Origin: Psococerastis gibbosa
Taxonomy: Eukaryota; Arthropoda; Insecta; Psocodea; Psocidae
DNA length: 64,000 bases
Direction of reading: 5' to 3'
Assembly: GCA_963971405.1 (NCBI GenBank)
Contig: OZ020486.1
Location: 24,141,419 to 24,205,418, forward strand
Under the pieces are notes generated by a model that saw nothing but the letters and a program-made list of their open reading frames with translations, did not search any database and had not been told where the DNA came from. Below, piece by piece: positions 1 to 64,000 of the stretch. The stretch's first letter is position 1. The number at the start of each line of letters is the position of its first letter. A program made the translations under genes and the position numbers.

Positions 1-3000
1 CTACAAAACATTATTTTATTTCTCAACCCGAAAAACCCTAGACCAGTAGTGTAGTGCAATTATCTTTTAACAACTCAAGGGAATTGTGCTTTGCACGTGC
101 CCTGCATTCAGCCAGATTTGAGAGGAATTGCAATATAAGGCGTTGCTCCCGACAGAATAAAAAGCATTTCCTATGTTAAATAGTTCCAATTTCCTTCACG
201 TTTTACTAAATAATTTATAAAGCAAAGTTTCGGATCTCACGACTCTTGTAGCACGGTTCATGCCATTCTAAAATCGATAAAACTCATTTCAACCATGCCT
301 ATTTATGTACTGCTAGAAAATGAAGACAGTCAATTTTGGCAATTTTGTGGATCAGTAGGGCACTGCATCGCAAATCTGGCCAATAATAATTTTCACTGGG
401 TAGGGTAAAACGTAGCAGCTGACAAATTTGACTGCCGGGTAGAACTGTTGCGTCGGGGTGGACAGCCCTACGAGTACTGCAAGTATGTCCTAGCTTCAAA
501 GCACAGTTTAGGAAACAGTTACCAAGCTGATCCCTATTTTTTATAGCTGAATAATAATATCCAATATTATAAAAGTAATAATAACTACTTAATAAAATAA
601 CACGAATAGAGAATACAGAGTTTTAACATATTATTCTAGCCTTAATCAATGACGCGAGATTCCTGTAATAAATTTATCGTTAAAATCAGTCTAAATACAC
701 GAAATATTTTATAGTGTATCCTATTCTATAAGATGACTTCAGCAATGTCATTGAAAATATTGCCTACTCTATAATAACGTAGAGAGCCTACTCTACAGTA
801 TTATTCTCATACCAGTGAACAGTGCTTTTATGAAATCTAAATACTGTATAGCAAAGTAATTTAATTCTAAAATGTAGAATTCCATTATATTGTAAGTTAT
901 GTTATTTTACTGCATTTTGATGTAATCAGTCATTGACGTTTGGTTAGAGTTAAATACGCAAATCTATAAACTGATAAGCTCAGGATTTTGACAGCCTCAA
1001 AGGCCATAAGAAGCACAATTTGAGAAAAGGTTGGGATGGTGAATATAGATGAAAAAAAACTATTTCATACTTTATTTCGTGTAAAAGGAACTTGACTGAA
1101 TCAAATGCGCCGACTTCAATTTCAAGCCTAACGGATGAAGACTTAATAAATAATTTCCCTACATTTCAGTTTTTTTTTACACAAAAAGAATATATAAAAA
1201 TATAAAGGGTCACAAAAAGTGCATGCCTCTTTTCGGATTTTTTCACTTATGAAAGCTGAAGTGTTTTTGATTTAAAGGTAATGTACAACATTGTTGAAGT
1301 GATACTCAAGGGTTTAGGAAAACAGAATTCTGTGGCACAGGCTCATCATTCAGATGACTGGACAAATAACAATATTTTTCATTCAATATCGATGGACCAG
1401 ACCAGCATGGCATTGATTGAATGCCGAAAACTTTAAATCCACAATATAAAACTGAAAATCACGCAAAATATGAAATTTTATAATGTGTCAAGTTGTTGGC
1501 AAATAACGAAGAATGTTTAATTAATATAAAAATCAGACAAAAATAAAAGTCAGAAACATGGTGCAGTAACTAAATGAAAGGGAAGAATCCAATTTTAGAA
1601 AGAAATAAAAGAAAATTAGCGTTTGAAAAGGCTGGCTGCGGAAAAACTTAAGGAAAAAACTTGGGGAATATTCAATTTTCACTTTGAAATACAAGAGAAA
1701 ATAAATTTCTTACTAGTTCCTCCGAAGATAAAATACAAATAGTATACAGTAATAAATCAGTGCCAACTACGAATTTGTTATAAACGGCACAGCTCGGACC
1801 TGCTTCGATTATTTTAACGTTGGAATTCTTGTGTCAAGAAAATGTTTCCATGGTATGGAAATTTCAAATGTTGCCAAAACAGGAACCAGCCTAGTAATGG
1901 CTTGACCTAGGCCCGCTAGTTGTATATATTGTACCTTGGTACAGTAAATTACATTATCGTAATTATAAGCAGATAATACCATTAGATACTTATAATCACT
2001 GCGCTGATATTGTAAAGTGCAACAACTTCAAAAGGACGTGCGATTTAATAGGGTAGGTAGATAATTAGGTTGCAAATTAATTTAACAGTAAAGGTGAGCT
2101 GAGTCCAATGAGATTGCCACGCTGGTTTGGGTGTTATCACATCCCCTCGGTGTTTAGAATTTAGAGCAAAACGATCACCCCCCCCCCCCCAACACGTTTT
2201 TTATACAAAATGTTTTCCTTCAAAAATATTATTTTCTCTTCATAAGCTAAATCTAAATCTAGTGATACTCCTTGTTACTCTATTTAGCCCCGAAATGATG
2301 CCCGAATCAATGCAATTATTATCGGGAATTTCGTGCTTAGGTTTATCAAGGGGAAGGGGGGCACCTAGGCCTGTTAGTTTGTATCAATATTGGCCACAGC
2401 ATATGGGAATATAAGAAAAATAATTGTCATAGCCTTTTTTGAGAAACGTTTTAGTCATCTTTGATCGGTTTTTGAGTGATAAACCCCGAAACTAAAGTTA
2501 TCAAAGAAATGAAAAATATATTTATCTTGACAATATCTGAACATGTACATTGACGCACGTATACCTATCAACTTCAAGATCAAAATCTACGAGTATAATT
2601 AAACTATATAAGATAAAAGTCAACCACACTCCATTAAATTTTTTTCGATCATGTCGGCGAAATCAGCGATCTGATTACCTTAATAAAATGAATAGAATAC
2701 ATATAAATCACAAAATTATTACACAGTTTGTGAAAGCTAAATATACCAAATTAAACAAAAATTTATCTTAACGTATTGATAGCTGAGTTCGGCCGTTCAA
2801 ACTGACAGAACTGGTGAATCGCTAAAAACCACGTGTTTCCCCCCACCCCATATACTCAGCGCTTGCTCCCAAACTGCACCGTAGATATAGTTCATTCTTG
2901 AGACGACCGAGGTCTCTGCTGTAGATGAACACGTTTGAAAAATCTATGACGTCATATTTGTTTCCTCATCCTTATTAGAAAGTACCAAATACACAGATTG

Positions 3001-3012
3001 CTTGAAGTATAA
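1..3012. other. AT-rich non-coding DNA, no gene recognised
   Basis: No reading frame here resembles a protein and no known repeat stands out, apart from a cytosine homopolymer near 2177-2190 and several A or T runs. It reads as intergenic or intronic DNA. Confidence 0.5.
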
Positions 3013-3205
3013 TCGACTTCGATGGCAAGGTGGTAGCGTGCTTGTACTTGTGCGAGTCTCTACACGCCATGCGATCGGAGACGAGTCGGAACTCTACATG
3101 GGTAATAACATACAGGTACGACTGAAGAGGTCAATAGGATACATTCATTAAATTATTTGCATCCTATTATTAACCTTAAAAAATAATAATAATAATAAAT
3201 GCAAG
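3013..3205 (+). repeat. Dispersed short repeat, family A (SINE-like), copy 1
   Basis: It starts near CGACTTCGATGGCAAGGTGG, has a middle part with GCGTGCTTGTACTTG, and ends in an A-rich AATAATAATAAT tail, as SINEs do. Related copies lie at 20643-20832 (+), 50082-50263 (-) and, split by a MITE, at 60809-60923 plus 61409-61497 (+). The B-box-like stretch (AGTCGGAACTC) is only loosely tRNA-like, so the SINE assignment is an inference. Confidence 0.6.
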
Positions 3206-4149
3206 ATCATTTCTTGGGAAGCTATTTGCTGGCAAACGAAAACGTGGTTTCAATAAAGAATATTAAGATGATCTTGCGTTCTTCAAGCGTTTTATGAGCA
3301 ACCTTAGGAAAGTGATGGTACGCACCACCATTGTTGAATTAAAAACGAACGTCAAGAACGGTAGAAGTTTTCAAATTTATTCATTTTAAGTCAAGCAAAT
3401 TTTCATGACATAGGAGTAGGACTCATATAACTACACTGAAGTTAGCTATAACTTAAGTTAGGAGCTATGGACAAAAATTGAGTCCATATATGGGACCAAT
3501 TTGACCCCTGCTGATATTGAAAAATTCCATTGGATGTTTTTGTTTGTGCCCCTGAAAGAAACAGCAGATATTGCGAGAATACTCAGAAATGGTCAATGGA
3601 CGTTCAAACTTCAAAGTGCTTAAAGCTTAATACAGGCATATTGCATGTCAGAGAGCAGCCAATTTGTAGGTCATTCGAGATGCACCGGTGCACTGCTTAT
3701 GTATTCATTATGTATACATTGAACAGGGGAGGCTGCTCAATGTTTCATTGATATAAAAACAAATGATGTTGACACATTTACCCAATGCCTACAAAGAGCA
3801 GTAAGATTGCTATAGAATCTAATATTTTTCAATAAACTCAAAATATGCACTTAAGAGCAAATTGAGCATCCTCCTCCTATCCAATTTTATTTAAAGTCGA
3901 ATTCCTCATGAAATATTGATCATAGAACCATGAATGAGATTCCATATAGTACAAGAAATTATCCACTGTATTTCAGAACATAGTAAGTTTACGGCACTAA
4001 CACCATTTGGCCATAGTTTTTAAAGGCGTGAAATAATACTAACATAATGATGCTAGGTCCATGCATGTTAGTGCCGTCTATATAAATTACTATGCATTGA
4101 AATGTAGGAGAATTTTTTCAACAGTTTGGCATATTTTATAAGAACTTTA
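3206..4149. other. Non-coding DNA, nothing recognised
   Basis: Only short chance reading frames are present, and I see no match to the other repeat families in the window. Confidence 0.45.
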
Positions 4150-4400
4150 AGTTGGTACAAGACTCGTATCTGTACTTGGTTAAGTCATGATTTCTCCTGT
4201 TAAATTGCGTCTTAGCTTGTTCACTATCGCTTGTAGCCAGTGTAGGTTGCCATTGAGAACGTACATACCAGTTTGGCAAAGGCCAAAAATTCATACCGAA
4301 ACAATGCAAATAATGTCCGAAATCCATGGGGTCGTTGGTATTGGACCAGGGACCTATGGGCCAGGATAAGTAGGCCTGGGTCCATAAGAAGTCTTGTCTT
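4150..4400 (+). repeat. Dispersed repeat, family C, copy 1
   Basis: About 250 bp shared with 17485-17765 (+), 19290-19317 plus 19703-19915 (+, interrupted) and 35168-35400 (-). Shared landmarks are GTTAAGTCATG, TTGTCCATTATCGCTTGTAG (here degenerate), GAGAACGTA, ACAAATAATGTCC and GTCGTTGG. I do not know the class; the size and spread suit a SINE or MITE. Confidence 0.65.
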
Positions 4401-5727
4401 GTCTATAAGAGGTCTTGTAAAATGCGTCAAACTTCAAACTTGGTGCAAAGTCATGAATGCCGTCTTGTGAGCAGGCAAGACTAGTACTTTTTTAGCCTTT
4501 TGTTACTTGCATATTTTTGTAGGAAAATGGAAATAGAAACGAATTGCGAAGCGAATAATTTTCTAGTTTAGACTAATATTCCACTCATAAGCATTACATC
4601 CTTTACATCGAAAATAATTTACAGCCGCGATTGAAAGTGCATGCTGAGGTTAGCAGTCCACAATTCACATGAGCAGAACGTACATACTGAATTTATTATC
4701 GCACGTAAACTTTGCTAACATGTAAATGTGTACATTAATTAGTTCCCACATATAAAAACAAGCCAGCATTCCATGGTGGATAAATTGAAAAAAATTTACA
4801 ACAGCCGCCATCAATTGAATATGAGTCACATTACCTCTCGTTAGCAGCCAGGTTAAAATATAAAACAGCGATAGAAAATTCAAAGCTGCCTTTTCTATTA
4901 AATCCGAGAGAAGTTTCTATGTGCATTCCAACAAGTCAAAAGGAAAATACATTTCATCCCGCAATACTGGCTTAGGCTACATACTGTACATACATTTTAC
5001 TGCTTCTCTTTCTGAGTCCTGCATGATAAAATTCCCATTTACGTTCTAACCGCTGTGCGATGAAAGTATAGCTATAATTTCCCCAGTTTTAATCCCGCAT
5101 GAAAAAACTACAAAACTAGATTTTGCAAAACTCGTACGGAGACTAACAATATTAATTGGTTTAATTCTTTTCTACACACGATGAAAACCTCATAGGCTAT
5201 TGTTGAATATTCAGAGAAGATGACTGTCCAATGATAGTTCGTTGCATATGGAGGAGAAAAAAATCAAAAGTAGCCCTAGGCGGTGGGAGACTTCAACTGA
5301 GCATTGACAAAAATATATTACAAATAACTTACTCATTTAATTATATTCAAATGAAAAAAATTTAAGTTTGAAACTATACGGCAATTGTATATTTATTTTC
5401 CCATGGCTGTTGAAAATGATACTTTTTTTTTTTAAAAAAGGCACCTTTCTAATTTTTTCACCTATAAATGCGCCTCATTAGTAGGTAACAGAATTATCCA
5501 TTGAAATGCCTCAAAATCACATTGCTTGTTTGCCACCCTTCCATTAGAGTGAGATTTAACGTAGCTAAGAATTGCACCTAACTCAAACAGTAGAAGTATT
5601 TACTACCCACAAAAACATTAAAGTGAAAAACCCGAACTCACCACCAGCGTTTTAGCTCCTTGTTGTTCTCACAGAGAAAAACTGAACCCCACTACGTAGA
5701 GCGCATTGTTGTTCCTACTATGGCAAT
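4401..5727. other. Non-coding DNA, nothing recognised
   Basis: No convincing gene or repeat. The short reading frames here have low-complexity or unremarkable translations. Confidence 0.4.
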
Positions 5728-5883
5728 CAAGGCCGTGCCCAGGCTTTGTTTGGGGGGAGGGGGGCCCAAAAAAAATTCTTTAAATTTATATATAATATTA
5801 TTATTGAAAGTTATTCTATCCAGTGTAAATCCCTTTTCTTTTGGAGGGTGTTTGCACCCCCCCCCCCCCTGGGAACGGCCATG
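5728..5883. mobile_element. hAT-like MITE (G/C-tract type)
   Basis: The ends are inverted: CAAGGCCGTGCCCAGG on the left and the complement of CATGGCCGTTCCCAGG on the right. Just inside each end lies a G tract (left) or C tract (right). The flanking octamers ATGGCAAT and ATGACGAT agree at 6 of 8 positions, as expected for an aged 8-bp hAT duplication. It is about 156 bp and has no coding capacity. Confidence 0.6.
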
Positions 5884-6010
5884 ATGACGATTATATTTAA
5901 TCTTAACCTGGGTTTAAAAAAGATAACTTAGGATGGAAAGTGTCATTCAAAATTTTTTCGTTTACATTTTAAACCCCAAGAATAAGTTAATACTAAACGC
6001 CATAGTAGGC
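5884..6010. repeat. Dispersed repeat, family E (GGAAAGTG core)
   Basis: The segment shares TTTAATCTTAACCTGGG, GGAAAGTG..ATTCAAAATT and CCCAAGAATAAGTTAATACT with 12350-12640. The GGAAAGTGCTATTCAAAATT core flanked by TGTTTAC motifs recurs at 35430-35560 and inside 62102-62252. It looks like an old non-autonomous element. Confidence 0.5.
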
Positions 6011-7449
6011 CCACTGATAGCGAAGAATGGCCCAGCTAGTCTGATCACCACTTTTATTTGACTGCGGGCCAGGAACTTGAGAAAAAGATTGTGTCAGGCA
6101 CTCCCTTGAAACGTTCCTCTCCCCTTCACTAACTCTTACCTTGAATGACACTGCTAGTAAGTTCAACCTTACCTGGAAAAAAACAAATAGAATATTATTT
6201 AAATTACCCATTGTGCTTTAAAAAAAAATTGCCAGAAAAGGTATGTACCACAAAGATAAATTATTGCAGAATAATTAAAGTAAATTATTAACAATGGATA
6301 CAGTATACCAGGTTACCGTCTAAAATACTAGTAGTATTTGTCTTTGCTTGTAATGAAAAAGTATTTATATTATATTACAATACAAGCTACGGACTCGGGT
6401 TTACTGCGTGTGTAATGTGTAATTGTATATATCCCGACCACGTTACGATGACATTCGGTAGCCTTATTTCTTGTAATGTAGAAATGGAATATTCGTCATA
6501 TTCAGGATAATAATCATTACATTTGTAGTATAATTGCAAACTTAATGACAATGAATTGTATATTATGCACTAATTAATTTTAAAATGGGTGAGTATTAAA
6601 ATAAACTAAGACTTACGAAATGTCTTCGTAACGTGGCGGGTCAAGTGTGTGCGAGTAGTTTGGCAAACCACTATCGGGAGCACATCCTTTTCGCAAGGAT
6701 CGTTCAAAGCAGTTTGCTCTTGCTGATATTAAACATATGGACTACGAGAATTTGCTGTCTTAGGAAATGGCTACTGGGAAATACTGGTAGCTTAATGAGG
6801 CTTGCTGACAGAATTTAAGTGCTCAGGTAGTTCTTCCATAATGTATGTCTGAGTCTTTTGAAATATCCATTAGATACGGTAAGTTATGGTCCATAGACAC
6901 TTGACTGTCTATTTACCAACTTGGTGTTTTATAACAAATTGTGACCACCAAAACGATTGCGGTTTCTAAGGATACTCCAGCCACAATGAATGTACAAAAT
7001 CTATAGGAAGGACACAATTTATCAAAATTCTACACAACCTGCAATATGTGCAGTACGAGCAGATAATATCGGCAGTCTGGGGTAAAGGGCCACTCTTGTA
7101 GATGGTTTTGATATAAAGTAAAAAGCTATAACAGCAATAAGGAAGGCCAATAAAACGTCAGTCCATCCATTAGCAGTATACAGCAGTTCTGACAGACACA
7201 GCAAATGAAAGCTTTCGACTTTAATCTTAATATTGAAGCTTAATTATAGCTGGCTTTCACAATGAAACTCCGATTTGGTTCGTCAAAATCGACAAAATTA
7301 AATTTTCGAGTTTAGTTGTTTAGGAATTCTAAATTACACGCCAGAATCAATCTATTTTAAAGGTTTGTCTGCATACAATACAGTCTCCCTGCTACACAGA
7401 GAAATTTTTATAACAGCTTCGGCGTGAGATTAATTATTTTAATTTAATC
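6011..7449. other. Non-coding DNA, nothing recognised
   Basis: AT-rich sequence without a recognisable gene or repeat. Confidence 0.4.
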
Positions 7450-7636
7450 TATAAATAATGACTTTTTGATTAATTACATAGCAAACCTAGCGGAGCTAGG
7501 GCCATAAATCCCTCTATTACACTCAACTGGGAAGGTCCAGGACCGCCAGTTTCACATGGTCTCCGAAGCAAGACCTGAAACTGTAGTATGGGACTCAAAC
7601 CAATAAAAGTCAGAGTCCGTAACACTATTCCATGTG
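7450..7636 (-). mobile_element. tRNA-derived SINE, family B, diverged copy
   Basis: It is a degraded copy of the SINE seen intact at 21958-22171: CTAGCGGAGCTAGGGC, CTCAACTGGGAAGGTCC and GTCAGAGTCCGTAACACTA are still alignable. The B-box region has decayed to GGACTCAAACC. The orientation is reversed, with the tail at the low-coordinate end. Confidence 0.7.
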
Positions 7637-7834
7637 TTTCTTACTATCATATTGAATAAGCAATCGATTTCGACTGAGTTAGATATGTATATCTTAGATG
7701 CATTATATTGTACAATAATAAGGCTACATATCCCTATTGTTCTACCGTTTAATTAATAATACTAGTATAATTTTTACCCATAATTTAGATTTTTTATTGC
7801 TTTCCTATTTATGGGCTATATGTTAGTAGTAGGT

Positions 7835-8065
7835 CTGTAAAGGTCGAAATTTTCTATTACGAAATTTCAGGCCAATACATGTCTTGAGGTCCCAGGAACC
7901 AAAAAAAGTGGTTTTTAAGAAATGTTTCGCCAGTCGGTCGATTTGTGGGCAAAATACTCGATGGATTTTAAAGAAATTCGGTAGGCCTACTAGGTTCACA
8001 AAAATTATGACTCGGGACAGTTTTGATATTTTAGTCAAACTGAAATCGGGAAATTTCGCCAAAAA
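7835..8065. repeat. Dispersed repeat, family F (partial)
   Basis: Shared with 53990-54180, 63616-64000 and, inverted, with the ends of the 2.5-kb tandem units. Landmarks are GGTCGAAATTTTC, TTGAGGTCCCAGGAACC, AAAAAAGTGGTTTTTA and TTGTGGGCAAA.CTCG. An open frame crosses it, but the related copies are not open, so I do not call a gene. Confidence 0.6.
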
Positions 8066-8948
8066 AATAGCTGAGCCTTATTTCACACAACGAACCAAAA
8101 CGTTGTTTATTCCGACAATTCCACAAACATACATATCAATGACTGGTCCAACAATGTGTACTGGCGACTATACAATATTCGGTACAAGCGGGGCTTGGGC
8201 CTGCGGCGGGCGGCAGCTCGCCCCTTCGGGGCCTCGAGTTGGGCATTACGCAATTACGCAGCTCGGCCCTTCGGTGCTCGCATGACACAACTTCAATTTT
8301 CAGAATTTTTTAAATTTTTTCTGTCTTAAGAACCTTCTCCTGACAATAACAAACACAACAACAAAAAATAGTGAAATTTGTCCAGCCGTTCACGCGTGAT
8401 GGCATGACCAAGGGAATTAGGGATTCCTTTTTATATTATAGAGATTATTTTATATTATATATATTATATGGGCATACAAGTATAGTCATTGGGCGTACAG
8501 TTGAGATGGGTATATGAAACTGTGTGTGAGATAGTCGTTTTCTTGAAAGTCCATTTTGTAGAATGGCAAATTGAAAGCTGAGGAACTGAAATGGGTATAA
8601 TTTATAAGAAAGCCTTAATAGGCGCACGTTTCAGCACTTAGAACGTGGCAAAGAGGGCGACTGTGGAAAGAAAGAACGTAATTCAAGGAAAAGTTGACAC
8701 AGATTTTAAGCGGAGCGTGCTTCTTAAACAAGACGGAGAATTTAGCTGTTGAATAAAAAATAAATATAGAGAGACCTAGATACCTGAAAAAAGAACGAAG
8801 GCACCAAGCCATTTCATTTGGAATACAATATTTCAAAACATATTGGAAGCAGTATGTTATTACGCTTGGCTTTGTTGCTTAGTGGACGTGGACTACAAAA
8901 TCTGGACAGCCCTACTATACTCGAAAGAGTTCACCTCAGAGTCAATAT
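8066..8948. other. Non-coding DNA with a small GC-rich patch
   Basis: The patch at about 8190-8282 contains two imperfect GCAGCTCG(C/G)CCCTTCGG(G/T) motifs and is much richer in GC than its surroundings. A TA-rich tract follows near 8440-8470. No gene was recognised. Confidence 0.4.
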
Positions 8949-9343
8949 GGCGGGGTTTCCACCGACCGGCTAGGGCTAAAAAAAAATACGGTGACGCGGT
9001 AGCAGACATTCAAGACTTAGGCGAGGTTTCTACCGACCTCGCATTGCAGAATGCAAATGAAATTGACGGAAATGTTTGTTTTCCTCTATGCCATAGTTAA
9101 AATTGATCAATGATCATAGAGTAAAATCACAAACAAACAAACTAAAATTAAAAAATAGCGTCATGGGATATGTTAATTACAATCATTTTAATAGATTTCT
9201 ATAAAAAGAAAAACAAACATTTCCGTCAATGTCATTTGCATTCTGCAATGCGAGGTGGGTGGAAACCCCGCCTAAGTCTTGAATGTCTGTTACCACGTCA
9301 CCGTATTTGTATTTAGCCCTAGCCGGTCGATGGAAACCGCGCC
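8949..9343. mobile_element. Harbinger-like MITE, 395 bp, copy 1
   Basis: Long imperfect inverted repeats start GGCGGGGTTTCCACCGACCG on the left and return as the complement on the right. Both flanks read TAT, a 3-bp target duplication. A second copy of the same length lies at 52817-53211. The centre holds a palindromic TTGATCAATGATCA stretch. The termini plus a 3-bp duplication fit the PIF/Harbinger (Tourist) type; that class call is inference. Confidence 0.8.
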
Positions 9344-9346
9344 TAT

Positions 9347-10384
9347 CAAGAATACACGATCGAAAACTTTGTTTGTTGCCAACTCTACTTGTTAAGTCAC
9401 CGCTTGGTAGGATCATTGGGGTTATAAACAAACTCAATGATTCTGATCCATTTGCACTGAGCCTACCATCCTTCAGGACAGCTATCTCGGGCATTATAAG
9501 TAGGCCTGTGCCGAATGGTGAATTGTTGTTTTATAGGTATGTAGTTTTAGTTCTTAGTCATTTATTTATTTTGTTTTTAAAAGCCTTTGTGTGTATTTTT
9601 TGGTTGCGTGTACTGTACCACGTAAGTGTCATCGTTGTGGACCTGATCTGTTGATGGCTGAAATATAAACTATTATTATTAAAATATTAACAATCGTTCA
9701 GGAACAACATTTTTATGTTTTTCCAAAAGGTGCGAAAGAAATTATTTCTTTCGAACGTTTCATGTTTGACAATGTTTTGAAGCATCTTATGGAAGCGATT
9801 CAATCTAAAAACAATTTTATCTACCGGGTACATTTTCAATTTTTATTCCAACCAGCTGCATCCGAGGGTTGATAATATACAGAATATAATAAGGGAAGGT
9901 TTTCAGCATTAAGCCACAAAATATTTTTGTCGTCATCAGTCAGTGTGTATTTAAATAACCCTATCAAACAAGAGACGGCTATCACAGCTAGCCATTCCCT
10001 GCCTTATCGAACTGGGATTACCCTGCCACGGGCAGTTATGGAGAATGAAATATGCTGACCGAAATCCAGTTGCGTGTTTCCAGACTTGGGTTGTGTTATT
10101 TCCAGCGGTGTCTGACAGATAAAATAGAACAGGGCAGTCCTCTTTTGTTCTGCCTTTTGTCCCTTTATAAAAGGTTTAGAGGACTCTGAAAAACTATGTC
10201 ATTACTCAACTCCCCTTCAAGTGTAGAGAGTTTTTGTGCCATATGGCTTTCACAACTCGTTTTCACATAGCTTTCTGAATAATTTTAATATTCAAATAAA
10301 ATATTAATAATAATTAACACCGATTCAAGATCGGTAGGAATATATTTAGCCTATATTTTTATTATTATTTTTATTTTATATAAA
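9347..10384. other. Non-coding DNA, nothing recognised
   Basis: Ordinary AT-rich sequence. The open frame on the plus strand that runs out of the MITE end shows no family features. Confidence 0.4.
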
Positions 10385-11035
10385 TTGGGGTACAGGTGTT
10401 ACCTGTGTGCACTTAAGCCTATTGGCCTATTGTGCCCCCTACAACAAAGTATCTACATCACTTCTACATCACTTTCTCGAGGCCTATCTCCCTCACGAGA
10501 GCCAGGATCTTGAGGGGATTCAGAAGTGGTAGGTCTTTTACATGCAACTGCAAGCTTTCCGAGCATGCTGCTCTTCTTCGTGCGATTGCATCGCATCGCA
10601 TCGCAGGTCCTCCGCACCTTCATAGCAGAATCTGCAGACTATAGTTGTCTCCCTAAGAGACTCCAGATATTTAACCCCAGGACCAAAGACGCCAAGGCCT
10701 GTTCTTGGTTTGGTACTTCCTAGCCTAGAGCCATCAGTATACCACTTGATTGTGTGACTATTGAGAATTCCTGCTGATTCGCAGCATTCTTTCATTGTCC
10801 CTAATATAGTTTCGAATTCCCTCCTAAAACAGTATTTTGGATGGATTCTATCGCTTGGCATATCCAGGCAGTGGTCAGACGTAGTCAGAGAGGCTGAGTC
10901 TCTCTTAATTGCCCTTCCACTCCTAGTAATGCCATTTCTGCTGAAGTTTCCACTGCAACATGGAGGGGTGGGAAGTCCAGTACTATCTCCATTGCTGCAG
11001 TGGGACAGGATTACATAGCCCCTGTAAAGCATCAT
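10385..11035 (-). pseudogene. LINE remnant with RNase H fragment
   Basis: The minus strand encodes an RNase H beginning, IKWYTDGSRLGSTKPRTGLG, with the TDGS signature of the RNase H carried by some non-LTR retrotransposon ORF2 proteins. Downstream the family frame is lost: the expected helix with the catalytic Glu is not readable. The 3' part (TAAGTGCACACAGGTAACACC in minus-strand sense) is shared with 13918-14110, where it ends in an A tract. This is a 5'-truncated, frameshifted dead copy. An R1/I/Jockey-like source is likely because those clades carry RNase H. Confidence 0.7.
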
Positions 11036-11209
11036 GTTAGAGAATACGGGCTTCTGAATGTAGCCATAATTTGGATTATTCAGAGAAAAATTCTCATGTG
11101 GTTTGATTTTGCCATGTCCATGAAGCCATGACCAATGGTATGGTTACAGCAGTATTTAGCCTATACGAGTATTCACCAAAGAAAAATTGGAAAGTACTAT
11201 AATACCTTA

Positions 11210-11351
11210 GGCGCGTATTCCACCTACGCCAATAGTCAATAGTAAATGTGGTATTGACGTGGTAACAGACATTTTTAGACTGTCTTTAATGTCTGCTACC
11301 ACGTCAATACCATATTTACTATTGACTATTCACGTAGGTGGAATAAGCGCC
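11210..11351. mobile_element. Harbinger-like MITE, short hairpin form
   Basis: Nearly the whole 142 bp is an inverted repeat: GGCGCGTATTCCACCTACG on the left mirrors CGTAGGTGGAATAAGCGCC on the right. The inner arms carry the GACGTGGTA(A/G)CAGACATT block of the 395-bp MITEs. The flanks are TTA and TAA. Confidence 0.75.
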
Positions 11352-11354
11352 TAA

Positions 11355-12152
11355 ATTCAGATTCAAATCGTATACATTAACATAAATACTCAAAATATTT
11401 CTTTAATCGAACAAATGGGTAGTCAGGGACATAGTAATATATAAAAGTAGTTCGAAAAAAAGTAATTAGAACGATAGTGCAGGTCTTAAGGAGACTAAAC
11501 TAATGATGGTTAGAAATTGTATAGAGCCGAATTTATTGTCTTACCAAAATAACTGTTTAACTACCGGCTAACAAATAATAAAGAAATCATAACAATAAAA
11601 CAGGAAAAAACAACGGAGCATTTCTGTTCGAGAATAGCTGTTATCAGTACCCAATATATAATATAATAGTGCAGTGGGATTGATTAATTGCTGTAAAAGT
11701 CACCAACCTCATTCTAGCCATACCTGACACAACTTAATATTAGCCTGTTTTTGGAGGCAAAAAATATGCTACAAACTATGAATTATACATACAGTATGTA
11801 TTTAAAACGAACGGGTTCATGCCCAATGAATATAGAATCAGCAATTCAAAATGGGAGATAAATACAGAGAAATATCGCGATGTTATAAACTGAGTTCTGT
11901 TTTTACAACTGAAAACAAACAGGATCCGGAAGTTGATCCTTGGAACGTTTCCTGTGACACAGCGCTCCGGATCTAATTCATACCTATTGAAGCTCCATTT
12001 TTTTTAAGCTTCGTCATCACCTCCAACATTTCTAATTCAAAGTATAATCCCCGGGGTTCTCCTTCAACAGCCTATAAATCGCTTGGCTTGCGCATTAACG
12101 GCGACGGCGGTTTCTTGCTCTTTGGCGGCATTACTACCAATCAATTCTTTAC
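11355..12152. other. Non-coding DNA, nothing recognised
   Basis: No gene-like frame and no repeat shared with the rest of the window. Confidence 0.4.
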
Positions 12153-12213
12153 ATAGCCCAGTGGGTAGAGAACTGGATTAAGAACTGGGGTATTGGGTTC
12201 GAAGCCCAGTATG
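12153..12213 (+). repeat. tRNA-like sequence, probably a SINE head
   Basis: It has an A-box-like TAGCCCAGTGGGTAGAG and a perfect B-box-like GGGTTCGAAGCCC, 30-40 bp apart as in tRNA promoters. I cannot draw a full acceptor stem, so I prefer a tRNA-derived element or pseudogene over a working tRNA gene. Confidence 0.45.
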
Positions 12214-12349
12214 AAAGGAAAATTTTCCGTATATCATATCTTGGGGCAATCTAAGAGCAAATGGGATACTTACCTTAACATCAGGCCTAGCACCAAAGTA
12301 AAAGTATAACATATGTGAAAATTATCGTAAATGAACCCAATGTAGTCCA

Positions 12350-12640
12350 GCGGGCCTAATATTTTTAATCCTAACCTGGGATTAAAATCAAATCAAATGT
12401 ATTTAATTCTATCTCAAAGTACAGGATACAAATCAACAATTCCCAATCTCAAATGTTCCTAAGAATGTGCTTGGGGAGGGAACATACCATACTAGACTAA
12501 ATTCAATTGAATAAAATAAAAATCTAAACAAGATAATTTTACAATGGAAAGTGCTATTCAAAATTGTTTTGTTTACATAATTTATAAGCACCAAGAATAA
12601 GTTAATACTAATAATCGCCTGCTGCGACTTATGGGCAAAA
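12350..12640. repeat. Dispersed repeat, family E
   Basis: Related to 5884-6010: TTTAATCCTAACCTGGGATT, GGAAAGTGCTATTCAAAATT and ACCAAGAATAAGTTAATACT occur in the same order. Here an extra AT-rich stretch of roughly 140 bp separates the first two blocks. Confidence 0.5.
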
Positions 12641-12737
12641 AATGGCCCCGGCTAGCATTTCTTGATGAAGCTAATTCCATTGGAGGGGTCATAGGATATA
12701 CGTTCTTTTGTACCAACTCAGATGTGGAGACACTCCT

Positions 12738-12955
12738 ATAAATAAAATAAATAAATAAAGACTTTTTTTGTTCTATTACTAAGCAAACCTAGCGAAGTTA
12801 GGGTTATAAAGCCCTCTCTTACACTCAAATAGGAAAGCCCGGGGCCGCCTGCTTTACATACCCTCCGAAGCATGGCCAGAAAATGTAGGAAGTGTAGGAC
12901 TCGAACCAACAACCTTTCGGGTGAAAGTCAGAGTCCGTACCACTACTCTACAAGT
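12738..12955 (-). mobile_element. tRNA-derived SINE, family B
   Basis: Well preserved. The B box GGTTCGAGTCC, the body (CTTTATAACCCTAACTTCGC in minus sense) and an (ATAA)n tail are all visible, with the tail at the low-coordinate end. See 21958-22171 for a copy with a clear target duplication. Confidence 0.85.
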
Positions 12956-13027
12956 CGCGCGAATTCAGCTTCAGGCGGGTTTTCCAAGTTGAGCACACCG
13001 AGTTCTTTCGATCGATATTTCTCCTAA

Positions 13028-13128
13028 GGCGGGGTCTCCATTGACGTGGTAGCAGACATTTAAGACTTATTAATGATATCTGCTACGTCGATGTCATTCT
13101 GCAATACGAAGGCAATGGAAACCCCGCC
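13028..13128. mobile_element. Harbinger-like MITE, 101 bp deletion form
   Basis: The termini GGCGGGGTCTCC and GGAAACCCCGCC are inverted and flanked on both sides by TAA, a perfect 3-bp duplication. The inner arms retain GACGTGGTAGCAGACATT. It is a short derivative of the 395-bp elements. Confidence 0.8.
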
Positions 13129-13131
13129 TAA

Positions 13132-13818
13132 ACTATACAAGATATCGACCTGAATGTTGTTCAGGTGATACCCAATGAATATCTTCACAGGTGGTTTTAA
13201 AAAATATTCATTTATATTAACGCGTTTTATTAATAAAAATTAATAACTGATGACGTCGAGAGCTCAATTTGTACGTTTTCGTGAATTGACGGGAAAACCG
13301 TTCATTTTACGCGAAATATACTTTGCTTACAAAATATGGACCATTAAATTTCCCTTCAAATTACTATACTTTGAAATTCGGGGGGTGACTGGCTGAGGAA
13401 ATTGCGCTCGTATTTGAGAATAAGTAGTTTTCCGAGTCGAGCGCACCGACCGAGCTCTGTTTCTCCTGACTTACGCAGGTACCGGTCTAAATAGTTTTTT
13501 CTGATGATACCCAACCTGGAACTAGGAAGCCTCCGGACTAATGAATATAACACTTACTAAAGGAAATAAGCGAAATAGGAATTACGAATTGTTTCTCAAG
13601 AGAATAGCTGCTCGTTGTTGCATATGTTATACGTTTTTTGGACCCACCAAGACAATCAGTTAAATATCGTCTACTTTGGATCGGGTTAGTTTTAATTCCA
13701 TATTTACATGGTTTAAAATTTAATTGATACCCCGCGTAAGTTGTTATTTTACGTTGGTGCTAGGCCTGCTGGTGGGGGAGGAAACGGTGCCAGCTATGAT
13801 GAAGATGACAAAATCCAA
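13132..13818. other. Non-coding DNA, nothing recognised
   Basis: No recognisable gene or repeat. Confidence 0.4.
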
Positions 13819-13876
13819 AGCCGCTTATTCCACCGATGTCAATAGTGAACTATTGACGTCGGTGGAATATGCGCCT
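13819..13876. mobile_element. Minimal palindromic MITE
   Basis: A near-perfect hairpin: TATTCCACCGATGTCAATAG, a 4-base loop, then the complement ending in ATGCGCC. The outer sequence matches the short hairpin form at 11210-11351. Confidence 0.6.
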
Positions 13877-13917
13877 ATACAATTCTCAGTGTTCAATTGT
13901 TGTACCACGGTATTTTA

Positions 13918-14110
13918 ATGTTTTTTTTTTTTAATTGTGGTACAGGTGTTACCTATGTGCACTTAAGCCTATTGGCCATTGGGCCTATTGTGCCCACTAC
14001 GATACAACAAAGTATCTACATCACTTCCTCGAGGCCTATCTCCCTCAGGAGAGCCAGGACCTTGAGGGGGCTTAGAAGCAGTAGGTCTTTTACATGTAAC
14101 TGCAAGCTTC
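13918..14110 (-). mobile_element. 5'-truncated LINE 3' end with poly(A)
   Basis: In minus sense it ends ...GGTAACACCTGTACCACAATT followed by an A run (T run at 13919-13932 on the plus strand). It matches the 3' end of the element at 10385-11035. Only the last coding bits and the 3' UTR remain. Confidence 0.7.
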
Positions 14111-15637
14111 CCACTTTATATTTACTTATAGTACTTACTTATATGTACTTTCCCGCAGGCTTTTTCCTTTTCTTTCCTTTAAGGTTATGTTTTCGGGGAT
14201 GCTGAATCCGATTCTGTCACTTCCCACCAAATTTCGAGGCGGAACATTGCGAAGAATTAAAATTTTTTTTTTTTAATTCACGCCTCAACGCGGTTTTCCT
14301 TCTATGTGCCTTGAAAACATAGAAAATCGGAACCTTCCTGAAAATGGCTATTTTCCGTACGTATTTACGGGAATCATTCTAAAGTAAAAACGCAGTATCG
14401 TAAGTAGGTGCTAAATGCCTGATCTACAAATTTACAAGCTTCTATAAATTTGCAACCGCAGGATCATGCAGCTCGAGAGGATTTTAACGATGATGTAAAA
14501 CTTTTTCCATTTTCTAGAATTGCTTTTCTTCTCTTCAAATTTTATTAAGCCAGCATAAATAAGAAAAGGAAAAAGGTTTTTGCAGTCCATTTTTGGCAGT
14601 AGAACCAGCCATATAAACCCCTATATCTATCCAAAAGCAATGAATGGCTGAAGTTTTATTGGCCCTCATCCAATTCCGGATGTATAACAATTTACGTTGG
14701 CCAGTGGGATTTACCTTCACAAAATTTTCAAAATTTTAATTTTTATCCCTAAAGTATTACAGAAAGGAGAATTTTATTGATCGGTGATTGATAAATATTT
14801 GCGTTCGGATAGCAACATCACCTTTGTCAGACCAAAAGGAAGGCTTTGTGTATAAAACTGCCCATGAGACCAATTTCATAATCAATCATATTATTGTCAC
14901 TCAGTACTATTGACACGGATTGAACGATTCACTGGTGGCAGTGGACTTCGTCGTTCATTAATAATATTTAGACATGTTGTAGCTGCCAAATTACCTTTTT
15001 TCAGCAATAGGCGAACAATAGCTATACTGCTTTAACTACTGTTTTGGTTCTGTGACCAAATGGCCTATCTAAAAAGGACAAAGAGGAAATTTATGTTCAA
15101 ATTGCAGCCTATTTGGCCTCGTCGAAAAATGATGACGTTCTTACCCATATTCTGAGTGATTATTATTGTAGCCGTATTCATCAGAATACAGACAGGCGGG
15201 GCTAACCTGCATAACTCGCATATAGTAAAGTGGAAAAACTCAGTTAAAATGAAAATTAGAAGTGCAGAATCGGATAGTCGGTACCGGTATCGCATCACTG
15301 ATATTTTTTAATGTATCGTAACTAACAGCAACAATGATGAAAGGTTACTATCATGGTCTAAAATGAGCCTCTTCTCAATGAGAAGGCAGCCACTTGAAAC
15401 TTTGCAGTTGGATATTTACTTCCACCAGACTTCAGAACCACTTAAAGCGATGAGTCTTAATGTAATTTGACCGAGATGGAGGGGTAGTTAACAAGAAAAA
15501 CAGTCGAGCAAGTTTAGACGAATGAAGTGTCAGCAAGTCCAACGTCAAGAGAGCGGTGCTTAAGTACGGACCCAACTGAAATTAGGTGTTTTAAATTTGA
15601 ATTTTTTTATTTTTGGAACGTAATTTTTTTCCTTTTG
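14111..15637. other. Non-coding DNA, nothing recognised
   Basis: A short A/T hairpin lies near 14250-14285 (GAATTAAAATTTTTTTT..TTTAATTC). Otherwise no gene or shared repeat was seen. Confidence 0.4.
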
Positions 15638-15872
15638 ACTAGCGGGAAGGGTCCTCCAAAGCAACCGGCTACCATGGCTGCGCGGAAAAGTACTCGGCAA
15701 CTGTACCGTACCAGTGCCTAAAATGCGTCGTTATCAAAAATCTACGGAACTTTTCATTCACAAACTGCCCTTTAAACGTGAAATTGCACAGGATTTCAAG
15801 ACTGATTTGGGCTTCCTGAGCTCAGCAGTTATTGCCCTTCAAGAAGCTGATGAAGCTCTATGGTTTATTTCA
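15638..15872 (+). pseudogene. Histone H3 pseudogene, intronless and frameshifted
   Basis: Two frames in tandem read as histone H3. The first, from 15638, gives a degraded tail (TSGKGPPKQ, then AARKSTRQ) and stops at 15719. The second, from 15723, gives [20 protein letters not shown] and then [11 protein letters not shown] and [13 protein letters not shown] before a stop. H3 normally runs tail, then [20 protein letters not shown], then [23 protein letters not shown], then ALQEASEAYL. Here the [13 protein letters not shown] segment and the LVR of the middle are missing, and nothing after the first helices of the fold core remains. The lack of introns fits a retrocopy or a decayed replication-dependent H3 gene. 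It cannot make a histone. Confidence 0.85.
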
Positions 15873-17484
15873 GTGTAGGGCTAAGTACGGCCCCGCACTG
15901 GAAGAAAAAACTATGGGCTCGTCTGAACCTACCAATTCAGTTGTAGAATGATCGTCCACCACCCGGGTGAACTGGTCGTGGCAAATCTTTTTCGTGCAAA
16001 ATTAAGAGTCACGAAGCGCCAAGTTCCAACCACCCAAGGCCCTCCCCTGCGAAGCGGGCGGAGGCTTGTATACATATTACATTGATATATATATATAAAA
16101 CAAACCCTACTGGCAATGTAACTAATACTAGTATTATGTCATGATTGTAATAAAATGAATAATGTTTAAACTATACTCTGTAGGGTGTATCCCGCACGCC
16201 TCTACGAAGGCATGGGAGCCCTAATTGTATTTTTGTCTAATTATTGTATTTGTTGGAAATAAAGAATTGTTATTATTATATACTGTATGTGACAATTGCA
16301 CTTCTCTGTGGAAGAACGAAAACGTATCGTAACTCAGTGCACTGAGATCGAGATTGCCGACTCCTAACTAAGCAGAGAATTGGGGCAACATCGTTAGGAA
16401 CAACGATTGCTGAGTGGGACGATCACAGATCCCTCTCAAGAGCGACTCCTTTCATCCACCAGACAATCGAAATGAAGAAGAAAAGCTCTCCCATGCTTTC
16501 GGGTAAGGCAGACGAATTGTCTACCTACTATTTGAATGGATAGGAGGTTGATGCTCAGGTAAAAGCAAACTTTGTTGCAGCTAATAACCTTCATTACATG
16601 TCCAACCTCAATCAGAATTCGAAAAACTTGGTCGATTCAGCAATAAGTTATGGAATTTCAATAGGGTCGTTGACATGGCTTGGGACGAATGCCGTATGCA
16701 ATGAAGTGAAGCAAAAAAAATGACAATCCCATCCCAATTCTGTAATTTTCTCACGAAAGTCGCCGTACTTAATGCAATATAAACCAAAAAGTAATCTAAC
16801 TAAACCTTTATCGATTAAAAGAAACTGGCACACTCGGATTGTTCGCATTATTTCCAGAGCTGGTACAACTGATTTTGTAAACGGGTTCAAAATAAAAAGG
16901 CAATCCTCCAGGCGACGTAGCAGTGCTGCAGTCTGGAACGAAACAGAACCCCACAAATCCTCGTCCCTTCTATTTTCTATTTGGAGTTCCTAAACATAGC
17001 CTCAAATAGTTTTCCCGCACATCTGTTCCACCTTTAAATCCTCGCTCCACTTTCTAACAAGATTCCCCTTCGTGTTGGCCACTCTTGATGTTCTCCCCCG
17101 GTTTCGTCTTCCTGTCTTTTTTTTCACGCGTAATAAACAGTAGCCAGCTACAAATCTACAATGATTATATTCATAATGATGAGATCAAAATAAACTTCTA
17201 TATAATCACTTTATTCCTACAACAAATTAGCCGATTTATGGCTCCCAAGCTCTGCCTTACATGTACCATCAATAATTACAGTGGATAGGGATCATCAGCT
17301 TTACAAGTCCTCAGAACCATAGCCCGGAAATTCATGAACTCAAAAGGACACTCTGGTATTAGCATTCCCTTATTCATTATCAATAACATTTGGAGTAAGT
17401 CCCTAATGAGAGATTCTTACGACTAAAAAATGAACCGCTTTTGTAAGTGGCGGGAGTGACGGATTTCACGAAAAAGCAAACTAG
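15873..17484. other. Non-coding DNA, nothing recognised
   Basis: Includes a GC-rich patch near 16020-16070. Two opposite-strand frames at 16648-16993 overlap one another; neither has family features or splice signals that I can support. Confidence 0.4.
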
Positions 17485-17765
17485 CCAAGTTTCAAAAATA
17501 TATGCACTGTCCAAGTTTCAGAGCGAAATGAGCTCGAAACTGACTACGTGTCCTTTGATAAGTCATGCTTTCGCCTGTTTCATTGCGTCAATAGTAAGCT
17601 TGTCTCAGCTTGTCCATTATCGCTTATAGCCGGTGTAGGTTGTCATCGAGAACGTATACCCGTTTTCCAATGGCCAAACATTCCTACGGAAACAATACAA
17701 ATAATGTCCGAAATCCATGGTGTCGTTGGCATTGGACAAGGGACCTGGGTCCATAAAAAGTCATT
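17485..17765 (+). repeat. Dispersed repeat, family C, copy 2
   Basis: Collinear with copy 1: GATAAGTCATGCTTTCGCCTG, CAGCTTGTCCATTATCGCTT, GAGAACGTATACC, ACAAATAATGTCCGAAATCC and GTCGTTGGCATTGGAC. Confidence 0.65.
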
Positions 17766-18400
17766 AAAAAGAGTAATAATATAACCTCCCTATTACCGTA
17801 CCATTAAATTCTTTAAAAAAAATTTATGAAACATTTGCTCGGTGTTATACGACATCGTACAACATTCCGTGTAGGACTTACAGGGTTCACATGGAAACCT
17901 CGCCTTAATAAACAAATGAAATGAAAGACTAAATTTGGCCCAAATCCATTCACATCGTATCACTGTGACGGCTTCCAATTTACTTTCCATCAAAACATTT
18001 TAATGAAAAGCAGCCTCGAGAGTAAGTTTGCGATTCAGGAATAATAAATTTAATCTTGAAACTCACAAAATTACCGAAGAATCTGCTCTGGGAAACATGA
18101 GCTTTCTTCGTAGCCTCTTGCAACTAATCTTGCTATTTGGTAATCTTCTAAATTGAAACTGAATTCATTCCACAGTCCTAAAATTGGCAGCAAACTACTT
18201 AACTACCGTACCGTATTTCAACATGCATGTGAAAATAATAAACATTATTTATTATTATGTACGGTAACAGCGTCTTTAAGGCTGAGCAGTTCATGGTAAG
18301 CCTATTGCAATTAGTCATTCGTTCCCATATCGTACAATGACATTCGTAGACTCAAAACTCCTGCGAATGAGCAATTCCCATCAGGCAGTGCTGTGAAATA
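17766..18400. other. Non-coding DNA, nothing recognised
   Basis: No recognisable gene or repeat. Confidence 0.4.
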
Positions 18401-18672
18401 GGCGCCCATTCCACCGACCGGCTAGGGCTATTTACAGAAACGGTGACGTGGTAGCAGACATTCAAGACTTAGGCGGGGATTCCACCGACCTCGCATTGTC
18501 GCATATTAAGTACAAACATTTTCATAGATTTCTATAAAAAGAAAAATTCTAATTTCCTACAATGTCATTTGCATTCTGCAATGCGAGGTCGGTGGAAACG
18601 CCACCTAAGTCTTTAATGTCTGCTACCACGTCCCCGTTTTTGTAAATAGCCCTAGCCGGTCGGTGGAATAGC
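18401..18672. mobile_element. Harbinger-like MITE, intermediate length
   Basis: Arms CCATTCCACCGACCGGCTAG and its mirror CTAGCCGGTCGGTGGAAT frame a copy of the 395-bp family with part of the centre deleted. It keeps GTGGTAGCAGACATTCAAGA and the TTCATAGATTTCTATAAAAA core. The right tip is decayed. Confidence 0.75.
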
Positions 18673-19289
18673 GAAATAACACTAAGTAACCATACCCCAG
18701 ACCCGTGCCCCACAGTAGCTTAAATACCGAAGTTAAACCGTGTTATAAGCATTTTTATTTAATTTTTAACTAGCTCCTCGGTATTTGTGCCATGTTTCAT
18801 ATACTATAAATGTAATTTTTTAATATTTGACGATATTTACGTTTCATAGCATATTTCGCAATTATTTTTAACAACCTATAATTAAGATACCAAGATCCCA
18901 GCATGTAGGCTATAACTGTTATTAGTGTTGAAATCAGACGCGACATTTACTTTACTAAAAAAAAATACAAATACGGTATTAACATTCACAAAAAGTTACA
19001 TTAAGTCTGAACGACTTGTAAAAGACAAAAAACTAAAACATAAATAAGCCATTTTGTCGGATTGTTTCCAGGGCCCTTGACGAGGAACTTCCTGTGGGAG
19101 TGCGCTCAGTAAAAGGCGGGAAACTTTGAATTTAAATTTAATTTTTATTAATAAGTTTTGACCTATCTATATTTATTTTTCAATTAGGTTTATTTTAAAG
19201 TAAAATTAGGTATTGCGTGTTTTACCATTATATTGGTATGTTCCTCGTTGGGCTGTTGGATAAGCATATATAAGTTCCGTTATACGGGG
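18673..19289. other. Non-coding DNA, nothing recognised
   Basis: No recognisable gene or repeat. Confidence 0.4.
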
Positions 19290-19915
19290 AGGGGGACTCG
19301 TACCTGTACTAGGTTAAGGCTGAGTGTTCAAAATGTTTTGTAAACAAGAAATTTTGCTGATTTTTTGACGAAAATAATTTATTGCTCATTCCACAGATAC
19401 AAAGATAACAAAGTGAACAGATAAAAAACTCATAAAAAATCCAAGTTATCGCAGGAAGTTTATATTTTCTGAACTGAAATATTATTACCTTAAAAAAATT
19501 GGATAAATAGCCTAAAACCTATTTTGTAGAACAGTTGTAAATCTGTAAGGGAAATAGGCAGCTTTCACAGAAAACTCGTATTTTTTAAGATTTGTTCATC
19601 TGTTCCCTTTTATATCTTTGTGGGTGTTGAACGAGCAATTAATTAATTTCGTCCAAAAAGTACGATAATTTCTTGTTTACAAAACATTTTGATCACTCAG
19701 CCTTAAGTCATGCTTTCGCCTGTTTCGGTGCGTTAATGGTAAGCTTGTCTCAGCTTGTCCATTATCGCTTGTAGCCGGTACAGGTTGACATCGAGAACGT
19801 ATACCATTTTTGCAACTAGCCCATAATTCATAGGGGAACAATACAAATAATGTCCTAAATCCCATTGGAGAAGGGACCTATATAAGTAGACCTGGGTTCA
19901 AAAAAAGTCATTTAA
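19290..19915 (+). repeat. Dispersed repeat, family C, copy 3, split by a MITE
   Basis: The left fragment (about 19290-19317, ending CTGTACTAGGTTAA) and the right fragment (from 19703, TTAAGTCATGCTTTCGCC) rejoin to give the uninterrupted CTGTACTTGGTTAAGTCATG seen in copy 1. The interruption is the element at 19318-19702. Confidence 0.75.
19318..19702. mobile_element. TTAA-flanked MITE (385 bp)
   Basis: Inverted arms of about 100 bp begin GGCTGAGTG(T/A)TCAAAATGTT on each strand. TTAA stands on both sides (19314-19317 and 19703-19706), the usual duplication of piggyBac-type transposases, although the termini do not show the CCC start of classical piggyBac. It has no coding capacity. A decayed relative lies at about 56530-56955. 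Confidence 0.8.
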
Positions 19916-20642
19916 AAAAACATTATAGGGCAGATGAATGCGCCGATTCTACAATTAACAACGAAGTTTATAGAGGAAAGATATGGAGAATAGCTGTTGT
20001 GGCTACTGCTGATCAGTGTAAATGTAAAAATTGTTTTCAATACACATATTATTATTATTATTATTATTATATATAGAGTAGTATGTAGTACTTTATCGAT
20101 CGTATTGTAGGTAGTTGGGTTAGTAGGGAAGTAGGCTCAATATTTGTGCTATTACGTTTCACTTGTGCCCTCCATTAAGTCTTACACACTATTAGACTAC
20201 ACAATTAGAATTTGCTAACAAAAACAAAAGAAGGAGAAATAAATTTACCAGGACATTTGTTCACTCGAAGTTAAGTTAATTGGTCTCCGTGAGCCGGAAT
20301 TTTCAAGAGTAAGGCAAGTAATTACAGAGTCTCTAGCCGTAGGGACAGCAGCTATGCCCTTTCCAAAAAGCAGGAGCTAACGAGCCCGTCCTCAAGCCAT
20401 CTGCCCCACGGCCACGCTCCATTATTCATGATCGGGAGTTAGGTGAGATCCATGTGTTTACTTTGCATTTAACGATCTGGATTGCACAGGTCTCTCGTTT
20501 ACCAAGTCCATTACAGAATAAGCAAAAGCACCATTAACTACCATCGTCCTTTCAGAGTTTTGACACATTCACCCCCATAGTAATGATAGGGTATTTCTCT
20601 GTCCCCTGGGGCCTACTATACCGTTTCAGTCCAGTTTTTTAG

Positions 20643-20832
20643 CGACTTGGCAAGGTGGTAGCGTGCTTGTACTTGTGTGAGACTCCTTGCAAACGGGAAC
20701 GTGTCGTAACTAGACTCATTAGTACCCATTAGGTTACTCAGTGAGGCGATTGAAGAGGTTAATTGGATACATTCATTGAATTGTTTGTACGCGGTTAATC
20801 TTCGAAAAATAAAAATAAATACAAATACAAAA
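20643..20832 (+). repeat. Dispersed short repeat, family A, copy 2
   Basis: It starts GGCAAGGTGGTAGCGTGCTT, contains GGCGATTGAAGAGGTTAATT and ends in an A-rich (AAAAT)n tail. Confidence 0.6.
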
Positions 20833-20834
20833 AT

Positions 20835-21352
20835 CCCTTTCGGCTCTGGCCGATCAGGTGTAAGGAGATTCCGCAGACCCTAATTTTCCTCTGCGCTACC
20901 TACACTATGCATGTAATTAAAAAAAATGCTTCATTATTTTCTCGGTCACAACATCAACCCACAAAACAATCTTGTGTTCCAAACAATGAAGGCAATGAAC
21001 TTTTCCTTATCAAATTATTTTCACTTTGACTGGATGTCATCTTGAAATCGTTGATTTGTCGTAAAAAGTTTACCATTATCGTAGATAATAACAAGGGCTT
21101 TCAGTCAGATTTTGCTTGATTCCCCTGCGACCAATATTAACTGAGATATGAATTGTATACGGTTTTAATCGGCCGCCATCTCGTAACTAAATAGTGGATC
21201 TAGCTGGTTAACGAACTCGATCAAGACATTTGTATGATCAATTTTTGTGCCAAAATACATCAAAATCGGATAATATCTACGGAAGTTAGAGTGTTTCCTA
21301 AAATCGATATACCGTACATACATACATGCATACCTACATACATGCATACATA
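20835..21352. repeat. Host repeat D, left half (Polinton target)
   Basis: This stretch aligns, inverted, with about 59826-60335. Shared blocks are GGCCGATCAGGTGTA, AAATCGTTGATTTGTCGTAA, ATCTAGCTGGTTAACGAACT and CGATCAAGACATTTGT. It ends in a CATA/CATG microsatellite, inside which the Polinton inserted. The matching right half is 34989-35115. Confidence 0.8.
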
Positions 21353-21358
21353 CATACA
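21353..21358. other. Polinton target-site duplication, left
   Basis: CATACA immediately precedes the terminal AG of the element and is repeated directly after the terminal CT at 34989-34994. Six-bp duplications are the rule for Polinton integrases. Confidence 0.85.
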
Positions 21359-21371
21359 AGTAGATATAAAA

Positions 21372-21863
21372 GGGGGTTCCTGGGACACTTTTAGGCCACT
21401 CTTGCTTTTTACCTCCGGGCATGGGGGTTCCTGGGACACTTTTAGGCCACTCTTGCTTTTTACCTCCGGGCATCATTATTGTTCTAATTGTACATTGTCA
21501 GCCTCCGGCTATCACTTATTTTATACTACTTCTATGCTAACCTTGTAGCCTATAAAACCACAACACATCATATCACAGGGGGTTTCTGGGACACTTTTAG
21601 GCCACTCTTGCTTTTTACCTCCGGGCATCATTTATGTTCTTATTGTACGTTGTCAGCCTCCGGCTATCAATTATTTTATACTACTTATATGCTAACCTTG
21701 TAGCCTATAAAACCACAACACATCATATCACAGGGGGTTTCTGGGACACTTTTAGGCCACTCTTGCTTTCTACCTCCGGGCATCATTATTGTTCTTATTC
21801 TACGTTGTCAGCCTCCGGCTACCACTTATTTTATACTATACTTATATGCTAACCTTGTAGCCT
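21372..21863 (+). repeat. Tandem 154-155 bp units in the left end
   Basis: A 52-bp partial unit (GGGGGTTCCTGGGACACTTT to GGGCAT) is followed by units starting at 21424, 21578 and 21733. Each contains CTTGCTTTTTACCTCCGGGC, a CAGCCTCCGGCTA palindrome-like motif and GCTAACCTTGTAGCC. The right end has only the partial unit, one full unit and part of a third. Confidence 0.85.
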
Positions 21864-21957
21864 TTCTTCTTCTTCCCTTCTCTTCTTCTTCTTCTTCTTC
21901 TTCACACAGTGTAAGGGGGTCGCCCCCTCCTGTTATCGGACATCATTCTCATTGTTT
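21864..21957. repeat. CTT microsatellite and SINE target site
   Basis: A pyrimidine CTT run is followed by GTAAGGGGGTCGCCCCCTCC, a small GC hairpin, and the SINE target CATTCTCATTGTTT (21944-21957). After the SINE the same tetradecamer and another CTT run continue. Confidence 0.75.
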
Positions 21958-22171
21958 AAATAAATAAATAAATAAGGACTTTTTGTTCTATTACTAAGCC
22001 AACCTAGCGGAGTTAGGGCTATAAAGCCCTCTCTTACACTCAACTAGGAAGGCCCGGGACCGCCTGCTTTACATGCCCTCCGAAGCATGACCAGAAAATG
22101 TAGCAAGTGTAGGACTCGAACCAACAACCTTTCGGGTGAAAGTTGGAGTCCGTACCACCACTCTACATGTC
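21958..22171 (-). mobile_element. tRNA-derived SINE inserted in the Polinton left arm
   Basis: In minus sense: an A-box-like GTAGAGTGGTGGTACGG, the B box GGTTCGAGTCC, a conserved body (CGGAGGGCATGTAAAGCAGG; GGCTTTATAGCCCTAACTCC) and an (ATTT)n-type tail. It is bounded by a perfect 14-bp duplication, CATTCTCATTGTTT, at 21944-21957 and 22172-22185. Other copies in the window lie at 7450, 12738, 39681, 42205, 44727 and 46537. The insertion postdates the ancestral symmetrical repeat, because the right arm lacks it. Confidence 0.92.
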
Positions 22172-22492
22172 CATTCTCATTGTTTCTTCTTCTTCTTCAC
22201 GTAGCCTACATACCATATTTCGGGCGATTTCGCCTCCGCAATGATTATTTATTTGATTTACATCATTTCATAGTCTATGATTAAGATAATCTTTCACCTT
22301 CACCATTATTATTGAAGTAATAGTATGTTTCTTTCAACCATTGGTTTTTAATAATCATTATCTAATTATAAGCTTAAAACTAGTTATGTAATTAATAAAA
22401 CAAAAACAGAAATATTTAAAGAAATTATTCATATATTTACATTTCATATTATTGGTGTAGTTAACATAATACTTCAGTACATAATGAAATCT

Positions 22493-22798
22493 TCATTCTA
22501 GGATCTGTATGTTGACACTATTTTTTCCCCTATGGCTTGGAACGATGAGATACATCTCAGCTCCTGGAGTGACTTTGCTTCCTTGAAAGGCTGACAGGTA
22601 TAGTTGAGGTATAAAACACTCCACAACTTCTTTTTCCGGTCCTCGCAGTATCACTTTCACAGCTGGCCCATATTCTGTTTTGTCTATCTGCACTATTTTC
22701 AGTATTTGGTACTTAGCTCCAATCACCAGTTTTCGCATTGACATGGTGGGCCCGGCTTCTTGGTTGATGGCATTAACTTTATCACATAGAGATGCCAT
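22493..22798 (-). CDS. Small OB-fold-like Polinton protein (101 aa)
   Basis: A complete 101-residue frame starts at the ATG at 22798. The middle (residues about 25-85: YQILKIVQIDKTEYGPAVKV, then ECFIPQLYLSAF) has the alternating hydrophobic/charged strands and the Tyr-Gly-x-x-x-x-V turn of small OB-fold nucleic-acid-binding proteins. Similar short proteins occur in other Polintons, which is why a single-strand DNA-binding role in replication is plausible. That is inference; no catalytic residues are expected. The gene lies in the inner part of the left terminal repeat. Its leader and first codons are repeated at the right end (34591-34638), where the body is gone. Its leader is also shared with the polymerase gene. 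Confidence 0.6.
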   Translation of the reverse strand: MASLCDKVNAINQEAGPTMSMRKLVIGAKYQILKIVQIDKTEYGPAVKVILRGPEKEVVECFIPQLYLSAFQGSKVTPGAEMYLIVPSHRGKNSVNIQILE

Positions 22799-22880
22799 GT
22801 TCTAAGATTACACAAATTCACTTGTAAAGTTGGCGTAGTATTACTTGAATGAAGGTTTGGTCTCAACTAAGCCCCTCAAC
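22799..22880 (-). promoter_or_regulatory. Shared leader/promoter module, copy 1 (OB-like gene)
   Basis: The 80 bp upstream of the OB-like ATG (plus strand: ACACAAATTCACTTGTAAAG then TATTACTTGAATGAAGGTTT) recur upstream of the polymerase ATG at 34292-34368 in the same sense. They recur again, inverted, at the right end (34527-34590). Conservation in front of two different genes suggests a common promoter and 5' leader. Confidence 0.6.
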
Positions 22881-23201
22881 TGAGATGAGGGTGTATATCA
22901 GGTAAAATCATGTTGTGAGGGCCACAGCCGGAGGGGGATAGTTAAGTAATTTCTCCATTGCACCATATTTGTTAATGTAGGAATCGTTTCTTAATGTTGA
23001 TCTCTCATACACATCGGTGTATTATAGGCAGCTTACAACCTTAAATCAAATGACTGATTTGTCCTTCTGTACCTAAGGCACTACATTTATGGTACCCCAC
23101 CTAGTTCTAAATCGATTGTGTCTCATTATCTCTCTTTAATGACCATAATTAACCGGGTTGTATATGTAACATGTGTGAAATAGCATCAGTTGCAATTGAA
23201 A
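22881..23201. other. Polinton intergenic spacer
   Basis: Divergent spacer between the OB-like gene (-) and the first unknown gene (+). It contains a short ACAGCCGGAGG motif resembling the CAGCCTCCGGCT piece of the terminal repeat. No gene was recognised. Confidence 0.5.
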
Positions 23202-23897
23202 ATGAAGGGTGTCTTGACCACATATTATCCACTTCGTGATGGACTAAGCATTATTGTTGGTTTGCAATTCAAAGCATCAGCATTCGAAGTATACATCATA
23301 GTTGGTGATAAGGATCATGAAATTATATTCAATATGATCGAATGGCAGTCATGGTGTGCAACATTACAATCCTTTCGTTTATATCTACATAAGAAAACAA
23401 TGTGTGGAAATATGATATGGACTCCTAATTTCATCAAATCAAACCTGACGATGATGTTAACGAATGATAATGAATTGGAAATGAAGTCCTCATCATCACA
23501 TATTAAACTATCTAAAATAAATATTGAGAACATACAAGCGTTGAAAGCAATTCTTCATATTGTTTGCCATGAGTTGGAAAAGAAGAAGAGGTTGGCTAAT
23601 TTCCATCTAAAAAATATTATGGAAGAGATATTTATAGAGTTGGAAACAGATAATGTTTCAATGGAAGCTCTTTTACAGTTTGCCCAATCTCCAGCTCCAA
23701 TAGTAGCTACTATCGAGGATGTTCGCAGTAAACTATTGTGGAAGAAGCATCAAAATCAATCAAATCGTATGTATTTAGAAATTATAACCATCTATGAAAA
23801 TGAGTTGTGCTATGAGATACTTAAGCGCTGGTTGGAGCGAGCTAAAGTCATTATCAATCAGACTGTTGAACACGATGGAACCGCTGGGGATAATTGA
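23202..23897 (+). CDS. Polinton protein of unknown function A (231 aa)
   Basis: The first ATG of this open frame is at 23202, giving 231 residues beginning MKGVLTTYYPLRDGL. The protein is rich in Leu, Ile, Lys and Glu and mostly helical in appearance beyond residue 100. There is a Lys-rich helix around 115-140 (HELEKKKRLANFHLKNIMEE) and a second helical stretch at 180-225. An IEWQSW motif stands near residue 45. I see no signal peptide, membrane span, zinc cluster or catalytic motif. The end overlaps the start of the next gene by 23 bp, so the two are probably expressed from one transcript. I do not recognise the family. Confidence 0.75.
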   Translation: MKGVLTTYYPLRDGLSIIVGLQFKASAFEVYIIVGDKDHEIIFNMIEWQSWCATLQSFRLYLHKKTMCGNMIWTPNFIKSNLTMMLTNDNELEMKSSSSHIKLSKINIENIQALKAILHIVCHELEKKKRLANFHLKNIMEEIFIELETDNVSMEALLQFAQSPAPIVATIEDVRSKLLWKKHQNQSNRMYLEIITIYENELCYEILKRWLERAKVIINQTVEHDGTAGDN

Positions 23898-24366
23898 GTT
23901 TCAAGGTTTCAAAGATAATGAAAATAATTTCATCATCAAAGAATTGGCTATGGGCCCTGCATGCAAGAACCAGTATGAACATTGGTTTTTCCGTCCACCC
24001 TTTCCATTCACCAATCTTACAAATCAAGTAAAAAGCAACAACACATGGTGCACAAATAATCTCCATAAGCTTCGTTGGGAAGAGGGGAACGTGGACTACA
24101 TTCATTTAAAGAATATTTTACTAGAGTTTGCTAACCAATATGTTAGAATTGCTACTAAAGGAAAGGAGAAACAAGTTTGGCTTGCAGGAATACTAGAATG
24201 TGTTGTGTATGACTTGGACTCTGTGCTTCTGAGGAGTTTTGAGAAGTTACCTCATCTAGAAGCTAAGAAATGTATTCATACAGGAAACTGTGCAATGATC
24301 AATTTGAGGAAACTACAGAAATGGTTTCAAGATGTCAATTGTTTAATTGATGATGATGTTGATTAA
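23875..24366 (+). CDS. Polinton protein of unknown function B (163 aa)
   Basis: I choose the ATG at 23875 because the conserved-looking part starts there (MEPLGIIEFQGFKDNENNFI). The frame is open further upstream, but that stretch is the alternate frame of gene A. Notable motifs are FQGFKDNENNFIIKELA near the start, HWFFRPPFPFTNL about residue 40, and TWCTNNLHKLRWEEGNVDY about residue 65. I recall proteins with this FKDN...KELA and PPFPF layout from other mobile and viral elements of invertebrates, without an agreed function. An exonuclease-like fold, with acidic residues in the first strand, could be tested. The stop is 13 bp from the stop of the convergent integrase gene, and an AATAAA signal follows at 24367-24372. 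Confidence 0.75.
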   Translation: MEPLGIIEFQGFKDNENNFIIKELAMGPACKNQYEHWFFRPPFPFTNLTNQVKSNNTWCTNNLHKLRWEEGNVDYIHLKNILLEFANQYVRIATKGKEKQVWLAGILECVVYDLDSVLLRSFEKLPHLEAKKCIHTGNCAMINLRKLQKWFQDVNCLIDDDVD

Positions 24367-24379
24367 AATAAAGTTATGT

Positions 24380-25294
24380 TTATAAAATTTCCGTTTTATT
24401 AATCCATGTAGGTTTCGGGAAACCAAGCCACTTCACATACAATTTATCCTTAGACTTTTTCAACACTTTCTCCACCAAATATACATCTGTGTGCTTGGTT
24501 TTCTGCAACTCTTCCATATACCACGACCCTAATATAGGTTCACCATCCATAGCCTCAAGGAGATAGGTAGTAGGTCGAGTAGGTTGTACAAGACGCACAC
24601 GAAATACTTCTGTAGACCAGTTCGGTTGGTAACCCTTCTCAAATAAGGCTTTCTGCTTGCTGATTCTGACGGGATCACCCTCTCGAAATTTCTGTTTGGT
24701 ACTACCTTTCTCATCAACAGCTCTATACATAGATAATAATTTTGCTTCATGTTCTTCTCCCACATCGGCAGGACACATCTTAATGGTCCTATGCTTCGTA
24801 GTGTTGTATTGTTGCACTAAGCGAGGTACTAAATGTAACCACTTATAACCACCCTGCAAGCTGAATTCCTTCCACATTCGATTTTTCAGAGTGCGATTCC
24901 AACGTTCAATAATTGAAGCTTTCAGTGTAGAATAAGTAGCATAATGATTAATGTTATATTGTTTTAGAATACATTTCATTTGTATATTGAAAAATTCCAG
25001 CCCCATATCTGTCTGAAGGTGGGCAGGAGCTTGAGGAGCTCTATCGAGAATTTTTACAAAAGCTTCAGTTACATCCTTCATAGATTTAGTTTTAACTGCT
25101 TCTGCATAGCCGAACTTTGTGAATGCATTTATCACTGTTAGAATATATTTATATCCTTTATTAATCCTTGAATATGGAATCATTTCCACCAGATCTGCTT
25201 GCCATAAATCATGCATTCCTTTAACAGTCACATGGCGTCGGGGATAATTCCGTCGAGCAGGTCGATGAATTTCATCAACCAAAGCTTGTTTCAT
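24380..25294 (-). CDS. Polinton integrase (rve) with C-terminal chromodomain
   Basis: 304 residues. The DDE catalytic triad is visible: D34 in LWQADLVEM, D96 in LQTDMGLEFF and E130 in ASIIERWNRTLKN. The 33 residues between the last two also match the Polinton integrases I can recall. Residues about 268-300 (DVYLVEKVLKKSKDKLYVKW, LGFPKPTW) form a chromodomain, which in retrotransposons and Polintons can steer integration by binding histone tails. No N-terminal HHCC zinc domain is present in this frame. The start ATG overlaps the stop of the upstream gene as ATGA (25291-25294), so translation by reinitiation or a frameshift fusion with it is possible. The enzyme would join the element's AG/CT ends to host DNA and create the 6-bp duplication seen here. 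Confidence 0.95.
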   Translation of the reverse strand: MKQALVDEIHRPARRNYPRRHVTVKGMHDLWQADLVEMIPYSRINKGYKYILTVINAFTKFGYAEAVKTKSMKDVTEAFVKILDRAPQAPAHLQTDMGLEFFNIQMKCILKQYNINHYATYSTLKASIIERWNRTLKNRMWKEFSLQGGYKWLHLVPRLVQQYNTTKHRTIKMCPADVGEEHEAKLLSMYRAVDEKGSTKQKFREGDPVRISKQKALFEKGYQPNWSTEVFRVRLVQPTRPTTYLLEAMDGEPILGSWYMEELQKTKHTDVYLVEKVLKKSKDKLYVKWLGFPKPTWINKTEIL

Positions 25295-25992
25295 TGAATA
25301 ATAATATTTGCTTCTCGCAATTCGTTGATAATATTAATGATTTCGTTTTGATGGCTTGTATGTCCTGCGGCATGTGATGCATTAAGTAAGCGTAATCGTT
25401 CAACTAATTCATTTGGATCATTCCAATATTGATATTCACCACCAGATTTTATTCCAAAAAGCGGTTTAACAATATTTTTATATTTATAACGTTGACTGCT
25501 CCTAAGACGACCACTAGTGGTTAAATGAGCTCCAGTTCTTTCCAATATATCTTTATAGGCTTGTAAATCTTCCAAAGTATAGTTTTCAGGTTTGTTCAAT
25601 GTTAATAATTGATACAAACCCAATGTGCCTTGCCATGTTTTATCTTCGATTGTGATCGAATCATCATCAGCATTAAAATGTACAGGGTATGAACCCAGCA
25701 TAAATACACCTTCATTACTTCGTGTTACTCCATAGTATGTATCAATGGTTTTCCTATTATATTGATTAGGCATTAATAAGTCTAAATATTTGCTAACTCC
25801 AGGTTTATGAATTGCTCTTGCTATCGCTGTTTGTTTGTTCAGCTCAATTAATTCTTGTAGAGGTTTCAAGACAGGTTTTAACTTCCGCTCTTGCTGAGAA
25901 GCCTCATTGTGTAGATCACGTTTAAGATTAAGGTACTTTTGTTGCAGAGCTTTGCGTATGTTGATAATATTCTTGATAACTTTGGTATCCAT
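25291..25992 (-). CDS. Conserved Polinton protein preceding integrase (233 aa)
   Basis: Starts at the ATG at 25992. The N-terminal third is a Lys/Gln-rich coiled-coil-like helix (residues 5-60). The middle has the pattern I know from the protein next to integrase in many animal Polintons: YPVHFNADDDSITIEDKTWQ, then GTLGLYQLLTLNKPENYTLE, then DLQAYKDILERTGA (residues about 100-150). The C-terminus has a conserved WNDPNELVERLRLLNASHAAGHTS helix pair near 190-220. The function is unknown; the constant pairing with integrase, and the ATGA overlap here, suggest a structural or DNA-binding partner. No membrane span or catalytic motif is seen. Confidence 0.85.
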   Translation of the reverse strand: MDTKVIKNIINIRKALQQKYLNLKRDLHNEASQQERKLKPVLKPLQELIELNKQTAIARAIHKPGVSKYLDLLMPNQYNRKTIDTYYGVTRSNEGVFMLGSYPVHFNADDDSITIEDKTWQGTLGLYQLLTLNKPENYTLEDLQAYKDILERTGAHLTTSGRLRSSQRYKYKNIVKPLFGIKSGGEYQYWNDPNELVERLRLLNASHAAGHTSHQNEIINIINELREANIIIQ

Positions 25993-26039
25993 ATCTACTA
26001 CACCGTGTTATAGTCGAATGAATAATGATGAGTTACGTG

Positions 26040-26798
26040 TTAAGCAGAGTTATTTATATCTTTGAAATAGTGATCGAATCCCTGCCGATATCGTCCATCA
26101 TTTAATCCAAAATCTTTTGCAATAACTAGGAATGTATGTGACTCTTTCCATGCTTCCGCACAGAGTTTCATGAATGTCGCTAAATTCATATCTCCCGCAA
26201 CATGGTCTCTATACACATTCTTTATATTAAGCAAATCCTGTTTGAATAATACGATAAAATTCAAATTATCTCGCAGCAAATGTTTCGGAATGGAGGTATA
26301 GGTCTGAGTGAGATAGAAGCAATCAACCCCTTTATGACGACCCATAGAGTAGACATTTCGAATTTCCCCTTGAGATTCACATGAAACATCATCGAATATT
26401 AGCACAGAGTTAGGTTTGATGTCAGAGAGTGGTGTAACTGAATCGCCTGACCCTGTAAAAGTCATCCCACGAATAGAATTGATATTTTTCTCAAGCTGCT
26501 GGTATTTATGTTGAAACAATGTCTTGCAGAATAAGTACACATTTTCAAATCGTAGACCAAACGGATGATATATCATGCTGCATAGTAGGCTTGTTTTACC
26601 ACAACCTGATGGACCGCAGATTGTACCACGAATCGATGCAGGAAGTAAAGGCCCATTCTTTCTATTACTCCGTACATTTTCATCTTCTTGACTTAGAATC
26701 ACACTGAACTTATGTCTTTGTGGTACAAGCTTCATTATATGAGTGATTAAAAAAGCTATAAATACCACTGTATATACAAACATTTTACTCATTCGCAT
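26040..26798 (-). CDS. FtsK/HerA-type genome packaging ATPase
   Basis: 252 residues from the most upstream ATG. Walker A is GPSGCGKTS (62-70) and Walker B is SVLIFDDVSC (131-140). The downstream LTQTYTSIPKHLLRDNLNFIV region matches the sensor part of A32-like packaging ATPases of Polintons, poxviruses and relatives, which pump DNA into capsids. The first 21 residues (MSKMFVYTVVFIAFLITHIM) are strongly hydrophobic, which is unusual for this family. Met22 (MKLVPQRHKFSVIL, ATG at 26735) is therefore the likelier start, and the extra piece would then lie in the divergent promoter. The gene is head-to-head with the PLA2 gene. Confidence 0.92.
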   Translation of the reverse strand: MRMSKMFVYTVVFIAFLITHIMKLVPQRHKFSVILSQEDENVRSNRKNGPLLPASIRGTICGPSGCGKTSLLCSMIYHPFGLRFENVYLFCKTLFQHKYQQLEKNINSIRGMTFTGSGDSVTPLSDIKPNSVLIFDDVSCESQGEIRNVYSMGRHKGVDCFYLTQTYTSIPKHLLRDNLNFIVLFKQDLLNIKNVYRDHVAGDMNLATFMKLCAEAWKESHTFLVIAKDFGLNDGRYRQGFDHYFKDINNSA

Positions 26799-26810
26799 TT
26801 GAGAATACCT
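26736..26810. promoter_or_regulatory. Probable bidirectional promoter, ATPase / PLA2 genes
   Basis: This is the only DNA between the preferred starts of the divergent genes (26735 on minus, 26811 on plus). It contains TATAAATA on the plus strand (26757-26764) and a TATATA nearby. The packaging ATPase and the capsid cluster could be switched together from here. This rests on position and TATA-like motifs only. Confidence 0.4.
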
Positions 26811-27530
26811 ATGTTGAACAACATAATTAATAAGTTACCAATTGAAGCACATATCCCCGGCTATCAATTTTGCGGACCAGGCACTAAGTTAGAAAAACGA
26901 TTACTTCGTGGAGATCGAGGGAGAAACAAACTTGATCAAGCTTGTCGTGAACATGATATAGCCTATTCACAATCATCAGATATAACTAGTCGACACGTGG
27001 CTGATAAAAATTTGGCAGATCAAGCGTGGCAACGTGTAAAAGCAAAAGATTCGTCTGTAGGGGAAAAAATCGTTGCTTTAGGTGTAGCAGCTGCAATGAA
27101 AGTTAAACGAAAGCTGGGATTTGGGTTGAAGCGGAAAGTGTCTTTCAGATCACTATTGACTTCAGCTAAGAAAGCGATAAAGCTTACAAAACCACCCACT
27201 GTGGCGGATGCAATCAAGATCGCATATAAATCTGTGAAAAATTTAAAGGGAGATAAAAGGAAACCTCCTCGAATCATACCTATTGCCAAGACAGGTGGTA
27301 TATTACCACTTATCCCGATATTTGCGGGGCTTTCTGCCCTAGGTGCTCTCTCTGGTGGTGCTGCAGGAATTGCATCGGCTGCTAATAAAGCCCATAGTGC
27401 ACAGAAAAAGTATGAAGAAATGAAACGTCATAATCAAACTATGGAATCTATAGCCATTGGAAAAGGCTTATATTTAGCACCATACAAGAATGGGAGTGGA
27501 CTCTACTTACATCCTTATTCAAAAAACTAA
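26811..27530 (+). CDS. PLA2-domain minor capsid / pX-like protein (239 aa)
   Basis: From the first ATG (26811). Residues 18-75 form a parvovirus/adintovirus-type phospholipase A2 domain: the calcium loop YQFCGPGT (18-25), the catalytic pair in CREHDIAY (His48-Asp49), then HVADKNLADQAW. In parvoviruses this domain opens the endosomal membrane during entry. Residues 95-155 are very basic (KVKRKLGFGLKRK, KGDKRKPPR), fitting DNA condensation. Residues 162-192 are a Gly/Ala-rich hydrophobic segment as in adenovirus pX/pVI-like proteins of Polintons. The C-terminus has two GxGLYLxPY motifs. A possible adenain cleavage site, LSGG|A, lies in the hydrophobic segment. It heads the capsid gene cluster and is followed after 5 bp by the protease. 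Confidence 0.88.
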   Translation: MLNNIINKLPIEAHIPGYQFCGPGTKLEKRLLRGDRGRNKLDQACREHDIAYSQSSDITSRHVADKNLADQAWQRVKAKDSSVGEKIVALGVAAAMKVKRKLGFGLKRKVSFRSLLTSAKKAIKLTKPPTVADAIKIAYKSVKNLKGDKRKPPRIIPIAKTGGILPLIPIFAGLSALGALSGGAAGIASAANKAHSAQKKYEEMKRHNQTMESIAIGKGLYLAPYKNGSGLYLHPYSKN

Positions 27531-27535
27531 GTTGC

Positions 27536-27916
27536 ATGCCTCGGAACCGTCCACTGACTAATGTGGAACTTATAAAATTCGCCGCTAATGTTCCTCATTT
27601 TCGTGGTGTGTTCATGCGAAATGCACTACCTCACATACCATGGCAACATTATGAAGCTGGAATAATTAATTTAGATGATGCTATGGGACCCGGCACACAT
27701 TGGGTTGCTTACCGCAAGATTAGAAACCAAGTTATATACTTCGATAGCTTTGGAGACTTGAAACCACCTTTAGAATTGAAACAATATTTTCACAACTGTG
27801 CAATATACTACAACTATCAATCATATCAAACCTATTCAACATCAAATTGTGGGCAGTTATGCCTAAAATTTCTCTACATGAAAGATCCATTTTCCATGAT
27901 ATTAAAAGTTATATAA
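27536..27916 (+). CDS. Adenain-like maturation cysteine protease (126 aa)
   Basis: Short C5/C48-type protease. The His of GPGTHWVAYR (His55), the acid of VIYFDSFGD (Asp70) and the nucleophile of STSNCGQLCLKFL (Cys105) are in the order and spacing of adenovirus adenain (His, Glu/Asp, Cys). A Gln several residues upstream of the Cys could form the oxyanion hole. Homologues cut capsid precursor proteins such as the pX-like product encoded just upstream. At 126 residues it is shorter than adenain (about 200) and matches the compact Polinton form. All key residues are present, so it should be active. Confidence 0.93.
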   Translation: MPRNRPLTNVELIKFAANVPHFRGVFMRNALPHIPWQHYEAGIINLDDAMGPGTHWVAYRKIRNQVIYFDSFGDLKPPLELKQYFHNCAIYYNYQSYQTYSTSNCGQLCLKFLYMKDPFSMILKVI

Positions 27917-27944
27917 GCTATGCATATGTTTGATTTATTATATT

Positions 27945-28640
27945 ATGTCGCTAACATTGACACTAAGTGGTAACAAGTCATTCCTAGGTAGCAATTACTT
28001 CCCTCCAATTATACTTGAAGGTGTATGGGAAATCGGCTTGCTTGACCTTGAAACATATAATTCAATACCTAATCTCTCAAAGGGTGTGATTAAAATTATA
28101 AACGATTCAAAACCTCTGGAGGCTACAATAATTGAATTACCAATAGGATCTTACGAATTATCAGACATAGCTAAATATATAAATGAAGAGTGGGGTACTG
28201 AAATCGTATCGATAAGCGCGAATCGGAACACCATGCATTCCGTAGTTTGGATAATACTTGATGGCTTCACGATTGAAGTAAATGAAGAACTAGGATACCT
28301 GCTAGGCTTTGGTTATGATGGGGTGACATTTCTCACAAGTGGAATATATAAATCAACAGATAGCATTAAAATATCTAAAGTCAATGCAATTCGAATTAAT
28401 TGTAATATTACAAGAGGATCATATTTGAATGGTAGACCATCACATGCTGTTCATGAATTTTATCCTAATGTACCACCTGGTTATCGGATTGTTGAAGCAC
28501 CACATACAATCGTCTACCATGCTATAAATACAAATATACTTACAAGTCTAACATTAGACATTGTCGATCAAGACAACAACACGGTCGATTTCCGAGGGGA
28601 AACTATTACTTTACGTCTTCATTTACGTAAACAATCATGA
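27945..28640 (+). CDS. Penton-like minor capsid protein, single jelly roll
   Basis: 231 residues from the ATG at 27945 (MSLTLTLSGNKSFLGSNYFP). The frame is open for a few codons upstream but without another ATG. The opening strand, the YFPPIIL and NSIPNLS motifs and the C-terminal ITLRLHLRKQ are typical of the Polinton penton/minor capsid protein, which forms the fivefold vertices and has a single jelly-roll fold. The acidic YLLGF segment near residue 115 is also usual. It follows the protease by 28 bp, and its stop overlaps the next start as ATGA (28637-28640). Confidence 0.88.
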   Translation: MSLTLTLSGNKSFLGSNYFPPIILEGVWEIGLLDLETYNSIPNLSKGVIKIINDSKPLEATIIELPIGSYELSDIAKYINEEWGTEIVSISANRNTMHSVVWIILDGFTIEVNEELGYLLGFGYDGVTFLTSGIYKSTDSIKISKVNAIRINCNITRGSYLNGRPSHAVHEFYPNVPPGYRIVEAPHTIVYHAINTNILTSLTLDIVDQDNNTVDFRGETITLRLHLRKQS

Positions 28641-28810
28641 GAGTATATATTTCACAGCGGTATACACCATACAACATTCCAACTCGAGCTTCCACACAAG
28701 TACGCTGTGTTAAGCTCACTAATGAGAACAGACGATATTTACAATCAATAGGTTTTAAAATCCACGATGACATCAATGCTAAACGTGAAGGAGTCCATTC
28801 TCGTGGATGA
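28637..28810 (+). CDS. Small conserved ORF between penton and hexon (57 aa)
   Basis: The frame starts in the ATGA overlap with the penton stop and runs for 57 codons to the TGA at 28808. Its start MRVYISQRYTPYNIPTRAST and its body KLTNENRRYLQSIGFKI resemble a short basic protein I recall at the same place in other Polintons, so position and pattern both support it. The last 44 bp overlap the start of the major capsid gene in another frame. It is basic (many Arg/Lys), with no hydrophobic span. The role is unknown; a small capsid or cement component is a guess. Confidence 0.7.
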   Translation: MRVYISQRYTPYNIPTRASTQVRCVKLTNENRRYLQSIGFKIHDDINAKREGVHSRG

Positions 28811-29981
28811 AAGTTTAACACGTTATGAATACCATAAGATTGCACCCTATTCATCAAGCAGTCTAAATAATAATGATGAAATTCGCATACCAATCCATCA
28901 ACAAGATATACTTACTCTACCATGTGAAAGCCGACTGTATATTGAAGGTGTGTTAGAAAAAGGTGTGAAAACAATTGCTTATGAGGATGATGATGGGCTT
29001 AGTGCTAATGCTATGGCACACTTATTCTCTGAAATACGCTATGAACTCAATGGAATAACTATTGATCATGTGCGAAATCCTGGTATTACCACTCAGCTTA
29101 AAGGGTTAGTATCATTCACCGCTCAAGATGCACAACGTCTTACAAACAACTCATTTTATACAGATACAAATAAAACTGAGAGGAACTTTAATTTCTGTTT
29201 GCCATTGAAAATGTTGTTTGGATTTTGCGAGGATTTCCGACGAGTTCTACTCAACGTTAAACAAGAGCTTGTCTTAGTACGATCACGCAGCAATACGAAT
29301 GCCATGCGGGATATTTCAAACACTAAAGACTTGACATTGAAACTGACTACTGTGATGTGGGAAATACCTTTCGTAAGTGTGAGTGATAGTCAGCGCCTTG
29401 AATTGTTGAGTGTACTAAGGGAAAATATTCGGTTGCCGATTGGCTTCCGAACATGGCAACTGTATGAATATCCCAACATTCCCTCATCAACATCATCAAT
29501 TAATTGGCCTGTGCGAATGATTTCTTCAAGTGAAAAACCACGGTTTGCTATTATTGGCTTCCAAGCAGCACGCACAGATGATGTTAAGGAAGATGCTAGT
29601 GTTTTTGATCAATGCGCTATACGACAAATACAACTATTCCTCGGCTCAGAATGCTATCCATACCATCCGCTACAGGCGAACTTCAGCAAAAATACTGTTG
29701 CTGTATTATATGAAAATTTTCTCAATTTCCGGAAACACTACTACATGCAGGATGAAGCAACTCCAAACGTTTCCCGTAGTGAATTTCTAAAATCATACCC
29801 CATTTGGGTTATCGATTGCTCACGACAGAATGAGCTCATGAAAACTAGTGGTGTTGATATACGTTTGGAAATTCACTGTCAAACTAATTTCCCTGATAAA
29901 ATGAGTGCCTACTGTCTACTCATTAGTGACTGCTTATATGAATATGTACCTTTAACAGGTATTGTACATCAACTACAGTAG
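28767..29981 (+). CDS. Major capsid protein, double jelly roll (hexon-like)
   Basis: 404 residues. The DJR major capsid protein of Polintons shows the same landmarks: LTRYEYHKIAPYSSSSLNNN near the start (EIRIPIHQQD), FSEIRYELNG about residue 90, NFCLPLKMLFGFCEDFRRVL about 145, KPRFAIIGFQAARTDD about 260, then FDQCAIRQIQLFLGSECYPY and PIWVIDCSRQNEL in the last third. The protein would trimerise to form the icosahedral shell together with the penton protein. A second ATG three codons in (28776) could be the start instead. The frame is intact from end to end. It is the last gene of the forward cluster and converges with the polymerase gene. Confidence 0.93.
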   Translation: MTSMLNVKESILVDESLTRYEYHKIAPYSSSSLNNNDEIRIPIHQQDILTLPCESRLYIEGVLEKGVKTIAYEDDDGLSANAMAHLFSEIRYELNGITIDHVRNPGITTQLKGLVSFTAQDAQRLTNNSFYTDTNKTERNFNFCLPLKMLFGFCEDFRRVLLNVKQELVLVRSRSNTNAMRDISNTKDLTLKLTTVMWEIPFVSVSDSQRLELLSVLRENIRLPIGFRTWQLYEYPNIPSSTSSINWPVRMISSSEKPRFAIIGFQAARTDDVKEDASVFDQCAIRQIQLFLGSECYPYHPLQANFSKNTVAVLYENFLNFRKHYYMQDEATPNVSRSEFLKSYPIWVIDCSRQNELMKTSGVDIRLEIHCQTNFPDKMSAYCLLISDCLYEYVPLTGIVHQLQ

Positions 29982-30262
29982 AACCCTTGATATCCGGTAA
30001 ATGAATGTAAACCATTTAATGATATAACAATTTTATAATACATGTATTTTAATAGAAATCAATGTCGTTATAATCACTTAAGATAAACCTCCAACACAAG
30101 GTTAGTTAGGTTATTAATGTTTGCTGGTAATTAGTTCTAAGAGCCTTACAATCATTTACAATTAGGGTGAGGTATTTTAAAAGAAATCAATGTCATTATA
30201 ATCACTTAGTTAGATTATTTGTGTTTGTTCTGCTGGTAATTAGCTCCAGGGTTGCGATACAA
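29982..30262. other. Convergent MCP/polymerase spacer with direct repeat
   Basis: The spacer holds two imperfect direct repeats, 30045-30168 and 30172-30271. Each has GTATTTTAA(T/A)AGAAATCAATGTC, TATAATCACTTA and GCTGGTAATTAG. The second runs into the last codons of the polymerase gene. I see no canonical AATAAA for either gene; the repeat may hold the end-processing signals. Confidence 0.6.
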
Positions 30263-33200
30263 TTAGAGTGAAATGCGATAATGACCGTGAGCTAAACTAT
30301 CAATTCCATTACGACACACATACCGTTTATCATCATAAGGGCTGAGAGTGAGTTTTTGTTGTTTAATTGTAAAAAGTTTATGATCAATACTTTGAATACG
30401 GTACATTGGTTTACACGAGTCTTTTACACTGTAGGACTTAAATAGGGTATTGTAATAGTCTTGATGGGAAATATGATGTTTGAGTGTTGAGCGAACTATA
30501 CCTTTGCCCACTTTCTTTTCTTTTCCCTCCTCAAACAAGGAATACAATTTGGGGCGTAAAGCAACACATTGTAAAATGTGAGAATGAGCATTCTCATCTT
30601 TAAACGTCCCCACTTTCTTTTTATTTTCAATATTGTATAAGAGATGGTTTGAGGGATATACTGAGTTATCAAATAAATGGGGGTATGGCTTTAAATCAAC
30701 ATATAAATCATCACTCTCAACCTCATAAACCAGAGAATCTGTATCTGTTAAAATCAGTGTAGCTTTATCACCATACCTTTGTTTTACAAAGTTATAATGA
30801 AATTCATACATAACGACCTTAGATAGTTCCAGAACGGTTAGACCAACAAATATTGGCTTATTAAGTAAAATATTAGTTTTTTTTGAGCGGACTGCAATTA
30901 AGTCTTTTGAAAAAATCTGAAAATCTTTAAATGCGGGGGATGAGATAAGTTTGCTAGCTCGTTTGGTAGTGTTAACTAACTCTAATTTTGTGTGTTTTCT
31001 AACATTCTCCATTGTCTTCCCAAACATACTATTAATTTTCAATTTGTAAAAATCCTTCTCGAAATCATTACAAGCTAATTTTCGTTTTTCTGTGTTAAAA
31101 TCGATAAAGGGTCGCATCCAAGCGCTTTGTTTAAAAGCTAAAATTTTATGTGTATTTTTTAATTTTAAACCCAATTCTAAACATTGCTTCAAATTTCGAT
31201 AGTGTATAACATAGTTGTGTTTATCGTTTAAGTTGGGAATAAGCTTTGAGATTGTGGATGATAAAGATATATTATTTTCAGCAAGAAATTCCTTACAATA
31301 GGGGGAAATCATGTTTGAAGTAACAACACAATGTTCGGCTGCCAGTGGGTATTCATTATGTAAGTCGTGCAATTTTTGTGGATATTCCAAGTCCACCTGC
31401 AATATAAACCCATCATCCCCCTCGTCAGGTATGAGCATTACATCAAAGTTTTTAATTTCTTCCATATCCATCCAACGAAACCCACTGACAGGCAAAAATT
31501 GGCGCATCGCATGTCCGTACAAGTTAGTACAATCCCAATATACTATAAATTTGGATGGTTTATTTGATTCAAATTTTTTTAAGTATTTATTGTTACTTTC
31601 AGCAAATCTTTTTGAAATCATACTTATACCCCCGCGAATCCCAGCCTCACAAAACAAATGCATATTAGGATCAGTCAACAGCTCAATTTCTACTCTTGTC
31701 ATTTTTAAGCAGCTTTGAAGAGCTAGTCCTGGTGCTGTGTACATGTGACAAATTTCAAGGTTATCGTTTTCGAAACATAAGGCTCTGAAGGCTTCAAAAA
31801 CATCACAAAGAAGAAGGGTGTCTGTTAATACATATAAGTCTTGGTATTCCCCTAAATTCTTTATGTTAAAAACATTCCACACTTTTTGAGCGTGTTCATA
31901 TTGTTCTTGTGAAATCTCCTCTTGAGTTAATCGACTAAAAAATGCTTCGATTGGAGGCAAATGCTCATCATTAAATTTTGATTCATGCGTCATATATTCA
32001 TAGGGGAAGACACCTTTCCTCAACATTAAGTCTAACTTTTCACCCACAAAACATGTTTTCATAATTTGAAATTTATCTTTACCCACATCAACAAGATTTT
32101 TTACTAAAGAGTCTAATGAGGTGGCCATAAATTGGTATGTATCTAAAAAGCGTAACTCCCCAATACTGAAGGCTATATATTCCTCCATAGTTTTAGCTAT
32201 ACATGTAATTTTTATATTTTTTAGCTTCCCAACCCCTTGCATGATAAGATGTCCATCATAATGTCTCAAGTTATGCATAAAAACGGGGATATGTTTTGGA
32301 GTTCGAAAATTGCTCATATTACAGACATTATGTAATGCTTGTCTATATTTCCCCGTTATATGGCAGTGGTCTATTACTCGATCAGCTCCTAGTGGCTTTT
32401 GACAAACATTACAAATGATAGAGTTTTTAAAATTTTCTCTATCCTCATCAGTCATAATTACCGGTTTAATATTTTTATAAATTTCTAAAATTTCATCCTT
32501 AACATTTAATAGGGATTTCAAAAATACATCAACAGCATCGGTTCCCCTGTAAACTACCGGTTCTTTAAACTTATTCCCATTGATATCCACAACAACGTAG
32601 GAAAACCCTGATGGTATATGCATTGATAATTTTTCAGTGTTACAACTGGTCCCTTCAATGGGACTGAGAATGCTCTCGAAATCGGCATATATTCTATATG
32701 CTACAGGGATCATATATTGTGGCTTATCGAATTTCATAATACTTTTCTCCTTAGTTGGAAATGTGGTTTTTTGCGGATCATGTGTTGAGCAGAGTGGTTT
32801 ATGTTCGTGTAAGCGTTCAGCACTACTGAAGGGGTGTATACACCAACGGCAATAAAACTTTTGTTCCTTATGTTTCGTGATTGAGAAATTAAGTTTGTTG
32901 AAATTTTTAATAAGACAATAATGTGAATTTTTACCTTCAGTTATGTAAAGCAGATCTACTAGCTTATTATAATGTTGACTTTGTGATAAATATAATGGAA
33001 ACAATCTTTGTTCATAACCAAACACATTTACTCCGATATTATTCATTTTTTCAAATTTTGGAATGACTTGTAAAGATACTGGGTATGTTATACCTTTCAT
33101 ATTTAACTCCTTCTCACACTTTTTATAATTATGAACTCGCTCAGCGTGTATCTTTACTGGATGCAAGTATGCTAAAATTGACCATATAAAACATTTAAGG

Positions 33201-34291
33201 TCTTCATTTTTAATATTGATTACTGCTTTGGTGTTATATATTTTTTTAGGTAAAGGAATGTAACTACTACCACTGCATGGATTATATTCAGCAATATAGA
33301 TACTAAAACTTTTTAAACATTTCAACACCCACCCGCTTCCCATTGCTTGAAATTTATCTATTTTTATTAGAATTTGTTCAATCATTTGTTGATATTTTAT
33401 TGTGGGGTTATCACTTAGGAGAAGTTGTTCGTTTTTAGCACGAAACCACGCCTTAGTATAATTTTTATCGCTGTCGGGTCCACGTTCAAATTCAATATGT
33501 AGAGCTACATGCCATTTAATAGCTTTTAAAAGTTTTATGTTTTCAGTTGTAATGGTGTCAACCTCGCCTGTCATATTATTTAGATAAACAACTGGATCAT
33601 GTATGGTCATGTTTTTATAATTATATTGTTTTACAACACCATCTAGAGCTGTAGATGTTTTACATGCAAAGTTCTCATCGGTAGATAGCTCTCCCCCGCT
33701 CATAATTGTGCAATTATTTATATGATTAGTAAAATAGTCTCTCATAAATAATTCGTTGCAATTGAAACAATTAATAATATGTATGCTTAATATGTGGGTT
33801 TTCAAATTATACTTTCGAGTAAAAGGTGCTGAACAGAATTCACAAATAAATTTATGTTCAGGGATTTTAACAGATTCAAGATTCTTGTACTCACATGGAA
33901 AGATGGATATGCATTCTTTACATAGAACTGTTTCAGTAGTGTTGATGATTTCACCTCCGCAACTCTTGCATTTCCCTCCATTCCCAGTCGATGTTGGTTT
34001 AGGTGTGATTTCATATGGAAAGATGGATGTGCATTCTTCGCACAGAACTGTTTGAGCAGTGTTGATAATTTTCCCTCCGCAACCCTGACATTTCTCTCCA
34101 TTCATAGTAGATGTTGGTATTGGGGCAATTTCGACAGGTTCAGAATTCTCGTACTCACATTTAAAGATGGATGTGCATTCTTCACATAGAACTGTTTGAC
34201 CGGTGTTGATGATTTCACTCCCGCAACCATCACATATTCCACATTTATATTCACCCTCGTTCAGTTTCCTTTTCTTCATTGGGGGTGTCAT
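30263..34291 (-). CDS. Protein-primed family B DNA polymerase (1342 aa)
   Basis: Full-length, uninterrupted pPolB. The N-terminus has three tandem zinc ribbons (CxxC..CxxC at 20-39, 68-87 and 108-127), a C2H2 finger (150-171) and another Cys/His cluster (175-194). Exonuclease motifs: YADFES (Exo I, 535-540), NLRHYDGHLI (Exo II, 674-683) and YVLTDTLLLCD (Exo III, 820-830). Between Exo I and II lies a CNVC...DHCHITGKYR...HNVC treble-clef insertion (627-657) usual in animal Polintons. Polymerase motifs: YWDCTNLYG (A, Asp920), KINSMFGK (B, about 1085-1092) and LTDTDSLVY (C, 1181-1189). The enzyme would replicate the linear element from its terminal repeats with a protein primer. Its 5' leader is shared with the OB-like gene. 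Confidence 0.97.
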   Translation of the reverse strand: MTPPMKKRKLNEGEYKCGICDGCGSEIINTGQTVLCEECTSIFKCEYENSEPVEIAPIPTSTMNGEKCQGCGGKIINTAQTVLCEECTSIFPYEITPKPTSTGNGGKCKSCGGEIINTTETVLCKECISIFPCEYKNLESVKIPEHKFICEFCSAPFTRKYNLKTHILSIHIINCFNCNELFMRDYFTNHINNCTIMSGGELSTDENFACKTSTALDGVVKQYNYKNMTIHDPVVYLNNMTGEVDTITTENIKLLKAIKWHVALHIEFERGPDSDKNYTKAWFRAKNEQLLLSDNPTIKYQQMIEQILIKIDKFQAMGSGWVLKCLKSFSIYIAEYNPCSGSSYIPLPKKIYNTKAVINIKNEDLKCFIWSILAYLHPVKIHAERVHNYKKCEKELNMKGITYPVSLQVIPKFEKMNNIGVNVFGYEQRLFPLYLSQSQHYNKLVDLLYITEGKNSHYCLIKNFNKLNFSITKHKEQKFYCRWCIHPFSSAERLHEHKPLCSTHDPQKTTFPTKEKSIMKFDKPQYMIPVAYRIYADFESILSPIEGTSCNTEKLSMHIPSGFSYVVVDINGNKFKEPVVYRGTDAVDVFLKSLLNVKDEILEIYKNIKPVIMTDEDRENFKNSIICNVCQKPLGADRVIDHCHITGKYRQALHNVCNMSNFRTPKHIPVFMHNLRHYDGHLIMQGVGKLKNIKITCIAKTMEEYIAFSIGELRFLDTYQFMATSLDSLVKNLVDVGKDKFQIMKTCFVGEKLDLMLRKGVFPYEYMTHESKFNDEHLPPIEAFFSRLTQEEISQEQYEHAQKVWNVFNIKNLGEYQDLYVLTDTLLLCDVFEAFRALCFENDNLEICHMYTAPGLALQSCLKMTRVEIELLTDPNMHLFCEAGIRGGISMISKRFAESNNKYLKKFESNKPSKFIVYWDCTNLYGHAMRQFLPVSGFRWMDMEEIKNFDVMLIPDEGDDGFILQVDLEYPQKLHDLHNEYPLAAEHCVVTSNMISPYCKEFLAENNISLSSTISKLIPNLNDKHNYVIHYRNLKQCLELGLKLKNTHKILAFKQSAWMRPFIDFNTEKRKLACNDFEKDFYKLKINSMFGKTMENVRKHTKLELVNTTKRASKLISSPAFKDFQIFSKDLIAVRSKKTNILLNKPIFVGLTVLELSKVVMYEFHYNFVKQRYGDKATLILTDTDSLVYEVESDDLYVDLKPYPHLFDNSVYPSNHLLYNIENKKKVGTFKDENAHSHILQCVALRPKLYSLFEEGKEKKVGKGIVRSTLKHHISHQDYYNTLFKSYSVKDSCKPMYRIQSIDHKLFTIKQQKLTLSPYDDKRYVCRNGIDSLAHGHYRISL

Positions 34292-34368
34292 GTTGAAAGA
34301 TCACACAAATTTACTTGTAAAGTGGTATTACTTGGAAGAAGGTTTGATTTCAACTATGCTCCTCAACC
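34292..34368 (-). promoter_or_regulatory. Shared leader/promoter module, copy 2 (polymerase)
   Basis: Plus-strand ACACAAATTTACTTGTAAAG, TATTACTTGGAAGAAGGTTT and TCAACTATGCTCCTCAAC match the DNA upstream of the OB-like gene (22799-22880) base for base apart from a few changes and an 8-bp gap. The same block, inverted, lies at 34527-34590. Confidence 0.6.
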
Positions 34369-34526
34369 AATGTGTTACAGTTTTATGCAAGTTTCGAAAT
34401 TAACTATTATTAATAACCATGAGTCAAGTACAATTGGCTTAAGGTTAGCATATAACTTGAAGTATATAATAAGTGATAGCCGGAGGCTGACAAATTATGA
34501 TAGCTAGTTACACTATTCTGAGTTTA
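34369..34526. other. Spacer with stray terminal-repeat fragment
   Basis: It contains AAGTGATAGCCGGAGGCTGACA, preceded by AAGGTTAGCATA, a displaced fragment of the 155-bp unit of the terminal repeat. It separates the polymerase leader from the truncated OB-like copy. Confidence 0.55.
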
Positions 34527-34988
34527 GACCAAACCCTCATTCAAATAATACTAGGCCTACTTTACAAGTGAATTTGTGAAATCTTAGAACATGGCATGTC
34601 TATGTGATAAAGTTAATACCAACTATGAAATGATGTAAATCAAATAAATAATCATTGCGGAGGCGAAATCGCCCGAAATATGGTATGTAGGCTACAACGT
34701 ACAATAAGAACATAAATGATGCCCGGAGGTAAAAAGCAAGAGTGGCCTAAAAGTGTCCCAGAAACCCCCTGTGATATGATGTGTTGTGGTTTTATAGGCT
34801 ACAAGGTTAGCATAGAAGTAGTATAAAATAAGTGATAGCCGGAGGCTGACAATGTACAATTAGAACAATAATGATGCCCGGAGGTAAAAAGCAAGAGTGG
34901 CCTAAAAGTGTCCCAGGAACCCCCATGCCCGGAGGTAAAAAGCAAGAGTGGCCTAAAAGTGTCCCAGGAACCCCCTTTTATATCTACT
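34527..34988 (-). repeat. Right terminal inverted repeat, shortened form
   Basis: From the outside: a 295-bp block identical by eye to the left end (34694-34988), then a block equal to left 22201-22274, then a block equal to left 22750-22872. Two segments of the left arm are absent: the extra tandem units with CTT run and SINE, and the body of the OB-like gene. Confidence 0.85.
34591..34638 (+). pseudogene. Truncated 5' end of the OB-like gene
   Basis: After the same leader as at 22798, the frame begins MACLCDKVNT; the full gene begins MASLCDKVNA. After ten codons the sequence jumps to the terminal-repeat block that lies beyond the 3' end of the full gene, giving a 15-codon frame. It is the deleted second copy of a gene once present in both arms. 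Confidence 0.85.
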
Positions 34989-35115
34989 CATACATACAGT
35001 ATATATACATAACATTTTGAATGGCGGGTGGTTTTGGGCTCAGGGGGTTATGAAATGAAAAGTTGTGAAGAAATTTTCCGAAAGTCGAACATTGGTCGCC
35101 ATCTCAATAGGTAGA
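34989..35115. repeat. Target duplication and host repeat D, right half
   Basis: The first 6 bp (CATACA) repeat 21353-21358. The rest (AACATTTTGAATGG, GGTTATGAAATGAAAAGTTG, GAACATTGG and AGGTAGATGAATCTCC) aligns inverted with about 59690-59825. Joined to 20835-21352 it restores one repeat unit. Confidence 0.85.
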
Positions 35116-35167
35116 TGAATCTCCTTAAAAAAGTAAGTAAATGTAATTTTTTTGAATGACTTCTTAT

Positions 35168-35400
35168 TGACCTAGGCCTACTTATAGTGAGTGGGATAGG
35201 TCCCTTGTCTAATGCCAGCGACCCCATAGATTTCGGACATTATTTGTATTGTTTCCGTATGCATTTTTGGCCATTCTCAAACTGGTATACGTTCTCGATG
35301 TCAACCTACACCGGTAACAAGCAATAATGGACAAGCTGAGACAAGCTTGTCATTGACGCAATGAAACAGGCGAAAGCATGACTTATCCAAGTACAGAATA
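35168..35400 (-). repeat. Dispersed repeat, family C, copy 4
   Basis: Inverted relative to copies 1-3; it shows GACAAGCTGAGACAAGCTTG, CGAAAGCATGACTTA and GGACATTATTTGTATTGTTT. Confidence 0.65.
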
Positions 35401-35429
35401 CAGATACGATATAACTATGCCGTTGTCAT

Positions 35430-35560
35430 TATTGGGGTTAAAAATGTAAACAAGACAATTTTGAATAGTACTTTCCATTCTAAAATCATCTTGTTTACAT
35501 TTTTTATCACAGGTTACAATTAAAAATTATCGCCATACTAGGCCTGCAGCAGCGGTAACT
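35430..35560. repeat. Dispersed repeat, family E, palindromic
   Basis: ATGTAAACAAGACAATTTTG on the left faces AAAATCATCTTGTTTACAT on the right around a CTTTCCATT centre. The core matches 5884-6010, 12350-12640 and the middle of 62102-62252. Confidence 0.5.
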
Positions 35561-36109
35561 AACCATCGGGTGATTATGTGCTAAATAGGACAATCAGAGG
35601 TAGAAGCGATTCTGAAACAGTCGTTTCTAACCGACGGAGGGGGGGGGGGGCGAATCGTTATCACAAGACTTGTAACGTTTTATAACCGATATTCTTTATC
35701 AAGACATTTTTTAAAGACTTCAAGTAGGATTTGAACAAAGCTATCACCTCTTTTCTGAAAGCTACAATTTTATCTGGATGAAGCCGAAAAATTTCGGCGT
35801 CTCAGGCGCCACACCAATAACGACGTATAAAGTGGAAGGTAATGAATGGAGAATTGCCGGGAGATCGTGACCTGCATACCCCCCCCCCCTCCCCCTCTCC
35901 TACTTCCAATCACCGTTTCTCATCTTGGATTATTTTGTAATGTTCGAGGCATACAGTTTTAAAACCCTCGAAAAATTCAGCAAATGAGGAAAACAGATAA
36001 AATTAAGGATATATTTTGAAAATAACAATTGAAAACAATTTTGTAACTAAGATATTCAAATATTCTCAGTAAGAATTTTAATATTTGGGGCAAACCTGTT
36101 ATTTTTATA
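35561..36109. other. Non-coding DNA with G and C homopolymers
   Basis: A G run lies near 35638-35651 and a C run near 35880-35888, with CCCCTCTCC following. No gene was recognised. Confidence 0.4.
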
Positions 36110-36640
36110 TGGTGTACACACAGTACATCTTATTTCTCCTTTTTCTGGCTCTACAGCCCTTGATGAGCTTTGGCCTACTCGACAACACTCCTCCAGTCAA
36201 ATCGGTTTTGTACAACGCTCCACCATCTACGGACTCCCAACTCGCGAAGTTCAGCTTCCAACTCATCCTTCCAGCGTTTTTGAGGACGTCCGGCTAGTTG
36301 TCTTCCTGTTATGCTTGCTTTGTACATCTGTTTCCGAATGCGATCGTCTGGCATTCTTACAACGTGTCCCAGCCATCTATGCCTTCACCGTTGTGTATTT
36401 AATCTATTTCAGCGTTGTTTCTTATACGCCACTCTTTGTCTTCGCAGAGGGGTACATAGATCCTCTTTATTTTCTTTCTGACAGTAAGATTCCAGGTTCC
36501 CAAGCCGTATGTTGCAATAGGTCTGATAAGGGTTTTATGTATCCTTAACTTAGTGTCTCTTGATGTAAGTCTTGATTTTAGTAACCTCAGGTTCACGAAG
36601 TATGCTTTGTTGGCCTACTTTATTTATAAGGAGTATAAAT
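36110..36640 (-). pseudogene. LINE ORF2 C-terminal remnant
   Basis: Minus-strand translation reads SRDTKLRIHKTLIRPIATYG (end of the reverse transcriptase thumb), then, after a frame change, RHRWLGHVVRMPDDRIRKQM, AGRPQKRWKDELEAELRE and RRWWSVVQNRFDWRSVVEQA (with a stop in place of the Gln). This series is the usual C-terminus of a very common animal non-LTR retrotransposon ORF2. There are two stops between the RT part and RWLGH, plus the late stop, so the copy is dead. It is 5' truncated; no poly(A) is evident at the low-coordinate end. Confidence 0.85.
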
Positions 36641-37489
36641 AGCTCAGGAGTTAAGACGCATGTTATATAGTATATTATTAATAAGTGGCCACATTAGCCA
36701 CTGCTGAAGGTGTTTTATTAAGTGTGCGGATTGGTCAGGATTCCCCTTGAAGAAGTCAAAGGTCAAATAAAAATAATAAAAATCAAATAAGGTCAAATAC
36801 AATTTCAGAAAGTAGAATTTATGAAGGTATTCAATCAACTTCAATTATCCAAATAAATTGGTTTAAGATTAAATTGGAACAATATTATTAATTAGACTAA
36901 GATACGGACCAGTATCACTAGATTTATATGACAACTAATTATTAGTGCTATAGTAATAAGTTAAACTAACTAAACATTACCGTGTTTCGATTAAATTAGA
37001 TTGCTCTCAATGCTTTAATTTACATTAAAGTAGTAACTATATTATTGTAAATTTTATTATGTAGCTAAATTCATTCACATTCCTGAATTAATAGCATATT
37101 TAGGTCGGTCATACGAATAGGCAGACAATAGTGCACTTTCGTGTTCGCGGCCATTCCACGTTAAATAAATTCTGTCATATTTACAGATGCACATACCAAT
37201 ATATTATTTCTAGAAATTTTTGAAGCGAATGTTCGAAACGAATTCAATTCTGAAAATAGCATTTCAAAAATGTTTCAGTGGAAGTGGGGTATCTGTTGAA
37301 CCGCTCAATGGTCAAAGTGATTGAAAGCGTTAATAATGCGAATTATGGAGGCGAGTTCAAGTCTTTAATGCTGCATTACGCTGTAATTTTTGTTATAGGC
37401 GCGTCATTTAGTCTAAATCAGTCGCAAATCAGCCTATAACGGCTCTCTAGTTTACATTTTTAATTTTTAATTCAAATATTTTTGGATGG
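36641..37489. other. Non-coding DNA, nothing recognised
   Basis: No recognisable gene or repeat. Confidence 0.4.
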
Positions 37490-37800
37490 AAGGGAGGGGG
37501 AGGTGCATAAAAAACCATATTCGATTGGCTCTACTCTTAGGAATGGTGTTGCATGCTATCAGTTTCAGAGGGAAAACCCTGGGGAGACATCGTTTCATCA
37601 AATAGACCACGAGATCTTCCGTGAGCCGCGGCAGAGGCGACTTCCCGGATGGTTACTGCCGACTGGTCACGACTTCCTTCAGAAGCACTTGCACCGAATT
37701 GGGGTGGCTGACTCACCAGTGTGCCCACTGTGTTCCGATGCTTAAGGAACTGCAGAACACCTCGTGACGGCGTCGGATGGCCGAAATGCTACGTAAGGGT
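37490..37800 (+). pseudogene. LINE 3' remnant with RNase H-end zinc knuckle
   Basis: The plus strand reads RRLPGWLLPTGHDFLQKHLH, RIGVADSPVCPLCSDA, stop, GTAEHLV. The order HDFLxxHLxRIGxADSPxCPLC...TAEHL is the Cys/His knuckle after the RNase H domain of R1/Jockey/I-like ORF2 proteins. A stop interrupts the knuckle and the last Cys is gone. It is in opposite orientation to, and of a different LINE class from, the remnant at 36110-36640. Confidence 0.8.
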
Positions 37801-38297
37801 GTTGGCTGAAGTATAAGAAGTTTATTTCGATAATTGTACACTTTATTTAATGGCTTGCCTACTTTATGCCTTAAACATAGAATAAACACAGATAACATAA
37901 TTTATCTGAACATGGTAAGGAAAAAGTAAAATACTCGGAAAAAGTTGACATATTTTTGTTGTAACTGTAAACGAGCCAATGAATTTTCACAGAATTTCCA
38001 CAAGTTGGAGAGTTATCGTACTGAAGCGGGCTCGTTAGCGGCTCACTGCGCTCAAGACGGCCCGGGAAATTCAATAACCTTTCTTCATTCATATGTGACT
38101 GCCATATACTCGTATACTGAGAAAAGACGGTTTCCAATCTGAAATGTTACAGGAAGATGAAAGCCATGGAAAGATACAAAATTTAATCTTTTATTAAGTT
38201 ACCCAAATTTTCCATAGGCTTAGATTTTTCTATGTAACATTTTTTCAGGCTTATCTCAACTAAACAATTAAATAAATAAATATGTGTTTCTGTTAAT
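37801..38297. other. Non-coding DNA, nothing recognised
   Basis: No recognisable gene or repeat. Confidence 0.4.
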
Positions 38298-38690
38298 TTC
38301 ATAGATTTTAATAATAATACTAGATAACGAACTCTCCTGCATATTTTGAAACCAGCCGCCATTGCTATAATTGGATAAAAAACGTTGTTTACATTCATTT
38401 ACACCTTGAGTTCTTATGAGATTTCCTAACATTCTCTGTGAAAATTACTTTCAAAAGTTCAATCTTTCAGTTTATTTTCAGTGGATTTTGATCAATAGTT
38501 ACATAAAAGACAATATTAACTGAAACTAAATGAATATAAAATTTATTTAGTCGAGAAGTACCCATTTAAGAACAGGTACTTTGCGTTCATTCCATCCACT
38601 TATAGCAATGGCGGATGGCTTCACAACACTCCCTACAGAGAGCATGGGAGTTCGCTATCTAGTATTATTATTAAAATCTATGGTTAATTT
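38298..38690. mobile_element. Inverted-repeat element (about 0.39 kb)
   Basis: The arms are mirror images: left ATAGATTTTAATAATAATAC, TAGATAACGAACTC and CCGCCATTGCTATAA; right TTATAGCAATGGCGG, GAGTTCGCTATCTA and GTATTATTATTAAAATCTAT. The right arm is cut by the left boundary of the 2.5-kb tandem array, and only that half is carried in the later units. I cannot settle the class: no clear duplication is visible. Confidence 0.65.
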
Positions 38691-39680
38691 ATACAAGTAA
38701 TCAATAAGAAAGTATAAAGTAAAATCGTCAAAATATCATCAAAATCAGGTAGTTCTGTCATTGTGCTAGTGCCTCAGTGCCCTCTGAGCCCCCTCTGAAT
38801 CCGCCCATATAAAGAAAATTAAAACTTTCTTCATATTTTGAAAGGATTGAATGAGGAACATTTAATGCAAACGACAATTTATGTGCTGTCAGTTAGTCCA
38901 TCAAATCCCAATGAAAATAATGAACATCCGGGTCCCGGTTAGTGTGAAAGTAAATTTTGAAAACACAACACCCCGTGGGACCCCAGACACGTCACTGAAC
39001 TCTCTCTCAACCGCAAATTTAGCTCATATCGTCATATTTACACCGCACCTCATTCAAAAATAATCACACTGATTATTGTTGGTTTCCACTAAATTGAGAG
39101 GGACGTCCAATTTATGTTAAGATTCCATTGAATTCTCAAAAGAATTGGCGTAACAAAATAATGCACAGTAGCTTATCTCAGAGACGAAGTTATAAACATC
39201 AGCAGCCCTATTATGGCGATTTGCGATTAACACACTACCGGGTTTATTTCTTAATACCGCATTAGTAAGGTGTCACGAGACGGTGTTAAAAAATGCGCGG
39301 GAAATGTATAATTGAAGGATTTAAATAATAATAATAAATAAACATTAAAATGCACGGGTAGAATTTTGAATAAGAATTTTAATTAATGTGTCTACATCTA
39401 AGGAAGAAAAAATCGATAACTCTCGAAAAATATAATTTATCAATTTGAATTCCCCGCTCATTTTGCACTCATTTGTAAAAAGCTTACTATCCTCAGGATT
39501 CAAAAAAACCAATTGGACGTCAGTCATATAAGAATGGCCGAGCAATAATGTGTCGATGTTCCAAGCATCGCCATCACGATAAAATTTTCAATCTACATTA
39601 AAGTAGTAATATACAGTGCAGGGGGTTATTGCCCCCACCAAGTGGAAAAAATGTGAATAAAACACATTAATCAAGTCAAG

Positions 39681-39912
39681 ACATGTAGAGTGGTGGAACG
39701 GACTGTGACTATCACCCGAAAGGTTGTTGGTTCGAGTCCTACACTTCCTACATTTCCTGGCCATGCTTCGGAGGGCATGTAAAGCAGGCGGTCCCGGGCC
39801 TTCCTAGTTGAGTGGAAGAGAGGGCTTTATAGCCCTAACTCCGCTAGGTTGGCTTAGTAATAGAAACAAAACAAAAGTCCTCATATATTTATTTTTATTT
39901 ATTTATTAATAA
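39681..39912 (+). mobile_element. tRNA-derived SINE, family B (unit 1)
   Basis: ACATGTAGAGTGGTGGAACG, the B box GGTTCGAGTCC, the conserved body and an AT-rich tail (TTATTTTTATTTATTTATT). It was inherited by each tandem unit. Confidence 0.88.
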
Positions 39913-40654
39913 ATGGCCCTGATTAAACACTCTAATATTTATTCAATCCAATATTTATTTGATTGAAATATTTGGAATGTTTATGTTGAAGTATACGATT
40001 TGAATCTAAATTCAGGTTACCAATTTTTCTCAGACCAATATTTATTGGATTGAATATTTGAACAATATTCGACTTTGTAATTAACAACAATTATTTCCCT
40101 AAAAACCCACACATAAACATAACTTGTGTACATCATCACTTATTATAAGAACCGGTCCGAGTTTACTCGAACATGCTTTCCAATTTATCGATTAGTAGAG
40201 AGAAAATGATAAATGATTAATTTCATGGTAAATAATTTTCCTATGGTTAAATTTCGGATATCAAGGGGGGGGGGGGGAGTCGTCCACCTGACGTCACTGA
40301 AGGTGACGTAAATTCTACATAGGTCAGACCAACATATTCCCACACAGCAATAATGGCAGGGCACGCATTTGAGCGTGAATTTACTTTCATTTTATAAAAA
40401 AAATTTTTTTGCACAAAACCCAACAGTTTTTTGGATAAGCAAACTGTCCGGTTTCGTTACTAAATTTAACACCTAAAACATGTCTAAAGTTAGAAATCAT
40501 CAATGGAAAGGTTCGCAGAAAAATTATTTTTTAGTCATTTTTCATTAAAATTTAGTTATTTTTATTTTTTTACCCCCCGAAGCAAACTATCAAGGGGCAA
40601 GCGACCCCCCTCATTTTATAAACATTAATAACGACTACAATATATGTGAATTTA

Positions 40655-40992
40655 AAAGAAATCGTTGGAGCTGTTTTTGAGAAATAATTTTTTTAGACGT
40701 TTTTTGGGAGTTTTTTGAGAATAAAACCCCCCAAATTGAGTTAGCCCGAAATAAAAAAAATGGTCCCGAGGCATGATTTTTATAAACCTACATGCCAAAT
40801 TTCATCGAAATCCATCGAGTAGTTTGCCCGGAAATCAATGAACAGAGAGACAGAGCGACAGACAGACAGACATTTCGTAAAAACCACTTTTTTGGGTTCC
40901 TAGGACCTCAAAACGTGTAAATACGTTGAATTCTCGGAATCGAAAATTTCGACCGTCACAAAGCTTTCCTTATACTACGTATAAATTGGAAA
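40655..40992 (-). repeat. Dispersed repeat, family F (in each tandem unit)
   Basis: The minus strand matches 63616-64000 over its full length: GCTTTCCAATTTATACG, CGAAAATTTTCGATTC-like, CACGTTTTGAGGTCC, AAAAAGTGGTTTTTACGAAA and (TGTC)n. The copies in units 2 and 3 lie 2522 bp and 5044 bp further on. Confidence 0.75.
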
Positions 40993-41140
40993 GCAATATA
41001 GAAGGGCTGAAAGTCCCGAATCAGTGGATTCAGGGAAGAGGGGCTGAGAACTGCCAACTGTTTCATTTAAACTGGTGCCCCCCCCCCTTGAAATCAGGCT
41101 CTGAATCCGCCACTGTTGCTGTGTATAGAATAATGCATAT

Positions 41141-43662
41141 GGCTTCACAACACTCCCTACAGAGAGCATGGGAGTTCGCTATCTAGTATTATTATTAAAA
41201 TCTATGGTTAATTTATACAAGTAATCAATAAGAAAGTATAAAGTAAAATCGTCAAAATATCATCAAAATCAGGTAGTTCTGTCATTGTGCTAGTGCCTCA
41301 GTGCCCTCTGAGCCCCCTCTGAATCCGCCCATATAAAGAAAATTAAAACTTTCTTCATATTTTGAAAGGATTGAATGAGGAACATTTAATGCAAACGACA
41401 ATTTATGTGCTGTCAGTTAGTCCATCAAATCCCAATGAAAATAATGAACATCCGGGTCCCGGTTAGTGTGAAAGTAAATTTTGAAAACACAACACCCCGT
41501 GGGACCCCAGACACGTCACTGAACTCTCTCTCAACCGCAAATTTAGCTCATATCGTCATATTTACACCGCACCTCATTCAAAAATAATCACACTGATTAT
41601 TGTTGGTTTCCACTAAATTGAGAGGGACGTCCAATTTATGTTATGATTCCATTGAATTCTCAAAAGAATTGGCGTAACAAAATAATGCACAGTAGCTTAT
41701 CTCAGAGACGAAGTTATAAACATCAGCAGCCCTATTATGGCGATTTGCGATTAACACACTACCGGGTTTATTTCTTAATACCGCATTAGTAAGGTGTCAC
41801 GAGACGGTGTTAAAAAATGCGCGGGAAATGTATAATTGAAGGATTTAAATAATAATAATAAATAAACATTAAAATGCACGGGTAGAATTTTGAATAAGAA
41901 TTTTAATTAATGTGTCTACATCTAAGGAAGAAAAAATCGATAACTCTCGAAAAATATAATTTATCAATTTGAATTCCCCGCTCATTTTGCACTCATTTGT
42001 AAAAAGCTTACTATCCTCAGGATTCAAAAAAACCAATTGGACGTCAGTCATATAAGAATGGCCGAGCAATAATGTGTCGATGTTCCAAGCATCGCCATCA
42101 CGATAAAATTTTCAATCTACATTAAAGTAGTAATATACAGTGCAGGGGGTTATTGCCCCCACCAAGTGGAAAAAATGTGAATAAAACACATTAATCAAGT
42201 CAAGACATGTAGAGTGGTGGAACGGACTGTGACTATCACCCGAAAGGTTGTTGGTTCGAGTCCTACACTTCCTACATTTCCTGGCCATGCTTCGGAGGGC
42301 ATGTAAAGCAGGCGGTCCCGGGCCTTCCTAGTTGAGTGGAAGAGAGGGCTTTATAGCCCTAACTCCGCTAGGTTGGCTTAGTAATAGAAACAAAACAAAA
42401 GTCCTCATATATTTATTTTTATTTATTTATTAATAAATGGCCCTGATTAAACACTCTAATATTTATTCAATCCAATATTTATTTGATTGAAATATTTGGA
42501 ATGTTTATGTTGAAGTATACGATTTGAATCTAAATTCAGGTTACCAATTTTTCTCAGACCAATATTTATTGGATTGAATATTTGAACAATATTCGACTTT
42601 GTAATTAACAACAATTATTTCCCTAAAAACCCACACATAAACATAACTTGTGTACATCATCACTTATTATAAGAACCGGTCCGAGTTTACTCGAACATGC
42701 TTTCCAATTTATCGATTAGTAGAGAGAAAATGATAAATGATTAATTTCATGGTAAATAATTTTCCTATGGTTAAATTTCGGATATCAAGGGGGGGGGGGA
42801 GTCGTCCACCTGACGTCACTGAAGGTGACGTAAATTCTACATAGGTCAGACCAACATATTCCCACACAGCAATAATGGCAGGGCACGCATTTGAGCGTGA
42901 ATTTACTTTCATTTTATAAAAAAAATTTTTTTGCACAAAACCCAACAGTTTTTTGGATAAGCAAACTGTCCGGTTTCGTTACTAAATTTAACACCTAAAA
43001 CATGTCTAAAGTTAGAAATCATCAATGGAAAGGTTCGCAGAAAAATTATTTTTTAGTCATTTTTCATTAAAATTTAGTTATTTTTATTTTTTTACCCCCC
43101 GAAGCAAACTATCAAGGGGCAAGCGACCCCCCTCATTTTATAAACATTAATAACGACTACAATATATGTGAATTTAAAAGAAATCGTTGGAGCTGTTTTT
43201 GAGAAATAATTTTTTTAGACGTTTTTTGGGAGTTTTTTGAGAATAAAACCCCCCAAATTGAGTTAGCCCGAAATAAAAAAAATGGTCCCGAGGCATGATT
43301 TTTATAAACCTACATGCCAAATTTCATCGAAATCCATCGAGTAGTTTGCCCGGAAATCAATGAACAGAGAGACAGAGCGACAGACAGACAGACATTTCGT
43401 AAAAACCACTTTTTTGGGTTCCTAGGACCTCAAAACGTGTAAATACGTTGAATTCTCGGAATCGAAAATTTCGACCGTCACAAAGCTTTCCTTATACTAC
43501 GTATAAATTGGAAAGCAATATAGAAGGGCTGAAAGTCCCGAATCAGTGGATTCAGGGAAGAGGGGCTGAGAACTGCCAACTGTTTCATTTAAACTGGTGC
43601 CCCCCCCCCTTGAAATCAGGCTCTGAATCCGCCACTGTTGCTGTGTATAGAATAATGCATAT
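41141..43662. repeat. 2.52-kb tandem repeat, unit 2
   Basis: Length 2522 bp. Nearly identical to unit 1; I noticed one substitution (GTTAAGATTCC in unit 1 against GTTATGATTCC here) and a shorter G run (42790-42799). Its SINE is at 42205-42436. Confidence 0.95.
42205..42436 (+). mobile_element. tRNA-derived SINE, family B (unit 2)
   Basis: Same sequence and position in the unit as 39681-39912. Confidence 0.88.
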
Positions 43663-46187
43663 GGCTTCACAACACTCCCTACAGAGAGCATGGGAGTTCG
43701 CTATCTAGTATTATTATTAAAATCTATGGTTAATTTATACAAGTAATCAATAAGAAAGTATAAAGTAAAATCGTCAAAATATCATCAAAATCAGGTAGTT
43801 CTGTCATTGTGCTAGTGCCTCAGTGCCCTCTGAGCCCCCTCTGAATCCGCCCATATAAAGAAAATTAAAACTTTCTTCATATTTTGAAAGGATTGAATGA
43901 GGAACATTTAATGCAAACGACAATTTATGTGCTGTCAGTTAGTCCATCAAATCCCAATGAAAATAATGAACATCCGGGTCCCGGTTAGTGTGAAAGTAAA
44001 TTTTGAAAACACAACACCCCGTGGGACCCCAGACACGTCACTGAACTCTCTCTCAACCGCAAATTTAGCTCATATCGTCATATTTACACCGCACCTCATT
44101 CAAAAATAATCACACTGATTATTGTTGGTTTCCACTAAATTGAGAGGGACGTCCAATTTATGTTATGATTCCATTGAATTCTCAAAAGAATTGGCGTAAC
44201 AAAATAATGCACAGTAGCTTATCTCAGAGACGAAGTTATAAACATCAGCAGCCCTATTATGGCGATTTGCGATTAACACACTACCGGGTTTATTTCTTAA
44301 TACCGCATTAGTAAGGTGTCACGAGACGGTGTTAAAAAATGCGCGGGAAATGTATAATTGAAGGATTTAAATAATAATAATAAATAAACATTAAAATGCA
44401 CGGGTAGAATTTTGAATAAGAATTTTAATTAATGTGTCTACATCTAAGGAAGAAAAAATCGATAACTCTCGAAAAATATAATTTATCAATTTGAATTCCC
44501 CGCTCATTTTGCACTCATTTGTAAAAAGCTTACTATCCTCAGGATTCAAAAAAACCAATTGGACGTCAGTCATATAAGAATGGCCGAGCAATAATGTGTC
44601 GATGTTCCAAGCATCGCCATCACGATAAAATTTTCAATCTACATTAAAGTAGTAATATACAGTGCAGGGGGTTATTGCCCCCACCAAGTGGAAAAAATGT
44701 GAATAAAACACATTAATCAAGTCAAGACATGTAGAGTGGTGGAACGGACTGTGACTATCACCCGAAAGGTTGTTGGTTCGAGTCCTACACTTCCTACATT
44801 TCCTGGCCATGCTTCGGAGGGCATGTAAAGCAGGCGGTCCCGGGCCTTCCTAGTTGAGTGGAAGAGAGGGCTTTATAGCCCTAACTCCGCTAGGTTGGCT
44901 TAGTAATAGAAACAAAACAAAAGTCCTCATATATTTATTTTTATTTATTTATTAATAAATGGCCCTGATTAAACACTCTAATATTTATTCAATCCAATAT
45001 TTATTTGATTGAAATATTTGGAATGTTTATGTTGAAGTATACGATTTGAATCTAAATTCAGGTTACCAATTTTTCTCAGACCAATATTTATTGGATTGAA
45101 TATTTGAACAATATTCGACTTTGTAATTAACAACAATTATTTCCCTAAAAACCCACACATAAACATAACTTGTGTACATCATCACTTATTATAAGAACCG
45201 GTCCGAGTTTACTCGAACATGCTTTCCAATTTATCGATTAGTAGAGAGAAAATGATAAATGATTAATTTCATGGTAAATAATTTTCCTATGGTTAAATTT
45301 CGGATATCAAGGGGGGGGGGGGAGTCGTCCACCTGACGTCACTGAAGGTGACGTAAATTCTACATAGGTCAGACCAACATATTCCCACACAGCAATAATG
45401 GCAGGGCACGCATTTGAGCGTGAATTTACTTTCATTTTATAAAAAAAATTTTTTTGCACAAAACCCAACAGTTTTTTGGATAAGCAAACTGTCCGGTTTC
45501 GTTACTAAATTTAACACCTAAAACATGTCTAAAGTTAGAAATCATCAATGGAAAGGTTCGCAGAAAAATTATTTTTTAGTCATTTTTCATTAAAATTTAG
45601 TTATTTTTATTTTTTTACCCCCCGAAGCAAACTATCAAGGGGCAAGCGACCCCCCTCATTTTATAAACATTAATAACGACTACAATATATGTGAATTTAA
45701 AAGAAATCGTTGGAGCTGTTTTTGAGAAATAATTTTTTTAGACGTTTTTTGGGAGTTTTTTGAGAATAAAACCCCCCAAATTGAGTTAGCCCGAAATAAA
45801 AAAAATGGTCCCGAGGCATGATTTTTATAAACCTACATGCCAAATTTCATCGAAATCCATCGAGTAGTTTGCCCGGAAATCAATGAACAGAGAGACAGAG
45901 CGACAGACAGACAGACATTTCGTAAAAACCACTTTTTTGGGTTCCTAGGACCTCAAAACGTGTAAATACGTTGAATTCTCGGAATCGAAAATTTCGACCG
46001 TCACAAAGCTTTCCTTATACTACGTATAAATTGGAAAGCAATATAGAAGGGCTGAAAGTCCCGAATCAGTGGATTCAGGGAAGAGGGGCTGAGAACTGCC
46101 AACTGTTTCATTTAAACTGGTGCCCCCCCCCCCCTTGAAATCAGGCTCTGAATCCGCCACTGTTGCTGTGTATAGAATAATGCATAT
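43663..46187. repeat. 2.52-kb tandem repeat, unit 3
   Basis: Length 2525 bp. It shares the GTTATGATTCC variant with unit 2, so units 2 and 3 are the more recent pair. It ends GCATAT, after which unique sequence (ATATTAACATTGCC) follows. Confidence 0.95.
44727..44958 (+). mobile_element. tRNA-derived SINE, family B (unit 3)
   Basis: Same sequence and position in the unit as 39681-39912. Confidence 0.88.
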
Positions 46188-46536
46188 ATATTAACATTGC
46201 CACACATTGTAAGAAAAAATTGGAAATAAATGAGTTCCGGTCACGGCCAAAAATATAAAATTTCCATAACTGCGATTATACACGGTCAAACATTCAAATT
46301 CTGCAGTTCGCAACGCCACCAGTATTTCCCATGACTGCTAAATCGCTCAATACATTTACTCTATGGTTTTCAAGGGTTTGTTACAAAATTAGAATTTAAT
46401 TTGAGGATTACGAAAATGTAATAATTGTAAAAATTGCAATAATTTGTATAATAAATTATTGTTTATTTTTATAATACAATATATTTTGTTCTAATTTCCT
46501 CCTTACATTCAATGAGCCCTTAAGGCCTACACTAGA
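46188..46536. other. Non-coding DNA, nothing recognised
   Basis: AT-rich sequence between the array and the next SINE. Confidence 0.4.
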
Positions 46537-46754
46537 CCGTGTAGAGTAGTGGTACGGACTCTGACTTTCACCCGAAAGGTTGTTGGTTCGAGTCCTACAC
46601 TTCCTACATTTTCTGGCCATGCTTCGGAGGGCATGTAAAGCAGGCGGTCCCGGGTCTTCCTAGTTGAGTGTAAGAGAGGGCTTTATAACCCTGACTCCGC
46701 TAGGTTGGCTTAGTAAAAGGACAAAAACATCAATATTTATTTATTTATTTTATT
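46537..46754 (+). mobile_element. tRNA-derived SINE, family B, independent copy
   Basis: CCGTGTAGAGTAGTGGTACG, the B box GGTTCGAGTCC, the conserved body and a (TTTA)n tail. It differs from the tandem-unit copies (GACTCTGACTTTCACCC against GACTGTGACTATCACCC), so it is a separate insertion. Confidence 0.88.
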
Positions 46755-47761
46755 ACCTATGCACTAACCGAACCATTTCGGCTAAAAACTTGATGAGAGC
46801 CGTTTAGTTTATATGCGCATGCTTGCAATGCTGGTTTCACAAACTCCATGAAGTGGGGCACCTACATTAGAAAATGGGTGGGGGGGGGGGGTGAAACTGA
46901 CAATAATGGGCCATAGGTAACGAATTACGAATTAAGTCAAAACATTCGAATTTAATCAGGGGTTTCAGGGCCTCATACATAGGTAGGTAGCCTAGGTCTA
47001 CTACTAGTATATGCAATAAAAAACAAAGAAATATGACGGAATCATTTGTTTGAGCAAAAATTCGAAATACATGATAAGTTTAGGGGATGATCTTAGGTAG
47101 TCCACAAACTTCCAAAAACAAATGTGTCCCAAGCGCGGGGCTACTTGAAAGCGTGGGGCTTGTGGCTTTCGCCACATGGTAAAACCGGTACTGCATGCTT
47201 CAAGAGCCACGGTGTTATCCATACAACGTCTAAAAAATATATTCGATAATACAACTATCGGTATTCTAATCCATTAGTTTCATTGACTTGACACTGCAAT
47301 CAAAATGGCAAATACCTATTTAAGCGTATGCTATTCTAACAGTGCGTCTGCAGTCTGCATCACATCGTCCCTAAACAGTCAACTACCCAAAAGAAGAAGA
47401 ATTAATAGCATTAAAATCAATTGCACCTGGAATCATTGCTATGATGAATGTATGAATAGGCCGTATCTTCCAGTTCCAGCTAGCACCCAACAAAAGCAAA
47501 TCAACAACTACAGCAACAAAACTTCATTGCAAGCCTTACCTGGAGTGCTCATTTATTCAGCAGTTTTCAGCAAGAATTAGATCAAGAAACAGAACTCGCA
47601 CTGAAGGTTTTCAAAAATATTGTAAGGAAGCGTGCATGGCGTGTCTGCCGGGCCGGTAATGGTCCGCTAGCAGCGGGGGTCAGAGCGCGAGTGTCAGCAC
47701 CATCATGATAACACTGTGTACAGCAGCGCAGGAACCTTTCAGCCCTCGCGGATTAACTCAA
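46755..47761. other. Non-coding DNA; one open frame of unknown nature
   Basis: A G run lies near 46880. The frame at 47305-47580 (91 codons, rich in Ser, Asn and Cys) has no features I recognise. A GC-rich patch lies at 47640-47700. Confidence 0.4.
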
Positions 47762-47971
47762 ATGTTGGAAGGTTCGAAGAGGGAGAGGGGTTCTAGTGGG
47801 CCCCATGTTACCAGGAGTGTGCCCCGAGGAAGCATTATAGTTGATTTCGATTTTCGAGCTCTCAAAATGTTGGAAGGTTCGATGGGGGAGAGGGGTTCTG
47901 GTGGGCCCCATGTTACCAGGAGTGTGCCCCGAGGAAGCATTATAGTTGATTTCGATTTTCGAGCTCTCAAG
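47762..47971. repeat. Two tandem 105-bp units
   Basis: The unit ATGTTGGAAGGTTCGA...TTTTCGAGCTCTCAAA occurs at 47762-47866 and 47867-47971 with a handful of differences (AAGAGGG/TGGGGG; TCTAGTG/TCTGGTG). The period is an exact multiple of three, so frames on both strands stay open across it (35 codons per unit). That explains the overlapping reading frames here without a gene. Confidence 0.9.
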
Positions 47972-48638
47972 CAATCTAAATTTCAATTACGGTTTTTTGT
48001 GTGTGTGTTTTTTTTTAAATTCCCATTGAGTAAAAATTCGATTTTTTTAAACCTAGATTTAGATAATGATGGCAACCTTATCCATTTTTCAGCACTTTTT
48101 TTTCTATTAAGTAATAGCCTACTTCACCAATAAGATAAAAAACCACAACTTAGTCAAGTTTTACTAAACATTTTTAACAAGCGGTCGGTTTCGTCATGGT
48201 TTAGAAAAGCTAACCACTTGTACATAACTCATACTGTAACTAAAAAATAAAAATAAATAAATGTATTACGTTTCTTTCAATATTAAATAGGCTACAAAGT
48301 GAGAACATAATAGAGTAGGGGTGGCCCAAAGGATTTCTCCCTTGCTGGGCTCCCCTCCCTCTTAATAATAATAACCTAATTTACACTAAAACTAAACTAA
48401 AATAAGATCTACGTATATATAAGCCTACTTTATTTTATCATATATACAGTATGTAAATGATATATGTTTATCACTCATGTTGAATCCGGGGTTGTTATAA
48501 TATATAGGTAGTATTATTGCTGTAAGATGTGACTCATTTTATGCATGTTTAGAAGTAAGCAACCCCGTATTTGTGAAGTTAGGTATGTTTTCTGTGTTAG
48601 CGTCCTGGCCCCTGGGTGACTTCGACTGGATTCCCGTA
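47972..48638. other. Non-coding DNA, nothing recognised
   Basis: No recognisable gene or repeat. Confidence 0.4.
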
Positions 48639-48930
48639 GGCGGCAATTCCGCCGGCGAATTTACTTCATTTGTGATTTGAGATTTTTTGTTTGTTTTGTT
48701 TTAAGGAGACTATTATGTAGAAACTTAACGCATCTATTATAAATTAAGTTATATATGGTAGAGACTTATTAATGATGTCTGCTACCATATTATAACTTAA
48801 TAATATTAATAAATAAATAAATAAATAAAAATATATTAATAATAGTATCTGCATAATAGTCTCCTTAAAACAAAACAAACAAAAAATCTCAAATCACAAA
48901 TGAAGCAAATTTGCCGGTGGAATTGCCGCC
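48639..48930. mobile_element. Harbinger-like MITE, variant termini
   Basis: GGCGGCAATTCCGCCGGCGA on the left mirrors GGCAATTCCACCGGCAAATT-type sequence on the right (element ends GGAATTGCCGCC). Inside, TTGTGATTTGAGATTTTTTG and TTTTAAGGAGACTATTATG are mirrored too. The flanks are GTA and TTA. Confidence 0.75.
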
Positions 48931-48933
48931 TTA

Positions 48934-49531
48934 AGATTGTGGGTTTATTTATTATCATCCTTGTCCATGCGTTTGTTTATTTAAATTACAGAAAAGCTGT
49001 GTTCTATCCGCATAGAAATATATATTAACTACGGCGGGAGCCAAAATATGCCTTACGGGGGGGGGGGGAGTTAACCATAAGTCAACTATCAGAGATAAGT
49101 AAGTGCCAACGTAAAAAATAGCGAAGTCTTACATATTGCAGCATAGCAGAACGGATACCTGGACCCGGTCAAAACTCTGTACATATCTTGCGCAGGCTAC
49201 ACTAGCAGCCATATTGATAACGGTCTACAGCCGTGGGATGGTTCTATCAAGCATATGGATGTTTTTTTAGTTTGGCCCCCTTTTGCATTGTTGCTGAGTA
49301 TCACGTGACATGGCAGGCCGACATGTATACAACGACCCTCTGAAAACATTTTTCCCTAACATACCGTAACAATGAAATTAATTTCAAATGTCGTGTCAGA
49401 TATGGAACTTCAAAATAGCTTACAAACCACAGCATTTAATGTCAGAAAAAGCCCACACTCACCCTATGTCTACACAGTCTAGTTAATAACTTTGCTAAAT
49501 TTTCTATTGTATTCTCGGGAACAGTGGTGAA
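48934..49531. other. Non-coding DNA, nothing recognised
   Basis: A G run lies near 49058-49070. No gene was recognised. Confidence 0.4.
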
Positions 49532-49817
49532 TAGGGGCGTAAAGTTGGGGGGGGGGGGGGGGGTACGGTCCATCTTGCCCCCCCCCCCCCCGCCTCGAGC
49601 ATTGTAAGACGTGGTTGATGTAGCCCCCTGGCCCCTTTGCAGCAATATGAATATAAGCATTCCCTTATTAGCTTTGTAAAATCTACAGCTATACTTTACT
49701 ACTATTAAAGTGCACTATTTTGCTCTTATATTTTCAATTTTCCCTTATCCTGCCTGATGACGTCATAAGGTCTACTTAGTTATGCCTCCGCCATCATTCT
49801 TAAACATTACGCCTCTA
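49532..49817. mobile_element. hAT-like MITE, copy 1
   Basis: It starts TAGGGGCGTAAAGTTGGGGG and ends ATTACGCCTCTA (inverted). It shares GCATTGTAAGACGTGGTT, TTTGCAGCAATATGAATATA and TGATGACGTCATAAGGTCTA with 50517-50821. The flanking octamers GTGGTGAA and CTGGTGAT share TGGTGA. Confidence 0.8.
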
Positions 49818-50081
49818 CTGGTGATGTAAAGTTAAGAATCCAGAGCGACAGCGTCAGTTTGTTGCCTCGTATTTTTCAGTATCCATCTGTAATAGTTACA
49901 CGGTATTGTAGCTTCATTGTGGACTTTAAATATGTTTTGCATGAAACAGAAACGTCTAATGTTGAACTTCTAATAAGTAAACTTTGCTAACTCAAAGTTA
50001 GAAGGTAAAGGCATGTTCACCGCAGATGCTGTATATTTGACAACAGGAAAAACGTAATAATACTGTACGAGTATGTTATGT

Positions 50082-50263
50082 TCTTTTTTTTTAATAAAAG
50101 ATTAATCGCATACAAGCAATTAAATGGATGTATCCGATTGACCTCTTCAGTCGCCTCTATAGGTTAGTACCCGTGTTGAGCTACAACACGTCTCCGATCG
50201 CATCATGGCGTGTAAGGACTCGCACAAGTGCAAGCACGTTACCACCTGGCCATCGAAGTCGTT
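50082..50263 (-). repeat. Dispersed short repeat, family A, copy 3
   Basis: Inverted copy: T-rich tail first, then ATCCGATTGACCTCTTCAGT, CTCGCACAAGTGCAAGCACG and TACCACCTGGCCATCGAAGT. Confidence 0.6.
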
Positions 50264-50516
50264 GTATGTTATAATAGAAATAGCAAACCCACAGTCTTTC
50301 CGTAATTTTTATAAACAGTGCCAAGCTAAGACGCAATATTTTTTCAGGCCTACTTATTTCCCATGTTTGTTATGGTCATTTACGAGTCGTAATCTGGAGT
50401 TTAAGATGTACAATAAATTCATCACAATGCCATAAGGCACCTGCCGGTAATGTCGATAAGCGAAGCCATGGTCTCAACTAACACCATATAGCCAGGCAGT
50501 AGCGTAATATCACAAC

Positions 50517-50821
50517 CAGGGGCGTAAAGTTGGGGGGGGGGCACGGGCCAACTTGCCCCCCAGCTGCTTTTGGGGGGCCTTGCCCCCCCCCCCCAGCCTC
50601 CTCGAGCATTGTAAGACGTGGTTCATACTTGATGGTCCCCTTTGCAGCAATATGAATATAAGTATTCCTATTTTAGCTTTATAAAATCTACAGCTTTACT
50701 TTACCTACTTTAAAATGCGTAGAACACATATATATATTCAATTTTTTCTTATCCTGTCTGATGACGTCATAAGGTCTACTTAGTTTTGCCCCCGCCATCA
50801 TTCTAAAACTTTACACCTCTG
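50517..50821. mobile_element. hAT-like MITE, copy 2, with 8-bp duplication
   Basis: 305 bp with CAGGGGCGTAAAGTTGGGGG at one end and AACTTTACACCTCTG at the other. The perfect 8-bp duplication ATCACAAC flanks it (50509-50516 and 50822-50829), the hallmark of hAT transposases. Confidence 0.9.
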
Positions 50822-50829
50822 ATCACAAC

Positions 50830-51514
50830 AGACTATCAAGCAAATTAAATTAAAAATATCATTATAAGAAAGTTTTGAGCAAATACAGCAACAAAAGAAA
50901 ACCCAGGGCAACTATTACAAAGCTTTAGTAATGAGCGATTATATCAAAGGAGTGGCGATAAAAAGGCGGAGCTGTGTGAAATAACAAGAGTGGCTGACTG
51001 ATGACGAAAACCTCATTATCCGGGAAAATTATAAAGAAAAGGAAAAACCGTCATTATTCATAAACTCGGTCCCATAATAATGCATTTACCCATCAACCAC
51101 TTTCGTTTATTTAGACCGCTCATGGTGACGGTCGTTTTATTTTGCTTTTTATAGTCTCCGTTTTCAGCGATCGTGACAAGGACCGCCATGTGTTGATTAA
51201 TGACACGGAAAATGGGAAATATAAAAGGACAGGATAATGGGAAGAGCGCGATATCCCATATCTTATTTAAGTTTATAAACGGAGAGCCCAAGCGCCATTT
51301 TGAAAGAAACATACAGCCAAAGCAAATTTCAGCGGTGGTATTGCGGTACTGAACCCGTACATGATTTCTTATTTATCAATTAGTATAGACGTACCGATAT
51401 TATCAGTAGTTCCATGATGGTAAATAATTGTCCTAATTAAGGTATAAATAGGTTGTTGTTGTTTTGCAACGCCAGCATTTCTGCTTTAAGCACCCCTGCC
51501 AGCTTATGCCGGCC
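50830..51514. other. Non-coding DNA, nothing recognised
   Basis: No recognisable gene or repeat. Confidence 0.4.
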
Positions 51515-52218
51515 GCCATACCAAGTTGAATCCAGCGGACCAGAGCAGGTTCAAAGCTGCAGATAAATTGGTCGTGTGCTGCACAGTGCCGGTAGGGAAA
51601 CATGGTAGGACTTGTCCTGGTCACCTCCGAACTAATCGTGTGACTTCACTGTGTTTCCCAAGTGGTTCGGAATCCACTATAATCAGGAGGTCCACTGGAG
51701 TCCTATGGGCCCACACCGTAGCCTGGGACTGTATCAAACCATACTACTAGTACCCCTGCCAGCTTGGCGGGGGAGTGAGCATGGGCGCCGAGTTGTGAAA
51801 ATTACTGGTATGGCCCAAGATTGCCCGAGGAAATCTTTTTTTCGGGGAAAGGAGTCAATTATGGCTCAGCCATACCAATCTGAATATTGGTATGGCCCGG
51901 GCCATACTAAGCCTTATGGAACCGGGAGTGAGTCTGTTTCTTAACTTGAGGTACCCTAAGGGCAGACTCCTTCACCTCATGGAGAAGGGGACTGACTGAC
52001 AGGGTGGACCTCCTGATTATCGTGGATTCGGAACCACTTGGAGAAGATAGTAGAGTCACACAATTAATTCGGAGGTGACCAGGACTCGACACACACTTTG
52101 ACTGACTGGTTAGTCTCAGCGCGTTGTCATGTCTCACCATGTCCCCCCGCCATGTCCCCGCTGTGCACACTACCAAGTTTACTGCAGTGTTGTAGTTCTG
52201 GTGGATTCAACATGGTAT
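51515..52218. repeat. Large imperfect inverted repeat (0.7 kb)
   Basis: The arms 51515-51705 and about 52000-52218 are complementary: ACCAAGTTGAATCCA.C against its mirror at 52200-52213, GTCACCTCCGAACTAAT against ATTAATTCGGAGGTGAC, and CCACTATAATCAGGAGGTCC against GGACCTCCTGATTATCGTGG. The centre has the palindrome CCATACCAATCTGAATATTGG near 51878. A related fragment (AATGGTTCGGAATCCTCTAT) occurs at 54301. It is probably a foldback element. Confidence 0.75.
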
Positions 52219-52816
52219 AACGTATAAATAAATATAGATATTCAATGGCATGAGGTATCCCAATACCCAAAAATAAAGCCAAAAATCATGAAAAAAAAAG
52301 AAATATCCAGTGATCAGGATCGTTCAGAACCAGCACTTTATAATACAGTGATAAGGCAACGAAGTGTTGTGATATCACTTCGAGCTACCTTGCGCTGAAA
52401 AGTCCTTTAGAAGCGAAACGTGCCTAAGTCCTATTTGAGACAGAGGTGTTCCATAATTAGACTTTTTAATTGGGGTTCTTCTCGTGCAGCAAGCTGACGG
52501 AGCTTTTCTTTAGTGCCCCGCGGCAGCACTTTGATAACAATCATTGTAACGTCTTACTATTTTTAAGGACTGAAATAATCTCTAAAAATGGAGCAGAATG
52601 ACAATTCAGTATTTCAATGAGAATTCCTATTTTAAATTACGTTTGATGGATGCCTAGGTCTAACTGAAAACCAAATTTGGCGCCAATGATAGCACTTATG
52701 GACTAAAAATTTCTAATGAAGTCCTCTATTATTTCAAACCAACATGATTTAGATACCAAGACCGGACACATGAACCAGCGATCACAAATGTGGGCTCCAA
52801 ACATCCTTTATACTAT
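52219..52816. other. Non-coding DNA, nothing recognised
   Basis: No recognisable gene or repeat. Confidence 0.4.
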
Positions 52817-53211
52817 GGCGGGGATTCCACCGACCGGCTAGGGCTAAATACAAAAACGGTGACGTGGTAGCAGACATTCAAGACTTAGGCGAGGTTTCCA
52901 CCGACCTCGCATTGCAGAATGCAAATGACATTGACGGAAATGTTTGTTTTACTCTATGCCATAGTTAAAATTGATCAATGATCATAGAGTAAAATCACAA
53001 ACAAACAAACTAAAATTAAAAAATGGCGTCATGGGATATGTTAATTACAAACATTTTAATAGATTTCTATAAAAAGAAAAACAAAAATTTCCGTCAATGT
53101 AATTTGCATTCTGCAATGCGAGGTCGGTGGAAACCCCGCCTAAGTCTTGAATGTCTGCTACCACGTCACCGCTTTTGTATTTAGCCCTAGCCGGTCGGTG
53201 GAATCCCCGCC
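52817..53211. mobile_element. Harbinger-like MITE, 395 bp, copy 2
   Basis: Same length and layout as 8949-9343: GGCGGGGATTCCACCGACCG on the left, its mirror on the right, flanked by TAT on both sides (52814-52816 and 53212-53214). The two copies are close to identical through the centre. Confidence 0.88.
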
Positions 53212-53214
53212 TAT

Positions 53215-53517
53215 TGACTTGCACAAGACAATTTGTCTACTGCTACGATCTATCTTACATCCAAAGCGTTGGACAACTTTTTCATTGACCGTTGGATTAT
53301 CGATTTTCAGATGTGTTGAGAGTTGTACATCATTGTTTTTCAATATAGGGATAAATTTTCCAATTAGGTTATAAAATCTCTTCTTAATGCATTTGCTCTT
53401 AGCTACTCTCTGCTCATGCTCTGAGAGCTGTTCTTCTGATCTGGGACACCCTGAGAAGTCTGAAATTTTCTGAAATCTGAAAACCGGGCACAAAGGATAC
53501 CAACCACAGCGGCCCAC
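53215..53517 (-). other. Open frame of unknown nature next to the MITE
   Basis: On the minus strand a frame runs outside the MITE with KKRFYNLIGKFIPILKNNDV and NEKVVQRFGCKIDRSSRQIV. It is not low-complexity and could be a decayed transposable-element or exon sequence. I recognise no family, and the frame ends inside the MITE arm. I leave it as unassigned. Confidence 0.25.
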
Positions 53518-53989
53518 AATGATTCCCTATCTCTCCTCTTTCATCCGCCTCCGCTCTGGTCGATTCCTGGAAAGTGTATATCGACTTACAAAATCATGTG
53601 GTCCTGTCGTTCATTTATCCTTCAACATGGCAATAGTGGAAACTTATAGAATGAAACAATCCCTAGAAGTCTATAGCTGAATTTTCACTTTTAATTTGTA
53701 ATCTAGATTGGATATAATTTACGATGATCTGCAAGCTTCACTTGGCTTTAGTAAAGACGTCCATTGAAATTTCGAGAAGTTTTGTTACGAAAGTTTGAGA
53801 AGCATACACATTGTGAACTGGGCACAAAACCTCAAACTATTGTTCCTTTGATAAAACTTTGACTGTTGACAGTTTCCTACCTTTCTCGGTTTCCAACAAT
53901 TTTTCGCCCTGTCAATAAAAGTTCACAATACTATATGGAATAGTATAGGCATTATTGGGAAAACTTTTCAACCTTTTGAATGAGTACAC

Positions 53990-54180
53990 TTTCTATACTA
54001 TACTTTTTTGCTTTCTTATTTATACGTAGTATCAGGAAAGCTTTGTGATGGGCGAAATTATCAATTTCAAGATTTCAGTGGATTTACACGTTTTGAGGTC
54101 CCAGGAACAACAAAAAATTGATTTTTACGGAATGTCTCTGTCTGTTCGTACATTTGTGGGCAAACTACTTGGTGGTTTTT
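53990..54180. repeat. Dispersed repeat, family F, fragment
   Basis: TTATACGTAGTATCAGGAAA, GATTTACACGTTTTGAGGTC, TTTTTACGGAATGTCTCTGT and TTTGTGGGCAAACTACTTGG match the other family F copies. A C run and TTGATCCGCCC follow at 54189-54232, resembling the ends of G/C-tract MITEs. Confidence 0.65.
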
Positions 54181-54232
54181 GATGACAGAAGGGCGCCCCC
54201 CCCCCCCCTCATCCCCTCTCTTGATCCGCCCT

Positions 54233-56529
54233 TGGGCATTCTGCCCCCTATTTACTTTAGTCTAATTAGAAATAATTATTCAAATGAGAGACTGAAGCCA
54301 AATGGTTCGGAATCCTCTATAATCAGGAAGGCCTCTCATTCATATCTTACGCAAGTTCTTAAACACGAAGGCTTGGCACTAAGTTCCATAGTTGAGCCCA
54401 AGCCCTTGCTAAAATCGTGCGAATGACAGAGATTGTCCCTTGACACTCAGACGGTAAGATAAAGAAGAAGAATTTACCTATTATTGAAAATGCAGCAGGC
54501 TAAGAGAATAAACTGTACAGGCCCACGTAAGGCAATTTGCTGACAGAAGCGGACGACAAATAAGAGCGGGAAAGTAAATTATTCCGGATTAGATCAAAGA
54601 ATTCTTCAATCGACATAGGTACTATATATAGTATTATGACAGGTAACGCAATAACACCGCCCCTCTTTGCAGAGATCGATTTAAAACCCACTCTTCGTGA
54701 AGTGGGAAAACCTTTGAATGATCCTTTTGACCATTTAAATCAATTTTTCTCACTTTTAACGAGGAAATCACTTTCGCCTCTTACCACAGCCTCAATTTTC
54801 AACTTTCAACTTCACTAGCATTTAGACTTTTCAACCATTTCTGAAATACGCATTCGGTCCCCAAAATCGATCTTGATTTTTCAAATAGGCCTCCAAGCCT
54901 ATAAACCTAGTTGAGTAGCTAAAACCGGTTTAATTTATAATTACATCCAACGTCTGTAATATTTCTGTGTTTAAATTAATTAGTAATGTGACCTAGAGTG
55001 GTAGTAATCGCATATGATAAAGCTTCTGTAGTATAAGAATTAAAATGAGGAATCCATCAGCTTCCATGATTCTACAATAAAACTAACCTCCAACCATCTC
55101 AAAAAAAAAAATTGAGGGAGAAGTGAAATGACAAAATCAATAAGAGAAGGTTCGAAGTGGGATCGTTTTGCATATTCATCGGGCAGGTAAGCTTCTCCCA
55201 CTTAAAATTGGTCGTCAACGTCAATGTACCCAAGCTTTCTATAAAATAATTTTCCCTGCTGTTACTTATAGCATCGTGTTAAAACGGTAGGTTGCATTCC
55301 AAACATAGTTTCCATTAATTGTTCAGCTACGATGACAAATACATTAACAGCACGAATTTTAAATGAAAAATCCAGTGCAAATTCATGGACAAATGGACAA
55401 TTTCTTTGTGTAAGAATACAAAAATACTTAAAAGCTTATGGGAGGACGGAGCAACTACTTGTATAATCTAAAAAAAACACTTCACTGCATACCTAAGTAG
55501 TAAATATATACGCAAATGAAAGTACGTTTTTTGAATTCGATCTTTGAGTAAATGATTTGAATGCAAGCCGCTTTCTTCTTGCAGTTCAAATGATAGGCCA
55601 ATACCTTTGAACACAACGCATAGGAGCCAAGACTAAAATATTATGCAACTCCATTCATCTCAAAATGCAATGAATTATAAATAGACATACAGTACATAAG
55701 CCAGGGGTTTTTATCTTCACATTTCCCAATATATCAGGTGACAGCTTCTAGTTATTTATCTCTCTTAGGAAAGTATGAAAGAGAAAAATAAAATAAACTG
55801 AACTGTGAATGCTATGAATAATTGAGTGCTGTATTTTATATACTGTAGTGAAGTTTAAATTTTGCCTTTTCCATAGAACCAGAATGATGAAATTCCATTT
55901 TAAAGGCGGGAATGTCTCCAAAATGGGTTTTAAAAGGGGGAAGGGTGGATGGAACTTGTGAAGAAACCCCTTTGTTACCACCAGAAACACATATTACATG
56001 ACGTTATCTTTTGGTTCTGAAATTTCTAAAAAAGAGTCCTTGGCATCCATACAATCTCTCTAACTGATGCTGGTGTACGTTGAAACAAGTGGAAATTCTT
56101 TGAATACAAGTAAGTTAATAACTGCCTTCCCTAATAATTATGGTGTTGCTGACTAAGCAAGCAATTGTGCTTCAAAGTTATGTTACCCCTTAACAAGCCC
56201 GAAGGAGTAAAAGTTGGTTCCCAGGGCTAAACATGAGCTTATTTTGGATGTGGCTTCTCTTCTGCAAAACTTTCTAATTCGATAGGAATTTCAAAGTTCT
56301 TTAATCCTCTTCAAAGTTGCCTTGCTGAGTAGAAAATCCTTTTGGTATTACGGGAAAACATGTCAATTTCATTATGCAATTGTTTAAATATTCAGTTATC
56401 TTTCCGTTCTTTCGAAAGGTGTCAACTTTTTAGCAAATCATATTTCTACTAAATTCTGATAAAGTTTCAAAGAAAGTCTGAAAGCTAAATACTCGTATTA
56501 AGAAAACATCATGAACTATAGTACAATAC
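54233..56529. other. Non-coding DNA, nothing recognised
   Basis: Apart from the foldback-related fragment at 54295-54345, I see no repeat or gene in this stretch. Confidence 0.4.
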
Positions 56530-56955
56530 ATTAAGGGACAGATTACAAAATATTTTGTAAATAAGGAAAAATAAAAAAAGTATATTTAATTAAATTATCA
56601 TTCCATAGACGCAAAGATATGAATGTGGTCAGATGAATAATTCATTTAAAAAAAAAAACAAGCTAGTGTATCCCAGGAAATTTAGATTTTGAAAAATTTA
56701 CACCTGAAATATTATTTCCTGTGAAACCAGATAAAGTGCATTCAACTGATTTTATTGAGGAAGTAGCAAATCAGTAGGAAAAATAGACAGATTTTTAGAG
56801 AAAACTTGCAGTTTTTATGAGTGTTTCAGCAGACCACTTTCATATCATTGCGGCTGCGGAACGAGAAATTAATTAATTCCGTCAAAAATACATGACCATT
56901 CCTAGTTAACAAAATATTTTGAAATTTTTTAATTGATCCCTGAACACTTTATGAA
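56530..56955. mobile_element. Decayed relative of the TTAA-flanked MITE
   Basis: The inverted arms AAAATATTTTGTAAATAAGG and GTTAACAAAATATTTTGAAA, and the inner CGAGAAATTAATTAATTCCG block (GAGCAATTAATTAATTTCG at 19318-19702), show kinship. The tips are degraded; TTAA lies at the left tip only. Confidence 0.5.
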
Positions 56956-57202
56956 TAACAGGCCGTTCATTAAAAAATTCTGACGGACAACCGGGGTTGC
57001 CAATTAAGAATTTACCAGGGGTTCGTGGTAGCTGTGACCCATTTCGTTGACCAGAGGATTTATTAAACAACGGATGATATGTCGAGAGCTACATTTCCCA
57101 ATCACATGTCTAATAGTGGACTGATGGACAACTGATATAACATGAATACTGTCTAAACTAGTTGCCACAAAATGAGATCCCATGCATTCTATATGGACTT
57201 AC

Positions 57203-57454
57203 CTTCAGCCAGGAGTATTTCGTCAAGTTGCCGATGCACCAGGTCCCCCAGGAAGCGTCCCGTGGCGACGCTGGCAGGAGTGACCGCTGGCACGAGCGTC
57301 CCACTCAGCAGCACACACGATAGAAGTTCTGTCTCCCCTTCACTTTCCAGCAAGTCATCTCCAACTTTAGTATCGGTCCGACCACGATCGAATATCACTA
57401 CTGACTTCTTTGGATCACAAACACCCCCTGTCAGAGTGCTCACAACTCCGCGAT
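57203..57454 (-). CDS. Candidate internal exon 2 of an unidentified host gene
   Basis: Minus strand. The acceptor TTTGATTACAG precedes ATCGCGGAG, and the exon ends CTGGCTGAAG before GTAAGT. It is 252 bp and open in the frame RGVVSTLTGGVCDPKKSVVI, then FDRGRTDTKVGDDLLESEGE, ending at FLGDLVHRQLDEILLAEG. Base composition is clearly richer in GC than the surroundings. Two bases at the start complete a codon begun by the previous exon, and exon 1 supplies exactly one base (G|AT gives Asp). The translation is balanced and protein-like, acidic in the middle and without repeats. I do not recognise the family. The next exon would lie at lower coordinates and begin with two bases of a split Gly codon. 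Confidence 0.6.
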
Positions 57455-57753
57455 CTGTAATCAAATTTATAGGCATTTCCACGTTTTATTTGTTAAAGTC
57501 ACTGCAATGGGAAGCATTCTTCTGATAGAAAGCAAAAGCGTCTAAAAGTAAAAGTATAATTCGGTCATAAATATAGATTCAAATTTTACAGCAGTACTAT
57601 CTATCTAATACATCTATATTTAAGTACACAATAAAACTACTCAATTGGTAAAAAATAATTTAGCAAGGTAGGGCAAGCAAATTAGCCTCTGCTCACTGCC
57701 ACAACTTATCCTTCCCCAAAGCATAGAAAAACTTGGCAGCATAGAAGACATAC
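57455..57753 (-). other. Candidate intron (299 bp)
   Basis: Starts GTATGT and ends TTACAG in minus-strand sense; AT-rich, with stops in all frames. It separates two phase-compatible exons. Confidence 0.5.
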
Positions 57754-57862
57754 CTCCTGCAGCTCGCGGGATACGTCTCGGACTCGTGTGAACCGCCAGC
57801 CAGTCAGCCGAATCCCCACAAAAACGTGCAACATGTTCTGGTAAGCATACCACGGTCCCCAT
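57754..57862 (-). CDS. Candidate internal exon 1 of an unidentified host gene
   Basis: Minus strand. The acceptor TTTTTACTTTTCAG precedes ATGGGGACC, and the exon ends GCTGCAGGAG before GTATGT. It is 109 bp (36 codons plus one base). The frame compatible with the next exon reads MGTVVCLPEHVARFCGDSAD then WLAVHTSPRRIPRAAG. A second frame is also open (it would give WGPWYAYQNM...), but it would join the next exon out of phase. Whether the first ATG is the true start or internal is unknown. Confidence 0.5.
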
Positions 57863-58716
57863 CTGAAAAGTAAAAAAAAAGCATTATTGATTATATCATT
57901 AAAGAAAGGTTCGAACCTGTCGGTACCCCTTAACTTCCTAAAATAATACTACCTATAGTAGCCTACTTAATCAACAATTTTACCTACAAGGCAGCTGTTA
58001 AATTCCTAGGTAGCTTAGATCCCTATTTTCGGTTAATTGGGGGCAAATAGCACTGCTGACCACGTATGTGAAGTTTTTTTTTTATAAAATAAAATAAAAT
58101 GGTTTTTTATCTAAATTATAATAATTGACTTTACAATATTTGAATTCATAATGTATTGGCTAGCCGTCAGTCACAAAATTACAGTTTGCTCGCATTTAAC
58201 CCGGATAGGGAGCAAATAAACTCGTGTAGGCACATAATAGCCAAAATTTCTCAGCACATTTCAGAAAATCTCTTAAAGGTGGTCAGCGAAGTGGGGGTAA
58301 AATGGGTGACCTTTTGTTGAGGACCATATCGAAAGACAAACAAGAAGAAAATTAAGTTTTCTCTCTCGTTCTTTTCTTGCCGACGACAAATTTTCATTTC
58401 CTCTCGTCATTGCAACTATACGTACCATACAAGTTTTCAATGGTTGGCTGCCTGCTCGAAAGCTTTGTTCTCTTTATTAATAACTCTTCATTCCTCATTG
58501 GTCTGTAATCGGCCTCTCTTTGCTGCAGTTATCCAATATACTGTATATAGCATAGTTGGACTTAATATCCGGAGTTTTGTATTTTTTTTTTTATATGAGG
58601 GGCGCCCAGAAAGTTGTAGCCCAGCTCAGAAGGAGAATTTAATTCCTCAAATTATGTTGTTTAACGTGCACGTACATCCTTTCCTAGAGCTCGTGCCAAA
58701 GTACAGCAGTCTACGC
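57863..58716. other. Non-coding DNA, nothing recognised
   Basis: If the exons upstream and downstream of here belong to one gene this is intronic or 5' flanking sequence. I could not identify another exon. Confidence 0.4.
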
Positions 58717-58880
58717 CAAGGACGGATACAGGGGGGGGGGTCAAATTTTGTAAATCTATTGTAAATTAATTTATTACGCTCTGATTCTCTGATTTAATCG
58801 ATCCTACATCATATGCTTTTCCTATTTTGACCCACAACTACCCCCCCCCCCCAAAAAAGTATGGGCTGGATCCGTCCCTG
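58717..58880. mobile_element. hAT-like MITE (164 bp) with 8-bp duplication
   Basis: The termini CAAGGACGGAT and CAGGGACGGAT (complement) are followed inward by G and C tracts. The perfect octamer GTCTACGC stands on both sides (58709-58716 and 58881-58888). Confidence 0.9.
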
Positions 58881-59093
58881 GTCTACGCCTGTTACTTTAG
58901 GCTCGCGGGGACTGAGAGTGCAGAAGGGTGTTCGGAAATGTAATATTTCAGATATTTAGCAATAACGGGTTAATTATGTTTTTAACCTCGAAGTAAGATT
59001 GCATAGCACATAGTTCCACAAATTTTCCACGGTTAAGAATTGGTAGAAGCTGTTTAGGCTTGGAAGGGAATCCGCTGTACACGAACCTAGCTC

Positions 59094-59507
59094 TGCAGCC
59101 CTCTTACGGCGATTTGGGATTAACCGGGGTTTATTCAATTGTTTTAAAAACATGAGTGCGAAATCCGCGGGAAATTCAAATTTATAAATTAATCATCGAC
59201 TATATTTTTGGTGATTTTTCGATTTTTCTCCCTTAGATGTAGAGTGTAGACACATTAATTGAAATTTTTATTATATATTTATATTTCAAAATTCTACCTG
59301 TACATTTGAATGTTTATTAGCATTTCTTTCAATTAAACAACAATGCAACCATTCTTTTGTATTCCAAACATTTATTAATTTGAATATCCCGCGAATATTT
59401 TAACACCGTCACGTGACATCTTACTAATGTGGTATTAAAAAAATAAACCCTGGTATCATATAAACGCCGGTATTATGTGAATCCCAAATCGCCATAACAG
59501 GGCTGCA
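59094..59507. mobile_element. Inverted-repeat MITE, TGCAGCCCT termini
   Basis: The left end TGCAGCCCTCTTACGGCGAT and the right end ATCGCCATAACAGGGCTGCA are mirror images, and GGTTTATT/AATAAACC continue the symmetry. One end plus part of the inside occurs in each 2.5-kb tandem unit from about 39200. Confidence 0.75.
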
Positions 59508-59689
59508 TATGCCTACACACCAGAAAAAATAGCGAACGATGTGTTCAGATGGCAATATGATCAAATCGAGGGATCAAATGATCAAATAGGAGCAAATCAC
59601 AAGTAGGACCAACCGTGCACTACCAGGAAAGAGAAGCATTGTGAAATAAAACTTTGAAACTATCTTAATCTTTCTTAATTATTATTTTT

Positions 59690-60335
59690 AGGGAGATTCA
59701 TCTACGGTACCTACCTATTGGGATGGTGACCAATGTTCGACTCCCGCAAAATTTCTTCACAACTTTTCATTTCATGACCCCCTGAGCGTAGAACCACCCT
59801 CCATTCAAAATGTTATATATATATATATATACTGCATGTATGTATGTATGTATGTACGGTAGATCGATTTTAGGAAACACTCTAACTTCCGTAGATATTA
59901 TCCTATTATGAAACTTGGCACAAAAATTGGTCACACAAATGTCTTGATCGAGTTCGTTAACCAGCTAGATCCACTATGTGGTTACAAGATGGCGGCCGAT
60001 TGAAACCTTACATAATTAATATCTCAGTTCAAATTGGTGGCAGAGGAATGAATTAAAATTTGACTGAAATTATTATCTACAATAATGGTTATCAGCCTTT
60101 TTTACGACAAATCAACGATTTCAAGATGACGTCCAGTCAAAGTAAAAATAATTTAATAAGTAAAGTTCATAGTCGGCATTGTGGTTCGATATTTGGAACA
60201 CAAGAGTGTTTTGTGTGTTATGTTGTGGCCGGGAAAATAATGAAGTATTTTTTATTTTTTATTACACACATAGCGTAGAGGAAAAGCAGGGTCTGCGGAA
60301 TCTCCCTACACCTGATCGGCCACAGCCGAAAGGGG
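59690..60335 (-). repeat. Host repeat D, uninterrupted copy (empty Polinton site)
   Basis: Reading the minus strand gives the left flank of the Polinton (to ...ACCGTACATACATACATA), then directly GCAGTATATATA and the right flank (AACATTTTGAATGG). No viral sequence lies between them. It is therefore a paralogous unoccupied site and fixes the element's borders. Confidence 0.85.
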
Positions 60336-60808
60336 TTTTATCATCTACTTTAACTTTCAACTATACGACAAGTTCACGTTTGAAATTGAAAGCTCGACGA
60401 CTTGAAGAGGAAGCAACAGATGGCAAGTTTTGCAGCAGATCGCTCGCTGCAAAGCTGTCCGGGGACAGCCGAGCAGCTAATATGTTTCCAACGTGACTTC
60501 TTGGTATTATTACAGGTTTCCGCGAATCGGTAACTAATTGGATATCTAGAGATATTAATTTCTAAAACGTTTTCTAGCCTGAATTGCAGCAGCACCAGCA
60601 GGCGCAGGCTAATAGGCATAACTTCGATGTCTTCAAGTTGAGTAAAGGTACACAGCTGCTTGCCGTAATTTCCTTCTACTTTAAAGGATATTTGTAAGCC
60701 ATTTTCATATTCATGGTAATTAATCTGCTCCTACTCCGAAGGACGAAATGTGTTTCAGTGTTCTACTACAACCATCGGATGAGCTGAGGTCATGTTTCAC
60801 TTTTAACG
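60336..60808. other. Non-coding DNA, nothing recognised
   Basis: No recognisable gene or repeat. Confidence 0.4.
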
Positions 60809-61497
60809 ACTTCAGTGGCAAGGTACTTGTACTTGCTTGCACTTGCGCGAGCCTCTACTCACCTTGCGGTCGGAGACGCGTTGTAACTCGACACAAGTAC
60901 CTATTGGGTTTATGGGTTACTTAGGCGGGGTTTCCACATACGTCAATCGTCAATGAAAATTATGAAATTGAAGGACATTTCAATTTTACTCTATGCCATT
61001 GTTAAAATTGATCAATGATCAATTGATCATAGAGTAAAATCACAAACAAACTAAAATAAAAAATGGCGTCATGGGATATGTCAAGTGTGTCAAGTACAAC
61101 TATTTTAATTGATTAAAAAAAAAAAAAACAGTTTTCATCCATTAAACAGATCGGTGAAGGTCGATCTTACTTCGGATCTCCTACTATTATTAGGTTTTAT
61201 TAAAAATAATAAGTGTACGAAGAAAACAAATACAAACAAAATTTCAAAAAACAAATGCAAACAAATTTCAAAAATTTGGCGCATACGTTTCAATACAAAA
61301 TTGTCAATTTTTCAAAAAACATGTGGAAACGCCGCCATCAATAAAAAATTTAAATGTCCTTCAATTTCATAATTTTTATTGACGATTGACGTATGTGGAA
61401 ACCCCGCCTTAGTGGGGCGATTGAAGAGGTTAGTCGGATACATTCATTAAATTGTTTGTACGCGATTAACCTTTTTCATTATCTAAAAAAAAAATTT
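60809..61497 (+). repeat. Dispersed short repeat, family A, copy 4, split by a MITE
   Basis: The left part (60809-60923: TGGCAAGGTACTTGTACTTG to GGGTTACTTA) and the right part (from 61409: TTAGTGGGGCGATTGAAGAG to the A run at 61484-61493) form one repeat unit when the Harbinger-like insert is removed. Confidence 0.7.
60924..61408. mobile_element. Harbinger-like MITE, 485 bp, nested
   Basis: GGCGGGGTTTCCACATACGT on the left mirrors ACGTATGTGGAAACCCCGCC on the right, flanked by TTA on both sides (60921-60923, 61409-61411). The middle has the TTGATCAATGATCA palindrome and GGCGTCATGGGATATGT block of the 395-bp copies. The outer arms differ, so it is a subfamily. Confidence 0.9.
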
Positions 61498-62101
61498 AAG
61501 TGTCGAAAACTGTGTGCCTAATTTTTTATTAGTAAAAGTCAACTAATCTCATTGTCTTTTGGTCACGGTATGGGGCTGGGGCAGTCAAAACAATAATCTC
61601 ACCAAGACTAGTCGCAGATCGTCCATATTTTGTGGTAAAAATAAGGCGGGTTTGTAATGAATTAAATAATTTGTCCCTTTATTTCTTCTTTCACAAGTTA
61701 AATATTGTAGTGTACGTAGTACATTCCTTCTTACATAAACTCAGATAGACATCAATGCTTAAAACTGATATACAATTACATATAACATTAAAAAATATCT
61801 TCTTCCCACCTTGTCAATATTACGCATAGGCTACGTAGAATCTCTGTATTAAAATAAATGTGGGGAAGCATGGTCGATTATCCATAAATAGCGAAGGCCT
61901 TTGAGCACAAAATCGTTGAAAAACTGGTAGGAGAAACAGATTTAGGAACTGAAAAGGGAAAGCCTGACTGACAATCAGTATTGTGACCAATACCGAGCTA
62001 TCGATACGGCCAGCTTTTGATATTGTGGGTCACTTATGCTGGTTTTATAAGACCTTTTTTGTTAACTACATTTAGCAGTTCAGACAATCTGCAGTCTGAT
62101 C
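61498..62101. other. Non-coding DNA, nothing recognised
   Basis: No recognisable gene or repeat. Confidence 0.4.
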
Positions 62102-62252
62102 GAGGCGATTATAATACCGGTATTTATTTAATCCCCTGCTATTAACAATGTAAACAAGATAATTTTTAAATGGAAAGTGCTATTCAAAATTTGCTTGTTT
62201 ACAGTTATAATCCTATGGTATTTATTTAACCCCGGTATTATAATCGCCTCGA
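62102..62252. mobile_element. Small MITE with family E core
   Basis: GAGGCGATTATAATACCGGT on the left mirrors the right end CCGGTATTATAATCGCCTC. GATC stands on both sides (62098-62101, 62253-62256). The middle contains ATGTAAACAAGATAATTTTT and GGAAAGTGCTATTCAAAATT of family E. Confidence 0.75.
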
Positions 62253-62256
62253 TCAG

Positions 62257-63615
62257 GCTGCTGGCCCTCATCATTTACATCTCAGGTTAAGGTAAAACTA
62301 AACGGTATAGTAGGCCCTCGAGTCCTTGACGATAACTTCAGATTAACAGTAACTAAAATGCTAGGCAAACCAAATAGACGAAAATTTGGTTTCTGGACAA
62401 GTTGAAAATCCATTGCTTTCAACCGCGTCCCAATTCCCCAATGACCATTGCACCCATTATAATTCGGCTGCCCATTAATATTTTGATTGGACTGGTGAAC
62501 TGAACCATTAGCGAATGGGGGTCTAGAATTCCCGGATCTCCAATTGGCTGCCGATACTTATTATAGACGAAATTTATTTGTCTGATTTCGTATTATGGGG
62601 CATAGAGTGCACCATTCGGGATACGTCAGTTAGTGCTATCTGGTAGATAAACGTCCATGACATGTAGCAGGAGGTATCTGAAAAGTATCGATATCCAAAG
62701 TGACGGGTGAAACATTTGAACTTAATAAATAATGCCAGGAGTACCTAGGCCTACATTAAAGTGAATACACTAATAGTGTTTGCTTATGCGCCAGCAATAA
62801 TTTATATACTACACAAAGGAAAAATGTAATGTTTTCAGTTTTAAGGGGGGGGGGGGCTATACACGAAACCGATCAGTTCGAGTTGATTGCTTCTCCTACC
62901 AAATCAAGGTAAAACAAATATTTTTGTATCCAATCCTGGAAATTTAAAAGGGCCGTTATTTATTGAAATAATGTAAATTCACAGAAAAAGCGTCGATTGG
63001 TTTGTGATGGGTAGGACAGCTAAAGTGATTTAATGGTGTTATCTCGTAACATACACTACAGCCGATGTGCGAAGTACAACAGAAAGGTATATTTACTTTT
63101 CAGATATCCCCAGCTAACTGTCATCTGCGTCTAACTTTAAGTTAGCACTAATTGACGTATCCCAAACGTACCATTAGTGATAAGTTTGACAGTTTCGACG
63201 GTTGACTTCTGTTATATTATATTCGAACACGTGGATAAATCATAAAATCACATAACAATAAATACACTTCATGATATAAAAATTAATAGCCTATGCAATA
63301 ATAACGGAATTGGTAGAGAATGAGGAGGGATTATGGGATAATAGGGAAACCACGTTTTTAGTTAGAAATTAAGATGGAAATTAGATAGCAACTATATCGA
63401 CAGTCAATTGAATTAGATGTTTATAAAATAAGAATATCTTATTTATAAAGTAACCACGGAAAAATATAATAAACAACGACCGGTTTAGGTGCCAGGCCAT
63501 CGTTAGGTTGAAAAACCCAAAACAACTAAATAAAAACAGCTCAAACTAACATGGTATAATGAGTGCGCGCGCAGAACACATTAAACCATGTTATGTGTTG
63601 TTTACGCTTGTTTTT
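62257..63615. other. Non-coding DNA, nothing recognised
   Basis: A G run lies near 62846-62857. No gene was recognised. Confidence 0.4.
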
Positions 63616-64000
63616 GCTTTCCAATTTATACGCAGTACTCGTATAAGGAAAGCTTTGTGATGGTCGAAATTTTCGATTCCGAGATTTCAACGGATTTACA
63701 CGTTTTGAGGTACCAGGAACCAAAAAAAGTGGTTTTTACGAAATGTCTGTCTGTGGCTGTCGCTCTGTCTGTCTGTCTGTTCATCGATTTCCGGGCAAAC
63801 TACTCGGACGATTTTATGAAATATGGCATATAGGTTTACAAAAATCATACCATCATACCTCGGGACCATTATTACTATTTTTTTTTTTTTTTTTTTTTTT
63901 TTTTGGGCTAACTCAATTTGGGGGGGTTTTATTCTCAAAATACTCCAAAAAAACGTATAAAAAAATTATTTCTCAAAAACGGCTCCAACGATTTCTTTTA
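63616..64000 (+). repeat. Dispersed repeat, family F, runs off the window
   Basis: GCTTTCCAATTTATACGCAG, then TTACACGTTTTGAGG, AAAAAAGTGGTTTTTACGAA, a (TGTC)n run, a long T run (63880-63904) and GGGCTAACTCAATTTGGGGG. It matches the complement of about 40655-40992 to the window end. Confidence 0.75.

Follow-up and report, generated by a model that had tools for sequence, protein, structure and literature searches.

An integrated Polinton/Maverick with open genes and dozens of near-identical copies in an arthropod genome

The window (the whole stretch of 64,000 nucleotides analyzed here) harbors a Polinton with 11 open genes, all in uninterrupted frames, bounded by terminal inverted repeats that begin with AG, a criterion for Polinton/Maverick elements (Table 1). 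The preliminary description had proposed a complete-looking element of about 13.6 kb with clean AG...CT borders, identical-looking ends and a perfect 6-bp duplication, and all of this holds: the measured length is 13,630 bp, pairwise comparison of 21359-21653 with 34694-34988 yields inverted arms of 295 nt each that are 100% complementary, CATACA stands on both sides, and a paralogue of the flanking repeat in the same window presents the empty site.

Table 1. Features of the Polinton and of its surroundings in the window (dN/dS, subfamily A versus subfamily B)
Feature	Position	Strand	Remarks
Target-site duplication CATACA, left	21353-21358	n/a	inside (TACA)n
Polinton element	21359-34988		13,630 bp; AGTAGA...TCTACT termini
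Left terminal inverted repeat, outer 295 nt	21359..21653	+	identical to right end
155-bp tandem repeats within terminal repeat	21423..21863	+	
SINE-like repeat nested in terminal repeat	21957..22170	-	14-bp duplication
Inner end of ~916-bp family terminal repeat	22201..22274	+	74 nt identical to 34622-34695
101-aa ORF, function not assigned	22493..22798	-	B-subfamily relative 82%; dN/dS 0.29
Orphan ORF1, 231 aa	23202..23897	+	B-subfamily relative 77%; dN/dS 0.38
ORF2, 163 aa	23875..24366	+	DnaQ/DEDDh-like predicted fold; dN/dS 0.31
Retroviral-type integrase, 304 aa	24380..25294	-	Pfam rve PF00665, 6.4e-10, 39.6 bits (cut-off 32.6)
Conserved 233-aa protein, function not assigned	25291..25992	-	4-nt overlap with integrase
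A32-type packaging ATPase	26040..26798	-	Pox_A32 PF04665, 7.4e-9, 35.9 bits (cut-off 22.8); Walker-like motifs
Protein with N-terminal PLA2-like domain (parvovirus VP1 type)	26799..27530	+	Phospholip_A2_4, 8.5e-14
Adenain-like cysteine protease, 126 aa	27536..27916	+	H, D and C motifs in order
Putative minor capsid (penton) protein	27930..28640	+	basis: position and size only
Double jelly-roll major capsid protein, 404 aa	28767..29981	+	PF21738, 1.9e-92, 310 bits (cut-off 27)
PolB-type DNA polymerase, 1342 aa	30263..34291	-	N-terminal zinc-ribbon-like repeats, exonuclease and palm motifs
Right terminal inverted repeat, 295 nt	34694..34988	-	without equivalent of ~21654-22200
Target-site duplication CATACA, right	34989-34994	n/a	matches left copy
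Repeat paralogue without Polinton (empty site)	59501..60450	-	~82-84% identical

The major capsid protein has at least 1085 relatives, the best of them 66% identical, and all species-named entries among the 120 relatives listed are insects. The polymerase matches no PolB profile at E<=10 and is assigned to the PolB type because the catalytic motifs, which we take to be exonuclease, A, B and C, stand in order within its frame; it also includes an EndoVII-like stretch that scores below the cut-off (E 1.9e-4, 21.7 bits against 23.6) and a putative OTU-like region, proposed from its Cys and His motifs, which lie at residues 367 and 457. The protease, likewise, falls below the cut-off of Peptidase_C5 (PF00770; E 0.03, 14.5 bits against 21.3), and the C-terminus of the integrase displays, by eye, residues of what we take to be the chromodomain pattern, with no match to a chromo family of Pfam at E<=1. 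Of the frames previously attributed to polymerase, integrase, ATPase, protease and two capsid proteins, all are open, but the identity of the penton is backed by neither a profile nor a usable fold: no Pfam family matches it, and its structural model is unusable (pLDDT 31). Sequence searches of PDB with the polymerase, the penton, the capsid alignment and the ORF2 alignment gave only matches of about 10 to 15 bits, which we read as chance, and the 101-aa ORF gave none. Nothing informative came from IMG/VR scans with the capsid protein, polymerase and capsid alignment, from INPHARED with the capsid protein, from Pfam on five further ORFs of the window, or from tRNA and Rfam scans over its 64 kb; Pfam on the three forward frames of 46501-54002 allowed no host gene to be named.

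ORF1 has no relatives among 5.8 billion database proteins. ORF2, by comparison of predicted folds, is nearest among viral models to an uncharacterised protein of Drosophila-associated adintovirus 2; the usual first D-x-E motif is absent from its predicted DnaQ fold, to which a Maelstrom domain comes as close as many exonucleases do. That the two are a single broken gene is ruled out by the ATG that ORF2 has of its own at 23875 and by the retention of both frames in the second subfamily. Judged by codon usage, ORF1, ORF2 and the 101-aa ORF score beyond the 99th percentile of the flank segments; two presumably spurious ORFs (28606-28893 and 33756-34055) do so too, so that this proves nothing; comparison with the second subfamily was used instead.

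This comparison involves two subfamilies, A, to which the window copy belongs, and B, with proteins 77-93% identical between them and similar ends. The left flank of the window Polinton is a (TACA)n microsatellite (21315-21358), so that the CATACA duplication alone is weak evidence of insertion. The borders are backed, however, by the empty-site paralogue, although the microsatellite blurs the exact junction base there, and by perfect 6-bp duplications at all eight other A end pairs read (one of them inside a TTCC microsatellite); together, these rule out a mere microsatellite origin of the repeat. In B, where eight copies were fetched and both ends located in five, four carry 6-bp duplications and one lacks a matching duplication. 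The target-site duplication expected of a Polinton is, therefore, found in both subfamilies.

The perfect 295 nt are only the outer part of an A-family inverted repeat of about 916 bp (21359-22274), and the right arm of the window copy lacks about 547 bp of it, a segment that each of 12 other right arms retains. The window copy is, accordingly, not pristine but carries an internal deletion in its right terminal repeat; its earlier portrayal as apparently intact stands for the genes but not for this arm. The SINE-like repeat, further copies of which lie elsewhere in the window, was not acquired by the window copy alone, given that all 20 other arms examined span it.

Many diverged ends, it had been suggested beforehand, would argue against recent activity. 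We found at least 40 full-length places at 100% identity to the 295-nt end in the 409-Mb genome, the two of the window included, with the best 40 of 167 first-look candidates scored; the other 41 end matches listed are shorter, 89-95% identical and mostly represent the next tandem unit within the same arms, and, the order being best first, diverged ends could exist beyond them. Integrases at 99-100% identity number at least 47 among the best matches, all open and the window's included, and B integrases at 92-93% identity at least 83 among the matches listed, 79 of them open; because genome searches score the best candidates first (103 of 879 and 130 of 827), degraded copies are under-counted. 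The capsid region is identical to that of the window in 4 of 20 sampled copies, whose selection by rank of protein identity may lower the divergences; the outliers L030 (96 mismatches) and L043 and L048 (about 250 each) were kept in the counts. The polymerase, read in 17 A copies, is broken in two and has a different N-terminus in one. The window Polinton is, then, one of dozens of near-identical copies and no lone survivor, and these copies, along with a second related family, point therefore to recent spread.

Homogenization of an old family by gene conversion or segmental duplication could also produce such likeness, and the window does contain tandem segmental copying (a 2.5-kb triplication at 38615-46187), and the terminal-repeat arms are homogenized. 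Nevertheless, each of the eight pairs has its own flank along with its own duplication, the outer flanks cross-match at three locus pairs only, as dispersed repeats, and the near-identity spans capsid as well as polymerase DNA across many contigs, so we regard this scenario as very improbable. Still less credence is due to an artefact of assembly or contamination, with free viral DNA scaffolded into chromosomes: the copies are near-identical and come from a single assembly, but the duplications, the differing flanks and the empty site at the paralogue make such an origin hardly believable. Hence, the element is very probably an integrated Polinton/Maverick of the insect type, that is, an adintovirus-like provirus, recently amplified in the arthropod germline.

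Between A and B, a comparison that predates the last burst, dN/dS ranges from 0.11 to 0.51 across all 11 genes and every bootstrap upper limit lies below 1 (the highest, 0.80, for the penton); by this measure, all 11 are under purifying selection between the subfamilies. These values bear on the possibility that the element is a purely intracellular, self-synthesizing transposon that replicates and reinserts in germ cells without particles, its capsid genes being passengers. Such movement would suffice for the copies and duplications observed, and Maverick particles are described as unobserved in the available part of PMC8097293. Passenger genes, however, are expected to drift, whereas the major capsid gene (0.14) is constrained like integrase (0.11) and polymerase (0.22), with values of 0.18-0.22 for protease, ATPase and PLA2 protein; the putative penton is looser, at 0.51. 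We consider the passenger scenario unlikely, and a cycle that includes transfer by particles probable.

Within A, the polymerase variants comprise 9 synonymous, 21 nonsynonymous and 1 stop (random expectation 4.1 to 1), and the penton variants 3, 9 and 1, respectively (3.3 to 1), so that constraint on these two genes appears weak or absent there; L030 (penton) and L065 and L069 (polymerase) were left out for gaps or short matches. A capsid count (8 synonymous, 1 nonsynonymous, 1 stop) was dropped because the copies came from the protein-identity-ranked list. A stop in the B ATPase sits at the gene start, just before a 249-aa open frame, which we interpret as the use of another start codon.

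The closest parallels include insect Mavericks. Spodoptera frugiperda Maverick 1 and 2, in the available part of PMC5803895, share the integrase, A32-type ATPase, adenain-like protease, PLA2-domain protein (read there as the capsid protein), PolB with an EndoVII-like stretch, at least nine intact ORFs, and two lineages within a single genome. However, those lineages are 52% identical on average, compared with the 77-93% protein identity of A and B; their integrase has a chromodomain by CDD; and their copy number is unresolved in that account, as opposed to the dozens of near-identical copies here. Their ORF7, 404 aa without a known domain, equals our capsid protein in length. Alpha adintoviruses, as defined in the accessible text of PMC11071296, have an integrase, a hexon-type capsid protein and a PolB with a putative OTU-like region, a likeness drawn from the class definition, whereas the family described here is integrated and multicopy. 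The class is further characterized by an OTU-like domain at the N-terminus of PolB, a C-terminal chromodomain on the integrase and a hexon recognisable by BLASTp against adintovirus references. Intact vertebrate Mavericks (PMC8097293, as far as its available portion goes) likewise have terminal inverted repeats and 6-bp duplications, and their core genes, too, lack introns and are under purifying selection, those for the capsid included; these Mavericks number at most 38 intact copies per genome and 134 in 17 species, counted as whole copies, against our gene-by-gene count of open A and B integrases. Abundant Maverick/Polinton content is also reported for wasps and ants, with 1.452% of the Nasonia vitripennis genome quoted in the part of PMC6035795 at hand, which gives no tally of near-identical whole copies. 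The window Polinton is thus of a known insect Maverick type, but its copy number and youth are unusual.

In the cycle that we favour, the polymerase would copy the linear element, protein-primed from the terminal repeats, and the integrase would insert the linear product, leaving the 6-bp duplication that is observed. Purifying selection suggests that capsid protein, protease, packaging ATPase and PLA2-like protein would build a particle, which would pass from cell to cell or from host to host. The SINE-like repeat, which now occupies both arms of other copies, would have joined the terminal repeat ahead of the burst. Palindromic structure, found in two of the eight A pairs, could be a product of linear protein-primed replication, the integrated palindromes having most plausibly arisen by snap-back or template switching. 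As far as sequence can suggest, the Polinton may be mobile and may form virions. A bolder scenario, namely, that it is active today in the living arthropod, with particles, germline reinfection and integration from protein-primed linear DNA, with the palindromes as its footprint and ORF2 countering host small-RNA silencing, seems distinctly improbable.

At stake is whether Polintons of animals still form virions. A host that combines dozens of near-identical open-gene copies, two young subfamilies, constrained capsid genes and apparent integrated by-products of replication allows a direct search for Polinton insertion polymorphism, expression and particles.

In support of an arthropod host, the same genome contains 13,642 forward and 7,517 reverse matches to (TTAGG)6, TTAGG being the arthropod telomere repeat, against none for the reversed-pattern control.

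The Polinton/Maverick copy in the window belongs to a lineage that inserts with a 6-bp duplication, has multiplied recently as two subfamilies with conserved genes, and also occurs in palindromic integrated forms. The identical 295-bp ends and perfect 6-bp duplication of the preliminary description hold: the outer 295 nt of the two ends are perfectly complementary, and CATACA stands on either side. A (TACA)n run makes up the left flank, so the borders were checked by independent means. The flanks are part of a dispersed repeat, and another copy of it in the window (~82-84% identical) aligns with the left flank as far as the insertion point and with the right flank immediately beyond it; this copy is a paralogous empty site. 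The exact insertion base is blurred since the junction sits inside the microsatellite, of which the paralogue has a shorter version.

Features of the element, related loci and neighboring repeats (positions without a contig prefix refer to the window; Pfam scores in bits; dN/dS, window against B)
Feature	Position	Evidence	dN/dS
Element	21359-34988	13,630 bp	
Inverted repeat as in other A copies	21359-22274	~916 bp	
Innermost repeat segments	22768-22871, 34518-34621	91% identical	
Polymerase N-terminal repeats	33891-34274	three 120-bp direct repeats	
Empty-site paralogue	59501-60450, minus strand		
Tandem array	38615-46187	three head-to-tail units of ~2,523 bp	
Palindromic repeats	8946-9346, 52814-53214	~400 bp each	
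Same-arm pair	C15:12573821-12581961	ends 99.94% alike	
Same-arm pair	C12:12807519-12823935	ends 100% alike	
Opposed integrases	C19:6478333-6480940	~0.8 kb apart	
Opposed integrases	C2:38102698-38110826	6.3 kb apart	
Same-orientation end repeats	C1:43547395-43559198	two repeats	
Integrase		open; rve 39.6, above cut-off	0.11
Double jelly-roll capsid, 404 aa		open; 310, above cut-off	0.14
PLA2-like protein		open; 52, above cut-off	0.18
A32 ATPase		open; 35.9, above cut-off	0.20
Protease		14.5, below cut-off	0.22
233-aa protein			0.22
Polymerase		motifs	0.22
101-aa ORF			0.29
ORF2 (163 aa)			0.31
ORF1 (231 aa)			0.38
Penton (putative)		place and size	0.51

In the 409-Mb, 68-contig assembly, the 295-nt end recurs perfectly at at least 40 places (the best 40 scored of 167 candidates, the window's two included), which we read as 15 facing pairs at spacings of 8 to 16 kb, plus 10 ends lacking a partner among the matches listed. 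Of the 14 pairs beside the window's own, eight were examined, and all eight carry a perfect 6-bp duplication, one within a TTCC microsatellite. The gene searches yielded two identity sets, named A (the window's) and B. For the capsid (best 103 of 879 candidates), at least 42 copies are displayed at 100%, the window included (41 stop-free), and at least 61, all stop-free, at 92-93%; for the integrase (best 130 of 827), at least 47 at 99-100%, the window included, are all open, as are 79 of at least 83 at 92-93%, although, the matches being ranked best first, these intact shares are no estimate for the whole family. High Maverick content is already known in insects, according to PMC6035795, and our near-identical open integrases, genes rather than whole copies, outnumber the 38 intact copies given as the vertebrate maximum in PMC8097293.

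Exact 30-mers of TTAGG arrays (13,642 forward, 7,517 reverse; control, 0) indicate an arthropod host; the places listed lie close to an end of contig C1. Among 120 listed capsid relatives, those with a species name are insects (41-42% identical); the closest listed is 66% identical.

Of 20 A copies sampled across the 2,412 bp surrounding the capsid gene, four match the window exactly, 15 carry 1 to 14 base differences and one carries 96. Pairs of sequences differ by a median of 0.17% within A (210 pairs from 21 sequences) and 0.21% within B (190 pairs from 20 sequences), against ~13.5% between A and B; at assumed rates of 2.8e-9 to 1e-8 substitutions per site and year, these medians correspond to roughly 0.1 to 0.4 million years. 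The polymerase region (4,099 bp) is identical to the window's in 4 of 17 A copies; 14 have the full frame, two are broken and one has an altered N-terminus.

The uninterrupted frames claimed earlier stand, with Pfam support, for integrase, ATPase and double jelly-roll capsid protein; the protease scores weakly, with H, D and C motifs in order, and the penton, whose single-sequence structure model is unusable (pLDDT 31), is putative. No PolB profile matches the polymerase at E<=10; its motifs, which we take to be exonuclease, A, B and C, follow in order. An EndoVII-like stretch (Pfam, E 1.9e-4) is shared with Spodoptera Maverick polymerases as excerpted in PMC5803895, and Cys and His motifs mark a putative OTU-like region at the place where polinton polymerases are described as having such a domain (PMC11071308, in excerpt). 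The N-terminal repeats encode tandem CxxC...CxxC zinc-ribbon-like units; this arrangement differs in one A copy (L069).

When each window gene is compared with its B counterpart, drawn from one of four B copies, the bootstrap upper limit of dN/dS is below 1 for every gene; the three accessory ORFs thus behave like genuine genes, and constraint on the capsid gene is as strong as on the replication genes, the same selection-based argument for virions that is made for cyprinid Mavericks (PMC8097293, in excerpt). Within A, polymerase variants (9 synonymous, 21 nonsynonymous, 1 stop; random expectation 4.1 to 1) and penton variants (3, 9 and 1; 3.3 to 1) show little constraint, as expected of copies after insertion.

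A SINE-like repeat, with a duplication of 14 bp, sits inside the inverted repeat; all 20 of the other arms cover it, so its capture predates the burst. In the window, the right arm is short of ~547 bp of the inverted repeat that 12 of 12 other right-type arms have, and ~283 bp are tandemly duplicated in 5 of the 20 other arms. Between the window's two arms, identity is 100% over the outer 295 and 74 nt; the inner part seems to escape homogenization.

Two of the eight pairs bear the polymerase-side arm at both ends, which match over 1,795 bp or more, and retain intact 6-bp duplications. The oppositely oriented integrases suggest further palindromes, of the other type; together with the C1 locus, they are probably palindromic or rearranged copies. 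The openings of abstracts in a limited literature search make no mention of palindromic integrated Polintons, a thin basis for novelty. The 101-aa ORF, which in two B copies (L062, L063) lies near the right end in one and the left in the other, pointing inward in both, occupies the left arm in the window and points outward; the arm was therefore rearranged between subfamilies.

Gene set and features agree with insect Mavericks (PMC5803895) and, compared by description, with adintoviruses (PMC11071296), as far as the excerpts of both extend; we file the element as a Polinton/Maverick and withhold the adintovirus label. Such an element would replicate as linear, protein-primed DNA inserted by its integrase, and might form particles that reinfect.

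Elsewhere in the window, the tandem array (units ~99.9% identical) is either a very recent triplication or an assembly effect, and the two palindromic repeats, 95% identical to one another, look like a young MITE-type family.
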